This document shows positions 1 to 64,000 of a DNA stretch of 64,000 nt, one piece after another (the stretch's first letter is position 1; the number at the start of each line of letters is the position of its first letter). Source of the stretch: Craspedostauros australis (taxonomy: Eukaryota; Bacillariophyta; Bacillariophyceae; Mastogloiales; Achnanthaceae); NCBI GenBank assembly GCA_026770025.1, contig JAMXDE010000009.1, positions 1,277,001-1,341,000 on the forward strand, written 5' to 3'. The position numbers were made by a program, and so were the translations under genes. The notes beneath the pieces are model-generated. The model was not told where the DNA came from, searched no databases, and saw nothing but the letters and a program-made list of their open reading frames with translations.

Positions 1-1575
1 CATGACTGTCTTGGTTGTGAAGAGGTTGTCCATTGCAACAACATGGTGATTTGTTGGGTCCAATGTCTTCATGAGCTCCTCCACAGTGTTGTTGATTTTT
101 GTTGTTGTGTCCAGACGTCCTGCAGGCAGTACATGATATCCAAATCCAGTCTTCGAGCAGCACAGAGCATAGAATTTGTACCCCTCTTTGATGGGTTTCT
201 GCTTCATCCGAGTGGTCTGCCTGGACCTGCCCTTGAATCTCACCATCATTTCATTGATTGCACAGGCAAAGCCTGGCTTGATGCAGATACTCTTTGACAC
301 CTGGTTGATGTGGTCAAGCAGTGGTTGGATCTTGTGATACCAGCTTCTGTTGCTGTCAACAATTGGTGTAGGAGGAGTGGGGGGCTGTGTGTGCAGGGTT
401 TGGTTGCTGCCTGTGCATGTGGAGCAGCTCAAAGTTGCAGACCGACTTGATGGAGAGCAGCTGCTGGCCGTTGCACTCATGAGAGATTCATATCGGCTCT
501 GGATGAAATCGTCTTCGCTGTCACTGATATCCTCTTCTTCCGAGTCAGTGGCATTGGTTGTATCAGAAGCAACTGCATTCCTCACAGCTGAGAAGTGAAT
601 GTGGTTCCACACAACTTCATATCTTGCTCGTGTCATGTACTTTGTGAACAGGTGGGATGGTACACCAATGGACGGGGCACGCCAATAATCCTGCTTGGCT
701 GGTGCCTTGAAGACTCCCATGTAGTAGTAGATTGCAAGGAAGAGGTAGATCTCCTTCACTGAAATGAAGCTGGCCGTTGATCCACTGTTGAAGATATGGT
801 TGTTGGTGTGGACTTGCATGGACTTGATGAGTTGCCGTGAGAAGTAAACTTCCAGGATGGTATCAACTGATGGGTTGAAACCTCCAACTGACCGGAAGAG
901 TGGCTTGTGGGAACTGATGGGGAGTGGTGCATAGGCAACATTGTTGTTGGCTCCATGCACAGGAATGGCTGTGCCATCCACAGCAGTTGATCCATCAGGA
1001 GCCACGGCAACACCAGTTGAAGTGGTGCAGTCTGCATCCATTGCTCCATTGTTGCTGGCCGTGCCATCATTTCTGGCTGTGCCATTGTTGCTGGCCGTGC
1101 CATCATTGCTGGCCATGCCATTGTTGCTGGCCGTGCCATCATTGCTGGCCATGCCATTGTTGCTGGCCGTGCCATCATTGCTGGCCATGCCATCATTGCT
1201 GTTGTTGGTTGCAATCGGGCCACTCCTCTCGTTTTTTCTTCCGCACCTCAATGCAAGTTTGCGTTTGAGGCGCTCGATAATGCGACTGCTGCGCCTGTTG
1301 CTTTCGAGTATGCTTGCAGTGCTGCTGGCAGTGGTGGTACCAGCCACACTGATGCAGGCACTGTTGCCATTGCATACTCCCTTGCTGCTTGCGATTGGTG
1401 CTCCTGCAGAACGGTCTCCCATCACTCCATTGGTAGCATGAAGGGAGTTTCTCCGATTGCTGTTGAGGAATACCACGAAGGGTTTGGCGCAATTGTAGCT
1501 TGCCGCGCCATTGGAAGAAGGCTTGGATACTTTGGCACGCTTGGATGTGGGAGAAGCCAGAGATGATGCAGGCAT
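1..1575 (-). CDS. piggyBac-like (PGBD) transposase, 3' part beyond window
   Basis: A frame open on the minus strand from an ATG at 1575-1573 to the window edge gives 525 codons with no stop, so the gene is partial. The N-terminal third is low complexity, with SNDGTA/SNNGMA repeats at about residues 125-180. The rest resembles DDE_Tnp_1_7 (piggyBac): 'YYYMGVFKAPAKQDYW', then 'MMVRFKGRSRQTTRMKQKPI' with 'GYKFY', then 'VVAMDNLFTTK'. The piggyBac family uses an Asp triad. The first Asp should precede the Glu of the 'DE..(x)FKGR' motif, but here the residue is Asn (N441, 'INE'). The second Asp is present (D516). The third lies outside the window. The Asn suggests loss of catalysis or domestication. 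I could not find convincing TTAA-flanked terminal repeats. The family is fairly clear; whether the element is active is not. Confidence 0.8.
   Translation of the reverse strand, partial: MPASSLASPTSKRAKVSKPSSNGAASYNCAKPFVVFLNSNRRNSLHATNGVMGDRSAGAPIASSKGVCNGNSACISVAGTTTASSTASILESNRRSSRIIERLKRKLALRCGRKNERSGPIATNNSNDGMASNDGTASNNGMASNDGTASNNGMASNDGTASNNGTARNDGTASNNGAMDADCTTSTGVAVAPDGSTAVDGTAIPVHGANNNVAYAPLPISSHKPLFRSVGGFNPSVDTILEVYFSRQLIKSMQVHTNNHIFNSGSTASFISVKEIYLFLAIYYYMGVFKAPAKQDYWRAPSIGVPSHLFTKYMTRARYEVVWNHIHFSAVRNAVASDTTNATDSEEEDISDSEDDFIQSRYESLMSATASSCSPSSRSATLSCSTCTGSNQTLHTQPPTPPTPIVDSNRSWYHKIQPLLDHINQVSKSICIKPGFACAINEMMVRFKGRSRQTTRMKQKPIKEGYKFYALCCSKTGFGYHVLPAGRLDTTTKINNTVEELMKTLDPTNHHVVAMDNLFTTKTVM
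1050..1200. repeat. 18-bp coding minisatellite in the PGBD-like gene
   Basis: About eight units of an 18-bp repeat (forward strand 'gctggccgtgccatcatt' and variants) encode alternating SNDGTA and SNNGMA hexapeptides in the predicted N-terminal linker of the piggyBac-like protein. The unit is a multiple of three, so copy-number change keeps the frame open. Confidence 0.85.
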
Positions 1576-3100
1576 GGCTGCGGGTGCATGAGATCGGCTG
1601 TGCTTGTGTTGTGATGGGCGATCGATGATGTGGAATGGTTGGAATTGCGATTGCAATTTTGTGATCACCAATCGCGATGATCTCTTCGACGGTGAGAAGA
1701 AACAATCAAAGAGATTGCGCACAACGAAGAATGATCCATGAGCGATGGGTCACGGAGATCATCAGCGAAGCAATGTGCTGGGAGGCATCCATGGAGCTGT
1801 ATGAACATGCATGCCAAGTGATGCATGCGAAAACGGCGATCGAGTTGAGAGATGTGAGCACCGAGAAATCATTGATGTGTCACGAAAATCAGCGATGATG
1901 GCCTAGCTGATGAGTTTTCCCATCAGTCCCGTCGCCGAAACAACGATTCACGAGTACTTCGGAGGACGATGGCGACCCGACCGCAGTAAGAAGACCCCTG
2001 ATTCAGGAAGATAAGAAGAAGCGCCAACTCCCAAGGATTCCGTTGGTACAAGAAAAGTGGAGGGGTACATGTAAAAGTTGCGGTCAAAAACGGAATGGGG
2101 TGAGAATGAAATATATATTGGATCGAAGTAATCCCCTAGGTCATGAAGGGATAGTTGTGAAATATTTCGACCTGGACTTGATGTCACTTGTTTCTGTGGA
2201 ATGGATGGACAGACCAAATATCTGATGCTTTCAGATAATGTTGTTCACCCATTGCCTTCTGAAATGGTGAACACATTGGCGCGCGTAAATTCGTGATGTG
2301 ATTCACTCAATCACGCTTCATTGATGACACGAATGTTAGCGCCGTTTGCACAGAGAGTACAAGAGAACAATAGGTGAGTAATGCACATACACCTATGCAC
2401 ATTCCGACACACAAACAACACGAAAACAAAGATGCGAAAGACTACTCTTTCCCATTCAGTGATGGAGGTGATTGTGCACGTCATGTTAGAATAGCAAAGA
2501 TAGCAGTTGGCAAACAACCCAGATCGATTATGCAGAAAAGCAACATCATGCAGAGTAGAATAGTAGGATGTGCGTAGAGTATGCAGTGCACATGATATTG
2601 TAATGGATGTAGAGGAGCATGACACAAGGTCACTCAACAAAAACGCGCAGTGCAGAACGGAAAACAAAGCGAGAATCGAACCAGCACAAAAGGATCACAT
2701 GAGCAACGACGGACTCTCTGCCGTGTTGTGTGGCGACACGTGTTGCAAAACGCAAATACAGTTGATTTCATTTTTATCGCACGACGAGCGTCCCAAATGC
2801 ACATTCGAAACGGATTGGCGAGCACACGCTTCTGCGACCCAGAAAACCGTGAGAATCAGCATCGATCTGAACCAGGTGGGACGAAGATATCAAATGAAAA
2901 GTCTGTCCAACCACTCGTGGACTTGACAGTGTCACTCAACATGGAACATGCGACATCACATCGCACTTAACGACAAGAAGAAACACGTCATCACAGTTTC
3001 GACTCGAACTAACGCCCGTAACGTCGAAATGGTCACGTCATTTTGTTCCAAATCGAGCTTCCCACCAAGCAAAACACAAAGAAAGCGAAAATCAGATAGA
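1576..3100. other. Intergenic region, no gene recognised
   Basis: Only short overlapping ORFs with no recognisable protein features. It contains a short inverted repeat at about 2242-2273 (TGTTCACCCAT / ATGGTGAACA). It probably includes the upstream part of the piggyBac-like element, but I could not define an element end. Confidence 0.5.
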
Positions 3101-4430
3101 AATGGGTGCCACGTGTCGTGACAGGAGCTCCGAAAAAGCGAATTCTGGCCGCTTGCATCACGTTTTGCCTCTAAAACTCTAGGCTGACGCCATCATAACT
3201 TTATAACCAAAGACTGGACTCACTGTCTAGCACCTGCTACTTATTGCCAATGTGTTAACGTATATATGGTTAAATTTTAGTCTCCATAGGAGCCCATTTT
3301 TTCAGAATCCTGCCGTGGTCGTACGGTCATTGGCTGACGTGGGTCATATTATAGTAGCAATTACCGTTATTTCACGTTACAGCACACATTCAAATTTGTG
3401 ACTCTGGTCACACGCGGCGAATGTCCTCACATTTCGGCACAGAATTAACCTTTGCTTCTCTGTGATGGTGTGCTGTGCTTGTTGTATGTTCATGAGGTGT
3501 TTGTATCATCACCTTCTTCCCTCCTCCTGCTCAGTTCACTTCCATCACTAGTAGTCTTCTCCATCTACCCATCAGTATCAATCAGCATCATGCCCGTCTC
3601 TCCCACAAAAGCTGCGTCCAAGGACACCAATCCTTCCCCCTCCAAGAAGCAACATTTGCCATCCTCTCGATCCGTGCACCCCTTTCCATCCGATCCGATC
3701 GATTGCAAGGAGCTCTTTGCGCCATTTGCTTCTGAGAAGTTGTTGCCTCCATTGGATATGGATGGCAAGCAGCACATTCTGACATCTGCAATAGACAAGT
3801 TCGTGCCTCCTGTGCTCAAAGGCGCAACTTTCGACGACAGCTGTGACATTGAAATCCTAACGATGAACCAAATCGCACACTCCAACAAACACACAACAAA
3901 TACAACAATTACCCAACCACCGACGCACGCGAACAGCATTGACGCGGAGATTGTGCCTCCACAACAGACAACAGCAGAAGAGGAGGAAATCGCGCTGCAA
4001 CAAGAAGAAAACACAACATCGGAGCGAATCGCATGTGAGACACAAACAATGGAGGAACATACGGAATCTCCTGAGATAGTGGAACAAATGTGAGGGCACA
4101 ATCGCAGCAAAGAGTAAGAGCCGCGATGCATGAACTAGAAATAGATATAGCCTGAAATTGACAGTGAAAATTCTGGTTTTGGCGATACCAGCGAAGGCAC
4201 CAAGACACTGAATCTGGCCGTAGTGCGCTAGCCGTGTCTAGATGAGAGCAAAATTGAGGGGTCCATAGAAATTAAAATAGGGCCTTAGAGAAAAATCGAA
4301 GTCCACAAGGCATCTTATAATTTATCTAGTTTATTAATACATAAATGTTTTGGTCAAAATTTCCGTAAGTTGCCACCCTTACAGGACCGACTGCAGGTCC
4401 TGTCACTCAACTGGGTCATAGATATCAACA
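3100..4430 (+). mobile_element. Family T deletion derivative (T4), ends approximate
   Basis: This is a short relative of the T transposons at 10.7 and 51.2 kb. It keeps a transposase-like N terminus and an acidic C terminus and lacks everything between. Sequence upstream of the ORF resembles the T1 leader: 'ttatttcacgttacagcacac' near 3370 matches the 'ttaattacacgttagcatgtg' segment of T1. The right side ends in 'GTCACTCAACTGGGTC' followed by ATAG near 4430, resembling the T1 right end 'GACTCACTGATCGGGCTC' followed by ATAA. The left terminus is too diverged to fix, so both boundaries are estimates. Confidence 0.5.
3590..4093 (+). CDS. Truncated family T transposase-like protein (167 aa)
   Basis: Starts at the ATG matching the start of the two full-length T proteins. 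The first ~55 residues align with them by eye ('SKDTNPSPSKK' here, 'SKDANPSPSKK' in T1), including the Pro/Ser/Lys-rich stretch and the following Leu-Pro-rich segment. The last ~40 residues are Glu-rich ('TAEEEEIALQQEEN', 'MEEHTESPE'), like the T1 tail. The DDE core and the CxxC motif are absent. The frame is open despite an internal deletion of roughly 1000 codons. It could be a decayed remnant or a small regulator made by a non-autonomous copy; sequence alone does not decide. Confidence 0.45.
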   Translation: MPVSPTKAASKDTNPSPSKKQHLPSSRSVHPFPSDPIDCKELFAPFASEKLLPPLDMDGKQHILTSAIDKFVPPVLKGATFDDSCDIEILTMNQIAHSNKHTTNTTITQPPTHANSIDAEIVPPQQTTAEEEEIALQQEENTTSERIACETQTMEEHTESPEIVEQM

Positions 4431-4804
4431 CTGTGAGGTCGAAGCAAACAAAGGACTAGATAAGTTTATTGACAGACATCAACATGACGCAAATCTTCCT
4501 TGCGAACTGAAACATCACGACCGCCCCAACAACGACGTCACACGAGATCACACGTTTGTCACAAGAGGCGAATCCTCATGAGTTGGGCAGTTGTGTGTGG
4601 GAAATCACAAAGAGAGGAATCAACGCATCGACGCATCGCCTCATCCATCAAGGGGAGAAGAGAGAGAGAGGACATCAAGGCAATCAACCCATCACTTCAG
4701 CCATCACAAGAGAAGAAGGACGTGGTGTGTAGTGTAGTGTAGTGCCGAAGGAGCAAAGGAAGAAGGCGAAGAAGAAGAAAACGAAAAAGAAGAAGTCAAT
4801 CGTG
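4431..4804. other. Leader/intergenic region upstream of the DAK gene
   Basis: No ORF of interest. The last 60 bp are purine-rich ('agaagaagg...aagaagaagaaaacg') and run into the ATG at 4805. Probably 5' untranslated sequence and promoter of the kinase gene. No TATA box was identified. Confidence 0.5.
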
Positions 4805-6796
4805 ATGTTCCACCCATCATTCTCATCAGCACCAACATCAGCACCAACATCTTCAGCATCAGCATCCACAATCAAATCCATTTGCGTTCTGCTCCTCCTC
4901 ACAACCCACGCTTCCGCCTTCCAACCCTCCATAAACCAGCGTTTCGCATCACCAGCATCAACGGCATCAACAGCATCAACGAGACTCCACAAAACAGAAC
5001 TGAAGAGCGCCATGACGCCACCCAAGAAGATCATCAACGATGCGAAGGACTCCGTCGATGAGTTCATCGCTGGCCTGCTCCTGCAGTACCCCAACCGCCT
5101 CGAGAAGCTGCAGAACCACCACGTCGTTCTGGCACGTGATGACGCCGTCACGCACAAGGACTGCGTGCAGCTCCTCTCGGGCGGCGGTAGCGGCCACGAA
5201 CCCAGCCACGCGGGATGGATCGGCAACGGCATGCTCACGGGAGCCATCTGCGGCGGCATCTTCGCATCGCCCAGCGTCGCGGCCATCCTCGCGGCCGTGC
5301 GTGCCTGCCGCAACGACAAGGGCGTCCTGCTCATCGTCAAGAACTACACGGGCGATCGTCTCAACTTCGGCATGGCCTGCGAACGTGCCAACCAGGAAGG
5401 CATCCCGTGTCGCATGGTCGTCATTGCCGATGACTGCGCCGTGTCGCGCACGAAGGGCATCACAGGGGCCCGCGGCGTGGCCGGCACCGTGCTCGTGCAC
5501 AAGATTGCGGGTGCCGCAGCGTCGCAGGGCAAGTCGTTGGACGAGATCGTGAGCCTTGTCAACAAAGTCACGTCGCGTATGGGCACGTTGGGAGTGGCGT
5601 TGGATTCCGTCACGGTGCCTGGTGCCGCCGCCGTCAACGATCGTCTGTCGGGTGGCGATCTCATCGAGCTGGGTCTCGGCATTCATGGCGAGGCCGGCAT
5701 GAAGCAGCTTCCCATCATGACTGCCGATGAGATGGCGCAGCAGATGCTGCAGACCATCCAGGACTACGGACGCGTCGATCCATCCGGCGACGACGCCGAG
5801 GCCATCGTCCCAATGGTCGATGCCGGCGACGATCTCTGCCTCCTCGTCAACAACCTCGGTGGTACCTCCAACTTCGAAATGTCCATCCTTGCCAATTCGG
5901 CCGTCAAGATCCTCGAATCCAAGTATCAGTGCAAGGTCTCGCGTCTCCTCGTCGGCAGCTACATGACCAGCTTCAACATGCACGGTGCCAGCCTCACCAT
6001 CCTCAACCTCTCCAAGGGCAAGGGCGATTCCAAGCGCCTCGTCGATCTCCTGGACGCCGCCACCGACGCACCGGCCTGGTTGGCCTGCGACGTCGTCAAC
6101 ACCGATGCGCGTCCCTCCGCCACGCAGCGCCCCGAAGTCGTTTCGGCCGATACCACCGCAACGACCGCCGACGCCTTGCCACCCCTCACCTTGACGGACT
6201 TTGCGCCCTCCGACGTGATCCGCAAAGCCGCGGAAGCCTTGCGCGACGCCGAACCGCAGCTCACCAAATTCGACACCATCGTCGGCGACGGCGACTGCGG
6301 CATCACGATGCAACGCGGTGCCACCGAGATCCTCAAACGCCTCGACTCCACCCTCAACACGCAGCATCCTGTCCCCCTCCTGGCCGAGATGGCCGACGCT
6401 ATCTCGGCATCGATGGGCGGCACGTCCGGCGTGCTGCTGGAGCTCATGTTCCGCAAGATGAGTTCCACGTTGGCCGTCAACGAAGAGATCGGCATGAAAG
6501 AATTGTCGGCCGCCTTTCAGGCCGGTACGGACGTCATTGGTCTGTACGGCGGTGCCTCCGTGGGATCGCGCACGATGCTGGATGCCTTGATTCCGGCCGC
6601 CGCGGCCTTGGTCGCCACTGACGATGTGGCGCAGGCTGCCAAGAAGGCGCGTGAAGGTGCCGACGGGACGGCCCAAATGACGGCCGCCAACGCCGGTCGT
6701 TCCAACTACCTATCGGCCGAGACTTTGGAAGGCACGCCGGATCCTGGCGCCGTGGCGATTGCCATCGTGCTTGAGGCGTTGGCTGGTGGTAAGTAA
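4805..6796 (+). CDS. Dihydroxyacetone kinase (DhaK-DhaL fusion), plastid-targeted
   Basis: A 663-aa ATP-dependent dihydroxyacetone (triose) kinase, single exon. The ATG at 4805 is the first in frame that gives a signal peptide ('IKSICVLLLLTTHASA'). The ASA|FQP cleavage context (F39) is the hallmark of secondary-plastid presequences in heterokont algae, followed by a Ser/Thr/Ala-rich transit-like stretch to about residue 70. The DhaK domain follows, with 'SGGGSGHEPSHAGW' and 'LGLGIHGEAGM', whose H294 is the expected covalent substrate-binding His. The DhaL domain (about 475-660) has 'VGDGDCG' with metal-binding Asp residues at 495 and 497, 'SMGGTSG' and 'ANAGRSNYL'. Domain order matches one-chain eukaryotic DAK/TKFC enzymes, which can also act as FMN cyclases. 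A downstream Met at 5012 could give a cytosolic form. Confidence 0.93.
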   Translation: MFHPSFSSAPTSAPTSSASASTIKSICVLLLLTTHASAFQPSINQRFASPASTASTASTRLHKTELKSAMTPPKKIINDAKDSVDEFIAGLLLQYPNRLEKLQNHHVVLARDDAVTHKDCVQLLSGGGSGHEPSHAGWIGNGMLTGAICGGIFASPSVAAILAAVRACRNDKGVLLIVKNYTGDRLNFGMACERANQEGIPCRMVVIADDCAVSRTKGITGARGVAGTVLVHKIAGAAASQGKSLDEIVSLVNKVTSRMGTLGVALDSVTVPGAAAVNDRLSGGDLIELGLGIHGEAGMKQLPIMTADEMAQQMLQTIQDYGRVDPSGDDAEAIVPMVDAGDDLCLLVNNLGGTSNFEMSILANSAVKILESKYQCKVSRLLVGSYMTSFNMHGASLTILNLSKGKGDSKRLVDLLDAATDAPAWLACDVVNTDARPSATQRPEVVSADTTATTADALPPLTLTDFAPSDVIRKAAEALRDAEPQLTKFDTIVGDGDCGITMQRGATEILKRLDSTLNTQHPVPLLAEMADAISASMGGTSGVLLELMFRKMSSTLAVNEEIGMKELSAAFQAGTDVIGLYGGASVGSRTMLDALIPAAAALVATDDVAQAAKKAREGADGTAQMTAANAGRSNYLSAETLEGTPDPGAVAIAIVLEALAGGK

Positions 6797-7120
6797 GGCA
6801 GCGAAGAACGTACTGCACGACAGTCGAGGGAAGTGTACAAGCCGGCAAAAATAACAGAAATGAACAACAAAGACTCTTATTCTATTGCACTACACTACAG
6901 CAAAGCATGCATGATGCGGCGAAGCACATGGAAAATAGTGAGTTGTATGGTATCGTGTGATCATGTGTCTAGGAAGATTTATGGTTTATAATCTTGGGTA
7001 TCTTGGATTGTCTATGTTCATCTATGGATCGTGGGTGGATGGCAGCGATCGCGTTGTAGTCATCAAGCCCGCAAAGCGGAGCTCGGGAATAAGTTTGGTG
7101 GGGGCACGCATTCGCGTACC

Positions 7121-8707
7121 TCACACTCGGGGCCCCGTCCAGTTGCCGAGGTTGGTGAACCACCGGCCGACATCGACGGAGAAGCGCGCGGCGAAGGCCT
7201 CGTTGGATTGGCTGTACCCGCCGACTTGGATTGTATTTGCTGGTGTGATCGTCACACTAGTGGATATCTTGAGTTCTTTGGCATCGCCGTCGATGTGGAT
7301 GTCGCGCACGCGGGCGTTGTGGCCAATGTCGACGTCGATGGATGGGATGACGGGGACGAAGAAGCCGATGTCGCGGTTGAGGCAGATCTCCATGCCCGTG
7401 AAGTCAAGGACGTGGCCGCTGCACTTTGTCGTGATGCCGGTTCGGACCTCGAATGGGATCGGGGAGCCGAACATGGTCTTGGCGTCGCCTTGGCAGAACA
7501 CCTTTCCATTTGGCTGTGGTTGATATTAGTGTGGAGTTTGAGTGCGGGAGACTGTGAGTGAGAGAGAATGGATACAGTATTGCAAGCTGTGCAAAGCATG
7601 AAACAGGACGATGGAGAACTTGAAACAACGATGTGCGCAACTCCCACGTGATTGACTTACCAAAATGCCGACGGAGGTGACTTGGATGGACGATGATTGA
7701 ACGCCGCGGTCCTGCAGGAGGCGGACCAGGAGTCGGCGCAGTCCGTTTCGGAAGCAGGAGCTGTTCCACAGATCGTCCTGCGTGAGGAGGATGTCGTCGA
7801 AGTGCATGTCGAACTGGTTGGGAAAGCGGGGACCGCAACCCGATCGGACGGTGTTGAGGAGGTTGACGGTCATGCGCTGGATGTGCAGGCGACCCGATGT
7901 GAGCTCTAGGTTGGGGAAGACGAGGCGGCCGAAGTGCAGCTCCGCGTCGGTGCCGAGGTGTCCACGCAGGAGTCCGGTCACCATGCGCTTGCGTCTTGGC
8001 TTGGCGGAGATGGCCACACCGACCGGCTCTTCTGCGGTGAGGCGACGCACTGCGTTGGTGAGTGCGTTCTCCGCAAGCGACGCCATGCCCCCGCTGAGGG
8101 AGATGACCTTGCGCTTTTCCTTGGGACCTTGGAGTATTTGCGTGGCAGCAGACGACGCGGCCATGTCTTGATCCGCGACGGTGAAGTCGTCAAGCGCTGT
8201 GGGCGCTTCGTGGATGGACACGTCGAAGAATTCGGAATCCACGGTGGGCATTGTTTGTTCCGGGGCGATGCTCGGCAGCGCTGTTTGCGGTTCCATCATC
8301 TCGAAGTTGCGGGCCACGAAGTCCATGGTCTCCTGATCCATGCCCTCCTCGATGCTGAACGTTCGCATCTGCAGTCTGGAGGCCTGCTTGGACCTCCGTC
8401 TCTGCTTCGACGACAGCGACAGCCTGGACCAGATCTTGCCGGGCCACCGTCTCGGACGGCCTGTGCGCGAAGCCTCCTCATCTTGGCGGCCGCCGGTGGG
8501 GCTCGTGGTCGATGTGGATGCTCTTGGTTCTTGGTCTGGCGAGGCGGAGCTGTGGACGAAGGCAGCATCCAAGGCAGTTCTGGAGCGCGATGCAGCCGAA
8601 GCTCCAGCTGGCACAACGAAACTTTCGCAGTTCTGCGCCGTGGAGGCAAGCAGAGCCAGCATCAAAGCCATCGGCAGACGGCGCGTTTGTCGCAGCTGTT
8701 TCGTCAT
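7121..8707 (-). CDS. Plastid-targeted DUF2993 (LmeA-like) protein, two exons
   Basis: Coding sequence complement(7121..7513, 7661..8707). The 147-bp intron has GTAAGT donor and CACAG acceptor and is phase 0. The spliced protein is 479 aa. The N terminus has a signal peptide ('MALMLALLASTAQNCES') and an S|FVVP junction, then a Ser/Arg-rich transit-like region, which suggests plastid import. From about residue 220 the sequence ('GHLGTDAELHFGRLVFPNLELTSGRLHIQRMTV' region), continuing in exon 2 ('GSPIPFEVRTGI', 'DIHIDGDAKELKISTSVTITPANTIQVGGY'), resembles DUF2993, a family found in cyanobacteria, plastids and actinobacteria. LmeA of that family binds phospholipids. The function here is inferred only from family resemblance. 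Confidence 0.72.
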
Positions 8708-9310
8708 GGTGGCGTTGGGATTGGGCTTTGGGGATGTCGTTCCTTGGCTTTCCTGTTGTGTCGATGTTGGGATTATGGCTCCTTGTGGATGGATTGGATG
8801 GATGTTGCTGCTCTTGCACTCTCCTCAATCAACAAGTGGGGTTTGGATGCTACCAACGCGAAATTTGATTCTTGTGCAGTGTTCGTGAACTTGGACGATC
8901 CTCTCGCTCTCTCGTCTCTTCTTCCCGAGCTCTTTGCGAAGTCGCAGGAACGGGTGGATGGTGGTTGGCCTCGTGCGATTGCTTCTCCCGTTCGCTCTGT
9001 CTTGGTAGAGTCGCACAAGCAGCAGCAGTACCAGCAGCACAAATGAGAATTCGTTTGCAGCTCTGTTTTGTCAATAGTTGATGGCAAAGATACCCAACTC
9101 GACTGTGTGGTCCTGACTGTCTTGTGCCTGGCCTTTCTCTGGATGTCTGTCGATGTCTGTCGACGTCTGTTGTGTTTGGGTTGGTTGGCTTGCTCGGTTC
9201 TTTTCACAAAGTTCCGGTTCCGATCTTCATCCCAAGGGGAGGCTGTTGTTGCTGCTGCCTTTTGTTTTGTGACCACACGATCGTGGATGTTGTTGCCGTA
9301 TGGGGACCGT

Positions 9311-9362
9311 TGCTGTTATTGTCGCTGTTATTGTCGCTGTTATTGTCGCTGTTATTGTCGCT
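9311..9362. repeat. 12-bp tandem repeat
   Basis: Four consecutive copies of 'ctgttattgtcg' with a partial fifth. Non-coding context. Confidence 0.9.
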
Positions 9363-10653
9363 ATGTTGGCGTTGGTTGTGTGTCCGATCGATGTTGTGCA
9401 CCAAACAAGCCATGCCTGACGAGAGTGTGCACAAGTGATGGTTTCTCAGAATTCAATTCCGTTGCTGCGAACGTTGCGTCGATCGGCCATTTTCACAACG
9501 ACAACACATGAAACGTGTGTTGATCGTACTTGCAACGATCCAACCACACAACACGACACGATGCAAAGTCATTTCTCTCTGTGATGTAAGGCTCTCGCGT
9601 CCCGAACCCGTTTTGGTCGACGAAACAGACAAGAGCAACAAATGACGACGTTTTGCAACATGGGCGCAGTGATGATGTTTTGGCGCAATAAACGTGCTGT
9701 GATGGGAGAGAACATGTCATGACGGGTTTGTGCATGTCTGTCCCTGACTTTTGACGGTGTTCTTCGAGCAGATGGCGAAAACTACTGCAGAGTTGTTCTT
9801 CATGACCAAGAGGTGTTCTCGTTGGGGAGGGGTTTGTTCGGAGACATATGACGTCAAGAGTAGGTTTGGGTCATTTGTCGCTTCGGACAGCCACGACAAT
9901 GACTGCTTTGGAGAAGAAAGAACGAAGATGGTTTGTCAAGACCAAGTACACACCACACAAAAAGTCTCCAGGGAACTCCAAACGCGAAAACCTTCGTCCT
10001 CATCGCACATTCGCGACTTTCTCCTTTCTTGTGCGAAACGTACGATCGGTTGCGCAAGCGGGTATGGAAGAGAGTTTGGGTGCTGTTGGAATCGGTTGAG
10101 GTGACCCCTCCCACAAAGTGGTTCGTCGTCCTTCATCTGTGACCATCAACCATGGTCATCGTGATCGACATCGTCGTCATGTCCCTGCAAATGCAAGCAT
10201 GAAACGTGTACAATTCGATTCTCTCTTTCCTTGGAGCCACAACGAAAAACGTGACTGTGCCAAGGAATTCGTTTGCTCGCGGAGAAGTAAAGCCGCAAGG
10301 TCGGCCATGGCCAAGCCAGGAACTGGATTCGAATTGAGGTAGCTCAGCGGCACGGAATTCTATCGAAGTTGGAGATCGTCGACTCCTTTCGGTTACTGCT
10401 GTGGTTCAGTTGGAGTACCTACGGAGCATTGCATTCGTTTGGCAGTCGTGCTCTCGCGCTCGAGCTCATCATGCTTGCTTTCCAGAGATCGCGCTCACAG
10501 AACGTGCTGTGCCAGTGAAGGGGTCTCCGTGACTATCTATCTCTCTTTCGGACATCGTATCGTAGAAACAGAATAAATTGGAGTCAAGTTGGTTCCCAGT
10601 TCAATGGAGCAGAGGCCACATCATCCGTCGGCGAAAGTCTTTCATACCTTCTC

Positions 10654-10674
10654 CTCTCTCTCTCTCTCTCTCTT
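10654..10674. repeat. CT microsatellite
   Basis: About ten CT units in the intergenic stretch 50 bp upstream of the T1 element. Confidence 0.9.
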
Positions 10675-10721
10675 CCCCATCTTGAAAGGCCAAACCGTCC
10701 ACCACAAAGTCCGTTGCATAA

Positions 10722-10803
10722 GAGCCCGATCAGTGAGTCGACCAATCGTTTGAAATGAAGAGTCTAATCGGATTTCTGGGATTTTCAAACTAAGCACATA
10801 TTC
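10722..10803. repeat. T1 left terminal inverted repeat
   Basis: Begins GAGCCCGATCAGTGAGTCGA and is matched by the reverse complement of the right end through 'actaagcacatattc', with a small block of mismatches around the 'tctaatcgg' segment. Confidence 0.85.
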
Positions 10804-11216
10804 AAAATCCTTGTAGTCTCTTTATGTACATGTCACCTTTTCAGTGCTTAGTAAAGCTTATTTTACGTTTTATGCACCGATCAATGTGTTCATTCTAGTC
10901 ACGTGGATCCAACCACGCAAAACTCGTTGGTAGCTGTCGAAGGTTCGATGATGTTCTCAAGTATTTATCGTCAGGTGGTCAGTCACGGACTAGCTCCCGA
11001 AGATGTCGGTGGTTTGGTACGCGTTAATTACACGTTAGCATGTGCCACAGGATTCCACATTCTGCTCGTCACAAAACACATGACACAAAACACATCACAC
11101 AAAACACATCATCTCCATCATTTCACAAAATCGCGCCCCGCTTTGGCTCCATGTCACAACTTTCCTCGCCAATGCCATGCACACTCGCCCTTTCGCTCAA
11201 TGCCCGTTGTCGTCAG

Positions 11217-11286
11217 AGTAGTAGTAGCAGTAGTAGTAGCAGTAGTAGTAGCAGTTGTTGTTGTTGTTGTTGTTGTTGTTGCTGTT
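11217..11286. repeat. AGT/GTT triplet tract in the T1 leader
   Basis: A (GTAGTAGTAGCA)n tract passing into (GTT)n. The same arrangement occurs at the corresponding place in T2 (51719-51800), so it belongs to the element leader. It lies about 110 bp upstream of the transposase ATG. Confidence 0.85.
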
Positions 11287-11398
11287 GCAAGCTGGTTTGC
11301 CTTTCATCGGATGCTCTCCTTGCTCACTTCGTCTCAGACCAGTGCACACCATCACATCCACCTAGCAAACCACACTACTCTCCACCAACAATCCCACC

Positions 11399-14300
11399 AT
11401 GTTTCCCTCTGCTGCTGCCAAGGCCCTCTCCAAGGATGCCAACCCCTCCCCCAGTAAGAAGCCGCGTTCTGCTCGCCCTGCATCTGCTCACCCTGTGCCT
11501 GCTCCTCCTGTCGATTCGAAGGGGTTCCTGTTGCCAACCGCCAATCAACTGTTGCCTGGCAAGCCGTCCGCTACGTTGAGGAAGCCGAGCACCATCACAC
11601 GAGTGATTGATGTGAAGCCGATGCATGCAGCGGATGGCGGCCTCGTCCCGAACGGTACGCATGCGCACGCTCGTGAGCTGCATGTGTTCGTCCACATCCT
11701 AGACAGCAACGGAGGCGTCTTTGACGACTCCCATGTCGAGGTGCGGTCGGAGGGACGAGGTGTTGGCGATGGAACAGTGGTGAGCGTTTTCGTGAACGCG
11801 CCACCCCCGCCTGCTGCACCTGACGTTGCACCACCTGTCGAGCCTACCCCGCCAGCTAGGCTTCCCCGCCAATGCAATACGATTGTTGCTGGCCGCTACG
11901 CAGACACCTCCAATGATAGCGACAGCACGTTCATTGACGAGGAGGAAAAGCAGACGCGCGCCGGCTGGGGCAGGAGGGGCGGCAAGTTTGAGTGTGACCC
12001 GACAGAGGAGGGCAGCTGGAGGCGTGATGCGATCGCTCGTGTGATGGCGGAGCTTGGATCTAACCTAGATTCAAAACTGTTGCAACTCATGCCAAAGAAA
12101 GGGTTCGTTCTCACAGGCAGACACGATCGGACCATCTGGAGCTACATCAAACAGGTGTGGAGTGTCGCATCGTGTGCACTTTGGAGTGTCCTGCTTCCAG
12201 AAGAGGGCGTGCCAACTTGTCAGATGGAACAGGTGGTTGCATACGTACGTGGCAATGTGGAACTTCCTCCAACGATGTTGGCATCCAATCTCTACACTGT
12301 GGGCTTGCTCGGAGAAACTACGTCATCCCGCACAGTTAGAGCTGCTCTGGTCATGTCTGCGCCACATGCACTGTGTACTGCTATCCTGGGTAGGCATGCA
12401 CAAGGATTGTCGGAGGAACAGAACGCCCGCATGCTTCCCAAACGCGACATCATCACGCAAAGCCAGGCAAGCACCTTGCGTCGCTACTTCGACAAGTTGA
12501 GTCACGGCGAAATCGTACCTGCGCGAGTTCTTCAGTACCGTGTGGGTGCCTGCAATCTCTCTGGTGTGGTGTCCTTCCTCATGAACACGACTACATACAA
12601 GGCAGGGTTGAGTCACACGGTAAAGTATGGTGGTGTCCAATTTGAAAATGTCCCGGTGTTCGATCGTGGAAGCACCACCATCCGAGACTTATTCGGCATG
12701 TACTCGTCAACGACTAACAACCCAGTGGGAAGGCCCGCCTTCACCACCATTACTAACCTACTCACACGCAAAAGCAAGATCAAGACAGGCCTCTCTTCCT
12801 TCGAAAGCTACTTCTGGATGGCGACGGAGAAACTGAAACAGGCAATTTCGCGCCTAGTAGAGCTACTCAAGGCTAAGTATGAAGCAGACGGAGAGGAGGA
12901 AAACGATGATGCTGTGGATGCCAATGACGAAAGCTACCACGACAATGATGATCCCAGTGACGTCATCGCACAGCATGAACGCACAGCCGATTCCCTGTTG
13001 CATGCGCTTGGACTGATTGTTGTGTTCCTCAAATGGGAATTCACCGCCTCCCACATGCAGCTTCAGTGTGACGATCCAATGCACTCGGCCGCGTTCGCTC
13101 TCACCACCAAAAAGGAGAAGAAGAAGGCAACAACCACATCAACCAATCAACGCAAACCACGCACCAACAAGCACAAGCGCAAGAAAACCACCTCTGTCAC
13201 AAACGACACTCCCACTGCCACGAATGACACTCCTGTGGTCACGACAAACGAACAACCACGTAAAGTATGCAACCGTTGTGGCGCAGCAATGCGATTTGTG
13301 AATGATCGTTTTGTTCCTTTTGTCAAAATGCTTAAGGACAACGAACTCGCAGAACACAAAGACGAATTGCAATCAATGCTTGCGGCGGCGCCAGGATTCG
13401 CCAATGAAATCGTTAAATACATGGCTCACAAAGTGCGTGCGAAAGTTCAATTCCAACAAATCAAATTTTATCAATCCACACTCAATGATAAGCCTGAAAG
13501 AGCCTATGTGGTACTTGACCATAAGCAAAAAATTCTACCGACAGGCCAAGGCGAAGCCCAACAAGCATATTGGGGGAAGAAGGGAATGTCACTGCTTGGG
13601 GCAATGGTCATCACATGTCGCAATGACATTTTTACTTATCGGTTCATCGACATTGTGGTCGACGGAAGACCGACTCAAGACACTCTTCAAGTTGGCGGAC
13701 TACTTGACATCGTGCAACAAAAGGTCAAAGAAATTCTCCCATCCGTGACTGAAATCATCCTACAGAGCGACAACGCGTGTTGCTTTGCCAGTCATGAGCA
13801 CATCGCGCTCATCACATCGGTACTCAACAAGAACCTTGCGACACGAAAAGCAGCTAAAATCATCGCGTGGATCTACACGGAGGCCCAAACCGGTAAGAGC
13901 ATGCTGGACACCCACTTCGCGTACATCACACGTGTACTGCGAAAATACGTGCAAAGTGGCAAGGACATCAAGACCCCTTTCCAAGTCTTCCTCGCGCTCC
14001 AAGCCGGTAACATCGCAGGTACGACAACGGTACTTGCCAACGCGGCGCTCCTGGCAGGCAACATCACCACGTTGCCTGGCGCACCAAAAAGACGATTCCG
14101 CGCATCTGGACAACAGGTACGTATGACTCACGAGGTGAAGTACGATGATGACCAGGCGCAGTTGGTGGCTGCATCTGGAATCACGGAAGACGTCGTGGTG
14201 AAGAGCGCTGAATGGGAAGGGTGGATCATCAACGAGTTGGGTGTCATCGCGGACAAAACATTCACGTCCGTCAAGCCGGCAATTACGTCCGAATCATTCA

Positions 14301-14941
14301 GGAAGACGGACAAGACGCGAAAACTCGGGCGTACAGCAACAGAGAGCAAGGCGTTCACGATCGGCAAAGCCCTCCAAGACGGACAACAACATCTACCATC
14401 CGATCACACCACAGCACTACAAGACCAGACCGCGGAAACCGAACACCCACCACTCGCAGTGCCAGGCTGGGCGAGCAAAACAACACGGACCAACGCCAAA
14501 CTACCAGACTACATCGCGGACAAATTGAAGGACATCTGCGCAGCGTCCGCGAAGGATCCGAAAAACAGACCATCCGAACACGAAGCACACGAGCAATTGA
14601 TGAGCGACGAAAAAACAAAAACTGACTGGTACGTACAACTGCATGCAAATCCCATGCGCGTCAAAGCATCGCTGTTTGCAGCGTACAGTGCCAAGCAACG
14701 CAAACAAAACCAGGAGGCTGTGCTCACCAAGACAGAAACCAACACAACAAACAAAGCAACAGCAGCATCCGCAATTGTGGCAATCCACAATGCACCAGCG
14801 AAAACAGAGGAAGAGCAGAGAGAAGAGGAGTTGCAGAGAGAAGAAGAGCAATTGGAGAATCAGAGGTGGTGTGATGCTCACACAATGAAGGCCAACACAG
14901 AAAGTGAGGCTGTGTTGGATGATGAGACGGAAATTTTGTGA
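11399..14941 (+). CDS. Family T putative DDE transposase, intact (1180 aa)
   Basis: One uninterrupted ORF. The ATG lies in an ACCATG context and corresponds to the 51904 ATG of T2. The N terminus is Pro/Ser/Lys-rich. A helical middle region follows, then a basic stretch ('KKEKKKATTT', 'RKPRTNKHKRKK') and a CxxC pair ('KVCNRCG', C624/C627) that may bind zinc. The presumed catalytic core has 'VVLDHKQKILP' (D707), 'IILQSDNACCF' (D791) and 'WIYTEAQTGKSMLDTHFAY' (E828 or D837). D791-E828 spacing is 36 residues, in the range of DDE recombinases. The C terminus is a Glu-rich probable coiled coil ('EEEQREEELQREEEQLE'). The role as transposase is inferred from position between TIRs, copy number and these acidic residues. 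I do not recognise the superfamily; Sola-like elements, which also make 4-bp duplications, are one possibility. Confidence 0.72.
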   Translation: MFPSAAAKALSKDANPSPSKKPRSARPASAHPVPAPPVDSKGFLLPTANQLLPGKPSATLRKPSTITRVIDVKPMHAADGGLVPNGTHAHARELHVFVHILDSNGGVFDDSHVEVRSEGRGVGDGTVVSVFVNAPPPPAAPDVAPPVEPTPPARLPRQCNTIVAGRYADTSNDSDSTFIDEEEKQTRAGWGRRGGKFECDPTEEGSWRRDAIARVMAELGSNLDSKLLQLMPKKGFVLTGRHDRTIWSYIKQVWSVASCALWSVLLPEEGVPTCQMEQVVAYVRGNVELPPTMLASNLYTVGLLGETTSSRTVRAALVMSAPHALCTAILGRHAQGLSEEQNARMLPKRDIITQSQASTLRRYFDKLSHGEIVPARVLQYRVGACNLSGVVSFLMNTTTYKAGLSHTVKYGGVQFENVPVFDRGSTTIRDLFGMYSSTTNNPVGRPAFTTITNLLTRKSKIKTGLSSFESYFWMATEKLKQAISRLVELLKAKYEADGEEENDDAVDANDESYHDNDDPSDVIAQHERTADSLLHALGLIVVFLKWEFTASHMQLQCDDPMHSAAFALTTKKEKKKATTTSTNQRKPRTNKHKRKKTTSVTNDTPTATNDTPVVTTNEQPRKVCNRCGAAMRFVNDRFVPFVKMLKDNELAEHKDELQSMLAAAPGFANEIVKYMAHKVRAKVQFQQIKFYQSTLNDKPERAYVVLDHKQKILPTGQGEAQQAYWGKKGMSLLGAMVITCRNDIFTYRFIDIVVDGRPTQDTLQVGGLLDIVQQKVKEILPSVTEIILQSDNACCFASHEHIALITSVLNKNLATRKAAKIIAWIYTEAQTGKSMLDTHFAYITRVLRKYVQSGKDIKTPFQVFLALQAGNIAGTTTVLANAALLAGNITTLPGAPKRRFRASGQQVRMTHEVKYDDDQAQLVAASGITEDVVVKSAEWEGWIINELGVIADKTFTSVKPAITSESFRKTDKTRKLGRTATESKAFTIGKALQDGQQHLPSDHTTALQDQTAETEHPPLAVPGWASKTTRTNAKLPDYIADKLKDICAASAKDPKNRPSEHEAHEQLMSDEKTKTDWYVQLHANPMRVKASLFAAYSAKQRKQNQEAVLTKTETNTTNKATAASAIVAIHNAPAKTEEEQREEELQREEEQLENQRWCDAHTMKANTESEAVLDDETEIL

Positions 14942-16700
14942 TGGCTGTGCGTCACCGCAATAACACTAGTTGTGGAGTTTTGTGGGGGATGAGTCGTGAT
15001 ACGTAGACTACTCTAGAGAGCATCCAAAATCCATCCAAACATCTGCTTATCATGCTATATCTCAATAATACATGGTTTACAATTAAATCTATACATTGCA
15101 TTCGTACACATGACTATCAATGAATCAGAATATCGAAGGTAAATTGAAATAGAAGTTATTTTTATTGTCATGTTGGTCCACCACACTGTTGTGTGGTGGA
15201 TTCACAAAATTCTCGATCAAGCAATGTTGCCCTCCCCTCAGCACCCATGACCATCATCATCATCCTGGTATTTCTGTAAACTGCGCACCACAATGGCTCT
15301 GTATGCTCCCCATCTATCCACTCCATGAAGGACAGATCGTTTCTGCCACATTGCATGCCCCAAAGTGTCGATACACTGAAAAAAGCGATTTCAAAAAACG
15401 ATTTGCAAGCCGGATGCGGTATGGATACGGATCCATACCTCATCCACATGGCCCTTTCAGCTCCTCCACATGACCCTCGTGCATTACCACACTCCCTGGC
15501 GACACGCTGACGCATCCAGAGGGGGCTGGACATGAATGGTACGGGTGGTACACCTCCATATGATGACGCCGTTGCTTTTTTGGGCGCCCCACCAAAAAAT
15601 GACCTGTCTGTACTCATTCGAGGCCGCAGCCTCTTCCAGACAATATCGAAGGCGCAAACTTCGTCAGGACCATCTTCCGTTGGTGGCGCACGCATCTTGT
15701 ATGGGTTAGTTGGCGATTGGGTGGCTTGATGATGCCTCCCCCTCACTGCCAAGGCCATGTGATGGGTACGCCGCGACCCGCCCAACAAAACTCTTGCCCT
15801 CCACCTTTCCCTCTGCGCGGACACCTTCCCGATCCTCCCCGACCCTCAAACTTCGTGGGCGCGTTGGTGATGGCCTCCTGGATGTGCCTTGACCCTCCAA
15901 AGGTGTTGGTGTGGGCTGTGTATGGAGCACGAAGGCCACATCCAACGAGCCAATCTGCCGCAAATTTGCGACGTTTGCGCGGGGGCCTGCCGCGGCCCCA
16001 AATGAACCGCTATCGCAGCCCCCTCTCGCCCACACACCAAACGTTGTATTGCGGTGACGGCGATGTGCTCGGATTTTTCATTGGGCCGCTGGTTGGTGCG
16101 GCGCTGACGATGCCGTTGGGTGGCCATTGTAGAATTTTTGTTTGTGATCCGCCATTGTCATGTTGTTGTTTCGAGTTTGGCGCTCTCAACCAGTCGCACA
16201 TCTTGGGGTCTGAGGCAATTATCAACTATTGTACCAAAATGAACGAAGGCAGCATGACACAAAACACTTCGGGAGTACCAACGCAACTTGACCATTCCGT
16301 CACGACGAAACGCAGTTGATGATGATTCACATCGTGCTGTGATTGGTGGTTCATGACGCAGCAGCCAGTTTGGTGACGTAGATCACGGATCATGCAAACA
16401 CTGGATAGAATGGATGTAAACGCGCACTCACCGCTTCTCCCCAAACTCTACAACTAGCGCTATCGTGGAGGAGGTGTGGGATGGTCTCATCGGAACACCT
16501 CAAAAAGAGACTAAACAATTCAAAATGGGAACAACGTCGCTGAAACGAAGAACAGCAAAGGGTTAAATTGGATCGATGTAGTCGTAGGCGAAAGGCTGAA
16601 ACCCGAAGGAGATGGACGAATGTGCAAATCCATCGGTCCATAAAACTTAAAATTCGGCCAACCTCGGAACTGGAATGGATTGGTATATGTTTTAGATCTA
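14942..16700. other. Conserved 3' module of T1
   Basis: 1.75 kb between the transposase stop and the right TIR. It is clearly homologous to 55375-57140 in T2. Several frames on both strands hold ORFs of 90-220 codons, such as minus-strand 15168-15824 ('RWRARVLLGGSRRT') and minus-strand 15706-16035 ('KVEGKSFVGR'). Minus-strand counterparts of both peptides exist in T2, but reading frames are not maintained across the module, so no single gene can be supported. It may hold a decayed or spliced second gene, or long subterminal binding sites. Confidence 0.6.
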
Positions 16701-16710
16701 TGAAGATTGC

Positions 16711-16792
16711 GAATATGTGCTTAGTTTGAAAATCCCAGAAATTCGACTCCACTCTTCATTTCAAACGATTGGTCGACTCACTGATCGGGCTC
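16711..16792. repeat. T1 right terminal inverted repeat
   Basis: Reverse complement of the left TIR. It ends GGTCGACTCACTGATCGGGCTC, followed at once by the ATAA duplication. Confidence 0.85.
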
Positions 16793-16796
16793 ATAA

Positions 16797-17331
16797 CGCA
16801 GCGCTTTCGATGCCAACGACTTTTTCAAAAAGACAGCCGCCGTTTTTGGTCATGGACAGCGCCGAGGGCAACGCCCTTTTGGTGACAACAGCTGTTGACC
16901 ATTCCAACCGAAATCATCACCACGTTTTCACAAGACGATGGAATCGTTTTGTTTGGCTCATTTCAATGCAACCTCGTTTTGGAGTCTCGATCGCATTTCC
17001 CTTGTTCTTCCCTGAGTCTTGGAGACGGCATGAGAAAGACGAAGATGGGATGATGTTTCGCAGAGAGACGGGCCAAACAACGCAAAGAACATCACGAACG
17101 ACAATGCGGCTCCCAAGTGACACTACGGATCAGATGTTCTCCATGCCTGGGAAACCTTTGTGCTTTTGGTGGAAGGAGCGCAGAACATTCGAAGTGTCTG
17201 AGAGAATGGTCATCGTGGCACGTCATCTACGATCCTCCAGCGTCATCGAACAACACACATCATGTTGCAACGCATGGCGAGAACACGTACGACTACAAAG
17301 GGAGACGTATACTTCGTAACTATTCTACACG
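16797..17331. other. Intergenic region, no gene recognised
   Basis: Sequence between T1 and the stop of the TrmA-like gene. An open plus-strand frame crosses part of it but has no convincing start or domain. Probably 3' flank of the methyltransferase gene. Confidence 0.5.
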
Positions 17332-18753
17332 CTACGTTGCCGCTCCTGCTTTGCGTTTCAAATGCACCAACGTCTCCACCGCATCCAACCTCGGGAACAA
17401 GTCCATGACGACGCAATCCGCAACTTCGAATGTATCCGACAGGAGCTCCAGATCTCGCAGCAGGGCCTTGCGCCCACAGGATATGTACAGGAAATGCTGA
17501 AACCCTCCTTGTTTGGCCATCTTGCACACCAACGCATCCAACCCCATCCTGGGTGGGTCCACCAGCAACACATCGAACCCTTGCTCATCGGCGGCGCCGT
17601 ACTTCTGCATCTTGGAAATGAATCGCCGCGCCCACTTCCCGGCATCTTCCTTGCGGACGTGCACGACGTCGGACAGATCGTTCAGAACGATGTTGCGCTC
17701 GCATGCTTGGACCAATCGCTGATCCATCTCGATGGCCACGATCTCGGAAAGCAGATCGCTCTTGGCCAACGCCATCGTGTGTGCACCGCATCCGCAGTAC
17801 ATCTCCAGGAGTCGTATTCTGGGTCGTTCCGTCGGTGCGGCATTGTTGTCGGATGCAGTTGGTATGGATGCTATGTGTTCCAACCGATTCAACATCCATC
17901 CCAAAGCCTTCTTCATCGCATTGCCGTTGGGATGGTAGAATGCAGTCTCTGGCTTTTCGTACCAAATGTCCTGCGGCGATTGCGCTGGCGTTGTGACGAA
18001 TGGTGATTCGACAGTCGCCTCCCAGCCACCAACATCATCGTTTGCACGAACGATACGCACACGATCTCGAATGATGGCTTCCGAACCTTCGTTTTCTGCC
18101 GCAGTCGTCAGCAGCACACCCTTCGATCTTCCGTTGATCTGTCGCAATCCCAACATTTGTCGAGCTTGGCACGCCTCCTCGATCCATCGCGCCGCGTCGA
18201 CGCGATTGTCGTAGATCAACGTCATAATGCAGTCGGCGTCGTCACCGTCGTACCACGACGACGAGAATTTGACACCGCGCAGATGCTGCTTCATAGCATC
18301 GTACGATGCCACGTGCTGCAGGAAGCCCCGCATCGCGCGTTGAATGCGGCGCGTCCCAATCGGAAAGACATCGCTGTTGAGCTTGACCGGTTCACGATTG
18401 TGGCGCATGGCGTAGGCGAATGGATCCACGATCTGAAACGAACATCGACATCGATAGGCCAAGGATTCGGCATTGGTGAGGCAGGGATACAAGCGCACGG
18501 TGGTCAGCGCGCGCAGATCGTCGTAGGCGCCGTCCAACTTGGATTTGGAATGCGCCACGCCATCCTCGTCGGGTTGCACCTCGTATCCTGGCAACGTCGG
18601 TTGCGGATTCATCGGTTGTGCGGTTCGATGCGATGGTATGCGGTCCGGTGGTATGCCTTGATGTGTGGTGTGGTCAACTGTGGTAGTATGGTCGTTGGCG
18701 TTGTGGTGGATGGTGTTGGTCTCATGTTGCTTCGCGCTTTCTTCTTTTCTCAT
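17332..18753 (-). CDS. TrmA-type tRNA/RNA (uracil-5-)-methyltransferase
   Basis: A 473-aa single-exon protein, ATG at 18753, TAG at 17334-17332. The first ~55 residues are His/Thr/Pro-rich and unconserved. The body matches the TrmA family, which transfers methyl from S-adenosylmethionine to C5 of uridine (U54 in tRNA). Motifs seen are 'TAFYHPNGNAM', the SAM-binding 'LLEMYCGCGAHTMAL' followed by the acidic 'VAIEMDQ', 'VLLVDPPRMGLD', 'YISCGRKALLRDL' with the nucleophile Cys at residue 426, and the C-terminal 'DLFPRLDAVETLVHL' with the general-base Glu. There is no Cys cluster for an iron-sulfur centre, which favours TrmA over RumA/RlmD. It is transcribed divergently from COG8 across a 298-bp gap. 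No clear organelle presequence is visible. The exact RNA target is inferred. Confidence 0.85.
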   Translation of the reverse strand: MRKEESAKQHETNTIHHNANDHTTTVDHTTHQGIPPDRIPSHRTAQPMNPQPTLPGYEVQPDEDGVAHSKSKLDGAYDDLRALTTVRLYPCLTNAESLAYRCRCSFQIVDPFAYAMRHNREPVKLNSDVFPIGTRRIQRAMRGFLQHVASYDAMKQHLRGVKFSSSWYDGDDADCIMTLIYDNRVDAARWIEEACQARQMLGLRQINGRSKGVLLTTAAENEGSEAIIRDRVRIVRANDDVGGWEATVESPFVTTPAQSPQDIWYEKPETAFYHPNGNAMKKALGWMLNRLEHIASIPTASDNNAAPTERPRIRLLEMYCGCGAHTMALAKSDLLSEIVAIEMDQRLVQACERNIVLNDLSDVVHVRKEDAGKWARRFISKMQKYGAADEQGFDVLLVDPPRMGLDALVCKMAKQGGFQHFLYISCGRKALLRDLELLSDTFEVADCVVMDLFPRLDAVETLVHLKRKAGAAT

Positions 18754-19051
18754 TTTTTGTTGGTTGGAAGCTCGAACGTTGCAAACGGTTATATTGTAGT
18801 CGTACTAATCATGTCGGGACTCAAGACCGTTGTGTTGGGTGCAAGTCGAAATGGTACCAAGAAACACACACAGACATGCTTTTCCCAACGCAAAACAACC
18901 CAACCGTAGGGATCTCTGGGCGCAGACCACCACCTGCGATCGGCTGTTGGCAGCCTCCACATTCCCAACAGTCAGACACAATCAAGCAGTGGTCTCCTTT
19001 AGTCATACAAGAGTGCGCGCACCATTGATAGAGATAGAGATTGAAGCAAGC
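18754..19051. promoter_or_regulatory. Divergent intergenic region between TrmA-like and COG8 genes
   Basis: 298 bp separate the two divergent start codons, so both promoters should lie here. No TATA box or known motif was recognised. Confidence 0.4.
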
Positions 19052-21060
19052 ATGACGGAGCTGCTGTCGTTGGCCGGATCCGACGTGAACGAGCGCGCCG
19101 TCGCCAAAGCAGCGCTGGATGCTGCCGAGGAACAGCTGCGATCGCTGTGCGCGGCGCATGCCAGCACGTTCGTGGCCGTGGAGCGCAGAGGCCAGGCCGT
19201 GCAGACGTCGCTGAAGCAGCTGCTGCACAACATCGAGGCGTCGGAGCATCAGATCTCGCGGGCCAAGGAGGCCCTGGAGCAGGAGGACGAGCAGGGCGAA
19301 GGCACGTTGGCGGCGTTGTCCGAGAAACACCGCGTGCGCCGCCGCACGTTGCTGCAGCACTCGCATCTGCTGGAGCTGCTGGAGTTGCCGTCGCTCATGG
19401 ATGCCTGCGTGCGCTCCAACCTCTACGACGACGCGCTCAGCATCGCGGCGTTCTCCAACACGCTGGAGCGCCGGCACATGGAGAAGAACACGGTGGTGCT
19501 GCAGGTCATCGAGCAGATACGCTCAAGGCAGCAGGATCTGCGTCGCCATCTGCTGCACTCCCTCAAGGGATACGTCACGATGCCGCAGTGCCTGGAGATC
19601 GTCACGTCGCTGCGTCGGCTCAACTCCATAGACTTGGAGCGTGAGACGGAGTGCAACATGGAGCGCACGTATGAGGCCATGGAGCTCAGCTTGCAGGTGG
19701 ACTTCCTCGAGGCCAGAGATTGCTGGTTGGAGAAGCCTGGCAATGCCAGCACCAGCATCAACGCCTTCGCCAGTCCCACCACGTCGCATCGCACCAGCGA
19801 TCTCGCCATGAAGTCGTCGGAGCAACTGTTGGATACCATTGAGCGTTATCGTACTCGGTGAGTGTTCCCATCTTCTGGTTCGTTTTCATGTTGTTGTCCT
19901 TGCTCTTGTTGTTCGTTGTTCTCGTTGTTGTGTGTTGGTAGTCTGGTTCAGTCAAGCCAAAGACACACTCACGCACTTCTCCTGCACCGTGATTGATGCA
20001 CTCAACTTGATCTCACACTCCTCCCACATCCATACTCGTACATTTGTGCAACCACACGAGCAGAGTCTTCGAGATCGCCACGCAGTTCAATGCAATCTTC
20101 CGTGCCCAGATGCGCCAGCAGAAGACCAATTCCATCTCCTTGCTCAGCATGTGGACATCTCGCAAGGTGGAAGCTTTCCTGTCGATGCTCGCGGTGGAGC
20201 TGGAGAAGATGAAGGATTCGGCGCAGCTCCGGGATGCCTTGGATGCTTGCGTCTTCTTCGCGGCCTCGATGGGACGGTTGGGAGCCGACTTCACGGCGCA
20301 GCTGCCATCTCTCTTCGAGCGCAAGATGCACGGCATCATCAAGCAGATCTGGAAGGACGGAGTCATGCAGATGGCCGAGACCTTGAGAGTGTGTCGTGAG
20401 GCCAAGGTCGCCTCGCCCCTCATCTCCTCTAGCCACATCGATGACATCAACGACGGCACTGCGGCAACGGGGACGCTCAACAGCAGCACGATGTCTTCGA
20501 CGGATGGACCACCCCCTCCACCGCGTCAGCTCATGGCGTACCCTCCCATGGCCCGCTTGCTCAACGCCTTCCTCACGGGCATGAACGAACTGCGACGTTG
20601 CCTCCTGCCCGGCGTCTTCAAGATGCTGCGCGATTCCATGACGACGGCGCTGAAGAAATCGGCGGCCATCCTCAAGAGCAACGAACGCACGTTGCTCAAT
20701 CTCGGTCTCAGCGACGACGTCAAGCAGCTGCGCAAGGTCGATGACGAGATGAGAACGATCTTTCATGACGTCCTGGAGCCATACGTGCGATGTGCGCTGG
20801 AGTTTGCGCTTGGGAATCATACGCAGGGTTGGGACATTTACAACGGCATGAAGATGCATGCCGATGCGCGCGCCGCAGCGGAAGCCAAGGCGCAGGCGGA
20901 GAAAGATGCGGCGGTCGCGAAGCAGGAGGAGGAGGAAGAAAAAGAAAGGGCTGAAGCAGCTCATGCTCTCAAGCAGGATGGTGATACTCCCCACGGTCCA
21001 GAAACACCTCCAGTAGCTGAGCAATCAGAGGAGTTTGCGACAGACGCGCAAGTAATCTGA
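19052..21060 (+). CDS. Conserved oligomeric Golgi complex subunit 8 (COG8/Dor1-like), two exons
   Basis: Coding sequence join(19052..19857, 20064..21060), giving 600 aa. The 206-bp intron starts GTGAGT and ends GAGCAG, splitting an Arg codon after its second base. The junction reads '...ERYRT-RVFEIATQFNAIF', which matches the Dor1 family. COG8 belongs to lobe B of the COG tether used in retrograde traffic at the Golgi. The N-terminal half is helical with coiled coil ('LSLAGSD' start, 'NIEASEHQISRAKEALEQ', 'LLELLELPSLMDACVRSNLYDDALSI'). The second exon has the conserved region around 'MARLLNAFLTGMNELRRCLLPG'. The tail is charged and low complexity (KAQAEKDAAVAKQEEEEEKERAEA), a lineage-specific extension. 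The ATG at 19052 is chosen because homology begins there. Confidence 0.85.
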
Positions 21061-21649
21061 AGAACATGATCCGCACAGAACAGATGCAATTGGTCTGGAA
21101 AATGGCATTATATTATAGATGAGAGTAGGAAGGCATACCTTCCATGTGTGTAAGTAGTTGGTCTTTCTTGGATGACACTTGGACGTGGTGGCTGAATCTT
21201 TTTTCACTCTTCCTCTCTAGATAGTGCAGTGTAGACTTATTTGTTGACTCGATCGACCTCACGTCGAGGTGATCGTTGGATACACACACCTTCATGCATG
21301 AATAAAATATATGCTCCGTGTGCGCGTATCGGCCAATAACCGTTAAATCTCAAAACACAAGTTTTTGGAAGTTTGCTGCTTTTTCTTCTCTGGTTTGGCA
21401 GGTGCTTGTTTCTCGCGCTTTATCGTGTGTGTTTGAAGTTGAAGCGAGATGGCCGTTCATGCGGCGATCATCAGTGCATCGGACCATTGAACCATTGAAC
21501 CATTGAACCATCTTCATCTCATCATCCTTCATCAACTGCAACTGTGGCAACAGAAGGAACAACAACTGAACCAACCAAAGCATCCATCGATCCAACTTGA
21601 AAAGCATTCCACCACACCAGCGTCGTCCAAAAAAGAAGAAACACGACGC
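21061..21649. other. Intergenic region between COG8 and the first presenilin
   Basis: 589 bp including the COG8 3' region and the presenilin promoter. It has a short direct repeat 'accattga' (three copies near 21484-21509). Nothing else was recognised. Confidence 0.5.
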
Positions 21650-23700
21650 ATGGGCAGCCCCTCCAAGTACGGGACCATGAACAACTACGAAACCGCGACG
21701 CGCGCATCGAACGATCCCTCGCTCGAGAGGTATGAGGGAGCCGATGAGAGTCGCATGGACAGAGCCAACGTCGAGAGCGCCTACAGGCTGCAGCCGGATG
21801 ATCAACGCGACGTCTACGGTGACGTGCGTGGCGCCAGCACGGACAGCACGGAAGATGACGAACCTGGCGATGATGAGTACTCCATGAGTCTCAACGAGTT
21901 GCTGTACAGCACGGCATCTTTCCATGCCATCATTGTGCCCGGTAGGTGATAAGCAGATGAAGAGCAATGAGATGGCTGTGTGCGTCCGGGGATGCTTGTG
22001 ATTCAAGAATGGAGAGAAGCAGTCGTTGAATGCGATTGAGGTTGCTTTACGATGGATCGCAGGATCTCTTTGCCATCATACTCCTCATTTCATGCAACTG
22101 TGCTCACCTCATGTACGCATTCATTCATCAATTGATTTGTTCGTTCCTTCTGTTGCATTGCCAAACTATTCTCTCGCCATGCCATTCAATATAACCCACC
22201 ATTCTCCTCCATACTTCAGTTGTTATCACGATGATCCTTGCGGCACTGGCCGTTGTCGTTGTCAACACTGAGGAGACAGTCGAGGCGGGAGCCGATGCCA
22301 TGGCAGGCGCATACCAGGTGTGGAAGACCAACGATGACTCCAAGGGTTACTCCACCATCGAGCAGGTGGGAGTGAGCCTGGCGAATGGACTCGTCATGGT
22401 CACCGTCATTTGCATCATGACATTCGTCATCGTGCTGCTGTACCGCTTCGAATGCATGAAGTGCCTCATCGGTTACATGATGTTCTGCTCCACCTCGTTG
22501 CTGGGACTTCTCGGAGGTAACATGTGGTACATGGCCATCGAGATCTACAACCTCCCCGTCGACAAGCTCACGTACGTTCTGACGCTTTGGAACTTCGCGA
22601 TCGTCGGAGTCGTCTCCATCTTCTATGGCAAGGGCATTCCGAAGTACATCACCAAGGGCTACCTCGTGGCTACCTCCGTCATCATGGCGTGGCATGTGGA
22701 CTTCTTCGATGAGATCACCACGTGGACGTTGCTGGTCATGCTGGCACTGTACGATCTGTGCGCCGTCCTCACACCATGCGGCCCATTGAAGGCGCTCGTC
22801 AACCTCATGTCGCAAGATGGCGCACCGGAGATGCCCGGTCTTCTCTACGAAGCCGATCTTCCACCGGAGGCCAGACGACCAGGCACGGCAGGCGGAGCCA
22901 ACGCCAGCAGAAGTGCTGGCAACAACGCTACCGGCGATCACAGAGGCAAGGGCGCACGCGGAGCCCCTGACCAGCAGGCCTGGGACAGCAGCCAGGACGG
23001 CGCCGACCAAAATGAGGAAGGATCCGGCGTCTGGGATGACCGTTCCGATCAATCCGGTCCGCTCGCTGAGATCCCGCTTGCCATCGCCCGTGTCTACAAC
23101 CTCCCTGTCATCGGCGTGTCGCGTGAGGCACGCATCCTCCTCGAGGATGACAGCACGCAGGGCAGCTCCACCACTGGCAGACCCAACAGAACGCCGCTGC
23201 TGCAGGACGGTGCCGAGGTTCCACGCATTCCGGAGAATCCAATCCCCGCCCTCCTGCAAGCCGAGGTCACGGTCAAGTTGCCCTCGCGCGGAGGTCGCAT
23301 CGAGAAGGTCAGGAAGAACGGAAGGGCCGCCTACCTCGAGCGTGACAGACACGGCAACGCCAAGCGCATTCTCTGGGTTGACAATCAGGGACGCGTTTTT
23401 GCCGATTCCGAGAACGGCGGCTCCGACAGCAGCAACACCATCAAGCTTGGGTTGGGAGATTTCATCTTCTACAGCGTCATGGTCGGAAAGGCGGCGCAGT
23501 ACAGCTTCACCACATTCGCAGCTTGCTTCCTCGTCATTTTGACCGGACTTGGCGGAACCTTGGTCCTCCTTGCGGTCTACCACCACGCTCTGCCGGCTCT
23601 TCCCATCAGCATCTTCCTCGGTGTCTTCTTCTATCTGTGCACCAGACTCGTCGTCGAACCATGGATCCAAGCCGTCCTCGTCCATCCTTACTACGTGTAA
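21650..23700 (+). CDS. Presenilin (gamma-secretase aspartyl protease), copy 1
   Basis: Coding sequence join(21650..21941, 22220..23700), giving 590 aa. The 278-bp intron (GTAGGT...TTCAG) is phase 1 and falls inside TM1. The N terminus is hydrophilic and acidic. TM1 reads '...FHAIIVPVVITMILAALAVVVV' across the junction. Both intramembrane aspartates are present: 'LALYDLCAVLTPCGPL' (D276, TM6) and 'KLGLGDFIFYSV' (D511, TM7, GxGD motif). 'LPALPISIFLG' is the PAL motif. Family members are about 450 aa; the excess is a long polar TM6-TM7 loop, residues about 290-500. Presenilins cleave within the membrane as the catalytic subunit of gamma-secretase. The next gene (23904) is a paralog in the same orientation. 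Confidence 0.93.
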
Positions 23701-23903
23701 AGGCAGCTGGAGTATAGTAGCGCAATTGTATGCATGTAAAATTACGAGTGGTCTATCTAGACTTGTAGGGCGTGGAATGCATTTCATGCGTTTGAGTCGT
23801 GCCAAATTCAAATGGGCACAAACCAATGATGGAGCAAAGTTTGCCATTGTGGACACAAAATCATGTCATTTCATTGCATCCAACTTAGCGCAACTATCAC
23901 ACG

Positions 23904-25850
23904 ATGGCCAACAATGACAATGACAATGACAATGATGAAGAGCGAAGGATGCAGCGCAGCGACGATCATGATGCCGCCATCTCGAAAGTGAACGAATTGG
24001 CGTACTGCATCTCGTCGTTTTCGGCCGTCTTCCCGCCCGTCTCCCTGACGATGATCCTGTCCGCATTGGTCGTCGTCTTCGTCAACACGGACCAGACCAG
24101 ATCCGATGGTGCCGACGCTTACGCGACGACGTACGAGGTCGTGGACCTGGAGGAAGGCAACTCGGGACAGAACCTCTTCGCCAGCGTCATCAACACGCTC
24201 ATCATCGTGTGCGTCATTGGCATCATGACGTTCGTCGTCGTGCTGCTGTACAAGTACCGCTGTCTCAAGGTCCTCCTGGGATACATGATCCTCGTCACGA
24301 CCATGCTGCTGGGATACTACACGACAGTCATCGGGCTGCTGTCCATGGAGATCTACAACTGGTCGGTGGATACGATCACGTTCGGTCTCTTCATTTACAA
24401 CTTCGCGGCCGTGGGCACGCTGGCCATCTTCTACGGCAAGGGCATTCCGCTGTGGGTCACGCAAGGCTACCTCATGGCATCGAGCGTGATCCTGGCGTGG
24501 CAGCTCTCCTTCTTTGGGGATTGGACGGCATGGACCTTGTTGGTCATGCTGGCATTGTACGATCTCTTCGCGGTGCTGACACCGTGCGGACCATTGAAGG
24601 CGTTGGTGCATCAAATGTCCAAGCCCGATGCACCCGCGCTGCCCAGCCTGCTGTATGAGGCGCCGTTGCCTCGCGACATTCGGCGGCCGAATCGCAATCC
24701 TGCATCACCAGCGGGCGGTGGTGATGGTGCGACTGGAGACGGCAACAGCAGAAGCAACGCAGTTTCATCATCTGAAAGACCAACAGACGAACGGGAATTA
24801 ACGCAAGCTGCGCAAGACAATCGTCCCGCAAGTACCACCAGTCATGATGACGCGCGATCTACAGCAATGCAGTCAGGAAGAGGGAGGATTACCGTCACTC
24901 AATCGAGTGATGAGCAAAGTGCCGAAAGAGAAGGTGTCGAAATGGTGCTGACCTCTCGGCCTGCTGCTCGCACCAGCAACAATACATCCGACAGGACGAG
25001 AGCTGTGATAGAAACGGCTGAAAATACCGATACGAAACGGAGCAACGCATCGGTGAAACAACGACGGAACGAAGTTGACTCCAGACGAGATCAACAAGCA
25101 GGAAGACATGCGACAGCGCCACCACCAACAACCGCGACGGCAGAGACGGAAGAACGACGTGTGACCAGAATAGCGTTGGCAGTTGCCAAGATGTACAAGC
25201 TGAAAGTGGTGGACACAGATGGCCGGCTCAACCCACGATCTCAAACACTCTTCAACACTGGCAGGTCGCAGGCCTCCAACCCCAGAGTGTACACTGTCCA
25301 TGAGGTGCGCACTATGGAATGGACCGCGAAGCAGCTCAAGACCGAGATTCAGGTTGACTTTCCCATGGACGGCGGCTGGATCGAACGTGCCACAGGTGCT
25401 CAGAAACGATCGATCGACGAGAACGGCAAGCAATACGTCGCTTACTTCGCAAATGGTCAGATCGCGCGACGGTTCCTGGTGAACAAGGACGGCAAGGTGT
25501 TCAGCATTCGCCGTAGTCAAAATGCCAATAACGATGATGACGGTGATGGGGATCGCAGCAGTCGACGCAAACCAAAAGCTGCGAATTCCATCAAGCTGGG
25601 CTTGGGAGATTTCATTTTCTACTCCATCTTGGTCTCGAAGGCCGCATTGCACAGCTTCACTTCATTCGTTGCCTGCATGCTGGTCATTTTGACTGGTCTG
25701 GGCGGAACGTTGATTCTGTTGGCAGTGTTCGGCAAGGCACTACCAGCGCTGCCCATCTCCATCTTCTTGGGAGTCACGTTCTATCTGTTGACGAGGGTCC
25801 TGATCGAGCCATGGATCCAAACAGTCTTGAATGATCCGTTCTACGTTTAG
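23904..25850 (+). CDS. Presenilin, copy 2 (tandem paralog)
   Basis: A 648-aa intronless ORF, ATG at 23904, 203 bp downstream of copy 1. Catalytic residues are in 'LALYDLFAVLTPCGPLKALV' (D220) and 'KLGLGDFIFYSIL' (D569). The PAL motif is 'ALPALPISIFLG'. Membrane segments track copy 1 closely ('GIMTFVVVLLYKYRCLKVLLGYM', 'VILTGLGGTLILLAVF'). The N terminus is short with an Asn/Asp repeat, and the TM6-TM7 loop is about 340 residues and very different from copy 1, rich in Ser, Arg, Asn and Thr, except for one block near its end ('VDFPMDGGWIERATG' here, 'VKLPSRGGRIEKV' in copy 1). Copy 1 has an intron in TM1 and copy 2 has none, so an intron was lost or gained after duplication. Confidence 0.93.
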   Translation: MANNDNDNDNDEERRMQRSDDHDAAISKVNELAYCISSFSAVFPPVSLTMILSALVVVFVNTDQTRSDGADAYATTYEVVDLEEGNSGQNLFASVINTLIIVCVIGIMTFVVVLLYKYRCLKVLLGYMILVTTMLLGYYTTVIGLLSMEIYNWSVDTITFGLFIYNFAAVGTLAIFYGKGIPLWVTQGYLMASSVILAWQLSFFGDWTAWTLLVMLALYDLFAVLTPCGPLKALVHQMSKPDAPALPSLLYEAPLPRDIRRPNRNPASPAGGGDGATGDGNSRSNAVSSSERPTDERELTQAAQDNRPASTTSHDDARSTAMQSGRGRITVTQSSDEQSAEREGVEMVLTSRPAARTSNNTSDRTRAVIETAENTDTKRSNASVKQRRNEVDSRRDQQAGRHATAPPPTTATAETEERRVTRIALAVAKMYKLKVVDTDGRLNPRSQTLFNTGRSQASNPRVYTVHEVRTMEWTAKQLKTEIQVDFPMDGGWIERATGAQKRSIDENGKQYVAYFANGQIARRFLVNKDGKVFSIRRSQNANNDDDGDGDRSSRRKPKAANSIKLGLGDFIFYSILVSKAALHSFTSFVACMLVILTGLGGTLILLAVFGKALPALPISIFLGVTFYLLTRVLIEPWIQTVLNDPFYV

Positions 25851-26000
25851 TACACGAATAGGAAAGCAGATGGCCATGGCGCACAGTAAGAAATAGAGCA
25901 GAGCAGCGGCCATCTTTACAGGCATCACATTAGTGCATACTACGAGCATTACCAATTTACTAATACACTTACAAGTACACCCGCAGTTCCTACATGTATT

Positions 26001-27257
26001 CTATACCACCGTTAGCTGTTGACTGCCGTTGCTGCCCCCGCTCGAGCTTGTGACGAGAGGAGCGATCTCTTCCATCGTGCTGTTCGTCGATGACATGGTC
26101 GAGAATTCGATTTCCCCTTCGTCGGCAACTGAGCTGACCGCTGTCACCATGGTGTTGCGCTTCGGCTTCTGCTGCGCGCCAAACTTGCGTTGATCGAAGA
26201 GACTTGCGCTGACCCGCTTTTGCTTGCGCACCGACAGCACCGCGACTCCACCAATGACGAGGCAGGATATCATGAATTGCATCTGATCAAATTGTGATAA
26301 CGTGTGTGTGTGAGAGGCGTGGTGGTATTTGGAAACAGTTGTTTTGCCAACACATAGGCATCGTTGTATTCGTATGGAAGTATTGCAAGAAATGCATCGC
26401 TTACCATGAGGAAATGTTCATCAGCTTGCGTTCGTTCGCAGCTTCTGATTTCTGCTCTTTCGTGACTTTTCTCATTGTCAGCTGTGAGGGCACAAGCACA
26501 AGTAAGTACAGAGCAAAGTTAAAGTAAAAGATGAAATCACAGAATGGGAGACGATGAATAATGAAATTGCAATACAATGGCATTGTTGACATGAATGAGT
26601 GAATGCACGTGGAAGATAACATAGAGTCGAATCCATCGCAATCCAATCTTCATTCATTTGCACGAGCCGATCATACTCTTGTGACATTCCAACAACCACA
26701 CGTGATGATCACCATCGCCATCATCGTGATGAACATAGTCATGACCCACCATCATCGTTGGCATTCGAGAAACACTCGAAGCGTTGCATGCGCCCAGTTC
26801 GGGCACATGCCGACCATTTCTCCTTGTCGGAACCTGTGCACATGACACAAACGTCGGCTGGTTTGCATGTCACGCTGGACGATGAGTCAGATGCTGCTTT
26901 TGTTTCTGCCATGACTCTGTGGAAGGAATCATGCGACGCCACGTTCCGTCTGCTTCGTGCTTCTGCCTTTTCGTGTGGGTATTTCTGTTGTCGCTGTTGT
27001 TGTCGTCGAAGGTGCTGTTGTTGAAGCGTTGGCGTGGCCGCAGCAACATGCGGGGCCGTTGAAGCCAAGCATGGAACTGCTGCACATTGGAGGAGATAGA
27101 CGAGAAAGATCGGCAGGATGCTCCTGCTTGCTCGTAGTATTCTTCCTCCTCTCTTCTCTGTCTTCGCAGAACCACTTCTCGAATTGCTCATCGTCATCAT
27201 CGTTCTTGTTGCTGTTGTCGTCACGGGTATGCTCATCATTTCTCTTGCTGCTATCAT
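26001..27257 (-). CDS. JTB-like single-pass membrane protein, three exons
   Basis: Proposed coding sequence complement(26001..26282, 26405..26481, 26750..27257), giving 288 aa. Donors are GTGGGT and GTAAGC, acceptors CTCACAG and GATCAG, and phases are consistent. Exon 1 encodes a hydrophobic signal segment ('ILPIFLVYLLQCAAVPCLA') and a Cys-rich lumenal stretch ('VTCKPADVCVMCTGSDKEKWSACARTGRMQRFEC' region). The middle exon adds 'IRSCERTQADEHF'. Exon 3 gives a TM helix ('FMISCLVIGGVAVLSV') and a short basic tail. Order, Cys spacing, 'C...TGR.Q...C' and 'SC..' just before the TM match JTB, a small conserved eukaryotic protein linked to cytokinesis and mitochondria in animals. The start could be a later Met (residue 23). 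The exon structure is my inference. Confidence 0.62.
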
Positions 27258-27853
27258 ATGGACGACCTATGTGCAGGGCAATCATCCTCTGAGTGGGCTC
27301 GTCATGGGTTGTCCTGTTGTCGTTGTTGTCGTTGTTGGTGGTGGTGGTGGCAGCCATCTCAGAGTTTCCGTTTGGTTCCCACGAAGACATCATTGTCGTG
27401 GGCTAGTCGTGCGTGATTGAACCTCCGTGTTGAGCAAAGGAGGCTTTGGAAGTACTTTTGTTGGCGCCAAAATGTGACCAAACCGATTCAACGTCATGTG
27501 GATACTATTCAGCCTGCTGCAACATCTCCACAAACGCGATCATTGCTCTGCCTCAAGGTGGTACCGTGGTGTCTGATGCTGAGATGGTCAGACAGTGGGA
27601 GGACCCTTCGTGCCTTCATCGCTCCGCTGTCGAGAAAGTGGCCGGGTTTCCGTCATGATCCAGCAAGAGCAGGGATGGGGACGGCGAAGAAGAGTCCAAA
27701 TCTGCGGTTGCGACGATCACGATTACGCGACACAAAGTGAAGGAGTTACCAGCGCCTGCACCATGCCGATTGAGACCTGTTGACTCGTACGAAGGAAATG
27801 AATGGGATCAAGTTTGTGGTAGAGCGGTCAGGCTCACGTTGTTGCGCTCTTCC

Positions 27854-27880
27854 AGAGAGAGAGAGAGAGAGAGAGAGAGC
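27854..27880. repeat. GA microsatellite
   Basis: About twelve GA units followed by a GGGA repeat. Confidence 0.9.
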
Positions 27881-28699
27881 GGGAGGGAGGGAGGGAGAGC
27901 CGGAAAAGACCATCGGCTGGAATGTATGTCCAGGAGAGCATCGCCTCTTCGTTTGTGAGATCATTTGGCCTTCGCCTCATCAACCTGCACGGTCCAATCA
28001 ATCTCATTCGGCTAGGTTAGCAGCGTAGTTTGGTTGATCGTAGTCGCCTTCATCCAGTTTCCGATGGGTCACAGCTACACGCTCAAATGGACCCTTTCGA
28101 TACACGCACTTAACGACATGAATTTGGGCAGTTGTTTGCATTGGTCATTACTAGTCATAGTCAGTCACGCACTTATCGGGCTCAACCAAAATTTGGCCGC
28201 AAGTGATTATCTCGCTGTTGCATTTTGCACAAATTAGGCATGAGTGTGACACTCACATCCTCAACAGACATGGCGTGGGTAAAATCGCCCACGCAAATAC
28301 GACGAACAGGTAGTGAGTGGAGTGTGAACAGTCCTCCATTTACGCCCAAGAAGAGACCTCCACTGTCGTTGTTGCTGTTGTTGTTATCGTGGTAACTCTT
28401 GGATGTGTTGTATCTCTGCGCGCGCTTTTGACCCAGTGGATAGTAGGTACAGAGAGTGAGAGAGAAGCAGATCACAGGAAGGAAGTTGCATCCATCGCAC
28501 ACACCTTCAATTGCAACCCGATTGTCCACCTTCAACAGCAGTGATACAGCAAGACAAGTCAAGCAGAGGTGCGCGAACGGAGACAGTTGATACAGTAGAC
28601 GACATAATAGGCCGAACTCCCACTCAACAATCACATAATCGCAACTCGCAATCTAACCCATCAATCATTGATCCAAGACAAATCAGTTCTGGATCTATT

Positions 28700-28726
28700 G
28701 CATTGCATTGCATTGCATTGCATTGT
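28700..28726. repeat. ATTGC pentanucleotide repeat at a gene start
   Basis: Five tandem 'attgc' units directly upstream of the ATG at 28732. A related inverted arrangement ('catacaatggaatacaatgc') lies 40 bp after the stop of the same gene. Confidence 0.85.
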
Positions 28727-28731
28727 ATAAT

Positions 28732-31518
28732 ATGATGTTTGTCGATCATGACCATCATAGAGATGATGCACCATCGTTCGCTTCCGACTTTGCCAATACC
28801 AACAGCCACAGCGACGGCCACAGCGATGGCCACAGCGACGACGCGATGGACGACGCCGAGTTCTTTCTGCACATGAAAGAGCTGATCGCATCGCATGCGA
28901 CGACTCCGGACGACGGCGATGTCCCCATCCTGGGACGAGCATTGCGTGGATCCAATCGAGCCCTGCAAGGCGACGACGATCGCGGATTGGCACCCGACGT
29001 GCTGGATGGTCAGGTCTGCCAGGATCTGCAGGTGATCGATGCCTGCCGTTCGACGGGTGTCGGCAATCGGTACAACCGCCGCTTCGCTCCCTTCACGGGC
29101 AGTTGCAACGGAGACTTCCTGTCCGGATTTCCCATCTACAAATCGAAGGCGGGCTTCCTCTACATGTACCCGCTCGACAAGTATCCCGACAATTGGAGCC
29201 TCGTGCAGTACCGCGGTCTCGTGCGATGGAGGATAGAGAGCTTCCACACGGAATCCGACAAGACCACGTGCCGTCGCGAGTTCAGCAACATCCATCGCGT
29301 CGACTTCGCCGCCGATGGTCAGCCCTACAAGTTCTTTCCCACCATCTCCTGCTTCGATAGGACAGGCAGCGACACGGACGGCTTCAAGAGCTCGACAATC
29401 AACATTCGTTGCAACGATGCGGTCGTTGGGCAAGGCGTTCCCACGGATCCGCCCGTTCCTATTCCAGTATCCGATGATGGAGGCGGCGGGGGTGGTGGTG
29501 GAGGCATGTCGGGCGGCGCTGTCTTTGCCATCGTGGCACTGCTGCTCGCCATCATTGGAGGTGCGATCTACTACTATTGGAAACACAAGAAGCGCGAAGG
29601 CAAACGCGCTTCCTTCCTTCCCAGCAACATGACCATGCCCAGCTTTGCCAAGGGCGGCAACAGCACGTATCCGCCGCAAGGAAAGTACTCTGATGGACGT
29701 GATGACGATAACGATAACGACTTTGATGACGAGCAACCAGCCGCGCCACCCGAATCATGGAGACAGCAGCAGGACTTCAAGAAGCAGCTTCCAGATGAGG
29801 GACCGAATGTCGTCAGCGACGATGCCGATAGCGACAGCACCGATAGCGACAACGGCATCCAAGTCAAACAACGCAAGCCAACTGCGGGCGATACGGGGGG
29901 AGACGACACGGCCACGTCCGATAGTCGGACGGCCAGCCAGAACAACTTGCCCGATGACAACTCATCGATCGGAAGCAATTTCAGCAACACGAGTCCGCTC
30001 AAGGAACAGCACTCCGCCGCAACCGCAACCACGATGACGTTGTCGCCAACCAGCTATGCCGCCAACAAACCGACTTCCAACAAACCCGACATGCAACGCA
30101 CGCTGTCGCAAAAGATTCAGGATCAACGTTCCAAGCTGCGTTCGCGCAACAGCGGTGCGACAGCTCCTGTGCGGCCGCCGTCACCCAAACCGGCCTTCAT
30201 CGACACCCACAAGATGAGGCTGCCACGACGCATGTCGATGGATCCGCCGGCATTGCGAGGCGTCATTCCCAAACGGCCCGTGGGACCACCGCCAAAGAAG
30301 CATATCATCCAGGTCAGCAGCGATGACGACGATGGGGAAGATGATGCGATTCCATCCGGTATCCGCGATATGGTCGATCATCTCGACGGAATGCTCAACA
30401 GTTTCGACGCCGATGATTTCAGCACGTTGGACAAAGATGACAAGGCGAAGAAGAACGGATCCACATCCGGCAGCGTTGCCACGTCGCCACGTTCCACATC
30501 GAAGCACAGTGGCACGGCCCGAAGCACCGAACTGTCGCCATCTGCAAGTGGACGGTCCAGATCGCCCGTCAAATCCCCATCTCCGCGCTCGCCGTCGCCG
30601 GAAACACCCGTCAAACGCCGTCCTCGCAGCGTCAGCAGGAACCGCCTGCCGCGCATGCTCGTCTCGCCCTTGCCCGAGTCACCAGACTCCAAGAGCGTCG
30701 ACGACGATATCTCCAACATCCCACCCGCCTTCCGACAGGCATTCGACAGAAGCCCGCAATCGAGAACATCGCGCTCGCTGTCGCCCGTCCGCAAGGTCAA
30801 GAAGGAAGGACAGCAACGTCGACGCCCGCAACCCAACAAGGATGCGAATGGCAAGAAGGCCAAGTCGGTATCGACGACGGCGCGTGCATTGCACGATGGG
30901 CGGCGCGATCGACAGAAGGACAGGACGCGGTCGCTGTCGCCCAACTACGATCTGCCGTACCGCAAGTATCAGCAACGTCCGCGCACGACGTCGACGCGGT
31001 CCAAATCATCGTCCAACGATCGGCAGCGTCCGCGCAACAAGTCGCTGTCGAAGGGATCCAATCACAGCTTGGCCAGCAGCAGCACGCACAGCAAGAAGAA
31101 GAAACAAAAGAGCAGCCTCGGGTCGTCCAGTACGCACAGCCAGAGGAAGAAGCAAAGGAGCAGCCTCGGATCGTCCAGTACGCACAGCCAGAGGAAGAAA
31201 CAAAAGAGCAGCCTCGGGTCGTCCAGTACGCACAGCCAGAGGAAGAAGCAAAGGAGCAGCCTCGGATCGTCCAGTACGCACAGCCAGAGGAAGAAACAAA
31301 AGAGCAGCCTCGGGTCGTCCAGTACGCACAGCCAGAGGAAGAAGCAAAAGAGTGTATCATCCACGCCCAAGCCGAGCGATAGAGAGGTGGCAGTGCAACC
31401 GGATGGTTCAGTTGTCGTCACCCAAAGGATCAAGCGCAGCGACGGCTCCACGGCCAAGCAGCGTATCACGTACAGCAACAAACGAGTGGCAGCCAAGCAT
31501 GGGGTTCATGTTGATTAG
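28732..31518 (+). CDS. Single-pass membrane protein with a long repetitive Ser/Arg/Lys cytoplasmic tail
   Basis: A 928-aa ORF; I do not recognise a family. The N-terminal ~260 residues are Asp/His-rich, then an ectodomain-like stretch with Cys residues and aromatic runs ('GFLYMYPLDKYPDNWSLVQYRGL', 'YKFFPTISCFDR'). A Gly-rich linker (GGGGGGGGGMSGG) leads to one TM helix ('AVFAIVALLLAIIGGAIYYYW', about residues 263-283) and a basic stop-transfer. The remaining ~640 residues are disordered: acidic patches, many SP and SRS motifs like phosphorylation sites, and six tandem 16-residue repeats (SSSTHSQRKKQKSSLG type). The ectodomain should be lumenal, but no signal peptide follows the ATG at 28732, so an upstream exon may be missing. 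The two in-frame ATGs at 28732 and 28735 are equivalent. Confidence 0.7.
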   Translation: MMFVDHDHHRDDAPSFASDFANTNSHSDGHSDGHSDDAMDDAEFFLHMKELIASHATTPDDGDVPILGRALRGSNRALQGDDDRGLAPDVLDGQVCQDLQVIDACRSTGVGNRYNRRFAPFTGSCNGDFLSGFPIYKSKAGFLYMYPLDKYPDNWSLVQYRGLVRWRIESFHTESDKTTCRREFSNIHRVDFAADGQPYKFFPTISCFDRTGSDTDGFKSSTINIRCNDAVVGQGVPTDPPVPIPVSDDGGGGGGGGGMSGGAVFAIVALLLAIIGGAIYYYWKHKKREGKRASFLPSNMTMPSFAKGGNSTYPPQGKYSDGRDDDNDNDFDDEQPAAPPESWRQQQDFKKQLPDEGPNVVSDDADSDSTDSDNGIQVKQRKPTAGDTGGDDTATSDSRTASQNNLPDDNSSIGSNFSNTSPLKEQHSAATATTMTLSPTSYAANKPTSNKPDMQRTLSQKIQDQRSKLRSRNSGATAPVRPPSPKPAFIDTHKMRLPRRMSMDPPALRGVIPKRPVGPPPKKHIIQVSSDDDDGEDDAIPSGIRDMVDHLDGMLNSFDADDFSTLDKDDKAKKNGSTSGSVATSPRSTSKHSGTARSTELSPSASGRSRSPVKSPSPRSPSPETPVKRRPRSVSRNRLPRMLVSPLPESPDSKSVDDDISNIPPAFRQAFDRSPQSRTSRSLSPVRKVKKEGQQRRRPQPNKDANGKKAKSVSTTARALHDGRRDRQKDRTRSLSPNYDLPYRKYQQRPRTTSTRSKSSSNDRQRPRNKSLSKGSNHSLASSSTHSKKKKQKSSLGSSSTHSQRKKQRSSLGSSSTHSQRKKQKSSLGSSSTHSQRKKQRSSLGSSSTHSQRKKQKSSLGSSSTHSQRKKQKSVSSTPKPSDREVAVQPDGSVVVTQRIKRSDGSTAKQRITYSNKRVAAKHGVHVD
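31070..31352. repeat. 48-bp coding tandem repeat
   Basis: Six units of 48 bp encode SSSTHSQRKKQ(K/R)SSLG. Adjacent units alternate 'aaacaaaagagc' and 'aagcaaaggagc', so a 96-bp higher-order unit has been duplicated. Confidence 0.9.
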
Positions 31519-33661
31519 AGTTCGGGTCTCACGGGTGCTCCGACCATTGCATTGCCATACAATGGAATACAATGCAACGGCCTCAATCACAACCACCAGC
31601 GTACTACTCTCCAGTGTCATAATCTTCATAATATAGCTCTTAATGCTGCAATACAAAGGAATCGATAGAAGCTGCCGCCGGTGCTGCATCACAGTCAGAC
31701 GGACTTCGCCTCATCGATTGTTCCCAGATCAAACCACCATGTTGCTACACCTCTCTACCTCTAGACTTGTATGGATAGATTGGATAGACTACGACCTCTC
31801 AATCGCGAAGAGGAAGAACGTTGAATCTCGATTCATTCGACCATTGTGACATGAATCACATGCGGCGACATGAATCACATGCAGCGACATGAATGAGACA
31901 CAGAATACGTGTCACGACTAGATCCAGAAATTGTCATGAACGATGGGGATAGCAGCAATAATATTGATGAGCATCCCCAGCGTTGAATGTTGACATCAAC
32001 AAGATGTTATCGCCGCAGCTGCCAGCCACACAAGAAGGCGGAAGTTGTCCGCGCTGTTGTCAACTTCACCGCATCAACAGTGAAAACATCAAGTACGTGG
32101 ACGCATCGGTGCTTCAGAAACAGATTGATTCGTTGGCCCTGAAGAGGGAAACAAGAAGGGGAGGCATCAACGTTGCGAAGCCGACGGCATCTTGAGATGC
32201 TCCATCGCTGTTCGTACTACTACAAATGGGTAGTCTCCGACTGTACGAAAACGAACGGATTGAGGGTGTCGAAGGAGGACTGGCATCACGGCGATTCTTT
32301 TCTCGTTGTTTGTGCCTCTCTTTTGTGTGTTGATCGGCTGATCCCGTTCGTTCGTTCGTTTGTTCGTTCCCTTCCGATCTTCTCCTTGGGAGGTTAGCAA
32401 GTCATTGGCATCCATCGTGGAAAAGGAAGAGGAGAGAGGCATCAGCAGTTGCAGCATCAATCAATAACAACTGAAAGAGAGGCATCGCGGCTGCGACAAC
32501 GGGATCACTCCTCACTGCACTGACGAAGCTAACAAGTCCGAGTCCAACATCAAGAGCAACAAGGGGAGTCGGCGTCGCGCAATGCTCCTGAGAAACGGAC
32601 GTGCCGAACGAAACTAGCTTGTGTCGTGCTGTCTGCAGAACGAGAGAGAGTCTTCCCGGCTCAGGCTGCCATCGATCGAACCATCCCGCTTGGTTGATGC
32701 CTTCAGGTGTCACGAAACGAAGCCGTCTTCCAAGAGCACCTCTCCTCTATACCGTGTTCTGAACACAAGAGGCAAGGATCAACGAGGAAGCATCAACGAG
32801 CAATTCAAACGAAGTGGGACGACATCCATCTGTCAGCTCGCTTCTTCCCGTACCATACTGTCCACATTGATCAGCAGCACACAACAGCACACACCATCTT
32901 GACGAGTCGCCTCCAACATCGAAGTTGTTGCACTCTGCGAGAGCATCAGCCTCATCACCATCTTCATTCATCCATTCACACAATCACACAATCAACAACC
33001 TGGCCTCTCTTTCGCATTTGATTGCAATTCCGGTCCGCCATCACACAAGCCAACACGAACCCGACAGCTGCTTGTGTCTTTGATTGGAGAAAGCCTCACC
33101 AGAGAGGAGTTCGTTTTGTCACGCCTCCTTGTGCATCACCAACCGAAACAACAACCAAACACACACTTCTCGAATCACCCACACACACAGCAACCAGAAG
33201 CACCAACTTGGACAAGTCGAACCCAGCTGTCAGATTCGTGGGTTCCGCATCCATCGAAAGATTGCTTTCGCGATTCAGTGACGACATCAGCAACAGTATT
33301 AGCAACAGTATTAGCAACAGTGCATTGGAAACAGCATTGATACTCAGAACGCAAACGACGTCGACGGTTTCGTGACAAACATTCGAATGCAATAGTCGTA
33401 GTCGCGAACAAGACAACAACACAAGTTGGGCAGACGCAGAAGCATTCACACCATACTTTCGCTCCAGAGAGGTCTTTCATTCAGAGGCCTGCACTTGTAC
33501 TTCATTCGCAGAGAGTGTCATTGCACGCTTGCGGAACTTCGGACCCAGTTTCATTCACACAAAAAGAGCAAGTCCTCTTGGAGAAAGCAAACCACAAGCA
33601 CAACGACACTACATCTGCTACACCATACACCATCTAATCACTTCACATTCAACATTCAACC
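31519..33661. other. Intergenic region, no gene recognised
   Basis: 2.1 kb with no supported gene. It has a 12-bp repeat 'agcaacagtatt' at about 33291-33318. It ends with the probable 5' UTR of the next gene. Confidence 0.5.
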
Positions 33662-35245
33662 ATGGAGATGGACGATGCATTCCTCATGGCAACTGCCGCC
33701 CCATTCCGCGACTTTGGCGAATCGCCATTCTTCAACGGCTTCAGGTCGTCCCACTACGAACGCAACAACACAACCCATCGCGGTTCCCATCACGGCCATG
33801 ATTACGGTCACGCACAGGACCTTCTCTGTGGCATCTACAACATAGCATCGCCCATGACTTCGAGCAAAGCCGTCGCGACACACAGCAACTTTGGTGCTGA
33901 TCTACCACCAGTTGCGAAAGACTCTCAGCAGAAGCAGACGATGGAAGACTCCTCGTTGATTGGGTGCACAATCGAATTCACGAGCACAGCTGACTCTCTC
34001 CTTCAACCAGAACTGGAAGGAGAGAATCACGTTGTGCATCATGAATGTGGCGTTGATGACAATGCGGCGGATCATGCTTCGGAGGTCTCCTCCCTCACCA
34101 ATCCTCGGGAGCTTGCGTATGACCCGTTTGGTCCAGAAGCGGAGGCGCATCTTTCCTTCTGCGCGTTGCGTGATTCTTCGCTCGCCAACGATGCGCACCG
34201 CGTGACAAAGGACGTCACCCAGGCATCATCCGGGCAAAGTTCTTGCACATCCAAACCACGATCGATCTTCGGAACGTACTGGACGCACCCGGCAGATGAG
34301 ACGAGCGCAGAGCGCACGAAGGAGCAAGTGCAAACCGCACATTCAGCATCCACAGAATCTTCATCATCGACGTGCCGTCAAGATCAACTCAAGCATGCTA
34401 CAACTTCGACTTTGTCGCCGCGATCAGTGGCACGGCCGATCCATGAGATCTCATCGTCACTCACAAACATGGACGTGGCAACTGGAGAACGCCTGTCGCA
34501 ACCAATGCAACGCCAATCCGATACCAATGAGAATGAAAAAGTCATCAAGTCTGAGGAGGGTGACCACCAACGTGCCATCGATGATGATGGCGAAGGTCCA
34601 GCTTCTATCGGACCATCCGAAGCGGCTCCGCAAGATCCATACGACGACGGCAACAAGGCGGATGCGAGCCCAACGCGTTCACCATGCATTTGGAATCCTT
34701 TTGCTTCCAAACCAAAGGCAGCCATCTGCGATGCGCCGTTGAACACTCCAACTCAATCCAACACACAACGACGACCCACTTGGTGGAACAAGTATTGGGC
34801 GGACTACAATCAGCAAACCGATTCCCAATTCGCCTTGCGCCCATCCACCTCCCTTTCCTCCGACTGGTGGAAGACGGTGTCCGATCCATCCTTGCCAACG
34901 TATCGATCGCCGCTGCGGGGTGGCACTTGCGGTGGGCTCGTGCATACCAGATCTCACCACAACATGCATCAAGCCGAAGACGGCATCTGCTCTGCCATGC
35001 CACAGGCCAACCACGGCTTGCGACGTCAGTCCGATACCCACTTGGCCCGACCCAGCGTCCAGCTGCGCTCCTGCTTGCGCCGCGGACGTTACACGAATCA
35101 AGCCTTGCAGCAACATTGTCAACAAGCTGCAGATGACACCGCACATCGTCGATTGGTCCATTTTAACGCGGAGATCGAGGTGCGTCCCTTCCTCACCGTG
35201 CAGGAATGGTATGCACCCGAAGGATGGGCCAAGACCTTCGAGTAA
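33662..35245 (+). CDS. Unknown 527-aa disordered protein with C-terminal PP1-docking-like motif
   Basis: Single ORF with ATG in an ACCATGG context. Most of it is Ser/Thr/Asp/Gln-rich and predicted disordered. The C-terminal ~180 residues look more ordered: repeated Trp-containing segments ('WNPFASKP', 'TWWNKYWADYN', 'SSDWWKTVSDPSLPTYRSPLRGG'), then 'SCLRRGRY' and finally 'RRLVHFNAEIEVRPFLTVQEWYAPEGW'. The RLVHF segment (V499-F501) fits the [RK]-x-[VI]-x-[FW] docking motif of protein phosphatase 1 regulators, and a 'V.F...I.VR.F' block ending in 'W' is common in small fungal and algal proteins. A PP1 role is inference from motif only. No signal peptide or TM was seen. Confidence 0.65.
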   Translation: MEMDDAFLMATAAPFRDFGESPFFNGFRSSHYERNNTTHRGSHHGHDYGHAQDLLCGIYNIASPMTSSKAVATHSNFGADLPPVAKDSQQKQTMEDSSLIGCTIEFTSTADSLLQPELEGENHVVHHECGVDDNAADHASEVSSLTNPRELAYDPFGPEAEAHLSFCALRDSSLANDAHRVTKDVTQASSGQSSCTSKPRSIFGTYWTHPADETSAERTKEQVQTAHSASTESSSSTCRQDQLKHATTSTLSPRSVARPIHEISSSLTNMDVATGERLSQPMQRQSDTNENEKVIKSEEGDHQRAIDDDGEGPASIGPSEAAPQDPYDDGNKADASPTRSPCIWNPFASKPKAAICDAPLNTPTQSNTQRRPTWWNKYWADYNQQTDSQFALRPSTSLSSDWWKTVSDPSLPTYRSPLRGGTCGGLVHTRSHHNMHQAEDGICSAMPQANHGLRRQSDTHLARPSVQLRSCLRRGRYTNQALQQHCQQAADDTAHRRLVHFNAEIEVRPFLTVQEWYAPEGWAKTFE

Positions 35246-35706
35246 ACGACCACGCGCATACGCATGCGCTTGCATACATACATCAGCTAGCACGGACAGT
35301 GCATTACATAGACATACATAATCTCTTATTACACAAGATTACAACTTTCGTAGAGGCGCGAGAACTCGGAGGAGTGTAGGCGTTGTGACAGATTACATAA
35401 GTTCCGTTTGGTTCTGTTCAACTCCAATCGTGCTGCAATAGATGGCGGCGTCATTGGAACATGGGAGATTGCGAGAGAAAGTGCAACAACGGAAGCCATG
35501 ATCGCGACGTCCAAGAGCCATCTTCCGAGCGGACAGTCACCGACGCGAACTGGGATGTGCAATTGCGCGGATCGTCGTGTTCTCCATTCCTTGGTTTGCA
35601 GATGAGAGAGCCCAACCGACACCATTCTTCGAACACTCGTATACATGATCGGCAAGTATTGTTGCTATTTCGAATGCTCTATAACCGCACTTCTCTATTG
35701 CGCAGG

Positions 35707-37107
35707 CTATTGTGGTGGATGCAGTTTCGTGGCGAACAGATCGGCAAACAGCTCCGCCATCGGTTCGTGATACTCGGCGGAACTCAGCTTGCCATTTTCG
35801 AGTTGCAATGAACGGTCCCACACATCGACGTACGTCACGCGATCACTGAACAACGCCCGCGTCGCAGGCCTGGAGGAATCCACCGCATTGCTTCCATACG
35901 GTTTGGGCAGCAGACCGAAGACTGCGTCGTTCCATTCCTTCGCTTTCGCATTGGATGTTGCTTCGGACGTGGCTGCGGGGATGGAGATCCAAATGATGTG
36001 GGCACAAACAGGATCCTTCATCTCGACGCTGCCATCATCAGCCTTCGATTCCAGCGGGGTCAGCAACAGCTTCCAGTACTGTTCCACGTTGTTTGCGTAC
36101 ATGTGATGCGTCATATCTGGAATTCCGAGATCCTGAAGACCAGCGCCGATGACGCAGATCGAGCCAGTGTCGGTCTTCATGCCCGATTGAAGCGGCAGAG
36201 CCTGCTGCTCTCTCTGCCACAACTGCTTCCTCTGGTTGGCCAGGTAGTTGGCGACCGTCTCTTGCGTTGTTTTGATTGCGAGAGACTGCTGGCTGACGTC
36301 GTGCGCAAACTCGACCACCATGTACCTCATGTTGGTCACGAATACGAGGTTGGACTTTTTGGCGGATTCGTCGTCCTTCTTCTTCTTCTTCTTCTTCTTC
36401 TTCTTCTTCTTGGGCGACGACAGGCGGCTCTTTTGGGGCTGCTGCCCGGCCATCTCATTGAATTCGATGTGATGCAAGTGGCTCCTGCATTCCTCGCACT
36501 CGCTGCAGTACGGATTCTGGGCACCATAATGCACGGGTCCCTGTCCCAAGGAGAAGTCCGGTGCCACCCACTGCGATGCATCCTTTTCTGTTGCCAATGC
36601 CAGAAACTCCATCATACCGCAGCGATCCTTGCTGGACTTCAACCGCTGCGCCGTGACCTTCACGCCATCCCACGACGTCAAAGCGCTGATTCTGTCGCTG
36701 AGGCTGTCATGATGCGGCATCTTGTGTCCGTTCTGCTTCGTCTTCAACATCTTGATCATCGCCGCGTACATGTCGCTCATCGTTTCGTCGCCCAGGAACA
36801 CCCACGGGCGGCCCATCGCGATGTTGCGCAGCTGCAGGTGATGCGAGATGATCTGGTAGCATCCATCCAGCGGTTCCTCCTGCTTCCACTCGCAGTGCAG
36901 CGCCTTCTCGTCGACGAGGAGAGTGCTTTGGCGTGTGATCTTGTGCTCGGCTCCATCGGAGAAGACACCCAGCAGGGTGCGATCGCTGGACAGCATCCAA
37001 CTCGCCGCCGCCAGGAAGCAGAATGCGACCACGGCGATCTTGAGCGTCGATCTGGTGTTGCAGGACGGTCTGCATTCCGTCGCTTTTGATTTCTTTCCGA
37101 ACTTCAT
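35707..37107 (-). CDS. Type II membrane protein, possibly PC-esterase/TBL-like
   Basis: 466 aa, ATG at 37107, TAG at 35709-35707. A basic N terminus ('MKFGKKSK') precedes one TM anchor at about residues 22-40 ('LKIAVVAFCFLAAASWML'), as in Golgi type II enzymes. The lumenal part has paired Cys ('HCEW', 'DGCY', 'YCSECEEC'), 'PWVFLGDETMSDMYAAM' (101-117) and near the C terminus 'YVDVWDRSL' and 'EYHEPMAELFADLF'. The arrangement resembles PC-esterase/trichome-birefringence-like proteins, where an early GDS motif and a late D..H complete the site. Here the GDS Ser is replaced (GDE), so catalysis is doubtful. A run of about 12 Lys interrupts the middle. Family assignment is tentative. Confidence 0.55.
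   Translation of the reverse strand: MKFGKKSKATECRPSCNTRSTLKIAVVAFCFLAAASWMLSSDRTLLGVFSDGAEHKITRQSTLLVDEKALHCEWKQEEPLDGCYQIISHHLQLRNIAMGRPWVFLGDETMSDMYAAMIKMLKTKQNGHKMPHHDSLSDRISALTSWDGVKVTAQRLKSSKDRCGMMEFLALATEKDASQWVAPDFSLGQGPVHYGAQNPYCSECEECRSHLHHIEFNEMAGQQPQKSRLSSPKKKKKKKKKKKKDDESAKKSNLVFVTNMRYMVVEFAHDVSQQSLAIKTTQETVANYLANQRKQLWQREQQALPLQSGMKTDTGSICVIGAGLQDLGIPDMTHHMYANNVEQYWKLLLTPLESKADDGSVEMKDPVCAHIIWISIPAATSEATSNAKAKEWNDAVFGLLPKPYGSNAVDSSRPATRALFSDRVTYVDVWDRSLQLENGKLSSAEYHEPMAELFADLFATKLHPPQ
36376..36412. repeat. CTT/AAG microsatellite inside a coding region
   Basis: About twelve tandem triplets encode a poly-Lys run in the type II membrane protein. The reading frame is kept. Confidence 0.85.
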
Positions 37108-39266
37108 CGTCGTCTTTCAATTGTGCAAGACGTTCAGCGGATTGGAAGCACGAGGAGGTGGTATGGTGGAGAGTGTCTCTTTGTTGTTGCTGCTGCTTGT
37201 GTGGCTTCTGCCTGGTCCGCATGTGTGCATGTGTCGGTTGTACATCGGTGGAACACCAAGGCAGCGATGACATCGGAAGTGATGGTCATGCTCGTGCAAC
37301 CCACAAACATGAGATCGTCAGAGTCACGTGTGTCGGTGATTCCGGCTATGTGGATGGAGAGTGGAACAACTGAAGCGTTGGGAACATGACGTTCAGGTCA
37401 TCAGTGGTGGTCTTTTGTTCGACTTGAGAGGCCCAAATGGAACGTCAAGTTGTGACCGTTTTCGTAATACATATACCCATGACTCAACTCGTGAATGATG
37501 AAAGCGCATAGGAGGTCACGAACTGTGCACCTTTTGATAGTTTTGACACTGGCCGCACTTATCATGGGGTTGCTTCGCCATCGGACCCTGCTTTCGTTGT
37601 TTGACGCTCCAATCGGAGCCACGAGCCACTTCGGTTGCTTTTGCTCTGCCACCATCTCAAGTCTATCGTCCAAACGGACTCTGCCAGGAGGATACGGGGT
37701 AGAGGAGCGTGACAAGCACATCCACAAAGAGAGAGAGAGAGAGAGGCGATGCTTCCTGTCTGGATGCAAATGGACAAGGTAGACGTCGTTGTCTTCAAAG
37801 GACGCAACATGCATCGCGAACAGATGGAGAAACAGTGAAGTGCGAAAACGGTCATTGCGAAGGGGAAGGCATCTATTATCACAGATATTGGCGAACCCCC
37901 CCCCCATGAATCGGCTATAGCATCCGATCCGAATGAAGACGTTCGGTTAGGAAAGATCGGCTCCGGAGAAAGAGGTGAGGTCACGGGCAGATGCGATCGA
38001 CGTCAACGGGCGCAGCTATGGCCGTGAGCGTCCTCCGATGACGGCTATCCGTGTTGTTGGGAGTTGCAGCGACGAGGCCAGATCAATTGATGAGCGTGGT
38101 TACTCCGTGACGACACGAAATTGTGGATTTTGAGACCGTATCGATGTGCTGAATCCCAACGGATGGATCTCGTAACGAGCACGCAGGTCATTCGTATGGT
38201 GCGAATGTACGATGGGGGAGACTGATGGAATTGGCTGGCTTTCGTCCAACGGCGATCGTTCCACGACGAGTATTCAACAAGCCATTGAATTGCTCGATAT
38301 GTTGAGTTTTGTAGGTGCCGAGTCGAATCTTGATCCAGATCGCGGAGTTTGGCGGTCCCACTCGTGATGACCAGTCAGGCCTCCAAGGAGAGAGGGTTCT
38401 TTGCGATAGACGCCGAAAGGGAAATGAAAGTACATTTGGGGACGGATTGCACATGGTCCTGCGCCACGGCGTCGGCAATAAATGCTCCATTGCCCAGAGC
38501 AGGCAGCCACATGGCTGAGGCGATACAGTGGCGCCCACGGGCTGGATTGATGCTGTCAGTCGTGTCCTTGGGTAACCGGTGAACCTCTTCCTGATCCATC
38601 CAGTGACTTGTCGTCCTGACACTCGAAGGTCGGACATAAGACCCCATTCAGCGAAGTCGTGTAGTATCCTGCGGATTTGAGATACTGAAACGTGATATTT
38701 TTAGAACATGATTTTTCGTGTTGTTCATTAGGGTTAGATAAATCTAGCTAGCTTCTACGACACAAAAACATGGCTGGCTTGTCTTCACCGTAGACGAGAA
38801 TGATGACGTTATTGACGGTCGATGTCAGACTGCGATGGTATCCAACTGTGTTGATGGTGAAGCTGTGGCAGGTTTGGTGTCATGTTGATTCCTCACGTTG
38901 TTGGTGATTTGGCTCGGTTGGACGTTTCCTCCCTTGTGCGTGTTGTGTCAAGCAGCACAGCGTTGGTGGTGGCATCCCTGCGCGTCGGCTGCAACAGTGA
39001 CACTTGCGAATGCTACACAACATAACACCATGTAATGGAGCACAGTGACTTATCATATGGGATGCAACATATAGTATAATATTATTTTACACCAAGCTTA
39101 GTTTGTTAGTACAAAGTCCTGCGTAACCTGCTTTGCTCCGCTTGGACATGGGATGCCGAGGTCATCTGCTGAGCTGTTGGCATGGTGCGGAAAGAGACTG
39201 ATGGCGGCGGTGTTGTTTACCTTGTTGTTTCTCGTGTTGTGATTCGAGTACGTGCAGGTTCATTGA
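37108..39266. other. Intergenic region, no gene recognised
   Basis: 2.2 kb before copia element B. Contains a GA tract (about 37727-37743) and a C10 run near 37896. ORFs are short and shared between frames; none has a supported domain. 38690-39120 is more AT-rich. Confidence 0.5.
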
Positions 39267-39428
39267 TGACAGCTTTCACTGTACTTCTTACCTTTTTGCT
39301 AATCGTACAAATCCAAAATACTGGTTGGAGATCGTCTTCGGACGACTCACAATTAAACACAAAAGCTCCGACCAGGGCATGCACCAATGGGCCAATATGT
39401 CTTCAGTGGTTACTTGTGCAGTTTGACA
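39267..39428 (+). repeat. 5' LTR of copia B
   Basis: 162 bp, TG...CA termini, preceded by ATTGA. The sequence just after it (GGTTAAGAGT) has no TGG primer-binding start but resembles the start of the internal region of element A (GATTAACAGT). Confidence 0.85.
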
Positions 39429-42400
39429 GGTTAAGAGTTGTGGTTTACCACCAAGCTTACCACTTACAAACAAACCTTCACCATGGCAAGAGCAATCAAC
39501 AACAGAACTGTTGCACCCATCATCAAGGAGCTAGTCCAGCTTGACTACTAGGAGATGACCTTCATCACATCCACCCTTGGGCGCATTGACCAAGCCATCC
39601 AGCATCCAGATGGCGCAATTGTGGCTTCCTTGACCTTTGCACCAACCCTCACTGCAATCAACATTGGAAACATCCAACACATCTTTGCATACACCAGATC
39701 CAATACAATTGACTCCACCACCAACTGGACTGCCATCGATGAATACATTGAACAGACAACTATGTGCCTCCAAAGATCAAGACCCCTGTTACAAACACAG
39801 CAGCTTGCACAAGAACCAAGATGGCCATCAAAGACGCAGCGGAAGTGGAGCCCCTGGTGGCAAACAACAAGATAGCCATGATGTCTCCATGATGTGGAGC
39901 CACCCTTGCACAATCACCCTCAACACCAACAGGTTGGCGCTAGGACAAGGTATCCATGCCCAAAACTCTGACTTTCTCTGGACTGAACAAAGCCTGGCGC
40001 AATTGAACGATTTCATTTGCCAGATCGATGGCAACAATGAGATACGCAATGCATATAGAACCCAAGCAACCAACCAACTACAATTCACAGATCAACAACC
40101 AATTCTACACCATCCTCAACAGCAAGACCTGAGGTGACATGGATTTCATCATGCCATTGCACATTGGCAGTGGTCATGACACCTTCCAGGCACTGGTCTG
40201 GATGTACAAATTCAAGAAGAACAAGGCAGAGATCGTAGCTGAGCAGGAAGATCTCCTGGCAAAGCCTATCTACGATGGATCAAAGCTGTTCAGCAAGTTT
40301 GTCAATGCCTTCTCAAGGTCCATCCATACGATGGAGGACAATGGAAAGGTCATGAACAATAAGGAGACCACTGCAAAGCTTTTTTCCAACATCAATGACA
40401 AACAATTCTTGAGTGAGATTTCTTGGCTTCACAACGTCAATCAGTCATTTGACTGGATCCGCAATGAGTTGATGAGGCACGACAGCTCCATCGCCAACTC
40501 CAAGATCGAACAATCCCCACAGTGCAACCGGCGCTAACAGCAGAAGAAGGACAGGCAAACCAACTGTAAGCGTCGCTACGAGGCGCCAACGGTGGACCAA
40601 AGGCCCTCGGCAATGTCCCTGCTGATGGACAGCGTCTTCTGCCGGCTTCCGACCCACATGCAGGTGCTCGTCGTGAAGTCTGCGCTTTACTTCCGCAAAC
40701 ACGGCAAGCCAATCAACGAGGACACGCCCAAGAACCTCAAACCAGCGGAGTACGCAAAGAACCTCCAACTTCCCACCATGTGAAGATCTCACAAGAGAGC
40801 CTGGACCAAAGTGTCCCCAGCGTGCAGTGGAAAGGAATACGGACCATGCGACAACAGCTCGTGACAATCAATGACAGACACAACTCGCCGCCAGTCGGAG
40901 ATCATCATACATATCAAGCCCCACGACTGTAGGGGGAGACGCGCGCAGCTGCGGAGAGAAGACCCAGGTGTGCACGCCTGGAGGTACTACAAGAGTTGGC
41001 GCCAAGTGGAACCCACCCGACTGTCGACCACTTTCTTTGCAGGGCAAGAGCAACAAGCAGTAGCCAAGGCTACATCGTTTGACTCAAGGGTGGACAGCGA
41101 CATTGTACATGAATCCGGATGGGTGGTAACCCAACAACACCAACAGACGTTCCATGCTCACGGGGCAACAATGGCCTCACCAATCAAGGCATTCCAGATG
41201 GTTGACGCGGTGGCAGTATATGAATCTCCAACAGGCGATGTGATCCTCATCAAGGCAAAATATGTGGCTCTGGATAAGCACCCACATCAGATGGAATCAT
41301 TGTTTAATACACATCACATGCGCGTGCCTGGACTGAATGTATTCAATTGCCTCATCCAACACCAGGGGCAACAGCGCATTGCATCAGGTGACACCAGCAT
41401 CCCACGGGCCAACCATGGTGGCAACACCCTGCGCATCTCCATTTGGAAATTCACAGCTCATGAGCTAAAACTCAATAATCATGTCACGATATGCAACCGA
41501 CACCAGCGCCTTCGGCGGAATAACCAGGGAATCCATTTCACCGACATGATCAAACACTTCCCACACCAGGTTGTTGAGAAGACAATGGCGGCATCCACCC
41601 AACTGGCGGACAGACCAATCGAGGCAGAGTCACGACTCATCCCATGGCAGTACCGAACACAATGAGCTGGAGTGCTCCAGCCGCAATGAATCCAAGGCAG
41701 AGTCAATACGGACCCCTTCTTTTCCACAGTGCAATCAATTTGGCATTCCAAGTGCTTCCAACTCTTTGTCCACAGCAAACCAAAATTCATCTGGGCGAAG
41801 CCGCTCCAAAGAGAGGCAATGGCGCCAGGGGCGCTCATGGACTTCATCCTCAATGTCGACGCACTGGATACCCTTGTGTCCAACAACTTGCAGGTCCAAT
41901 CAGGAAAGGCCCTGGAAAGCAAACACATCCAAGCATATGATCAAGCACTACTTCACTACGCCCATGAACCAGAACCAGAACAGAGCGGAACGCATGATCG
42001 GCGACATCAAGTGGCATGCTTATCAGTTGATATGGGCGGCATCCGCGCCACTCGAATTCTGATGTTTTGCATTGCAGCATGCCATCGATGTGTGGGACTA
42101 TATGGACAAGGGCAGCATCCAGTGGAGGACACCAATTGAACTTGTCCATAGCAACATGCCCGACATTTCCATGTTCCGATCCACTTTCTTCCGTCCTGTG
42201 TTGTTCTTCGGGCCAATGACAAAGTTCCCTGAGCATCCATTCAAACCGGGCTATATCCTGGGCATCGCGTGAATTCACGGGGATCCATTCACTTACCATA
42301 TCTGGTTGCCACAAGACAAGGATATCAAGTGGGGCACAGTCCTCATGTGCAACATTGCCAAGCCGCGTATTCTGGAATACACAGACACTCTGCACATTAG

Positions 42401-43229
42401 CAATGGAGACATACAACGAATCGCAAGGCTCAACCTCATTGACGCAACCACAAACAGCGCTTCGGGTGGCAGGGCATGAGCAAAGACAATACCGGCTGAG
42501 CCCGCTCGACAGGTCCAATAGGCCATCGATGCGATTGCCGTGTGGCCAAGAGCGGCGGCTCGCATCCCGGAACCTGGTCCAACGAGGGTCAGGAAAATCG
42601 AGATCAACGCAAACACAGCTTCACTAGAGGACCAATGGTTTGGACAGTCAAATGTTGTGCCTCATGACGAAGACACGAGCGGAAATGACACTGCAGATGT
42701 GATCTTGGACGGTGATGACAATGGTGACAGCCAAATACCTGGCGACGTCTCTGAGTAGCTTGATAATTTGGCGGCAGTACCCATGCTAGATCCTTTGGAG
42801 CACCGGACTCAGGGGCATCAAAGCACTCTTGCAGAACAACAGCACAACGAGATGTTCCAAAATCAAATCGATAAGGTCGACAAGAACACACCTGAAATCA
42901 CCAGCATCACAGGACACAGCTTTCACGATGGACACCTACACCTCAATTCCAAATAGGGAATGGAGACAAGAACATGGTTCCAATATGACATCATTCGAGT
43001 GGACCATCCAGAGCTGGTGGCTTGGTACATCATTGCAAACAAACCAACTCGGCATGGACAACACAATTGGCAATCGCAACTGATGCTACAATGGACCAAT
43101 CATGCAATCCAGGCAATCAAGCGGCGCATCCAGCGTAGCGAACGCACACACCAATTCACGATCAACGGCAATGACATTGTCACTGTACTACAGCGGATTC
43201 GACCAGGCAAAAAAGAAGCCGAAATGGGA
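39429..43229 (+). pseudogene. Copia B gag-protease-integrase remnant
   Basis: A Gag-like N terminus starts at 39483 ('MARAINNRTVAPIIKELVQLDY') and meets a stop after 22 codons. Further Gag-like sequence is at 40139-40537. Integrase is recognisable at about 41680-42270 in shifted frames: 'NQNRAERMIGDIKWHAYQLIWA' contains the Glu of the DDE site, then 'CHRCVG', 'WRTPIELVHSNMPD' and 'TKFPEHPFKPGYILGIA'. Multiple frameshifts and stops make this non-functional. The segment ends at the insertion point of element A. Confidence 0.75.
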
Positions 43230-43234
43230 CTTCT

Positions 43235-43681
43235 TATTAGCATTATGCTTTATTCCGCACAGCTCTCTCTCGTGTTCGAGCTTAGTTGTGCGTATGAATC
43301 GTATCCTGAACCAACACGGACCATGAAATGGTCACATTACGAGCGAATAGCTCAACGAGAAACGAAACTAAAGAAGTACCAAGGTATTGGGTATCAGATA
43401 CAAGGTACCATGAAACAAGAACGATACTGTGAGATAGCTACTGACCCAAACCAGTTGAACCTGAAGAGATGTAAAGATCCTATCCGATGCATGCAGAACA
43501 GAGGAATGCAAGAGCAGAGGCATGGACATGAACAGAGGTCAGAGAGTAAGCTCACAACTCTTAAGTTTGTAATAACATTTGAGTTCCCAACAGACTTCCA
43601 GTGAACGCCCCCTTCTCGATCTGATCAATTGCAGAAGGACGCGTTCTACCCTACGTTACCACCAATTCCTCAAGTCTAACA
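43235..43681 (+). repeat. 5' LTR of copia A
   Basis: 447 bp, starts TATTAGCATTATG and ends CAAGTCTAACA. Same as 49301-49747 as far as I can read. An in-frame ORF of 119 codons in it is part of the LTR, not a gene. Confidence 0.92.
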
Positions 43682-43910
43682 GATTAACAGTCGCAATACT
43701 CTACGTCCCTAGCTGACTGAGTGAACGAACAACCCCAACCCGAGACAGCTTCATCCCAGCTGACCGAACGAGCATCACGTGACGACGTGATAGCACCCGA
43801 ACCGCAATTGCATTGAACGAGTCCGCAACAGCCTGTTGCCAACACACCGAACCCTCATCACCCGAGCGCATCCGCTGTGAAGAGACAGAACGAACCCGAT
43901 CATCTCCAAG

Positions 43911-46900
43911 ATGACATCCACGAACCCACTGGACATCCTCAACCACGCCCTCAAGGCGGTTGGGATCAAGAACGACTCCGACGAGCGTCGAGTCATCACC
44001 TCATCAGGCATAGAGGACATCGACGACCTCACGCTGTTGACGAAGGAGGACCTGGACGGCCTCCGCATCACCATCTCCAAGGAGGGTAGCGAACCCTATG
44101 ACTGCAACCTTGCCGCACTGCATGTGCGCAAGATCCTTGCGCTGGAGCGCTGGTACGACAGCCAAGGAGGCATGGAAGCCAGCACCTGGCTTGAGCTGAA
44201 CGCAGCTCGCCTTCAGACCTTCATGAAGAAGGAGAAGAAGGCAGAACCGAAGACAACCGTGGCTGAAGTGCCCACACCGGACGTGGTCCCCTCGTCTACC
44301 CCATCTTCGGACGATGTCGCGGCCTTCAAGCGTGGCACCAAGCGCAACCTGAGCGACAACCCGACCCTGAAGAACGATGAGCAGTTCCTGCAGTTCGATC
44401 GCCGTCTCCGAGCCACCGCAGCAGCTCATGGAATCAAGAACGCCGTCGATCCGGAGCACCTGCCAGCGAGTGAAGAGCTCGCCCTGTTTGAAGAGCAACG
44501 TACGTTCCTGTACTATGTTCTCTCGAACTCTCTTCGCACCATGAAGAGCCGCAACTGTCTCTTGCCGTACGCCGACAAGGAGGATGGACATGGCGTCTAC
44601 ATGATGTTGAAGGAGGAGTACGCCTCTGGCGTAGCGGCGACCAACAAGGCCCAGATGATCCAAGCCGAGATCAGGAACCTGAAGCTCAACAACACCTGGA
44701 ACAGCAGCCGTGAGACATTTGTCAACAGCTGGTTGTCGAAGGTGAACGACCTGGAGGAGGTCCAAGACAGCCCAGTCGCCGACGACTGGAAGATGCAATG
44801 GCTGCGTGAAGCCATCGCTCCAGACAATGACCTCTGTCGCGCTCTCGACGACGCCGACGCTCTCCAAACCAACATGAGCCTCACCACCGGCAAGATGGAC
44901 TTCTCTCTGGACTTCGATGCCTTCCTCGGCATTGTGCGTCGTTCCGCGCAACGCAACGACTTGCGCAACCCGCGCAACAAGACGAAGCGCAGGATCAACA
45001 ACACCAACAAGGACAACGAGAAAGGCGGAGACAACGCCAACAAGAACAAGACTGGAACCCGTCGCATCCCGGATGACGAGTGGAAGAAGATGACCTGGCC
45101 TCAGAAGAAGGCGCACATGGAGGCGCGTGGCCAATGGGACCCTTCCAAGAACAAGAACAAGGACAAGTCCCAGCGTCAGACCAACAAGTCAGTTGGCACT
45201 GACAAGAACCCATCGGTCCCCGCTTCTGGGGAGACCAGTACCAAGAACAACGCTGCCCCCGGTGACGCTATCAAGCGTATGCTGGCGAACACCCAAACAA
45301 GCAAGAGTGAAGAGATCACAGTCGACGGAAAGGTCTATCGCGCTGTGAACATCACTGATGTTCGCTACAGCTTCAACAAGGCCACCACCAACATGTCTGG
45401 TTCCCTGATTGACAGTGGAGCGAACGGAGGTCTCGCTGGAGACGATGTTGTGGTCCTGGACAGGACTGGGCATACCGCGGATATCAACGGGATCGGTGAT
45501 GCCACGATCGTCAACCTCGACATCGGTACCGTGGCTGGCCTCGCCATGTCGACTGAAGGACCCATCATCGCGAAGTTCTACCAGTATGCCATCCATGGGA
45601 AAGGCAAGACAATCCATTCCTCCAACCAACTCGGAGCGTTTGGGTTGGATGTGAACGAGCATCCAAGCAGCCTACCAGGTGGTCGTCAATCCATCATCGT
45701 GCCAGACGGACACATCATCCCTCTCGCAATCAGACAAGGTCTGTCCTACATGGACATGCGTCCACCCACAGCCAAAGAGATGGACACCTATCCGCACGTT
45801 GACTTCACGGCGGATGAGGTTTGGGACCCATCCGCACTCGATCAAGAAACCCTGACGGCAGAACAGTCACTCGATGAAAATTCTGACGAAACTCCTGATT
45901 TCCAGGACGCCCTTAAGGTTTCCAAGACCAAGAAATCTGGTGAGATGACGACACCTGTTTCCATCCAACGTACGCCAATCGACTACGAGGCGCTCCGCCC
46001 ACGTTTTGGTTGGATCCCTGCTCTACGCATCCGAGACACGCTCCGCTGTACCTCCCAATGGTACCGCTCCTCCGAGCGCTTTGCGATGCGTAAGCATTTC
46101 AAGACAAGATTCCCAGCAGCCAACGTCAACCGTCTCCACGAGACGGTGGCGATGGACACACTCTTTTCAGATACACCAGCACACGATGATGGTGTTCCAG
46201 GACATGGTGGGTGTACCATGATCCAGATCTACGTTGCTGTGGACTCTCGCTTCACTGCTGGATTCCCGATGGCATCAGAGAAGCAGGTCTCCAGCACTTT
46301 TCAGGAGTTCATTCGGCGCCATGGAGCTCCGGACCTCCTGATGTCCGATAATGCGAAAGCGGAGATCGGATTCAAGATGCAAGACATCCTCCGGCAATAC
46401 GCCATTGCTGACCACCAAAGCGAGCCCGAGCATCAGCACCAGAACGCCGCTGAGAGACGCATCCAGGACATCAAGCGGATGACCAACGGTGTCATGGACC
46501 GAACGGGCACACCTGCTCGCTTCTGGTTGATATGCACGATGTATGTCATCGTCCTCTTCAATCACCTGGCACAACGAACGGCAGGCAACATCACACCAAT
46601 GCAGGCCACCTACGGGCATCGTCCTGACGTGAGCAAGTTCATGTGCTACCACTGGTGGCAGCCAGTGTACTACTGAGTCGAGAAGCCTGGCTTCCCCAGC
46701 CAATCTCGCGAGCGCAAGGGACGCTGGGCGGGACCATGTCTCCACAAGGGAGATGATCTGACATACTGGGTGCTCGACGACGAGACGCAGCAGCTCCTAC
46801 CGCGATCTGCTATCCGCGCTGCCGACCTCCCACCCGGGTCCAACCTTCGTGCCGACTTCCCCATGCCCGACACTGGGGAGGATGACGGCTTGGCCAAGAT

Positions 46901-49274
46901 CCCGTCCGCTGATGGGGAGCTCCAAGACGACTCTTTCATCGAGTCCACTGCCGACCCGGTCGTCCATTCCCTCTCGGACGCCGTTCTTTTCGCTTCTGAC
47001 GGAGCCAACAATCGAGCGACGGACGGGGGAATCGTCAAGGTGCCGCACTTCACACCTGAGGAACTGATCGGAAAGACCTTCGTGTATGATCGTGATGGCG
47101 AGCAAGTCAAAGCAGAAGTCATCCAACGCGTGAACGATGCTGATGCCGCAAACCACCAACGCATCAAGATGCTCCTCTCCATCGACGACGGAGCTGTCAA
47201 CGACCTCATCTCGTATGTGGAACTGTCCGATCTTATCGAACAACAGACCGACAGCAGCACCAATGGAGAAGACGCCAAGTGGGGATTCCACAGCATCACA
47301 GGACATGAAGGTCCCCTGGTGACAACCTCCAACCGATACAAAGGATCCAAATACAACTTGATCATCCAATGGGATGATGGATCTTTGACCACAGAACCGC
47401 TCTTGCTGATGATCCAAGACGATCCTGTGTCGTGCGCTGTCTACGGACGCAAGCATGACCTCCTCGAACAGCCAGGGTGGAAGCGTCTCAAGAAGACTGC
47501 TGAACGGCAAGGACGCATGAAACGGCAAGCACACATTGCCAAGACCAAGTCCAAACAACACACCAACACACCCATCTACCAATTCGGTGTACAGGTGCCA
47601 CGCAACCACCAAGAAGCCATGCGCCTGGATGCCAAGAATGACAACAACAACTGGGCAAAGGCAGAGAAAACAGAGATGGAGCAACTCTTTGGCTACGGTA
47701 CCTTCAAGTCGCTCGGAAAGACGACCGAAGTGCCAGATGGATACCAAAAGATCCGACTTCATTGGGTGTACGCAGTCAAGCATGACTTGCGTCACAAGGC
47801 CCGGTGTGTTGCAGGTGGACATCTGACCGATCCATGCGGCGACACATCCTACGCTGGAGTCGTGAGCCTTCAATCCCTTCGCATCGCACTACTCGCTGGT
47901 GAAGCCAATGGTCTACAGACCATGGTAGGCGACATCGGAAACGCTTACCTCGAGGCGTACACCAGAGAGAAGATATGCTTCGTCGCAGGAGACGAATTCG
48001 GAGACAAGGCCGGCAACATGTTCACCATCGTCAAGGCGCTGTATGGTCTACGCACATCCGGAGCCAGATTCCATGAGGCACTGGCCGATACCTTGCGAGA
48101 CATGGGATTCATGCAATGCCGAGCAGATCCTGACGTCTGGATGCGCGACGCCAACACTCATTGGGAATACGTATGCGTATACGTGGACGACTTGATGGCT
48201 ATGATGGCGGATCCCAGACCCTTCTTCGACCAGCTGACGGCACAGTACGGCTACAAGCTAAAGGGAGTCGGCCCAATCTCATACCACTTGGGAGCTGACT
48301 TCGGCCGAGACACCGACGGAACCATGCGCATCAGCGCTCGGTCATACATCAAACGGATGTTGATCAACTTCGAGACCATGTTTGATGGGCCACCCCACAA
48401 ACGAAGCAGTCCCCTCGACAAGGATGACAGTCCTGAACTCGACACTACCCCAGAACTCGGTGAGATCCAGAAATGACAGTACATGTCTTTGATCGGAGCA
48501 CTCCAATGGTGTGTCACACTCGGACGATTCGACATCCATGTCGCGGTCATGACGCTCTCCCGATTCCGATCAGCACCACGAAAGGGACACCTGGATCGAG
48601 CAAAGCAAGTGTATGGATACCTGCGAAAATACCCAGATGCATCCATCCGATTCCGCACAGGCATTCCCAAACACGAAGACCACTACGAAACCCCCAAACA
48701 GGATTGGGCATACACCGTGTACGGTAACACCACAGAAGAACTCCCATCAGATGCACCTGCTCCACGCGGTAAGGCCATGAGGACAACCACCTTCGTGGAT
48801 GCGAACTTACTGCACTGCAGGGTGTCCGGGAAGTCTGCCACTGGCGTACTCCACCTCGTCAATCAGACACCAATCGATTGGTTCTCGAAGAGACAGTCAA
48901 CCGTGGAGACAGCAACCTACGGATCTGAGTTCGTGGCCGCACGTCTGGCTACCGAACAGATCATATCTCTACGCCTCACGCTCTGTGAGATGGGCATCCC
49001 CATCGATGGACCAAGCTGGATGTTTGGAGACAACCAAGGTGTTCTCTCATCATCGAACATCCCGAACAGCACTCTCACCAAGCGGCACAACGCGCTCGCC
49101 TACCACCGCGTTCGGTCTGCTATCGCTGCAGGGATCATGTACTTCGTGAAGATCCATGGACACCAGAACGTCGCAGACGTCCTCACGAAGCTCCTTCCCA
49201 GATCAATCTTCTGGGATTTGGTGCAACCGCTCCTATTCTGGAAAGGAGACACGAACACGTCAACACATGAGTGA
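43911..49274 (+). pseudogene. Copia A Gag-Pol polyprotein frame with two in-frame TGA codons
   Basis: One frame runs from the ATG at 43911 to the TGA at 49272-49274, interrupted by TGA at 46674-46676 (end of integrase) and 48474-48476 (between RT and RNase H). Gag-like region: residues 1 to about 450, with no clear CCHC knuckle. Protease: 'GSLIDSGANGG' (D501). Integrase: D749 in 'AMDTLF', D813 in 'SDNAK', E848 in 'NAAERRIQDIK', a DD35E spacing. RT: 'WVYAVKHDLRHKARCVAGGH' and 'YVCVYVDDLMA' (YVDD site near 48180). RNase H: 'TTFVDANLLHC', 'SATGVLH', 'WMFGDNQGVL' and 'KIHGHQNVADVLTK'. The style resembles diatom copia elements. With only two stops and identical LTRs the copy is nearly intact; readthrough cannot be excluded. 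Confidence 0.85.
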
Positions 49275-49300
49275 AGGGCACAGAGATACGCTTCGGGGAG

Positions 49301-49747
49301 TATTAGCATTATGCTTTATTCCGCACAGCTCTCTCTCGTGTTCGAGCTTAGTTGTGCGTATGAATCGTATCCTGAACCAACACGGACCATGAAATGGTCA
49401 CATTACGAGCGAATAGCTCAACGAGAAACGAAACTAAAGAAGTACCAAGGTATTGGGTATCAGATACAAGGTACCATGAAACAAGAACGATACTGTGAGA
49501 TAGCTACTGACCCAAACCAGTTGAACCTGAAGAGATGTAAAGATCCTATCCGATGCATGCAGAACAGAGGAATGCAAGAGCAGAGGCATGGACATGAACA
49601 GAGGTCAGAGAGTAAGCTCACAACTCTTAAGTTTGTAATAACATTTGAGTTCCCAACAGACTTCCAGTGAACGCCCCCTTCTCGATCTGATCAATTGCAG
49701 AAGGACGCGTTCTACCCTACGTTACCACCAATTCCTCAAGTCTAACA
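49301..49747 (+). repeat. 3' LTR of copia A
   Basis: 447 bp, same sequence as the 5' LTR, followed by the CTTCT duplication and then copia B reverse transcriptase sequence. Confidence 0.92.
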
Positions 49748-51222
49748 CTTCTTCACCACAGTATTCCAGTACAGGGGCGAAGTGCTACGCAACATGAAGC
49801 ACACACTACAACTCAACCAAGCCAACAACAACGACATGTGGAAGGTGGAAGCCAAGAAGGAGATTGATGCACTCATCAACCTTGCCTGCTTCGAGTCTCG
49901 TCCATCCACACATTGACCATCAACTGAATACCAGAGCACAAAGCTCAGGCTCATCTCCGTGGTCAAACAAGATCTGTGGCGCAAGGCAAGGCTCATAGCT
50001 GGAGGATGCCTCATTGAGCTCGTAGACAACATACGCATGTCCTCATCAACAGTCAACTCCACCAGCATGCGTATCCTCCATGCAATCGCAGATGCGAACA
50101 AATTCCAGCAACTCTGCAGCGATATTGGCAACACATTCGTCAACACCTACACCAACAAGAAGATATGCGCGAGAGCAGGAAAGGAATTCAATCACAGAGA
50201 GGGCCAGACAATTGTACTCAAGAAATCAATGTGTGGGCTCCAATCCAGTGGCCAATGATTCCATGCTCACTTCGCCAACACACTATCTTCCATGGGATTC
50301 AAGCCATTGCGCCACAACCAAGATGTATGGATCAGACTCCAAGACAAATCCGGAGACGACTACATCTGCACACATGTTGACGATTTCAAGATTGTACCAA
50401 AGGACACAAATCAATACACAAAGTCAATCCAACAGGTCAACACAATCAAGGATATTGGCCCACCCATATACTATCTCAGGAATGACTAATCCAGAAATGC
50501 AAAAGGCAAATGGAGCACTGGATGCAGCAAATACATCTCAAATGCACTGGACAAAGGCAAGTGCCAGCATGGATCACTTCACAGCCAACATGTTCCCATG
50601 AGGAACAAGGACCATCCGGAAACGGATGACTCCAAACTACTAACACCTGGCAAGCAACAAAAAATCCAGCAGCTCATTGGCATGCTAAACTGGGATGTCC
50701 AGCTTGGATATTTCAACGTCGCATTTGCAACTTCCTCACTTTCACACTTCACTGCATCACTACGGAAAGGACATCTTGAACGTGCACTCAAAGTATGGGG
50801 CTATCTCAAGCACAAGTCCACTCTGCGAACACAGATCGATTCCAGGCCAATGATAATTGACAACTCCAATGCAACGCCATCACACCCAGAACTGGTAACA
50901 CAGATGAAGGAGGAATATCCCAAGGCCACAGAAGACATCAATGACAGATCACCAAAGCCAATCTACCCAGAGCTACCAATGTATGCATTCGTGGACACAG
51001 ACCACGCTCACGATCTGGTGACCAGGAGATCCAACACAGGCATCATACAATTCCTGGGTAAGATGCCAGTATACTTCTCCAGGAAACAACAAACATCCAT
51101 CACAACATCAACATACAGCGCGGAATTCAAGGCAATGAGATCGGTGAACGAGGAGACTATTTCACTCAGATACGCACTCCGATTGCTGGGAGTCCAAGTC
51201 AAGTCTTCGGCTATCACATTAT
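49748..51222 (+). pseudogene. Copia B reverse transcriptase and RNase H, first part
   Basis: Continues the B polyprotein after element A. RT pieces: 'SVVKQDLWRKARLIAGG', 'DIGNTFVNTYTNKK', 'SSMGFKPLRHNQDVW' and 'YICTHVDDFKIVPKD' (HVDD active site near 50380). A TAA follows 'YYLRND'. The next frame (50598 on) carries the connection region 'LIGMLNWDVQLGYFNVAFATSS' and RNase H 'YAFVDTDHAHDLVTRRSNTG'. It breaks at the T2 insertion and resumes at 57226. Comparison with copia C shows point differences and stops; non-functional. Confidence 0.8.
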
Positions 51223-51716
51223 GAGCCCCCCGAGTGAGTCGATCAAGACCTTGAAATGAAAAGTCTAATCGGATTTCTGGGATTTTCAAACTAAGCACAT
51301 ATTCGCAATCCTTGTAGTCTCTTTATGTATAATGGAACCTTTCAGATTGTAGTTAGTTTCATTTTAAGTTTTATGGATCAATCAATGTGTTTAGTCTAGT
51401 CGCGTGAATCCAACAGCACAAAATTCGTTTGTTTCTGCCGAAGGTTCGATGATGTTCTCATGTATTTATCGTCTGGTGATCAGTCACGAACTTGCTTCCG
51501 AAGGTCTCAGTCGTTTGGTACACGTTAATTACACGTTAGCATGTGGCGCATGATTCCACATTCTGCTCGTCACAAAACACGTGACACAAAACACATCACA
51601 CAAAACACATCATCCCCATCATTTTGCAAAATCGCGCCACACTTTCGCTCCGTTTCACAACTTTCCTCGCCAATGGCATGCACACTCGCTCTTTCGCTCA
51701 ATGCCCGTTCTTGTCA

Positions 51717-51718
<2 letters not shown>

Positions 51719-51767
<49 letters not shown>

Positions 51768-51800
51768 CAGTAGTAGTAGTAGTTGTTGTTGTTGTTGCTG
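51719..51800. repeat. AGT/GTT triplet tract in the T2 leader
   Basis: A long (AGT)n run passing into (GTT)n, corresponding to the T1 tract at 11217. About 100 bp upstream of the transposase ATG. Confidence 0.85.
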
Positions 51801-51903
51801 AATGATCGGCCTTCATCCCGTGCTCTCCTTACCTCACTTCCTCTCAGACCAGTTCATCACATCCAACAAGCAAACAGCACTACTCTCCAGCAACAACTCC
51901 ACC

Positions 51904-54900
51904 ATGCCTACCTCTGCTGCTGACAAAGCCCTCCCCAAGGATGGCAACCCCTCTCCTCGTAAGAAGCTGTGTTCTGCTCACCCCATGCCTGCTCACCCAT
52001 TCGACTCCAAGGGAGCCCTGCTGCCAGCCTCTGAGCAACTGTTGCCTGACAAGCCATTCGCTGTATTGGGGAGGCAGAGCACCATCACGCGAGTGATCGA
52101 TGTGAAACCGATGCATGCAGCGGATGGCAACCTCGTCCCGAACGGTACGCATGCGCACGCTCGCGAGCTGCATGTGTTCGTCCACATCCTCAACGACAAC
52201 GGAGGCGTCTTCGACGACTCCCATGTCGAGGTGCGTTCGGAGGGACGAGGTGTCGGCGATGGGACTTTGGTGAGCGTTATCGTGAACGCGCCACCCTCGC
52301 CTACTGCAGCCGACGTTGCACCACCTGTCGAGCCTACCCCGCCAGGGAGGGTTCCCCGGCGTTGCAACACTGTTGTTGCCGGGGGGTACGCAGATCCGTC
52401 TATTGACAGCGACAGTACGTACGTTGACGAGGACGAAAAACAGGCGCGCGCTGGCTGGGACAGGAGAGGAGGCGAGTTCGGGCATGATCAGGAAGAGGAG
52501 GGGGGAAACTGGAGGCGCCATGCCATTGTTCGTGTGATGGCAGCGCTTAGATCTAACCTAGATCCAAAACTGTTGCAGCTCATGCCAAAAAAAGGATTTG
52601 TCCTCGCGGGCCGACACGAACGGACCATCTGGAGCTACATCAAACTGATGTGGAGTGTCACATCATCTGCACTTTGGACTGTCCTGCTTCCAGAAGAGAA
52701 CGTGCCAACTTGTCAGATGGAACAGGTGATTGCATACGTGCGCGGGAACGTGGAGCTTCCTCCCACGATGTTGGCATCTAACCTCTACACCCTCTGCTTG
52801 CTCGGAGAATCTTCTTCTTCCCGCACGGCAAGAGTTGCTTTGGCCATGTCTGCACCGTCTGCACTGTGTACTGCTATTCTGGGTAGGCACACACATGCAC
52901 TGTCGGAGGAACAGAAGGCTCGCATGCTTGCCAAACGCGACATCATCACACCCAGCCAGACATACACCTTGCGTCGTTACTACGACATGTTAAGCCATGG
53001 CAAAAGCATTCCACAGCGAGTTCTCCAGTACCGTGTGTGTGCTTGCGACCTGTCTGGCGTGGTGTCCTTCCTCATGACAACTACTACATATAAGGCAGGG
53101 TTGAGTCACACGGTACAGTATGGTGGAGTTGTATTTGAAAATGTTCCGGTGTTCGATCGAGGAAGCACGACTATCGAACAACTATTCGACATGTACTCGT
53201 CTACGACCAACCGCCCAGTGGGAATGCCTGCTTTCACCACCATGACCAACCTACTAACACGCAAAAGCAAGATCAAGACGGGCCTCTCTTCCTTCGAGAG
53301 TTACTTCTGGATGGCGACGGAGAAACTCAAACAGGCAATTTCGCGCCTAGTAGACCTACTGAAGGCTAAGTATGAAACTGATGGGGAGGAACAAAACGAT
53401 GCCAATGACAGGAGCCACAACGATACCGATGAGCCAGATGACGTCATCGCACATCATGTACGCAAAGCCGATTCCCTCTTGCATGCACTCGAACTGCTTG
53501 TTGTGTTCCTCAAATGGGAATTCACCGCCTCCCACATGCAGCTTCACTGCGACGACCCCATGCATTCGGCCGCGTTCGCTCTCACCACCAAAAAGGAGAA
53601 GAAGAAGGCACCAACCACATCCTCCAATCAACGCAAACCACGCACCAACAAGCACAAGAGCAAGAAGAACACCGCGCGTAAAGTATGCAACCGTTGTGGA
53701 TCAGCAATGCGATTTGTGAACGATCGTTTTGTCCCTTTTGTCAAAATGCTTAAGGACAACGAACTCGCAGAACACAAGGACGAATTGCAATCAATGCTTG
53801 CGGCGGCGCCGGGATTCGCCAACGAAATTGTTAACTACATGGCTCACAAAGTGCGTGCAAAAGTTCAATTCCGACAAATCGCCTTTTATCAATCCGAACT
53901 CAATGATAAGCCTGAAAGAGCCTATGTGGTGCTTGACCATAAGCAAAAAATTCTACCGACAGGCCAAAGCGAAGCCCAACAAGAATATTGGGGGAAGAAG
54001 GGAATGTCACTGCTTGGGGCGATGGTCATCACGTGTCGCAATGACATTTTTACTTATCGGTTCATCGACATTGTGGTCGGTGGACGACCGACACAAGACA
54101 CACTTCAAGTTGGTGCACTGCTTGACATCGTGCAAAAAAAGGTCAAAGACATTCACCCATCCGTGACTGAGATCATCCTACAGAGCGATAACGCGTGTTG
54201 CTTTGCCAGTCACGAGCACATCCCACTGATCACATCGGTACTCAACAAGAACCTTGTGACACGAAAAGCAGCCAAAATCATCGCGTGGATCTACACAGAG
54301 GCCCAAACTGGTAAGAGCATGCTGGACACCCACTTCGCGTACATCACCCGTGTACTGCGAAAATACGTGCAAAGTGGCAAGGACATCAAGACCCCGTTCC
54401 AACTCTTCCTTGCACTGAAAGCCGGTAACATCGCGGGTACCACCACGGTACTGGTCAACGCAAAGACCCTCCAAGGCAACATCACGTCGCTTCCTGGCGC
54501 ACCAAAACGACGATTCCGCGCGAACGGGCAACAGGTACGTCAGACTCACGAGGTGAAGTATGATGATGACCAGGCGCGGTTGGTGGCTGCATCTGGCATC
54601 ACGGAAGACGTCCTTGTGAAGAGCGCTGAATGGGACGGCTGGATCATCAACCAACTGGGCGTTGCCGATGTTCACACACACAAGTCCGACAAGCTGCCGA
54701 TAACGTCCGAATCGTTCAGGAAGACGGACAAGACGCAAAAACTCGGGCGCACAGCGGCAGAGAGCAAGGGGCTGGCGTTCGGCAAAGCCATTGCAGACGG
54801 ACAACAACATCTACCATCCGATCACACCACAGCGCTACAAGACCAGACCGCCGAAACCGAACACCCTCCACTCGCAGTGCCAGGCTGGGCGAGCAAAACA

Positions 54901-55374
54901 ACGCGCAAACCAGCGGAACTACCAGACTACATCGCGGACAAGTTGAAGGACATCAGTGAAGCGTCCGCGAAGGACCCAAAAAACAGGCCATCCGAACACG
55001 AAGCACACGAACAATTGATGGACGACAACAGGACCAAAACTGACTGGTACGTACAACTGCACGCAAACCCCATGCGCGTGAAAGCGTCGCTGTCTGCAGC
55101 GTACAACGCCAAACAACGCAAGGACAAGAAGGAGGCCGCTCTCATCAAGGCGGAAGCCAACACCGACACCAACACCAACCCAACAAGCAAAGCAACAGCA
55201 TCTGCAATCGTGGCGACCCACTATGCGCCAGCTGAAACACAGGAGGAACGAACAGAGAAGGAGTTGCAGAGAGAGGAGGAGGAGCTGGATCATCAGATGT
55301 GGTGTGATGCTGACACACTGAAGGCCAACACAGAAAGTGAGGCTGTGTTGGATGATGGGACGGAAATTTTGTGA
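51904..55374 (+). CDS. Family T putative DDE transposase, intact (1156 aa)
   Basis: The start is set at the ATG matching T1 ('MPTSAADKALPKDGNPSPRKK'). The frame is open 34 codons upstream to another ATG (51802), but that part lies in the repeat-containing leader. All landmarks of T1 are kept: 'KVCNRCGSAMRF', 'VVLDHKQKILPTGQ', 'IILQSDNACCFASHEH', 'WIYTEAQTGKSMLDTHFAYI', 'LKAGNIAGTTTVL' and a Glu-rich tail. Small length changes versus T1 fall in linkers, for example 'DANDRSHNDTDEPDD' and the shortened basic Thr-rich segment before CxxC. Substitutions sit mainly in linkers while the core is nearly unchanged, which suggests purifying selection and possible activity. Confidence 0.72.
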   Translation: MPTSAADKALPKDGNPSPRKKLCSAHPMPAHPFDSKGALLPASEQLLPDKPFAVLGRQSTITRVIDVKPMHAADGNLVPNGTHAHARELHVFVHILNDNGGVFDDSHVEVRSEGRGVGDGTLVSVIVNAPPSPTAADVAPPVEPTPPGRVPRRCNTVVAGGYADPSIDSDSTYVDEDEKQARAGWDRRGGEFGHDQEEEGGNWRRHAIVRVMAALRSNLDPKLLQLMPKKGFVLAGRHERTIWSYIKLMWSVTSSALWTVLLPEENVPTCQMEQVIAYVRGNVELPPTMLASNLYTLCLLGESSSSRTARVALAMSAPSALCTAILGRHTHALSEEQKARMLAKRDIITPSQTYTLRRYYDMLSHGKSIPQRVLQYRVCACDLSGVVSFLMTTTTYKAGLSHTVQYGGVVFENVPVFDRGSTTIEQLFDMYSSTTNRPVGMPAFTTMTNLLTRKSKIKTGLSSFESYFWMATEKLKQAISRLVDLLKAKYETDGEEQNDANDRSHNDTDEPDDVIAHHVRKADSLLHALELLVVFLKWEFTASHMQLHCDDPMHSAAFALTTKKEKKKAPTTSSNQRKPRTNKHKSKKNTARKVCNRCGSAMRFVNDRFVPFVKMLKDNELAEHKDELQSMLAAAPGFANEIVNYMAHKVRAKVQFRQIAFYQSELNDKPERAYVVLDHKQKILPTGQSEAQQEYWGKKGMSLLGAMVITCRNDIFTYRFIDIVVGGRPTQDTLQVGALLDIVQKKVKDIHPSVTEIILQSDNACCFASHEHIPLITSVLNKNLVTRKAAKIIAWIYTEAQTGKSMLDTHFAYITRVLRKYVQSGKDIKTPFQLFLALKAGNIAGTTTVLVNAKTLQGNITSLPGAPKRRFRANGQQVRQTHEVKYDDDQARLVAASGITEDVLVKSAEWDGWIINQLGVADVHTHKSDKLPITSESFRKTDKTQKLGRTAAESKGLAFGKAIADGQQHLPSDHTTALQDQTAETEHPPLAVPGWASKTTRKPAELPDYIADKLKDISEASAKDPKNRPSEHEAHEQLMDDNRTKTDWYVQLHANPMRVKASLSAAYNAKQRKDKKEAALIKAEANTDTNTNPTSKATASAIVATHYAPAETQEERTEKELQREEEELDHQMWCDADTLKANTESEAVLDDGTEIL

Positions 55375-57140
55375 TGGATGTGCATCGCCGCGATAACACG
55401 AGTTGTGGAGTTTTGTGGGTGGCAGACCATGCTAATACAACGAGTCTAGAGGCCATCCAAAAAACACATCCAATATCTGCTTGTCATGCTATATCTCAAC
55501 AACACATCGTTTGCAATTAAATCTAAACATTGCATTCAGACGCCTGACTATAGGTTATACAGAATATCGAAGTTAAATTGACATAGAAATTGTTTTTATT
55601 GTCATGTTTGACCACCACACAGTTGTGTGGTGAATTCGAAAAATTCTGGATGGCACAATGTTGCCCTCCCCTCAGCACCCATGATCATCATCATCATCGT
55701 TGTATTTCTTCAAACTGCGCACCACAATGGCTCTGTATGCTCCCCAGCTATCCACTCCATGAAGGACAGAACATTTCTGCCACATTGCACACCCCAAAGT
55801 GTCGATACACTGAAAAAGAACGATTTCAAAAAACGAAGTGCAAGCTGGATGCAGTATGGATACAGATCCATATCTCATCCACAGGACCCTTTCAGCCCCT
55901 CCACGTGACCCTCGTGCATTCCCACACTATCTGGCGACATGTTGATGCATCCAGACTGGGCTGGGTGTGGATGGTCCCGATAGCACACCTCCATTTGGTG
56001 ATGGCCCTGTTGGTTTTGGGTGCCCCACCAAAAATGACAGGTATGCACTCATTCGATGCCGCAGCCTCTTCCAGACCGTTGCAGCAGCTCGAACTTCGCG
56101 ACGTGCATCTTCAGGCGATGACGCACGGGTCTTGTATGGGTGACTTGGAGATTGGGCAGCTTGATGATGCTGCCCCCTCACTGCCAAAGTCACATGGCAG
56201 GTTCGCCACGATCCGCCCAACAAAACTCTTGCCCTCCACCTTTTCCTCCGCGCGGACACCTTCCCGGTCCTTCCCGAGCCTCAAACTTCGTGGGGACCTT
56301 GATGGTGACCTCCTGGATGCGTCTTGCCCATTCGCAGGTGTTGGTGTGGCCTGTGCATGGAATACACAGGCTACATCCAACGAGCCAATCTGCCGCAATT
56401 TTGAGACGTTTGCGCGGAGGCCTGCGGCGGCCCCAAATCAACCGCTCTCGCAGCCTCCGCTCGTCCACCCACCAAGGGTTGCATGGCGGTGACGTCGATG
56501 TGCTTGGATTTGTCATTGGGCCGCTGGTTGGTGCGGCGCTGACGATGCCGTTGGGTGTCCATTGTGATGTTTTTTTGGTGTTCCGCCATTGTCATCTTCT
56601 TGTGTCGAGTTTGGCGCTCTCGGCCAGTCGGGCATCCTGGGGGCTGAGGTAAATGTCAAACATTGCAACGAACGTACGAAAAATGCATGACACAAAACAC
56701 TTCGGGAGTACCAACGCAACTCGACCATTCCGTCACGACGAAACGCAGTTGATGATGATTCACATCGTGCTGTGATTGGTGGTTCATGACGCAGCAGCCA
56801 GTTTGGTGACGTAGATCACGGATCATGCAAACACTGGATAGAGTGGATGTAAACGCGCACTCACCGCTTCTCCCCAAACTCTACAACTAGCGCTATCGTG
56901 GAGGAGGTGTGGAATGGTCTCATCGGAACGCCTGAAAAAGAGACTAAACAATTCAAAATGGGAACAACCTTGCTGAACCGAAGAACAGCAAAGGGTTAAG
57001 TTGGATCGATGTAGTCGTAGCCAAACAGCTGAAACCCGAAAGAGATCGAAAAATGCGCACATCCATCGGTCCATAAAACTTAAAATACGGCCAACCTCAG
57101 ATCTGGAATGGATTGGTATATGTTTTAGATCTACGAGGAT
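55375..57140. other. Conserved 3' module of T2
   Basis: Homologous to 14942-16700 in T1, with the last ~500 bp (from 'cacttcgggagtaccaacgc') almost identical. Overlapping ORFs on both strands match T1 peptides in part (minus 'RWRARVLLGGSWRT', minus 'KVEGKSFVGRI'), but frames are interrupted relative to T1. No gene called. Confidence 0.6.
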
Positions 57141-57225
57141 TGGGAATATGTACTTAGTTTTGAAATCGCACGAAAAAAGTTGCGAGGTCTATTTCAAAGT
57201 CTTGATCGACTCACTCGGGGGGCTC

Positions 57226-57468
57226 TTATGCGACAACAATACTGTGATCTCAAACAAGACGATCGCAGACAGCCTACTACAAAAGAAGCGTGTGGCAACA
57301 TCATTCCACAAAGTGCGCAAGTCTGTGGAAGCCAATATACTGGTTCCAGTATACGTTTCATCAGCACAGAACTTCGCGGATATGCTCACAAAGGCATTGG
57401 CGCGGCCAACACTAACCACTTCCGTCACAGCTCTGTTCTACAGGGGTCATCCTCAAGATCAACAGGTG
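57226..57468 (+). pseudogene. Copia B RNase H, second part
   Basis: Continuation after T2: 'LLCDNNTVISNKTIADSLLQKKRVATSFHKVR' region, 'VSSAQNFADMLTKALARP' and 'ALFYRGHP', ending close to the 3' LTR. Matches the C-terminal end of copia C. Confidence 0.85.
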
Positions 57469-57631
57469 TGACAGCTTTCACTGTACATCTTACCTTTTTA
57501 CTATTCGTATTAATCGGAAATACTGGTCAGAGATCGTCGTCGAACGACTCACAATACAACAACAAGAGCTCCGACCAGGGCACGCAACAACGGGCCAATA
57601 CGTCTTCAGTAGTTACTTGTGCAGTTTGACA
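57469..57631 (+). repeat. 3' LTR of copia B
   Basis: 163 bp, TGACAGCTTTCACTGTA...CAGTTTGACA, followed by the ATTGA duplication. Differs from the 5' LTR at about twenty positions. Confidence 0.85.
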
Positions 57632-57636
57632 ATTGA

Positions 57637-58994
57637 TACAGAAATACAAAGCCAAGAGGAGAGCAGATGAACAATGGCCAGAAGCCAACAATGGCTGTTG
57701 GCGACGACTAGCAGAGAGGAGGTCCAAACACACAGGCAGGGAATAGACCTGAATCGAGGATGAAGCTGTACCATAGAGTAGACATATGGAGGGAAGGCAG
57801 TGTGTGCTGATTGGGATGAGGACGATGATCAACGTCCCAGTGCACGAACAGAGGCAGAACCGCGAATAAGACAGTGTGAAAGTCAAGCTGGGGGTCAAGA
57901 TCTGGATTACCCACCAACCCAAAACTCTAGATTTCGACCACTGATCCACGGTCCAGACGAAGTAGCAGCCTCATCATGCCTACCGCTACCACGCAATCCT
58001 CAACAATTCATCGAAACGGACCACCTCACCCACGCGAAATGTGGGAGTGTCGACAATAGACACGACTGGACAGCAAGCCGAAGCACGACTGGCGATTCGG
58101 AACCGCATTTGTCCCTCGACGTCTGCATGCTTGGCGTTTTTAGACGTAGACTAGTGCGAAAAATATAAACTTTTTAACTACGGCGCCCAGGAGCTTGTTA
58201 CTTCACACATATACTCTCTACAACATAATAGGATGATCTAAGTGTTAATCTCAAAAATCCGCAAATGACTACATGAGAACTCCGCGGTCTCGCTTATAAG
58301 CGAGACCGCGAAGAGTCACAACAGAATTTGACACCGCACAAAAAGTCGGAAAGCGAACATCGCAATACACAAGGCCACCAGTGACGCTATTGCACTCGCG
58401 CTATACCTTGTGACTCGTACCTGCTCCATAGGCATCCATCATAATTGCTCGTGAAAGCGCTGTGTGGTAGATAAGAGGTGGCATATATGTTGTGAACCGA
58501 TCGAAGGCGAGAAGTTGTTCTCAGGCAATCGTTCCAAAACCAACACTCACTTTTTGGCCCTAGCGATAGGAGAAATCGTCTTCTCTTTGTTGGAGGAATC
58601 AATCAGGGCTCTAAGTGAAGAACCGAGATGATGGCAGCATCGCGAGCCTTCTTTGCTCTGTGGGATGCACACAGATGGAGATTGCTCGTCCGGTGGTGAA
58701 AGCAGAAGCGCTATCTGTTGGTACTTTCGCAACCTATTCATTCAGATTATATGTATGAAGAGGATGCGCGGAATAAAACATAGCACCACAATCGCAGCAG
58801 AATGAAGGAGTCACCAACTCCAACACAAGTCGGAATACGCGTTTGTTCGCAATAACTCACCTTCATTGCAGCAATCATCATCCTGAACTCATAAAATCAG
58901 CTTCAGCATCAACTCGAGCAACATACAAATCAACACACGCAAGCATCTGCAACACTGATCTTGGACCCACAGATCAAGTCCACGTACATCAACC
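57637..58994. other. Intergenic region with a perfect palindrome
   Basis: 1.36 kb with no supported gene. Contains the 28-bp palindrome at 58283-58310. The last ~100 bp are probably the 5' leader of the secreted-protein gene. Confidence 0.5.
58283..58310. repeat. 28-bp perfect palindrome
   Basis: CGCGGTCTCGCTTA followed directly by its reverse complement, centre CTTATAAG. No loop, so it could form a cruciform or bind a symmetric protein. No homologous neighbour was seen in the window. Confidence 0.9.
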
Positions 58995-60317
58995 ATGAAG
59001 ATCATCATCGCATCAGCCCTTGGAGCAGCCCTCCTCCTTCTAGCCCCCGACGTGGCCACGGCACGAGGTGGCGGTCGTGGTCGTGGTCGTCGCGGTGGCG
59101 GTGGCGGTGGCCGTGGTAGCGGTGGCCGTGGTCCCCCACATGGAAGGCCACCCAAAGGCCGTGATCCCCCACGTGGAAGGCCACCAAAAGGCCGTGACAA
59201 CATATTCTCTGGAGGCAATAAGCCATTCGAGTTCGAGCTTGACAACATCACCTGCGCCGAAGAATTCACTTGCGACCTTCCAATGGGACGTGGCAAGCGC
59301 GGCATGGACGATGACGAGACCACCGAAGGTGTCTTCGTCTGCCGCACCAAGTTCCATCCTCTCATCGGTACCAACACGACCTCGACCCTGTGCGTGCCAA
59401 CCGACGAGGCATGGGAATTGGACGATTGCGGCTGCTGTGAAGATGACTGTCCAGTCAAGCCGGACTTCACCAACAGCACGTGCAACAACACCGAGGTTCT
59501 CTCAGACTTTGGCGAGCCGGACCGCTACCTCAAGCGACGTGGAGATTTCAATGCTGGATCTCGTGGCCGCCGAGACAGAGGCAGAGGCCGAGGCCGAGGC
59601 AAGCGCGGACGTCCTGACAAGGATTTGGACGTGATCTGCAGAGAAGTGTTCAATCCATTCACAAGAGATGTGGTCAACAAGACATTTGTCATCCGAGAAA
59701 ACCGTGGCTTGGCGGGCGACGTTTGTGGTTGCTGCGACGACACCTGCCCAGAGGATTTCAAGGGCGAACAGTTCGAAAAGCCTACCTTGGTGAATGCTAC
59801 TTGCACAGTTGAAGAGGTGACCACATGCGTGCTGCCAAAGCGTGGCGGTGGCCGCGGCAAGCGAGGTGGAAACAAGGGCCGCCGCGGCGGCAGAGGCCGA
59901 GGCCGAGGACGAGATGACAGCAGCGATGATAGCAGTGATGACAGCAGTGATGACGATGACGACGAAGCGGAGGAGGGATTGTTCATGTGCCGCGAAACAT
60001 TCGACCCATTGACTGGCGTTTCTCAAACGAAGACCGTATGCGTTGCTGAGGATGCTACGTGGGAATCCGACGCCTGCGGTTGCTGTGGAGACGAATGCCC
60101 ACAGCGTCGCGATGATCAGTTCATGGAGTCGACTTGCCAAGTAGATGACATGGCCTTGTGCGTCCTTCGTTCCGGCGACCAAGGCCAATACGTGTGCCGT
60201 CCATTCTTCAACCCACAGACCGGAGAAGTCGCATCCACCAGCTCTGTGTGCATTCCATCTGACAGGTTCTTGCCGAATGACACCTGTGGATGCTGCGCTG
60301 ATTCTGGATGCCCATAG
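58995..60317 (+). CDS. Secreted modular Cys-rich, RGG-rich protein (440 aa)
   Basis: ATG in an AACCATGA context. An N-terminal signal peptide ('MKIIIASALGAALLLLAPDVATA') is followed by an Arg/Gly-rich stretch and PPxGRPPKGRD repeats. Four related modules follow, each with the pattern C...(F/V)xPxTG...C...D.CGCC.D.CP: 'CRTKFHPLIG', 'CREVFNPFTRD', 'CRETFDPLTG' and 'CRPFFNPQTG' paired with 'DDCGCCEDDCP', 'DVCGCCDDTCP', 'DACGCCGDECP' and 'DTCGCCADSGCP'. RG-rich and DDSS-rich linkers separate them ('RGRGRGRGKRG', 'DDSSDDSSDDSSDDDDDE'). N-glycosylation sites (NIT, NTT, NST, NAT) support passage through the ER. Alternating polybasic and poly-acidic stretches recall matrix or biomineral-associated proteins, but that is inference. 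No family recognised. Confidence 0.8.
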   Translation: MKIIIASALGAALLLLAPDVATARGGGRGRGRRGGGGGGRGSGGRGPPHGRPPKGRDPPRGRPPKGRDNIFSGGNKPFEFELDNITCAEEFTCDLPMGRGKRGMDDDETTEGVFVCRTKFHPLIGTNTTSTLCVPTDEAWELDDCGCCEDDCPVKPDFTNSTCNNTEVLSDFGEPDRYLKRRGDFNAGSRGRRDRGRGRGRGKRGRPDKDLDVICREVFNPFTRDVVNKTFVIRENRGLAGDVCGCCDDTCPEDFKGEQFEKPTLVNATCTVEEVTTCVLPKRGGGRGKRGGNKGRRGGRGRGRGRDDSSDDSSDDSSDDDDDEAEEGLFMCRETFDPLTGVSQTKTVCVAEDATWESDACGCCGDECPQRRDDQFMESTCQVDDMALCVLRSGDQGQYVCRPFFNPQTGEVASTSSVCIPSDRFLPNDTCGCCADSGCP

Positions 60318-61364
60318 GAGAGTACGAAGAACGAGCGAGCGAGCAAGCGAGAGAGATTAGAGTAGATGACATTGTCATGAGTGGCGATCGTGGTAGCAAT
60401 CACAACATCATGAATAATGAAGTCAACTAAAACGAAACGAAATGAAGCAAAAGGCAACATCAAAACTGACAACGAAAGACGGACAGCGGGCCCAGAGCGA
60501 CCAGAACAGGCACGAGCCGGGATAGGATCCGAAACCATTACGCAAGCAAGCACTGGTGTCGCCTCGCTAGAGAAATACATAACATCATATAATACTAAGA
60601 CAATAAAAGACGACAAAATGCGTCAGAGAATACACGTAGCAGTAGTGCGAGCATTCATCGTGCGAAGGATGTTGACATGGAGGTGAGTCTGATCTACTTT
60701 TATCATTCGTTTCCGTCTCGGGTGGATGCTTCGCCGTTCCTCTACCAAGAGCTGCCGTACTTCACTTACAAAGGCATACGAATACCGTACGAGTAGCACG
60801 AGTCGCAGGTATTATACTCTGCGAAAGGAGGCCCCTCCAAATCATGTGTAACCCGCTGCCTCGAAGTGCTACATCGTCAACCAAACCGCAGTCCCTTCTT
60901 GATTCATACGCAAAGGATCGGCAACCATCCACCAAACAACAGCCAAAGGGAAAGATGCGATGAGGCTCCGTGTATTCGAACATAGAGAGCGCCTCATTGG
61001 CGTCGGAGCAAGCTGGTGCACGTGCCTACCGAGGATAGGAGATCCTGTACACGAGAATCTTACTGCAGGTTTCTATTCTCTCCAGCCATTTCGTAGCCTG
61101 TTGCTACCAATGCTATTAGTGAGTTGGCTTCGATAGCGTCTTTTATCCATGACCCAACACAAGTAATCGAAGCAGTCCGACTGTTTGATTAGAAACGGAC
61201 ACCACGTCCTTCGATAAAAGAACAAGAACAACGATTCGGACTCGGACGATTGTTTTTGACAATTCTCACTGCATCGGCAAAAATACACGTTTTTCTTTCC
61301 GTGTATCACAATTCTGATGCAAAATTGTTGCCCCTGATGTTGATTGGCTAACGCTGATGGATAA
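60318..61364. other. Intergenic region, no gene recognised
   Basis: 1 kb between the secreted-protein gene and transposon remnant T3. Short ORFs only. ATAA at 61361-61364 is the likely T3 target duplication. Confidence 0.5.
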
Positions 61365-62657
61365 GACCCACTCGAGTGAACGAAGGTGCAGTCGTGCCTG
61401 ATCGTGACTTAAACTTTAACAAAATAAGTACATATTCGGAATCCAAGTAAAATTTTGTCGAGGGATATTTAATTTAAAAATCGGGAGAGTTGTGGATCAA
61501 AAGTTATAGACCCTGCAATAGTTTTGGTCTTCGGCCGTTGTAGACCTTCCTTAGACTTCGCTGGGTATCGCCAAAACTCGCTGATGATGTCACACCTGTT
61601 CCTATTTTGAATTATTTTTCGCTTGCTATCTGGTTCTGACACGATTCACAATTTCCCACGTCACATTTTCCTTCAATGTTTCCGCACTTTCGACTGCTTG
61701 TTTTGCCGCATGTGGATGCAAATCATCATGGATTTACTGCAACATTTCGTCTTCCTTGGCTCTGCACCGTCCAAATTCTTCTTCGTCACAACCAGAATCA
61801 TGCAACGTTGGTTGCGCACTGGCGCTCGCAGTCATACGTACCATTGTGCACTCCATCGTTTCAGCGGTTTTTGACTTCTTTTCTTGTTTTTTTACTTGAG
61901 ATAGTCCGTGATGAGGTATGCTTTACTCTCAGTGGTGATACTTGTAGTTGAGCGTACCAGTCTGTTTTCACCCGTTCCATCGCCATCAGTTGTCGGTGTG
62001 TGTCGTGCTCCGACATTCTGTTCCTCGAGTCATGGCAAGCAAGTACGCAGATTTTGTTCAGCTCTGCCAACAAATAGTCAGGGATAGGTTCAAACGATCG
62101 AGTCTTCTTTGCGGCGCAACCCGGTGTTGTAACAGGAGGAAGATCCATAGCAGCAGTTGTATCCTTCCACATTGCGTCGTGATCAGCAGTTTCCATGAGG
62201 TTGTTGTGGACGGCTGTTTTTAGTACATCCGCTTCGCTCTGTTTCACACTCTTCTGGGCCTTTCGCCTCATCTTGCCATATTGTATCCACTGGTACTGGT
62301 TGGCGTGACTACTTGTGGTCTTCCTTCACCGTCGCGCCAAGTTTGTTCACAACGGAGCACTCCCAAGCCTCTTCCTCCACCAATTTGGCATCGGTGACAT
62401 TCGAAGCTTCAATTAACCAAGCTTTCTCATCCTCGTATTGAATCTCGTGAGTGTTGGGAACACCAAGCATGTTTGCAGACCATCGAGCTCTTGGGCTCGT
62501 ACAGTGAGTCAGCCACTTGCCCTTCAATAGGGAAGCTTCAACCAGCAACATTGTGGTGCCTTTGATGTCTCCAAATTGCAGGGCTTTCAAGATGATCGCC
62601 ATCCCTTCCATCGCTGTCGCCATCACCTGTTGCCTTGTCACCATTGCGATCCCTGCT
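61365..62657 (-). mobile_element. Family T transposon remnant T3, interrupted by copia C
   Basis: The lower-coordinate end starts GACCCACTCGAGTGA, matching the T2 terminus GAGCCCCCCGAGTGA, and is preceded by ATAA. The inner segment 'ataagtacatattcggaatcc' matches the T1 TIR 'ctaagcacatattcaaaatcc'. It is oriented on the minus strand. The transposase 3' part is present (61861-62657). The 5' part lies beyond the copia C insertion, outside the window. The 3' region is only about 0.5 kb here, against 1.85 kb in T1 and T2, so the 3' module is missing. Confidence 0.78.
61861..62657 (-). pseudogene. Family T transposase C-terminal fragment
   Basis: Reading leftward from 62657: 'ILKALQFGDIKGTTMLLVEASLLKG' matches T1 'FLALQAGNIAGTTTVLANAALLAG', then 'HEIQYEDEKAWLIEASNVTDAKLVEEEAWE' matches 'HEVKYDDDQAQLVAASGITEDVVVKSAEWE'. 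A stop follows at about 62309. Another frame (62271-61861) has 'IPDYLLAELNKICVLACHDSRNRMSEHD' and 'VKTDWYAQLQVSPLRVK', matching the T1 tail. Stop plus frameshift, no N-terminal core: inactive. Confidence 0.78.
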
Positions 62658-62819
62658 GTCAAAGTGCACAAGTATCTACTGAAGACGTATTTGCCCGTTG
62701 TTGTGTGCCCTGATTGGAGCTCTTGTTCTTTTATTGTGAGTTGTCCGAAGACAATCCCCCAACCAGTATTTTGACTAATATGATTAGTAGAGAGGTAAAA
62801 GGTACAGAGAAAGCTGTCA
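62658..62819 (-). repeat. 3' LTR of copia C
   Basis: 162 bp; on the minus strand it reads TGACAGCTTTCTCTGTACC...GTGCACTTTGACA, homologous to the copia B LTRs. Confidence 0.85.
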
Positions 62820-62831
62820 CGCCCCTTGATC

Positions 62832-64000
62832 TCAAGGTGGACCCCCGTAGAACAGGGTTGTGGCAAGAAGTGTTAGTATTGGCCTCACCAATGCCTTGGT
62901 GAGCATGTCAGCGAAGTTCTGAGCCGATGGGACGTGGACTGGAACCAGTGTCCCAGCTCCCTCAGCCTCATGGACTTGGTGAAATGATATTGCCACATGC
63001 TTCTTTTGCAATAGGCTGTCTGCGATCGTCGTTTTCGAGATCACCACATTGTTGTCGCAGAATGTGACCGTCGGTGATTGGACGCGGACTCTCAGTGATC
63101 GGAGTGCATATCGGAGTGCAATGATTTCTTCCGTCACTGATTGCATCGCATTGAATTCTGCTCCATATGTAGACGTTGTGACTGATGTCTGCCGCTTGCT
63201 CGAGAAGTACACAGGCGTCCTGCCAAGGAAAAGGAGGATCCCGGTGTTTGATTGGCGTGTGACAAGATCGTGCGCATGGTCAGCATCGACAAATGCATAC
63301 ATTGGCGGCTCTGGATAGATTGGCTTCGGTGACCGGTCGTCGACGTCCTCCTGTGCCTCAGGGTATTCTTCCTTCATTTGCACCACCAATTCTGGGTTGG
63401 ACGGCGTCGAGTTGAAGTTGTCGAATATCATGGGTCTGGAGTCAATTTGCGTTCTGAGTGTGGACATACTCTTAAGATAGCCCCATACCTTGAGTGCTCT
63501 TGCTAGATGGCCTTTCCGAGGTGATGCAGTGAATTGAGAGAGTGAAGAAGTTGCAAAGGCGACGTTGAAACGTCCAAGTTGAACGACCCAGTTCAGCATG
63601 CCGATGAGCTGCTGGAACTGTTGGTGTTCGTTTGGTGTGAGTAGTTCAGAGTCATCCGTTTCCGGATGGTCCTTGTTCCACATGGACACATGCTGGTCAT
63701 GGAGTGTTGCATGCTGCTTCTTGACTTTATCCATCGCGTTTGCGATGTATTTGTCACATCCAACGCTCCATTTGTCTTTCGCATTCCTGGAATCGTCATT
63801 GCCCAGATAGTATTTGGGTGGTCCTATGTCTTTGATGGTGTAGACTTGCTGGATGGCCTTCATGTATTGGTCCGGTTCATTTGCCACAATCTTGAAGTCA
63901 TCGACATGCATGCATATGTAGTCATACCCAGTGTCGTCCCTCCACTTGATCCACACGTCCTGGTCATGCTGTGATGGAGAGAACCCCATGGATGAGAGTG
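62832..64000 (-). CDS. Copia C Pol, reverse transcriptase end and RNase H (partial, open)
   Basis: An uninterrupted minus-strand frame from the window edge to a TGA at 62834-62832, about 389 codons. RT: 'SSMGFSPSQHDQDVWIKW' and 'YICMHVDDFKIVAN' (HVDD active site), then 'YTIKDIGPPKYYLGND'. Connection: 'LIGMLNWVVQLGRFNVAFATSS'. RNase H: 'MYAFVDADHAHDLVTRQSNTG', 'TTSTYGAEFNAMQSVTEEI', 'TFCDNNVVISKTTIADSLL' and 'VPSAQNFADMLTKALVRP'. Unlike copia B this copy has no stops in the visible part and gives the reference for the T2 empty site. The LTR follows 12 bp after the stop. Confidence 0.85.
   Translation of the reverse strand, partial: LSSMGFSPSQHDQDVWIKWRDDTGYDYICMHVDDFKIVANEPDQYMKAIQQVYTIKDIGPPKYYLGNDDSRNAKDKWSVGCDKYIANAMDKVKKQHATLHDQHVSMWNKDHPETDDSELLTPNEHQQFQQLIGMLNWVVQLGRFNVAFATSSLSQFTASPRKGHLARALKVWGYLKSMSTLRTQIDSRPMIFDNFNSTPSNPELVVQMKEEYPEAQEDVDDRSPKPIYPEPPMYAFVDADHAHDLVTRQSNTGILLFLGRTPVYFSSKRQTSVTTSTYGAEFNAMQSVTEEIIALRYALRSLRVRVQSPTVTFCDNNVVISKTTIADSLLQKKHVAISFHQVHEAEGAGTLVPVHVPSAQNFADMLTKALVRPILTLLATTLFYGGPP

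Follow-up and report, generated by a model that had tools for sequence, protein, structure and literature searches.

The window, i.e., the whole 64-kb stretch of DNA analyzed here, contains only two complete elements, T1 and T2, of a transposon family of Craspedostauros australis. GAGCCC stands at both ends of each element in inverted orientation, GAGCCCGATCAGTGAGTCGACC is present at both T1 termini, again inverted, and the two proteins share 81% identity. The features of the two elements and of two remnants, with positions in the window, are the following:

10722..16792, + strand: T1, complete element of 6071 bp (from ends, duplication and ORF)
10718..10721, no strand: T1 left target-site duplication ATAA
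16793..16796, no strand: T1 right target-site duplication ATAA
10722..10809, + strand: T1 left terminal inverted repeat (TIR), 88 bp, 93% identical to the right one
16705..16792, − strand: T1 right TIR
11399..14941, + strand: T1 ORF, 1180 aa, putative DDE/D transposase (under purifying selection)
12059..12538, + strand: aa 221-380, segment tracking the inner TIR motif and therefore named here a putative end-recognition cassette; all-helical in a low-confidence prediction
13268..13279, + strand: C624-xx-C627, possible zinc-binding motif (from sequence and alignment)
13496..13948, + strand: putative catalytic core of RNase H type (aa 700-850) with D707/D791/D837, E828 being the alternative third residue (from alignment and a low-confidence model)
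14942..16704, + strand: T1 3' non-coding stretch (from ORF lengths and positions compared in 16 copies)
51223..57225, + strand: T2, complete element of 6003 bp inside a Copia-like retrotransposon
51219..51222, no strand: T2 left target-site duplication TTAT
57226..57229, no strand: T2 right target-site duplication TTAT
51802..55374, + strand: T2 ORF, 1190 aa when counted from the first ATG and 1156 aa when counted from the T1-homologous start at 51904
about 3584..4420, + strand: relic of a diverged relative (L035 type) in which an internal deletion has brought an N-terminal and a C-terminal piece together
61867..62593, − strand: C-terminal transposase fragment, frameshifted, beside a Copia piece, 37-43% identical to P0001, P0002 and P0003

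The inverted repeats, the perfect 4-bp duplications (ATAA for T1, TTAT for T2) and ORFs of 1180 and 1156 aa had all been described in an earlier sequence-only reading of this DNA and were confirmed, the second size holding for the T1-homologous start. That reading had also counted four copies in the window, where only the two complete elements, the deleted relic and the C-terminal fragment were found, and it had placed a visible end of a third copy beside ATAA, which was not found in the end-motif scan of the window: the four exact matches are the ends of T1 and T2, one match has two mismatches (62493) and five have three. The boundaries of T2 are independently supported, since its flanks, joined with one TTAT, align gap-free to uninterrupted Copia-like relatives in the window and at L030 (77-79% identical), which have TTCT at the insertion spot.

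Regarding the surroundings, the Copia piece and the frameshifted C-terminal transposase fragment joined to it are present both at 61362-63763 and at L030, with 95.5% identity over 2404 bp, as if the transposase end had been carried along by a Copia retroelement. Relatives of this fragment are also present at further places, and diverged ones (C13:1687855, C37:428160, C13:894510, C7:1087510 and others of the same genome) carry four to five TGA stops per about 128 codons, exceeding other stop types, which could be a mutational bias acting on repeats. A Copia-type retrotransposon occupies 43235-49600, with the reverse transcriptase domain RVT_2 in 46770-48476, and is probably a very young insertion, because its 300-bp direct repeats are reported as 100% identical. 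Moreover, the window contains a 440-aa Gly/Arg-rich ORF that starts hydrophobic, includes Cys-rich repeat units and has no Pfam match (58995-60317), in-phase tandem repeats inside ORFs (48 bp at 31032-31400, 18 bp at 1010-1225), and Pfam matches to presenilin, Dak kinase and tRNA methyltransferase. The host assembly comprises 74.8 Mb in 90 contigs and has 61 chlorophyll-binding matches; one of these proteins, compared with the PDB, matches light-harvesting chains, best of all LHCI-11 of 9vfj, and the 16 matches listed include fucoxanthin LI818 and FCP chains. These matches probably mark the host as a photosynthetic red-lineage alga.

The family is very large in the host genome. An assembly-wide search for the end sequence GAGCCCNNNNAGTGAGTCGACC gave 215 exact ends and none for the reversed pattern used as control, so a chance origin of the ends is excluded. 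Among the 100 ends listed of 213, 74 form 37 adjacent pairs and 26 are unpaired; 31 of the pairs span 6013-6115 bp and six 11-21 kb, and these 37 pairs include no miniature copy with both exact ends, the shortest span being 6013 bp. With a 700-bp core probe, the 40 copies scored of 221 candidates are 94-100% identical to it. A protein search yielded 595 candidates; scoring covered the 39 best of them, and 32 of these had no internal stop, a count biased to good copies by that choice. The 16 complete copies measure 6003-6092 bp, their TIRs range from about 27 to over 150 bp, and in all of them except the frameshifted L018 a longest ORF of 1150-1273 aa is followed by 1829-1853 bp of non-coding DNA up to the element end. 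No second ORF common to all 16 copies was found in these 3' 1.85 kb, and seven of the 16 have an antisense frame of about 330 codons there. The median dN/dS among 15 copies (excluding L018 as well as any pair whose dS did not exceed 0.1) is 0.29 for the whole ORF and 0.19 for the core. The family has transposed very recently, as seen from the many near-identical and mostly stop-free copies, including L024 and L026, which have three differences over 6053 bp and lie at different insertion sites. The sequence-only reading is well supported in that it described a TIR transposon of recent activity, with a DDE/D-type protein and 4-bp duplications, whereas its TTAT/ATAA target is not the rule.

A perfect 4-bp duplication was present in 45 of 46 end pairs, and all 45 have the form NTAN. 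The 46 pairs derive from the first 100 listed places (30 pairs), from T2 and from 15 of 20 copies fetched whole, the remaining five having a single recognized end, although one of them, L010, enters as L089/L090. The only pair without a perfect duplication, L063/L064, lies within a cluster of further ends and probably consists of mispaired ends. ATAA and TTAT are a single site on opposite strands, and after collapsing the strands the 45 duplications fall into ATAA/TTAT (14), ATAG (9), ATAT (5), ATAC (5), TTAA (4), CTAG (3), CTAC (2), GTAA (2) and CTAA (1). ATAA/TTAT is thus the commonest class, yet with 14 of 45 the preference is at most mild, and the specificity originally proposed is too narrow, all the more as TAN precedes 213 of the 215 exact ends. 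TA makes up 2.5% of the dinucleotide positions in the window, and beyond the four duplicated bases no clear base preference was seen. Insertions of the family in or beside other copies, nested or clustered, were observed at C9:1593306-1605482, where the inner and the outer copy each have their own duplication, and at C1:2668993-2681083. A nearly invariant TA in the target would suggest a Tc1/mariner relative, but elements of that group duplicate the 2-bp TA (PMC5199201), and the 4 bp duplicated here in 45 of 46 end pairs already speak against this placement. There is no Pfam transposase match either, so that such a relationship is highly improbable.

The T1 protein contains D707, D791, E828, D837, the pair C624-xx-C627 and a Glu-rich tail, as had been read from the sequence. 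D707, E828 and D837 do not vary across an alignment of 18 rows, and D791 is nearly invariant, the exception being L039, which also has an upstream stop. In a structure model of the core, the strand order fits that of RNase H, and D707, D791 and D837 fall where the acidic residues of this fold sit, i.e., on b1, behind b4 and on the helix that follows b5, but the model is of low confidence (mean pLDDT 43.4). In a fold search with this model the best E-value was 0.016, glucokinases and other unrelated chains ranked among retroviral integrases, and none of the DDE transposases other than these integrases stood out. The protein would accordingly be modeled as a DDE/D transposase of RNase H fold with a triad of D707, D791 and, most likely, D837. 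Searches of Pfam (with the T1 and T2 proteins and with 27 core proteins), NCBIfam and PHROGs gave no convincing match, and searches of PDB sequences with the protein and two alignments gave none. Viral contigs, prokaryote genomes and plasmids contained no relatives at the sensitivity used, which says little, since these collections include few eukaryotes. Both results would fit a so far undescribed transposase superfamily; however, Pfam may lack models for some of the named superfamilies, Sola among them, and we regard an undescribed superfamily as less likely than not.

The TIRs are not uniform across the family: behind the outer part, the inner TIR of A-type copies continues with AATCG, AAGAC or ACTCG and that of TG-type copies with TGCA. 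This inner motif tracks aa ~221-380 of the protein and little else across 6 kb, which is a new finding. Over aa 160-400 the A and TG groups separate without overlap in all of the first 20 copies with data (L011 has no cassette), at a mean identity of 86% within and 54% between groups, whereas the ranges overlap elsewhere, i.e., for aa 1-160 (89/78%), 400-620 (90/85%), 620-900 (95/93%) and 900-1110 (88/83%). When the DNA of seven representatives of the 16 elements was compared, the difference between within- and between-group identity reached at least 0.09 only at nt 1-300, 1351-1800 (0.23-0.28) and after 6001, and the windows at 151, 1501 and 1651 were the only ones without any overlap of the ranges. 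A window scan of the protein in 14 labeled copies (L024 dropped, L034 without inner and L038 without outer label) gave differences above 0.06 only between aa 181 and 400, with a peak of 0.37 at aa 301-340, compared with a largest value of 0.29 in 300 label shuffles. The TIR tip, grouped as GATC, CCCG and CTT with the CTCG tip of L033 placed with CCCG, showed no association above 0.06 with any protein segment in the same scan.

A first prediction, written down for six copies with unseen inner repeats (a single end was found for L032, L033 and L036), held in four of them and failed for L037 and L038, because their repeats start with TGCA and then continue with CTTTGAAATGG. The rule was refined such that an A-type cassette goes along with TTGAAA at TIR positions 29-34, and this was written before the copies were fetched. 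In 18 fresh copies, in which the cassette and the far 3' end only were considered and a script assigned the cassette type together with the test (L011, having no cassette, was left out), the refined rule held for 17, the exception being L142 with TTGCAA. Counting 45 copies in 17 clusters at 95% identity, discovery set included, TTGAAA was found in eight of nine A-type and none of eight TG-type clusters, with L011 again left out and L034 counted as TG, although L034 does not enter the within- and between-type identities of this larger set. The full-length structure model is too poor to be used beyond the hint, at low confidence, that the cassette is all-helical. Many DNA-binding domains are all-helical. 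We read the segment as a putative end-recognition domain that would be exchanged between copies with matching ends, a role resting on a prediction that at first failed in part, was refined and then passed on fresh copies.

Alternatively, two ancestral families may have met and had their middle homogenized by gene conversion, in which case the agreement of cassette and TIR would be a relic of ancestry and the segment need not read the ends at all. Homogenization between copies did happen, since dS between copies falls fourfold from the N-terminal part (0.73 in aa 1-400) to the catalytic core (0.18 in aa 620-900); the N-terminal part is also on the same side of the element as the 5' TIR region, and the groups show some difference in aa 1-160 as well. 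Directly downstream of the cassette, however, identity within types equals that between types, directly upstream they are at most 0.04 apart (seven representatives), the agreement extends in 17 of 18 copies to the distant 3' repeat more than 4 kb off, and the equally linked TIR tip shows no association. That no association is seen beside the cassette or at the tip weakens the case for relic ancestry without function, which we judge unlikely. We favor an end-recognizing cassette, and it is quite probable that T1 and T2 belong, as intact copies, to a large autonomous family of DNA transposons with a DDE/D transposase, an NTAN target, a cassette reading the ends and a Sola-like mode of working. 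In this mechanism, presumably of the cut-and-paste type although no excision product was seen, a transposase multimer would bind the inner repeat via aa ~221-380, the RNase H core would cut at the GAGCC ends, and the element ends would be joined to the target DNA in a 4-bp stagger centered on TA. Sequence exchange from copy to copy would have mixed much of the remaining element, and only cassettes with matching ends would persist, since mismatched combinations would be lost if a cassette works only with its matching ends.

How a transposon splits into lineages ignoring each other's ends has mostly been argued from old, divergent families. Here, one genome offers many young copies that differ in their ends and one protein segment and largely share a near-identical remainder, and due to this difference the recognition domain becomes locatable without a structure and testable by a single domain swap. 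Furthermore, a TA-centered 4-bp target with free outer bases is a clean entry to the reading of TA and to joining in a 4-bp stagger.

In the literature excerpts available, no named family with NTAN duplications was found, and Sola, Ginger and Kolobok were the only leads. PiggyBac and Kolobok elements share the 4-bp duplication and the central TA with the family described here, but are TTAA-specific (PMC9587614), and TTAA accounts for four of the 45 sites. Ginger1 and Ginger2/Tdd likewise have mostly 4-bp duplications and long TIRs, and Ginger2 favors the AT-rich target RTATAY, but their ends are TGTNR (PMC2836005), whereas the termini here are GAGCC or GACCC, and no integrase family is among the weak Pfam matches of the 27 core proteins, T1 and T2. 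Sola-type transposases are the best family candidate by description. As outlined in PMC10741241, Sola elements have a DDD transposase, 4-bp duplications, TIRs of 11-1124 bp and mostly a size of 2-9 kb, and Sola1 consensus elements in bivalves average 5445 bp (PMC10294476). Similarly, the family has 4-bp duplications in 45 of 46 pairs, TIRs of about 27 to over 150 bp and elements of 6003-6092 bp, which lie within these ranges, and three conserved acidic residues, the third possibly D: D707, D791 and D837 are in place in the low-confidence model, with E828 equally conserved. Sola has also been annotated in the diatom Cyclotella cryptica (PMC7466962), and an ordinary Sola member in a host previously uncatalogued for Sola has almost an even chance of being the right placement. 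However, dictyostelid Sola2 elements insert at AWWT in one species and at ATAT, AAAT and ATTT in another (PMC3627910), and AWWT fits five of the 45 NTAN sites (ATAT). We do not file the family as Sola, for which protein similarity would be the deciding test. It is also conceivable, though improbable, that the elements represent an undescribed NTAN-inserting superfamily with an exchangeable end-recognition cassette of ~160 aa and a shared catalytic part, in which new combinations of cassette and TIR would found lineages that do not cross-mobilize. By analogy, such a cassette would be shuffled like the target-recognition domains of restriction enzymes.
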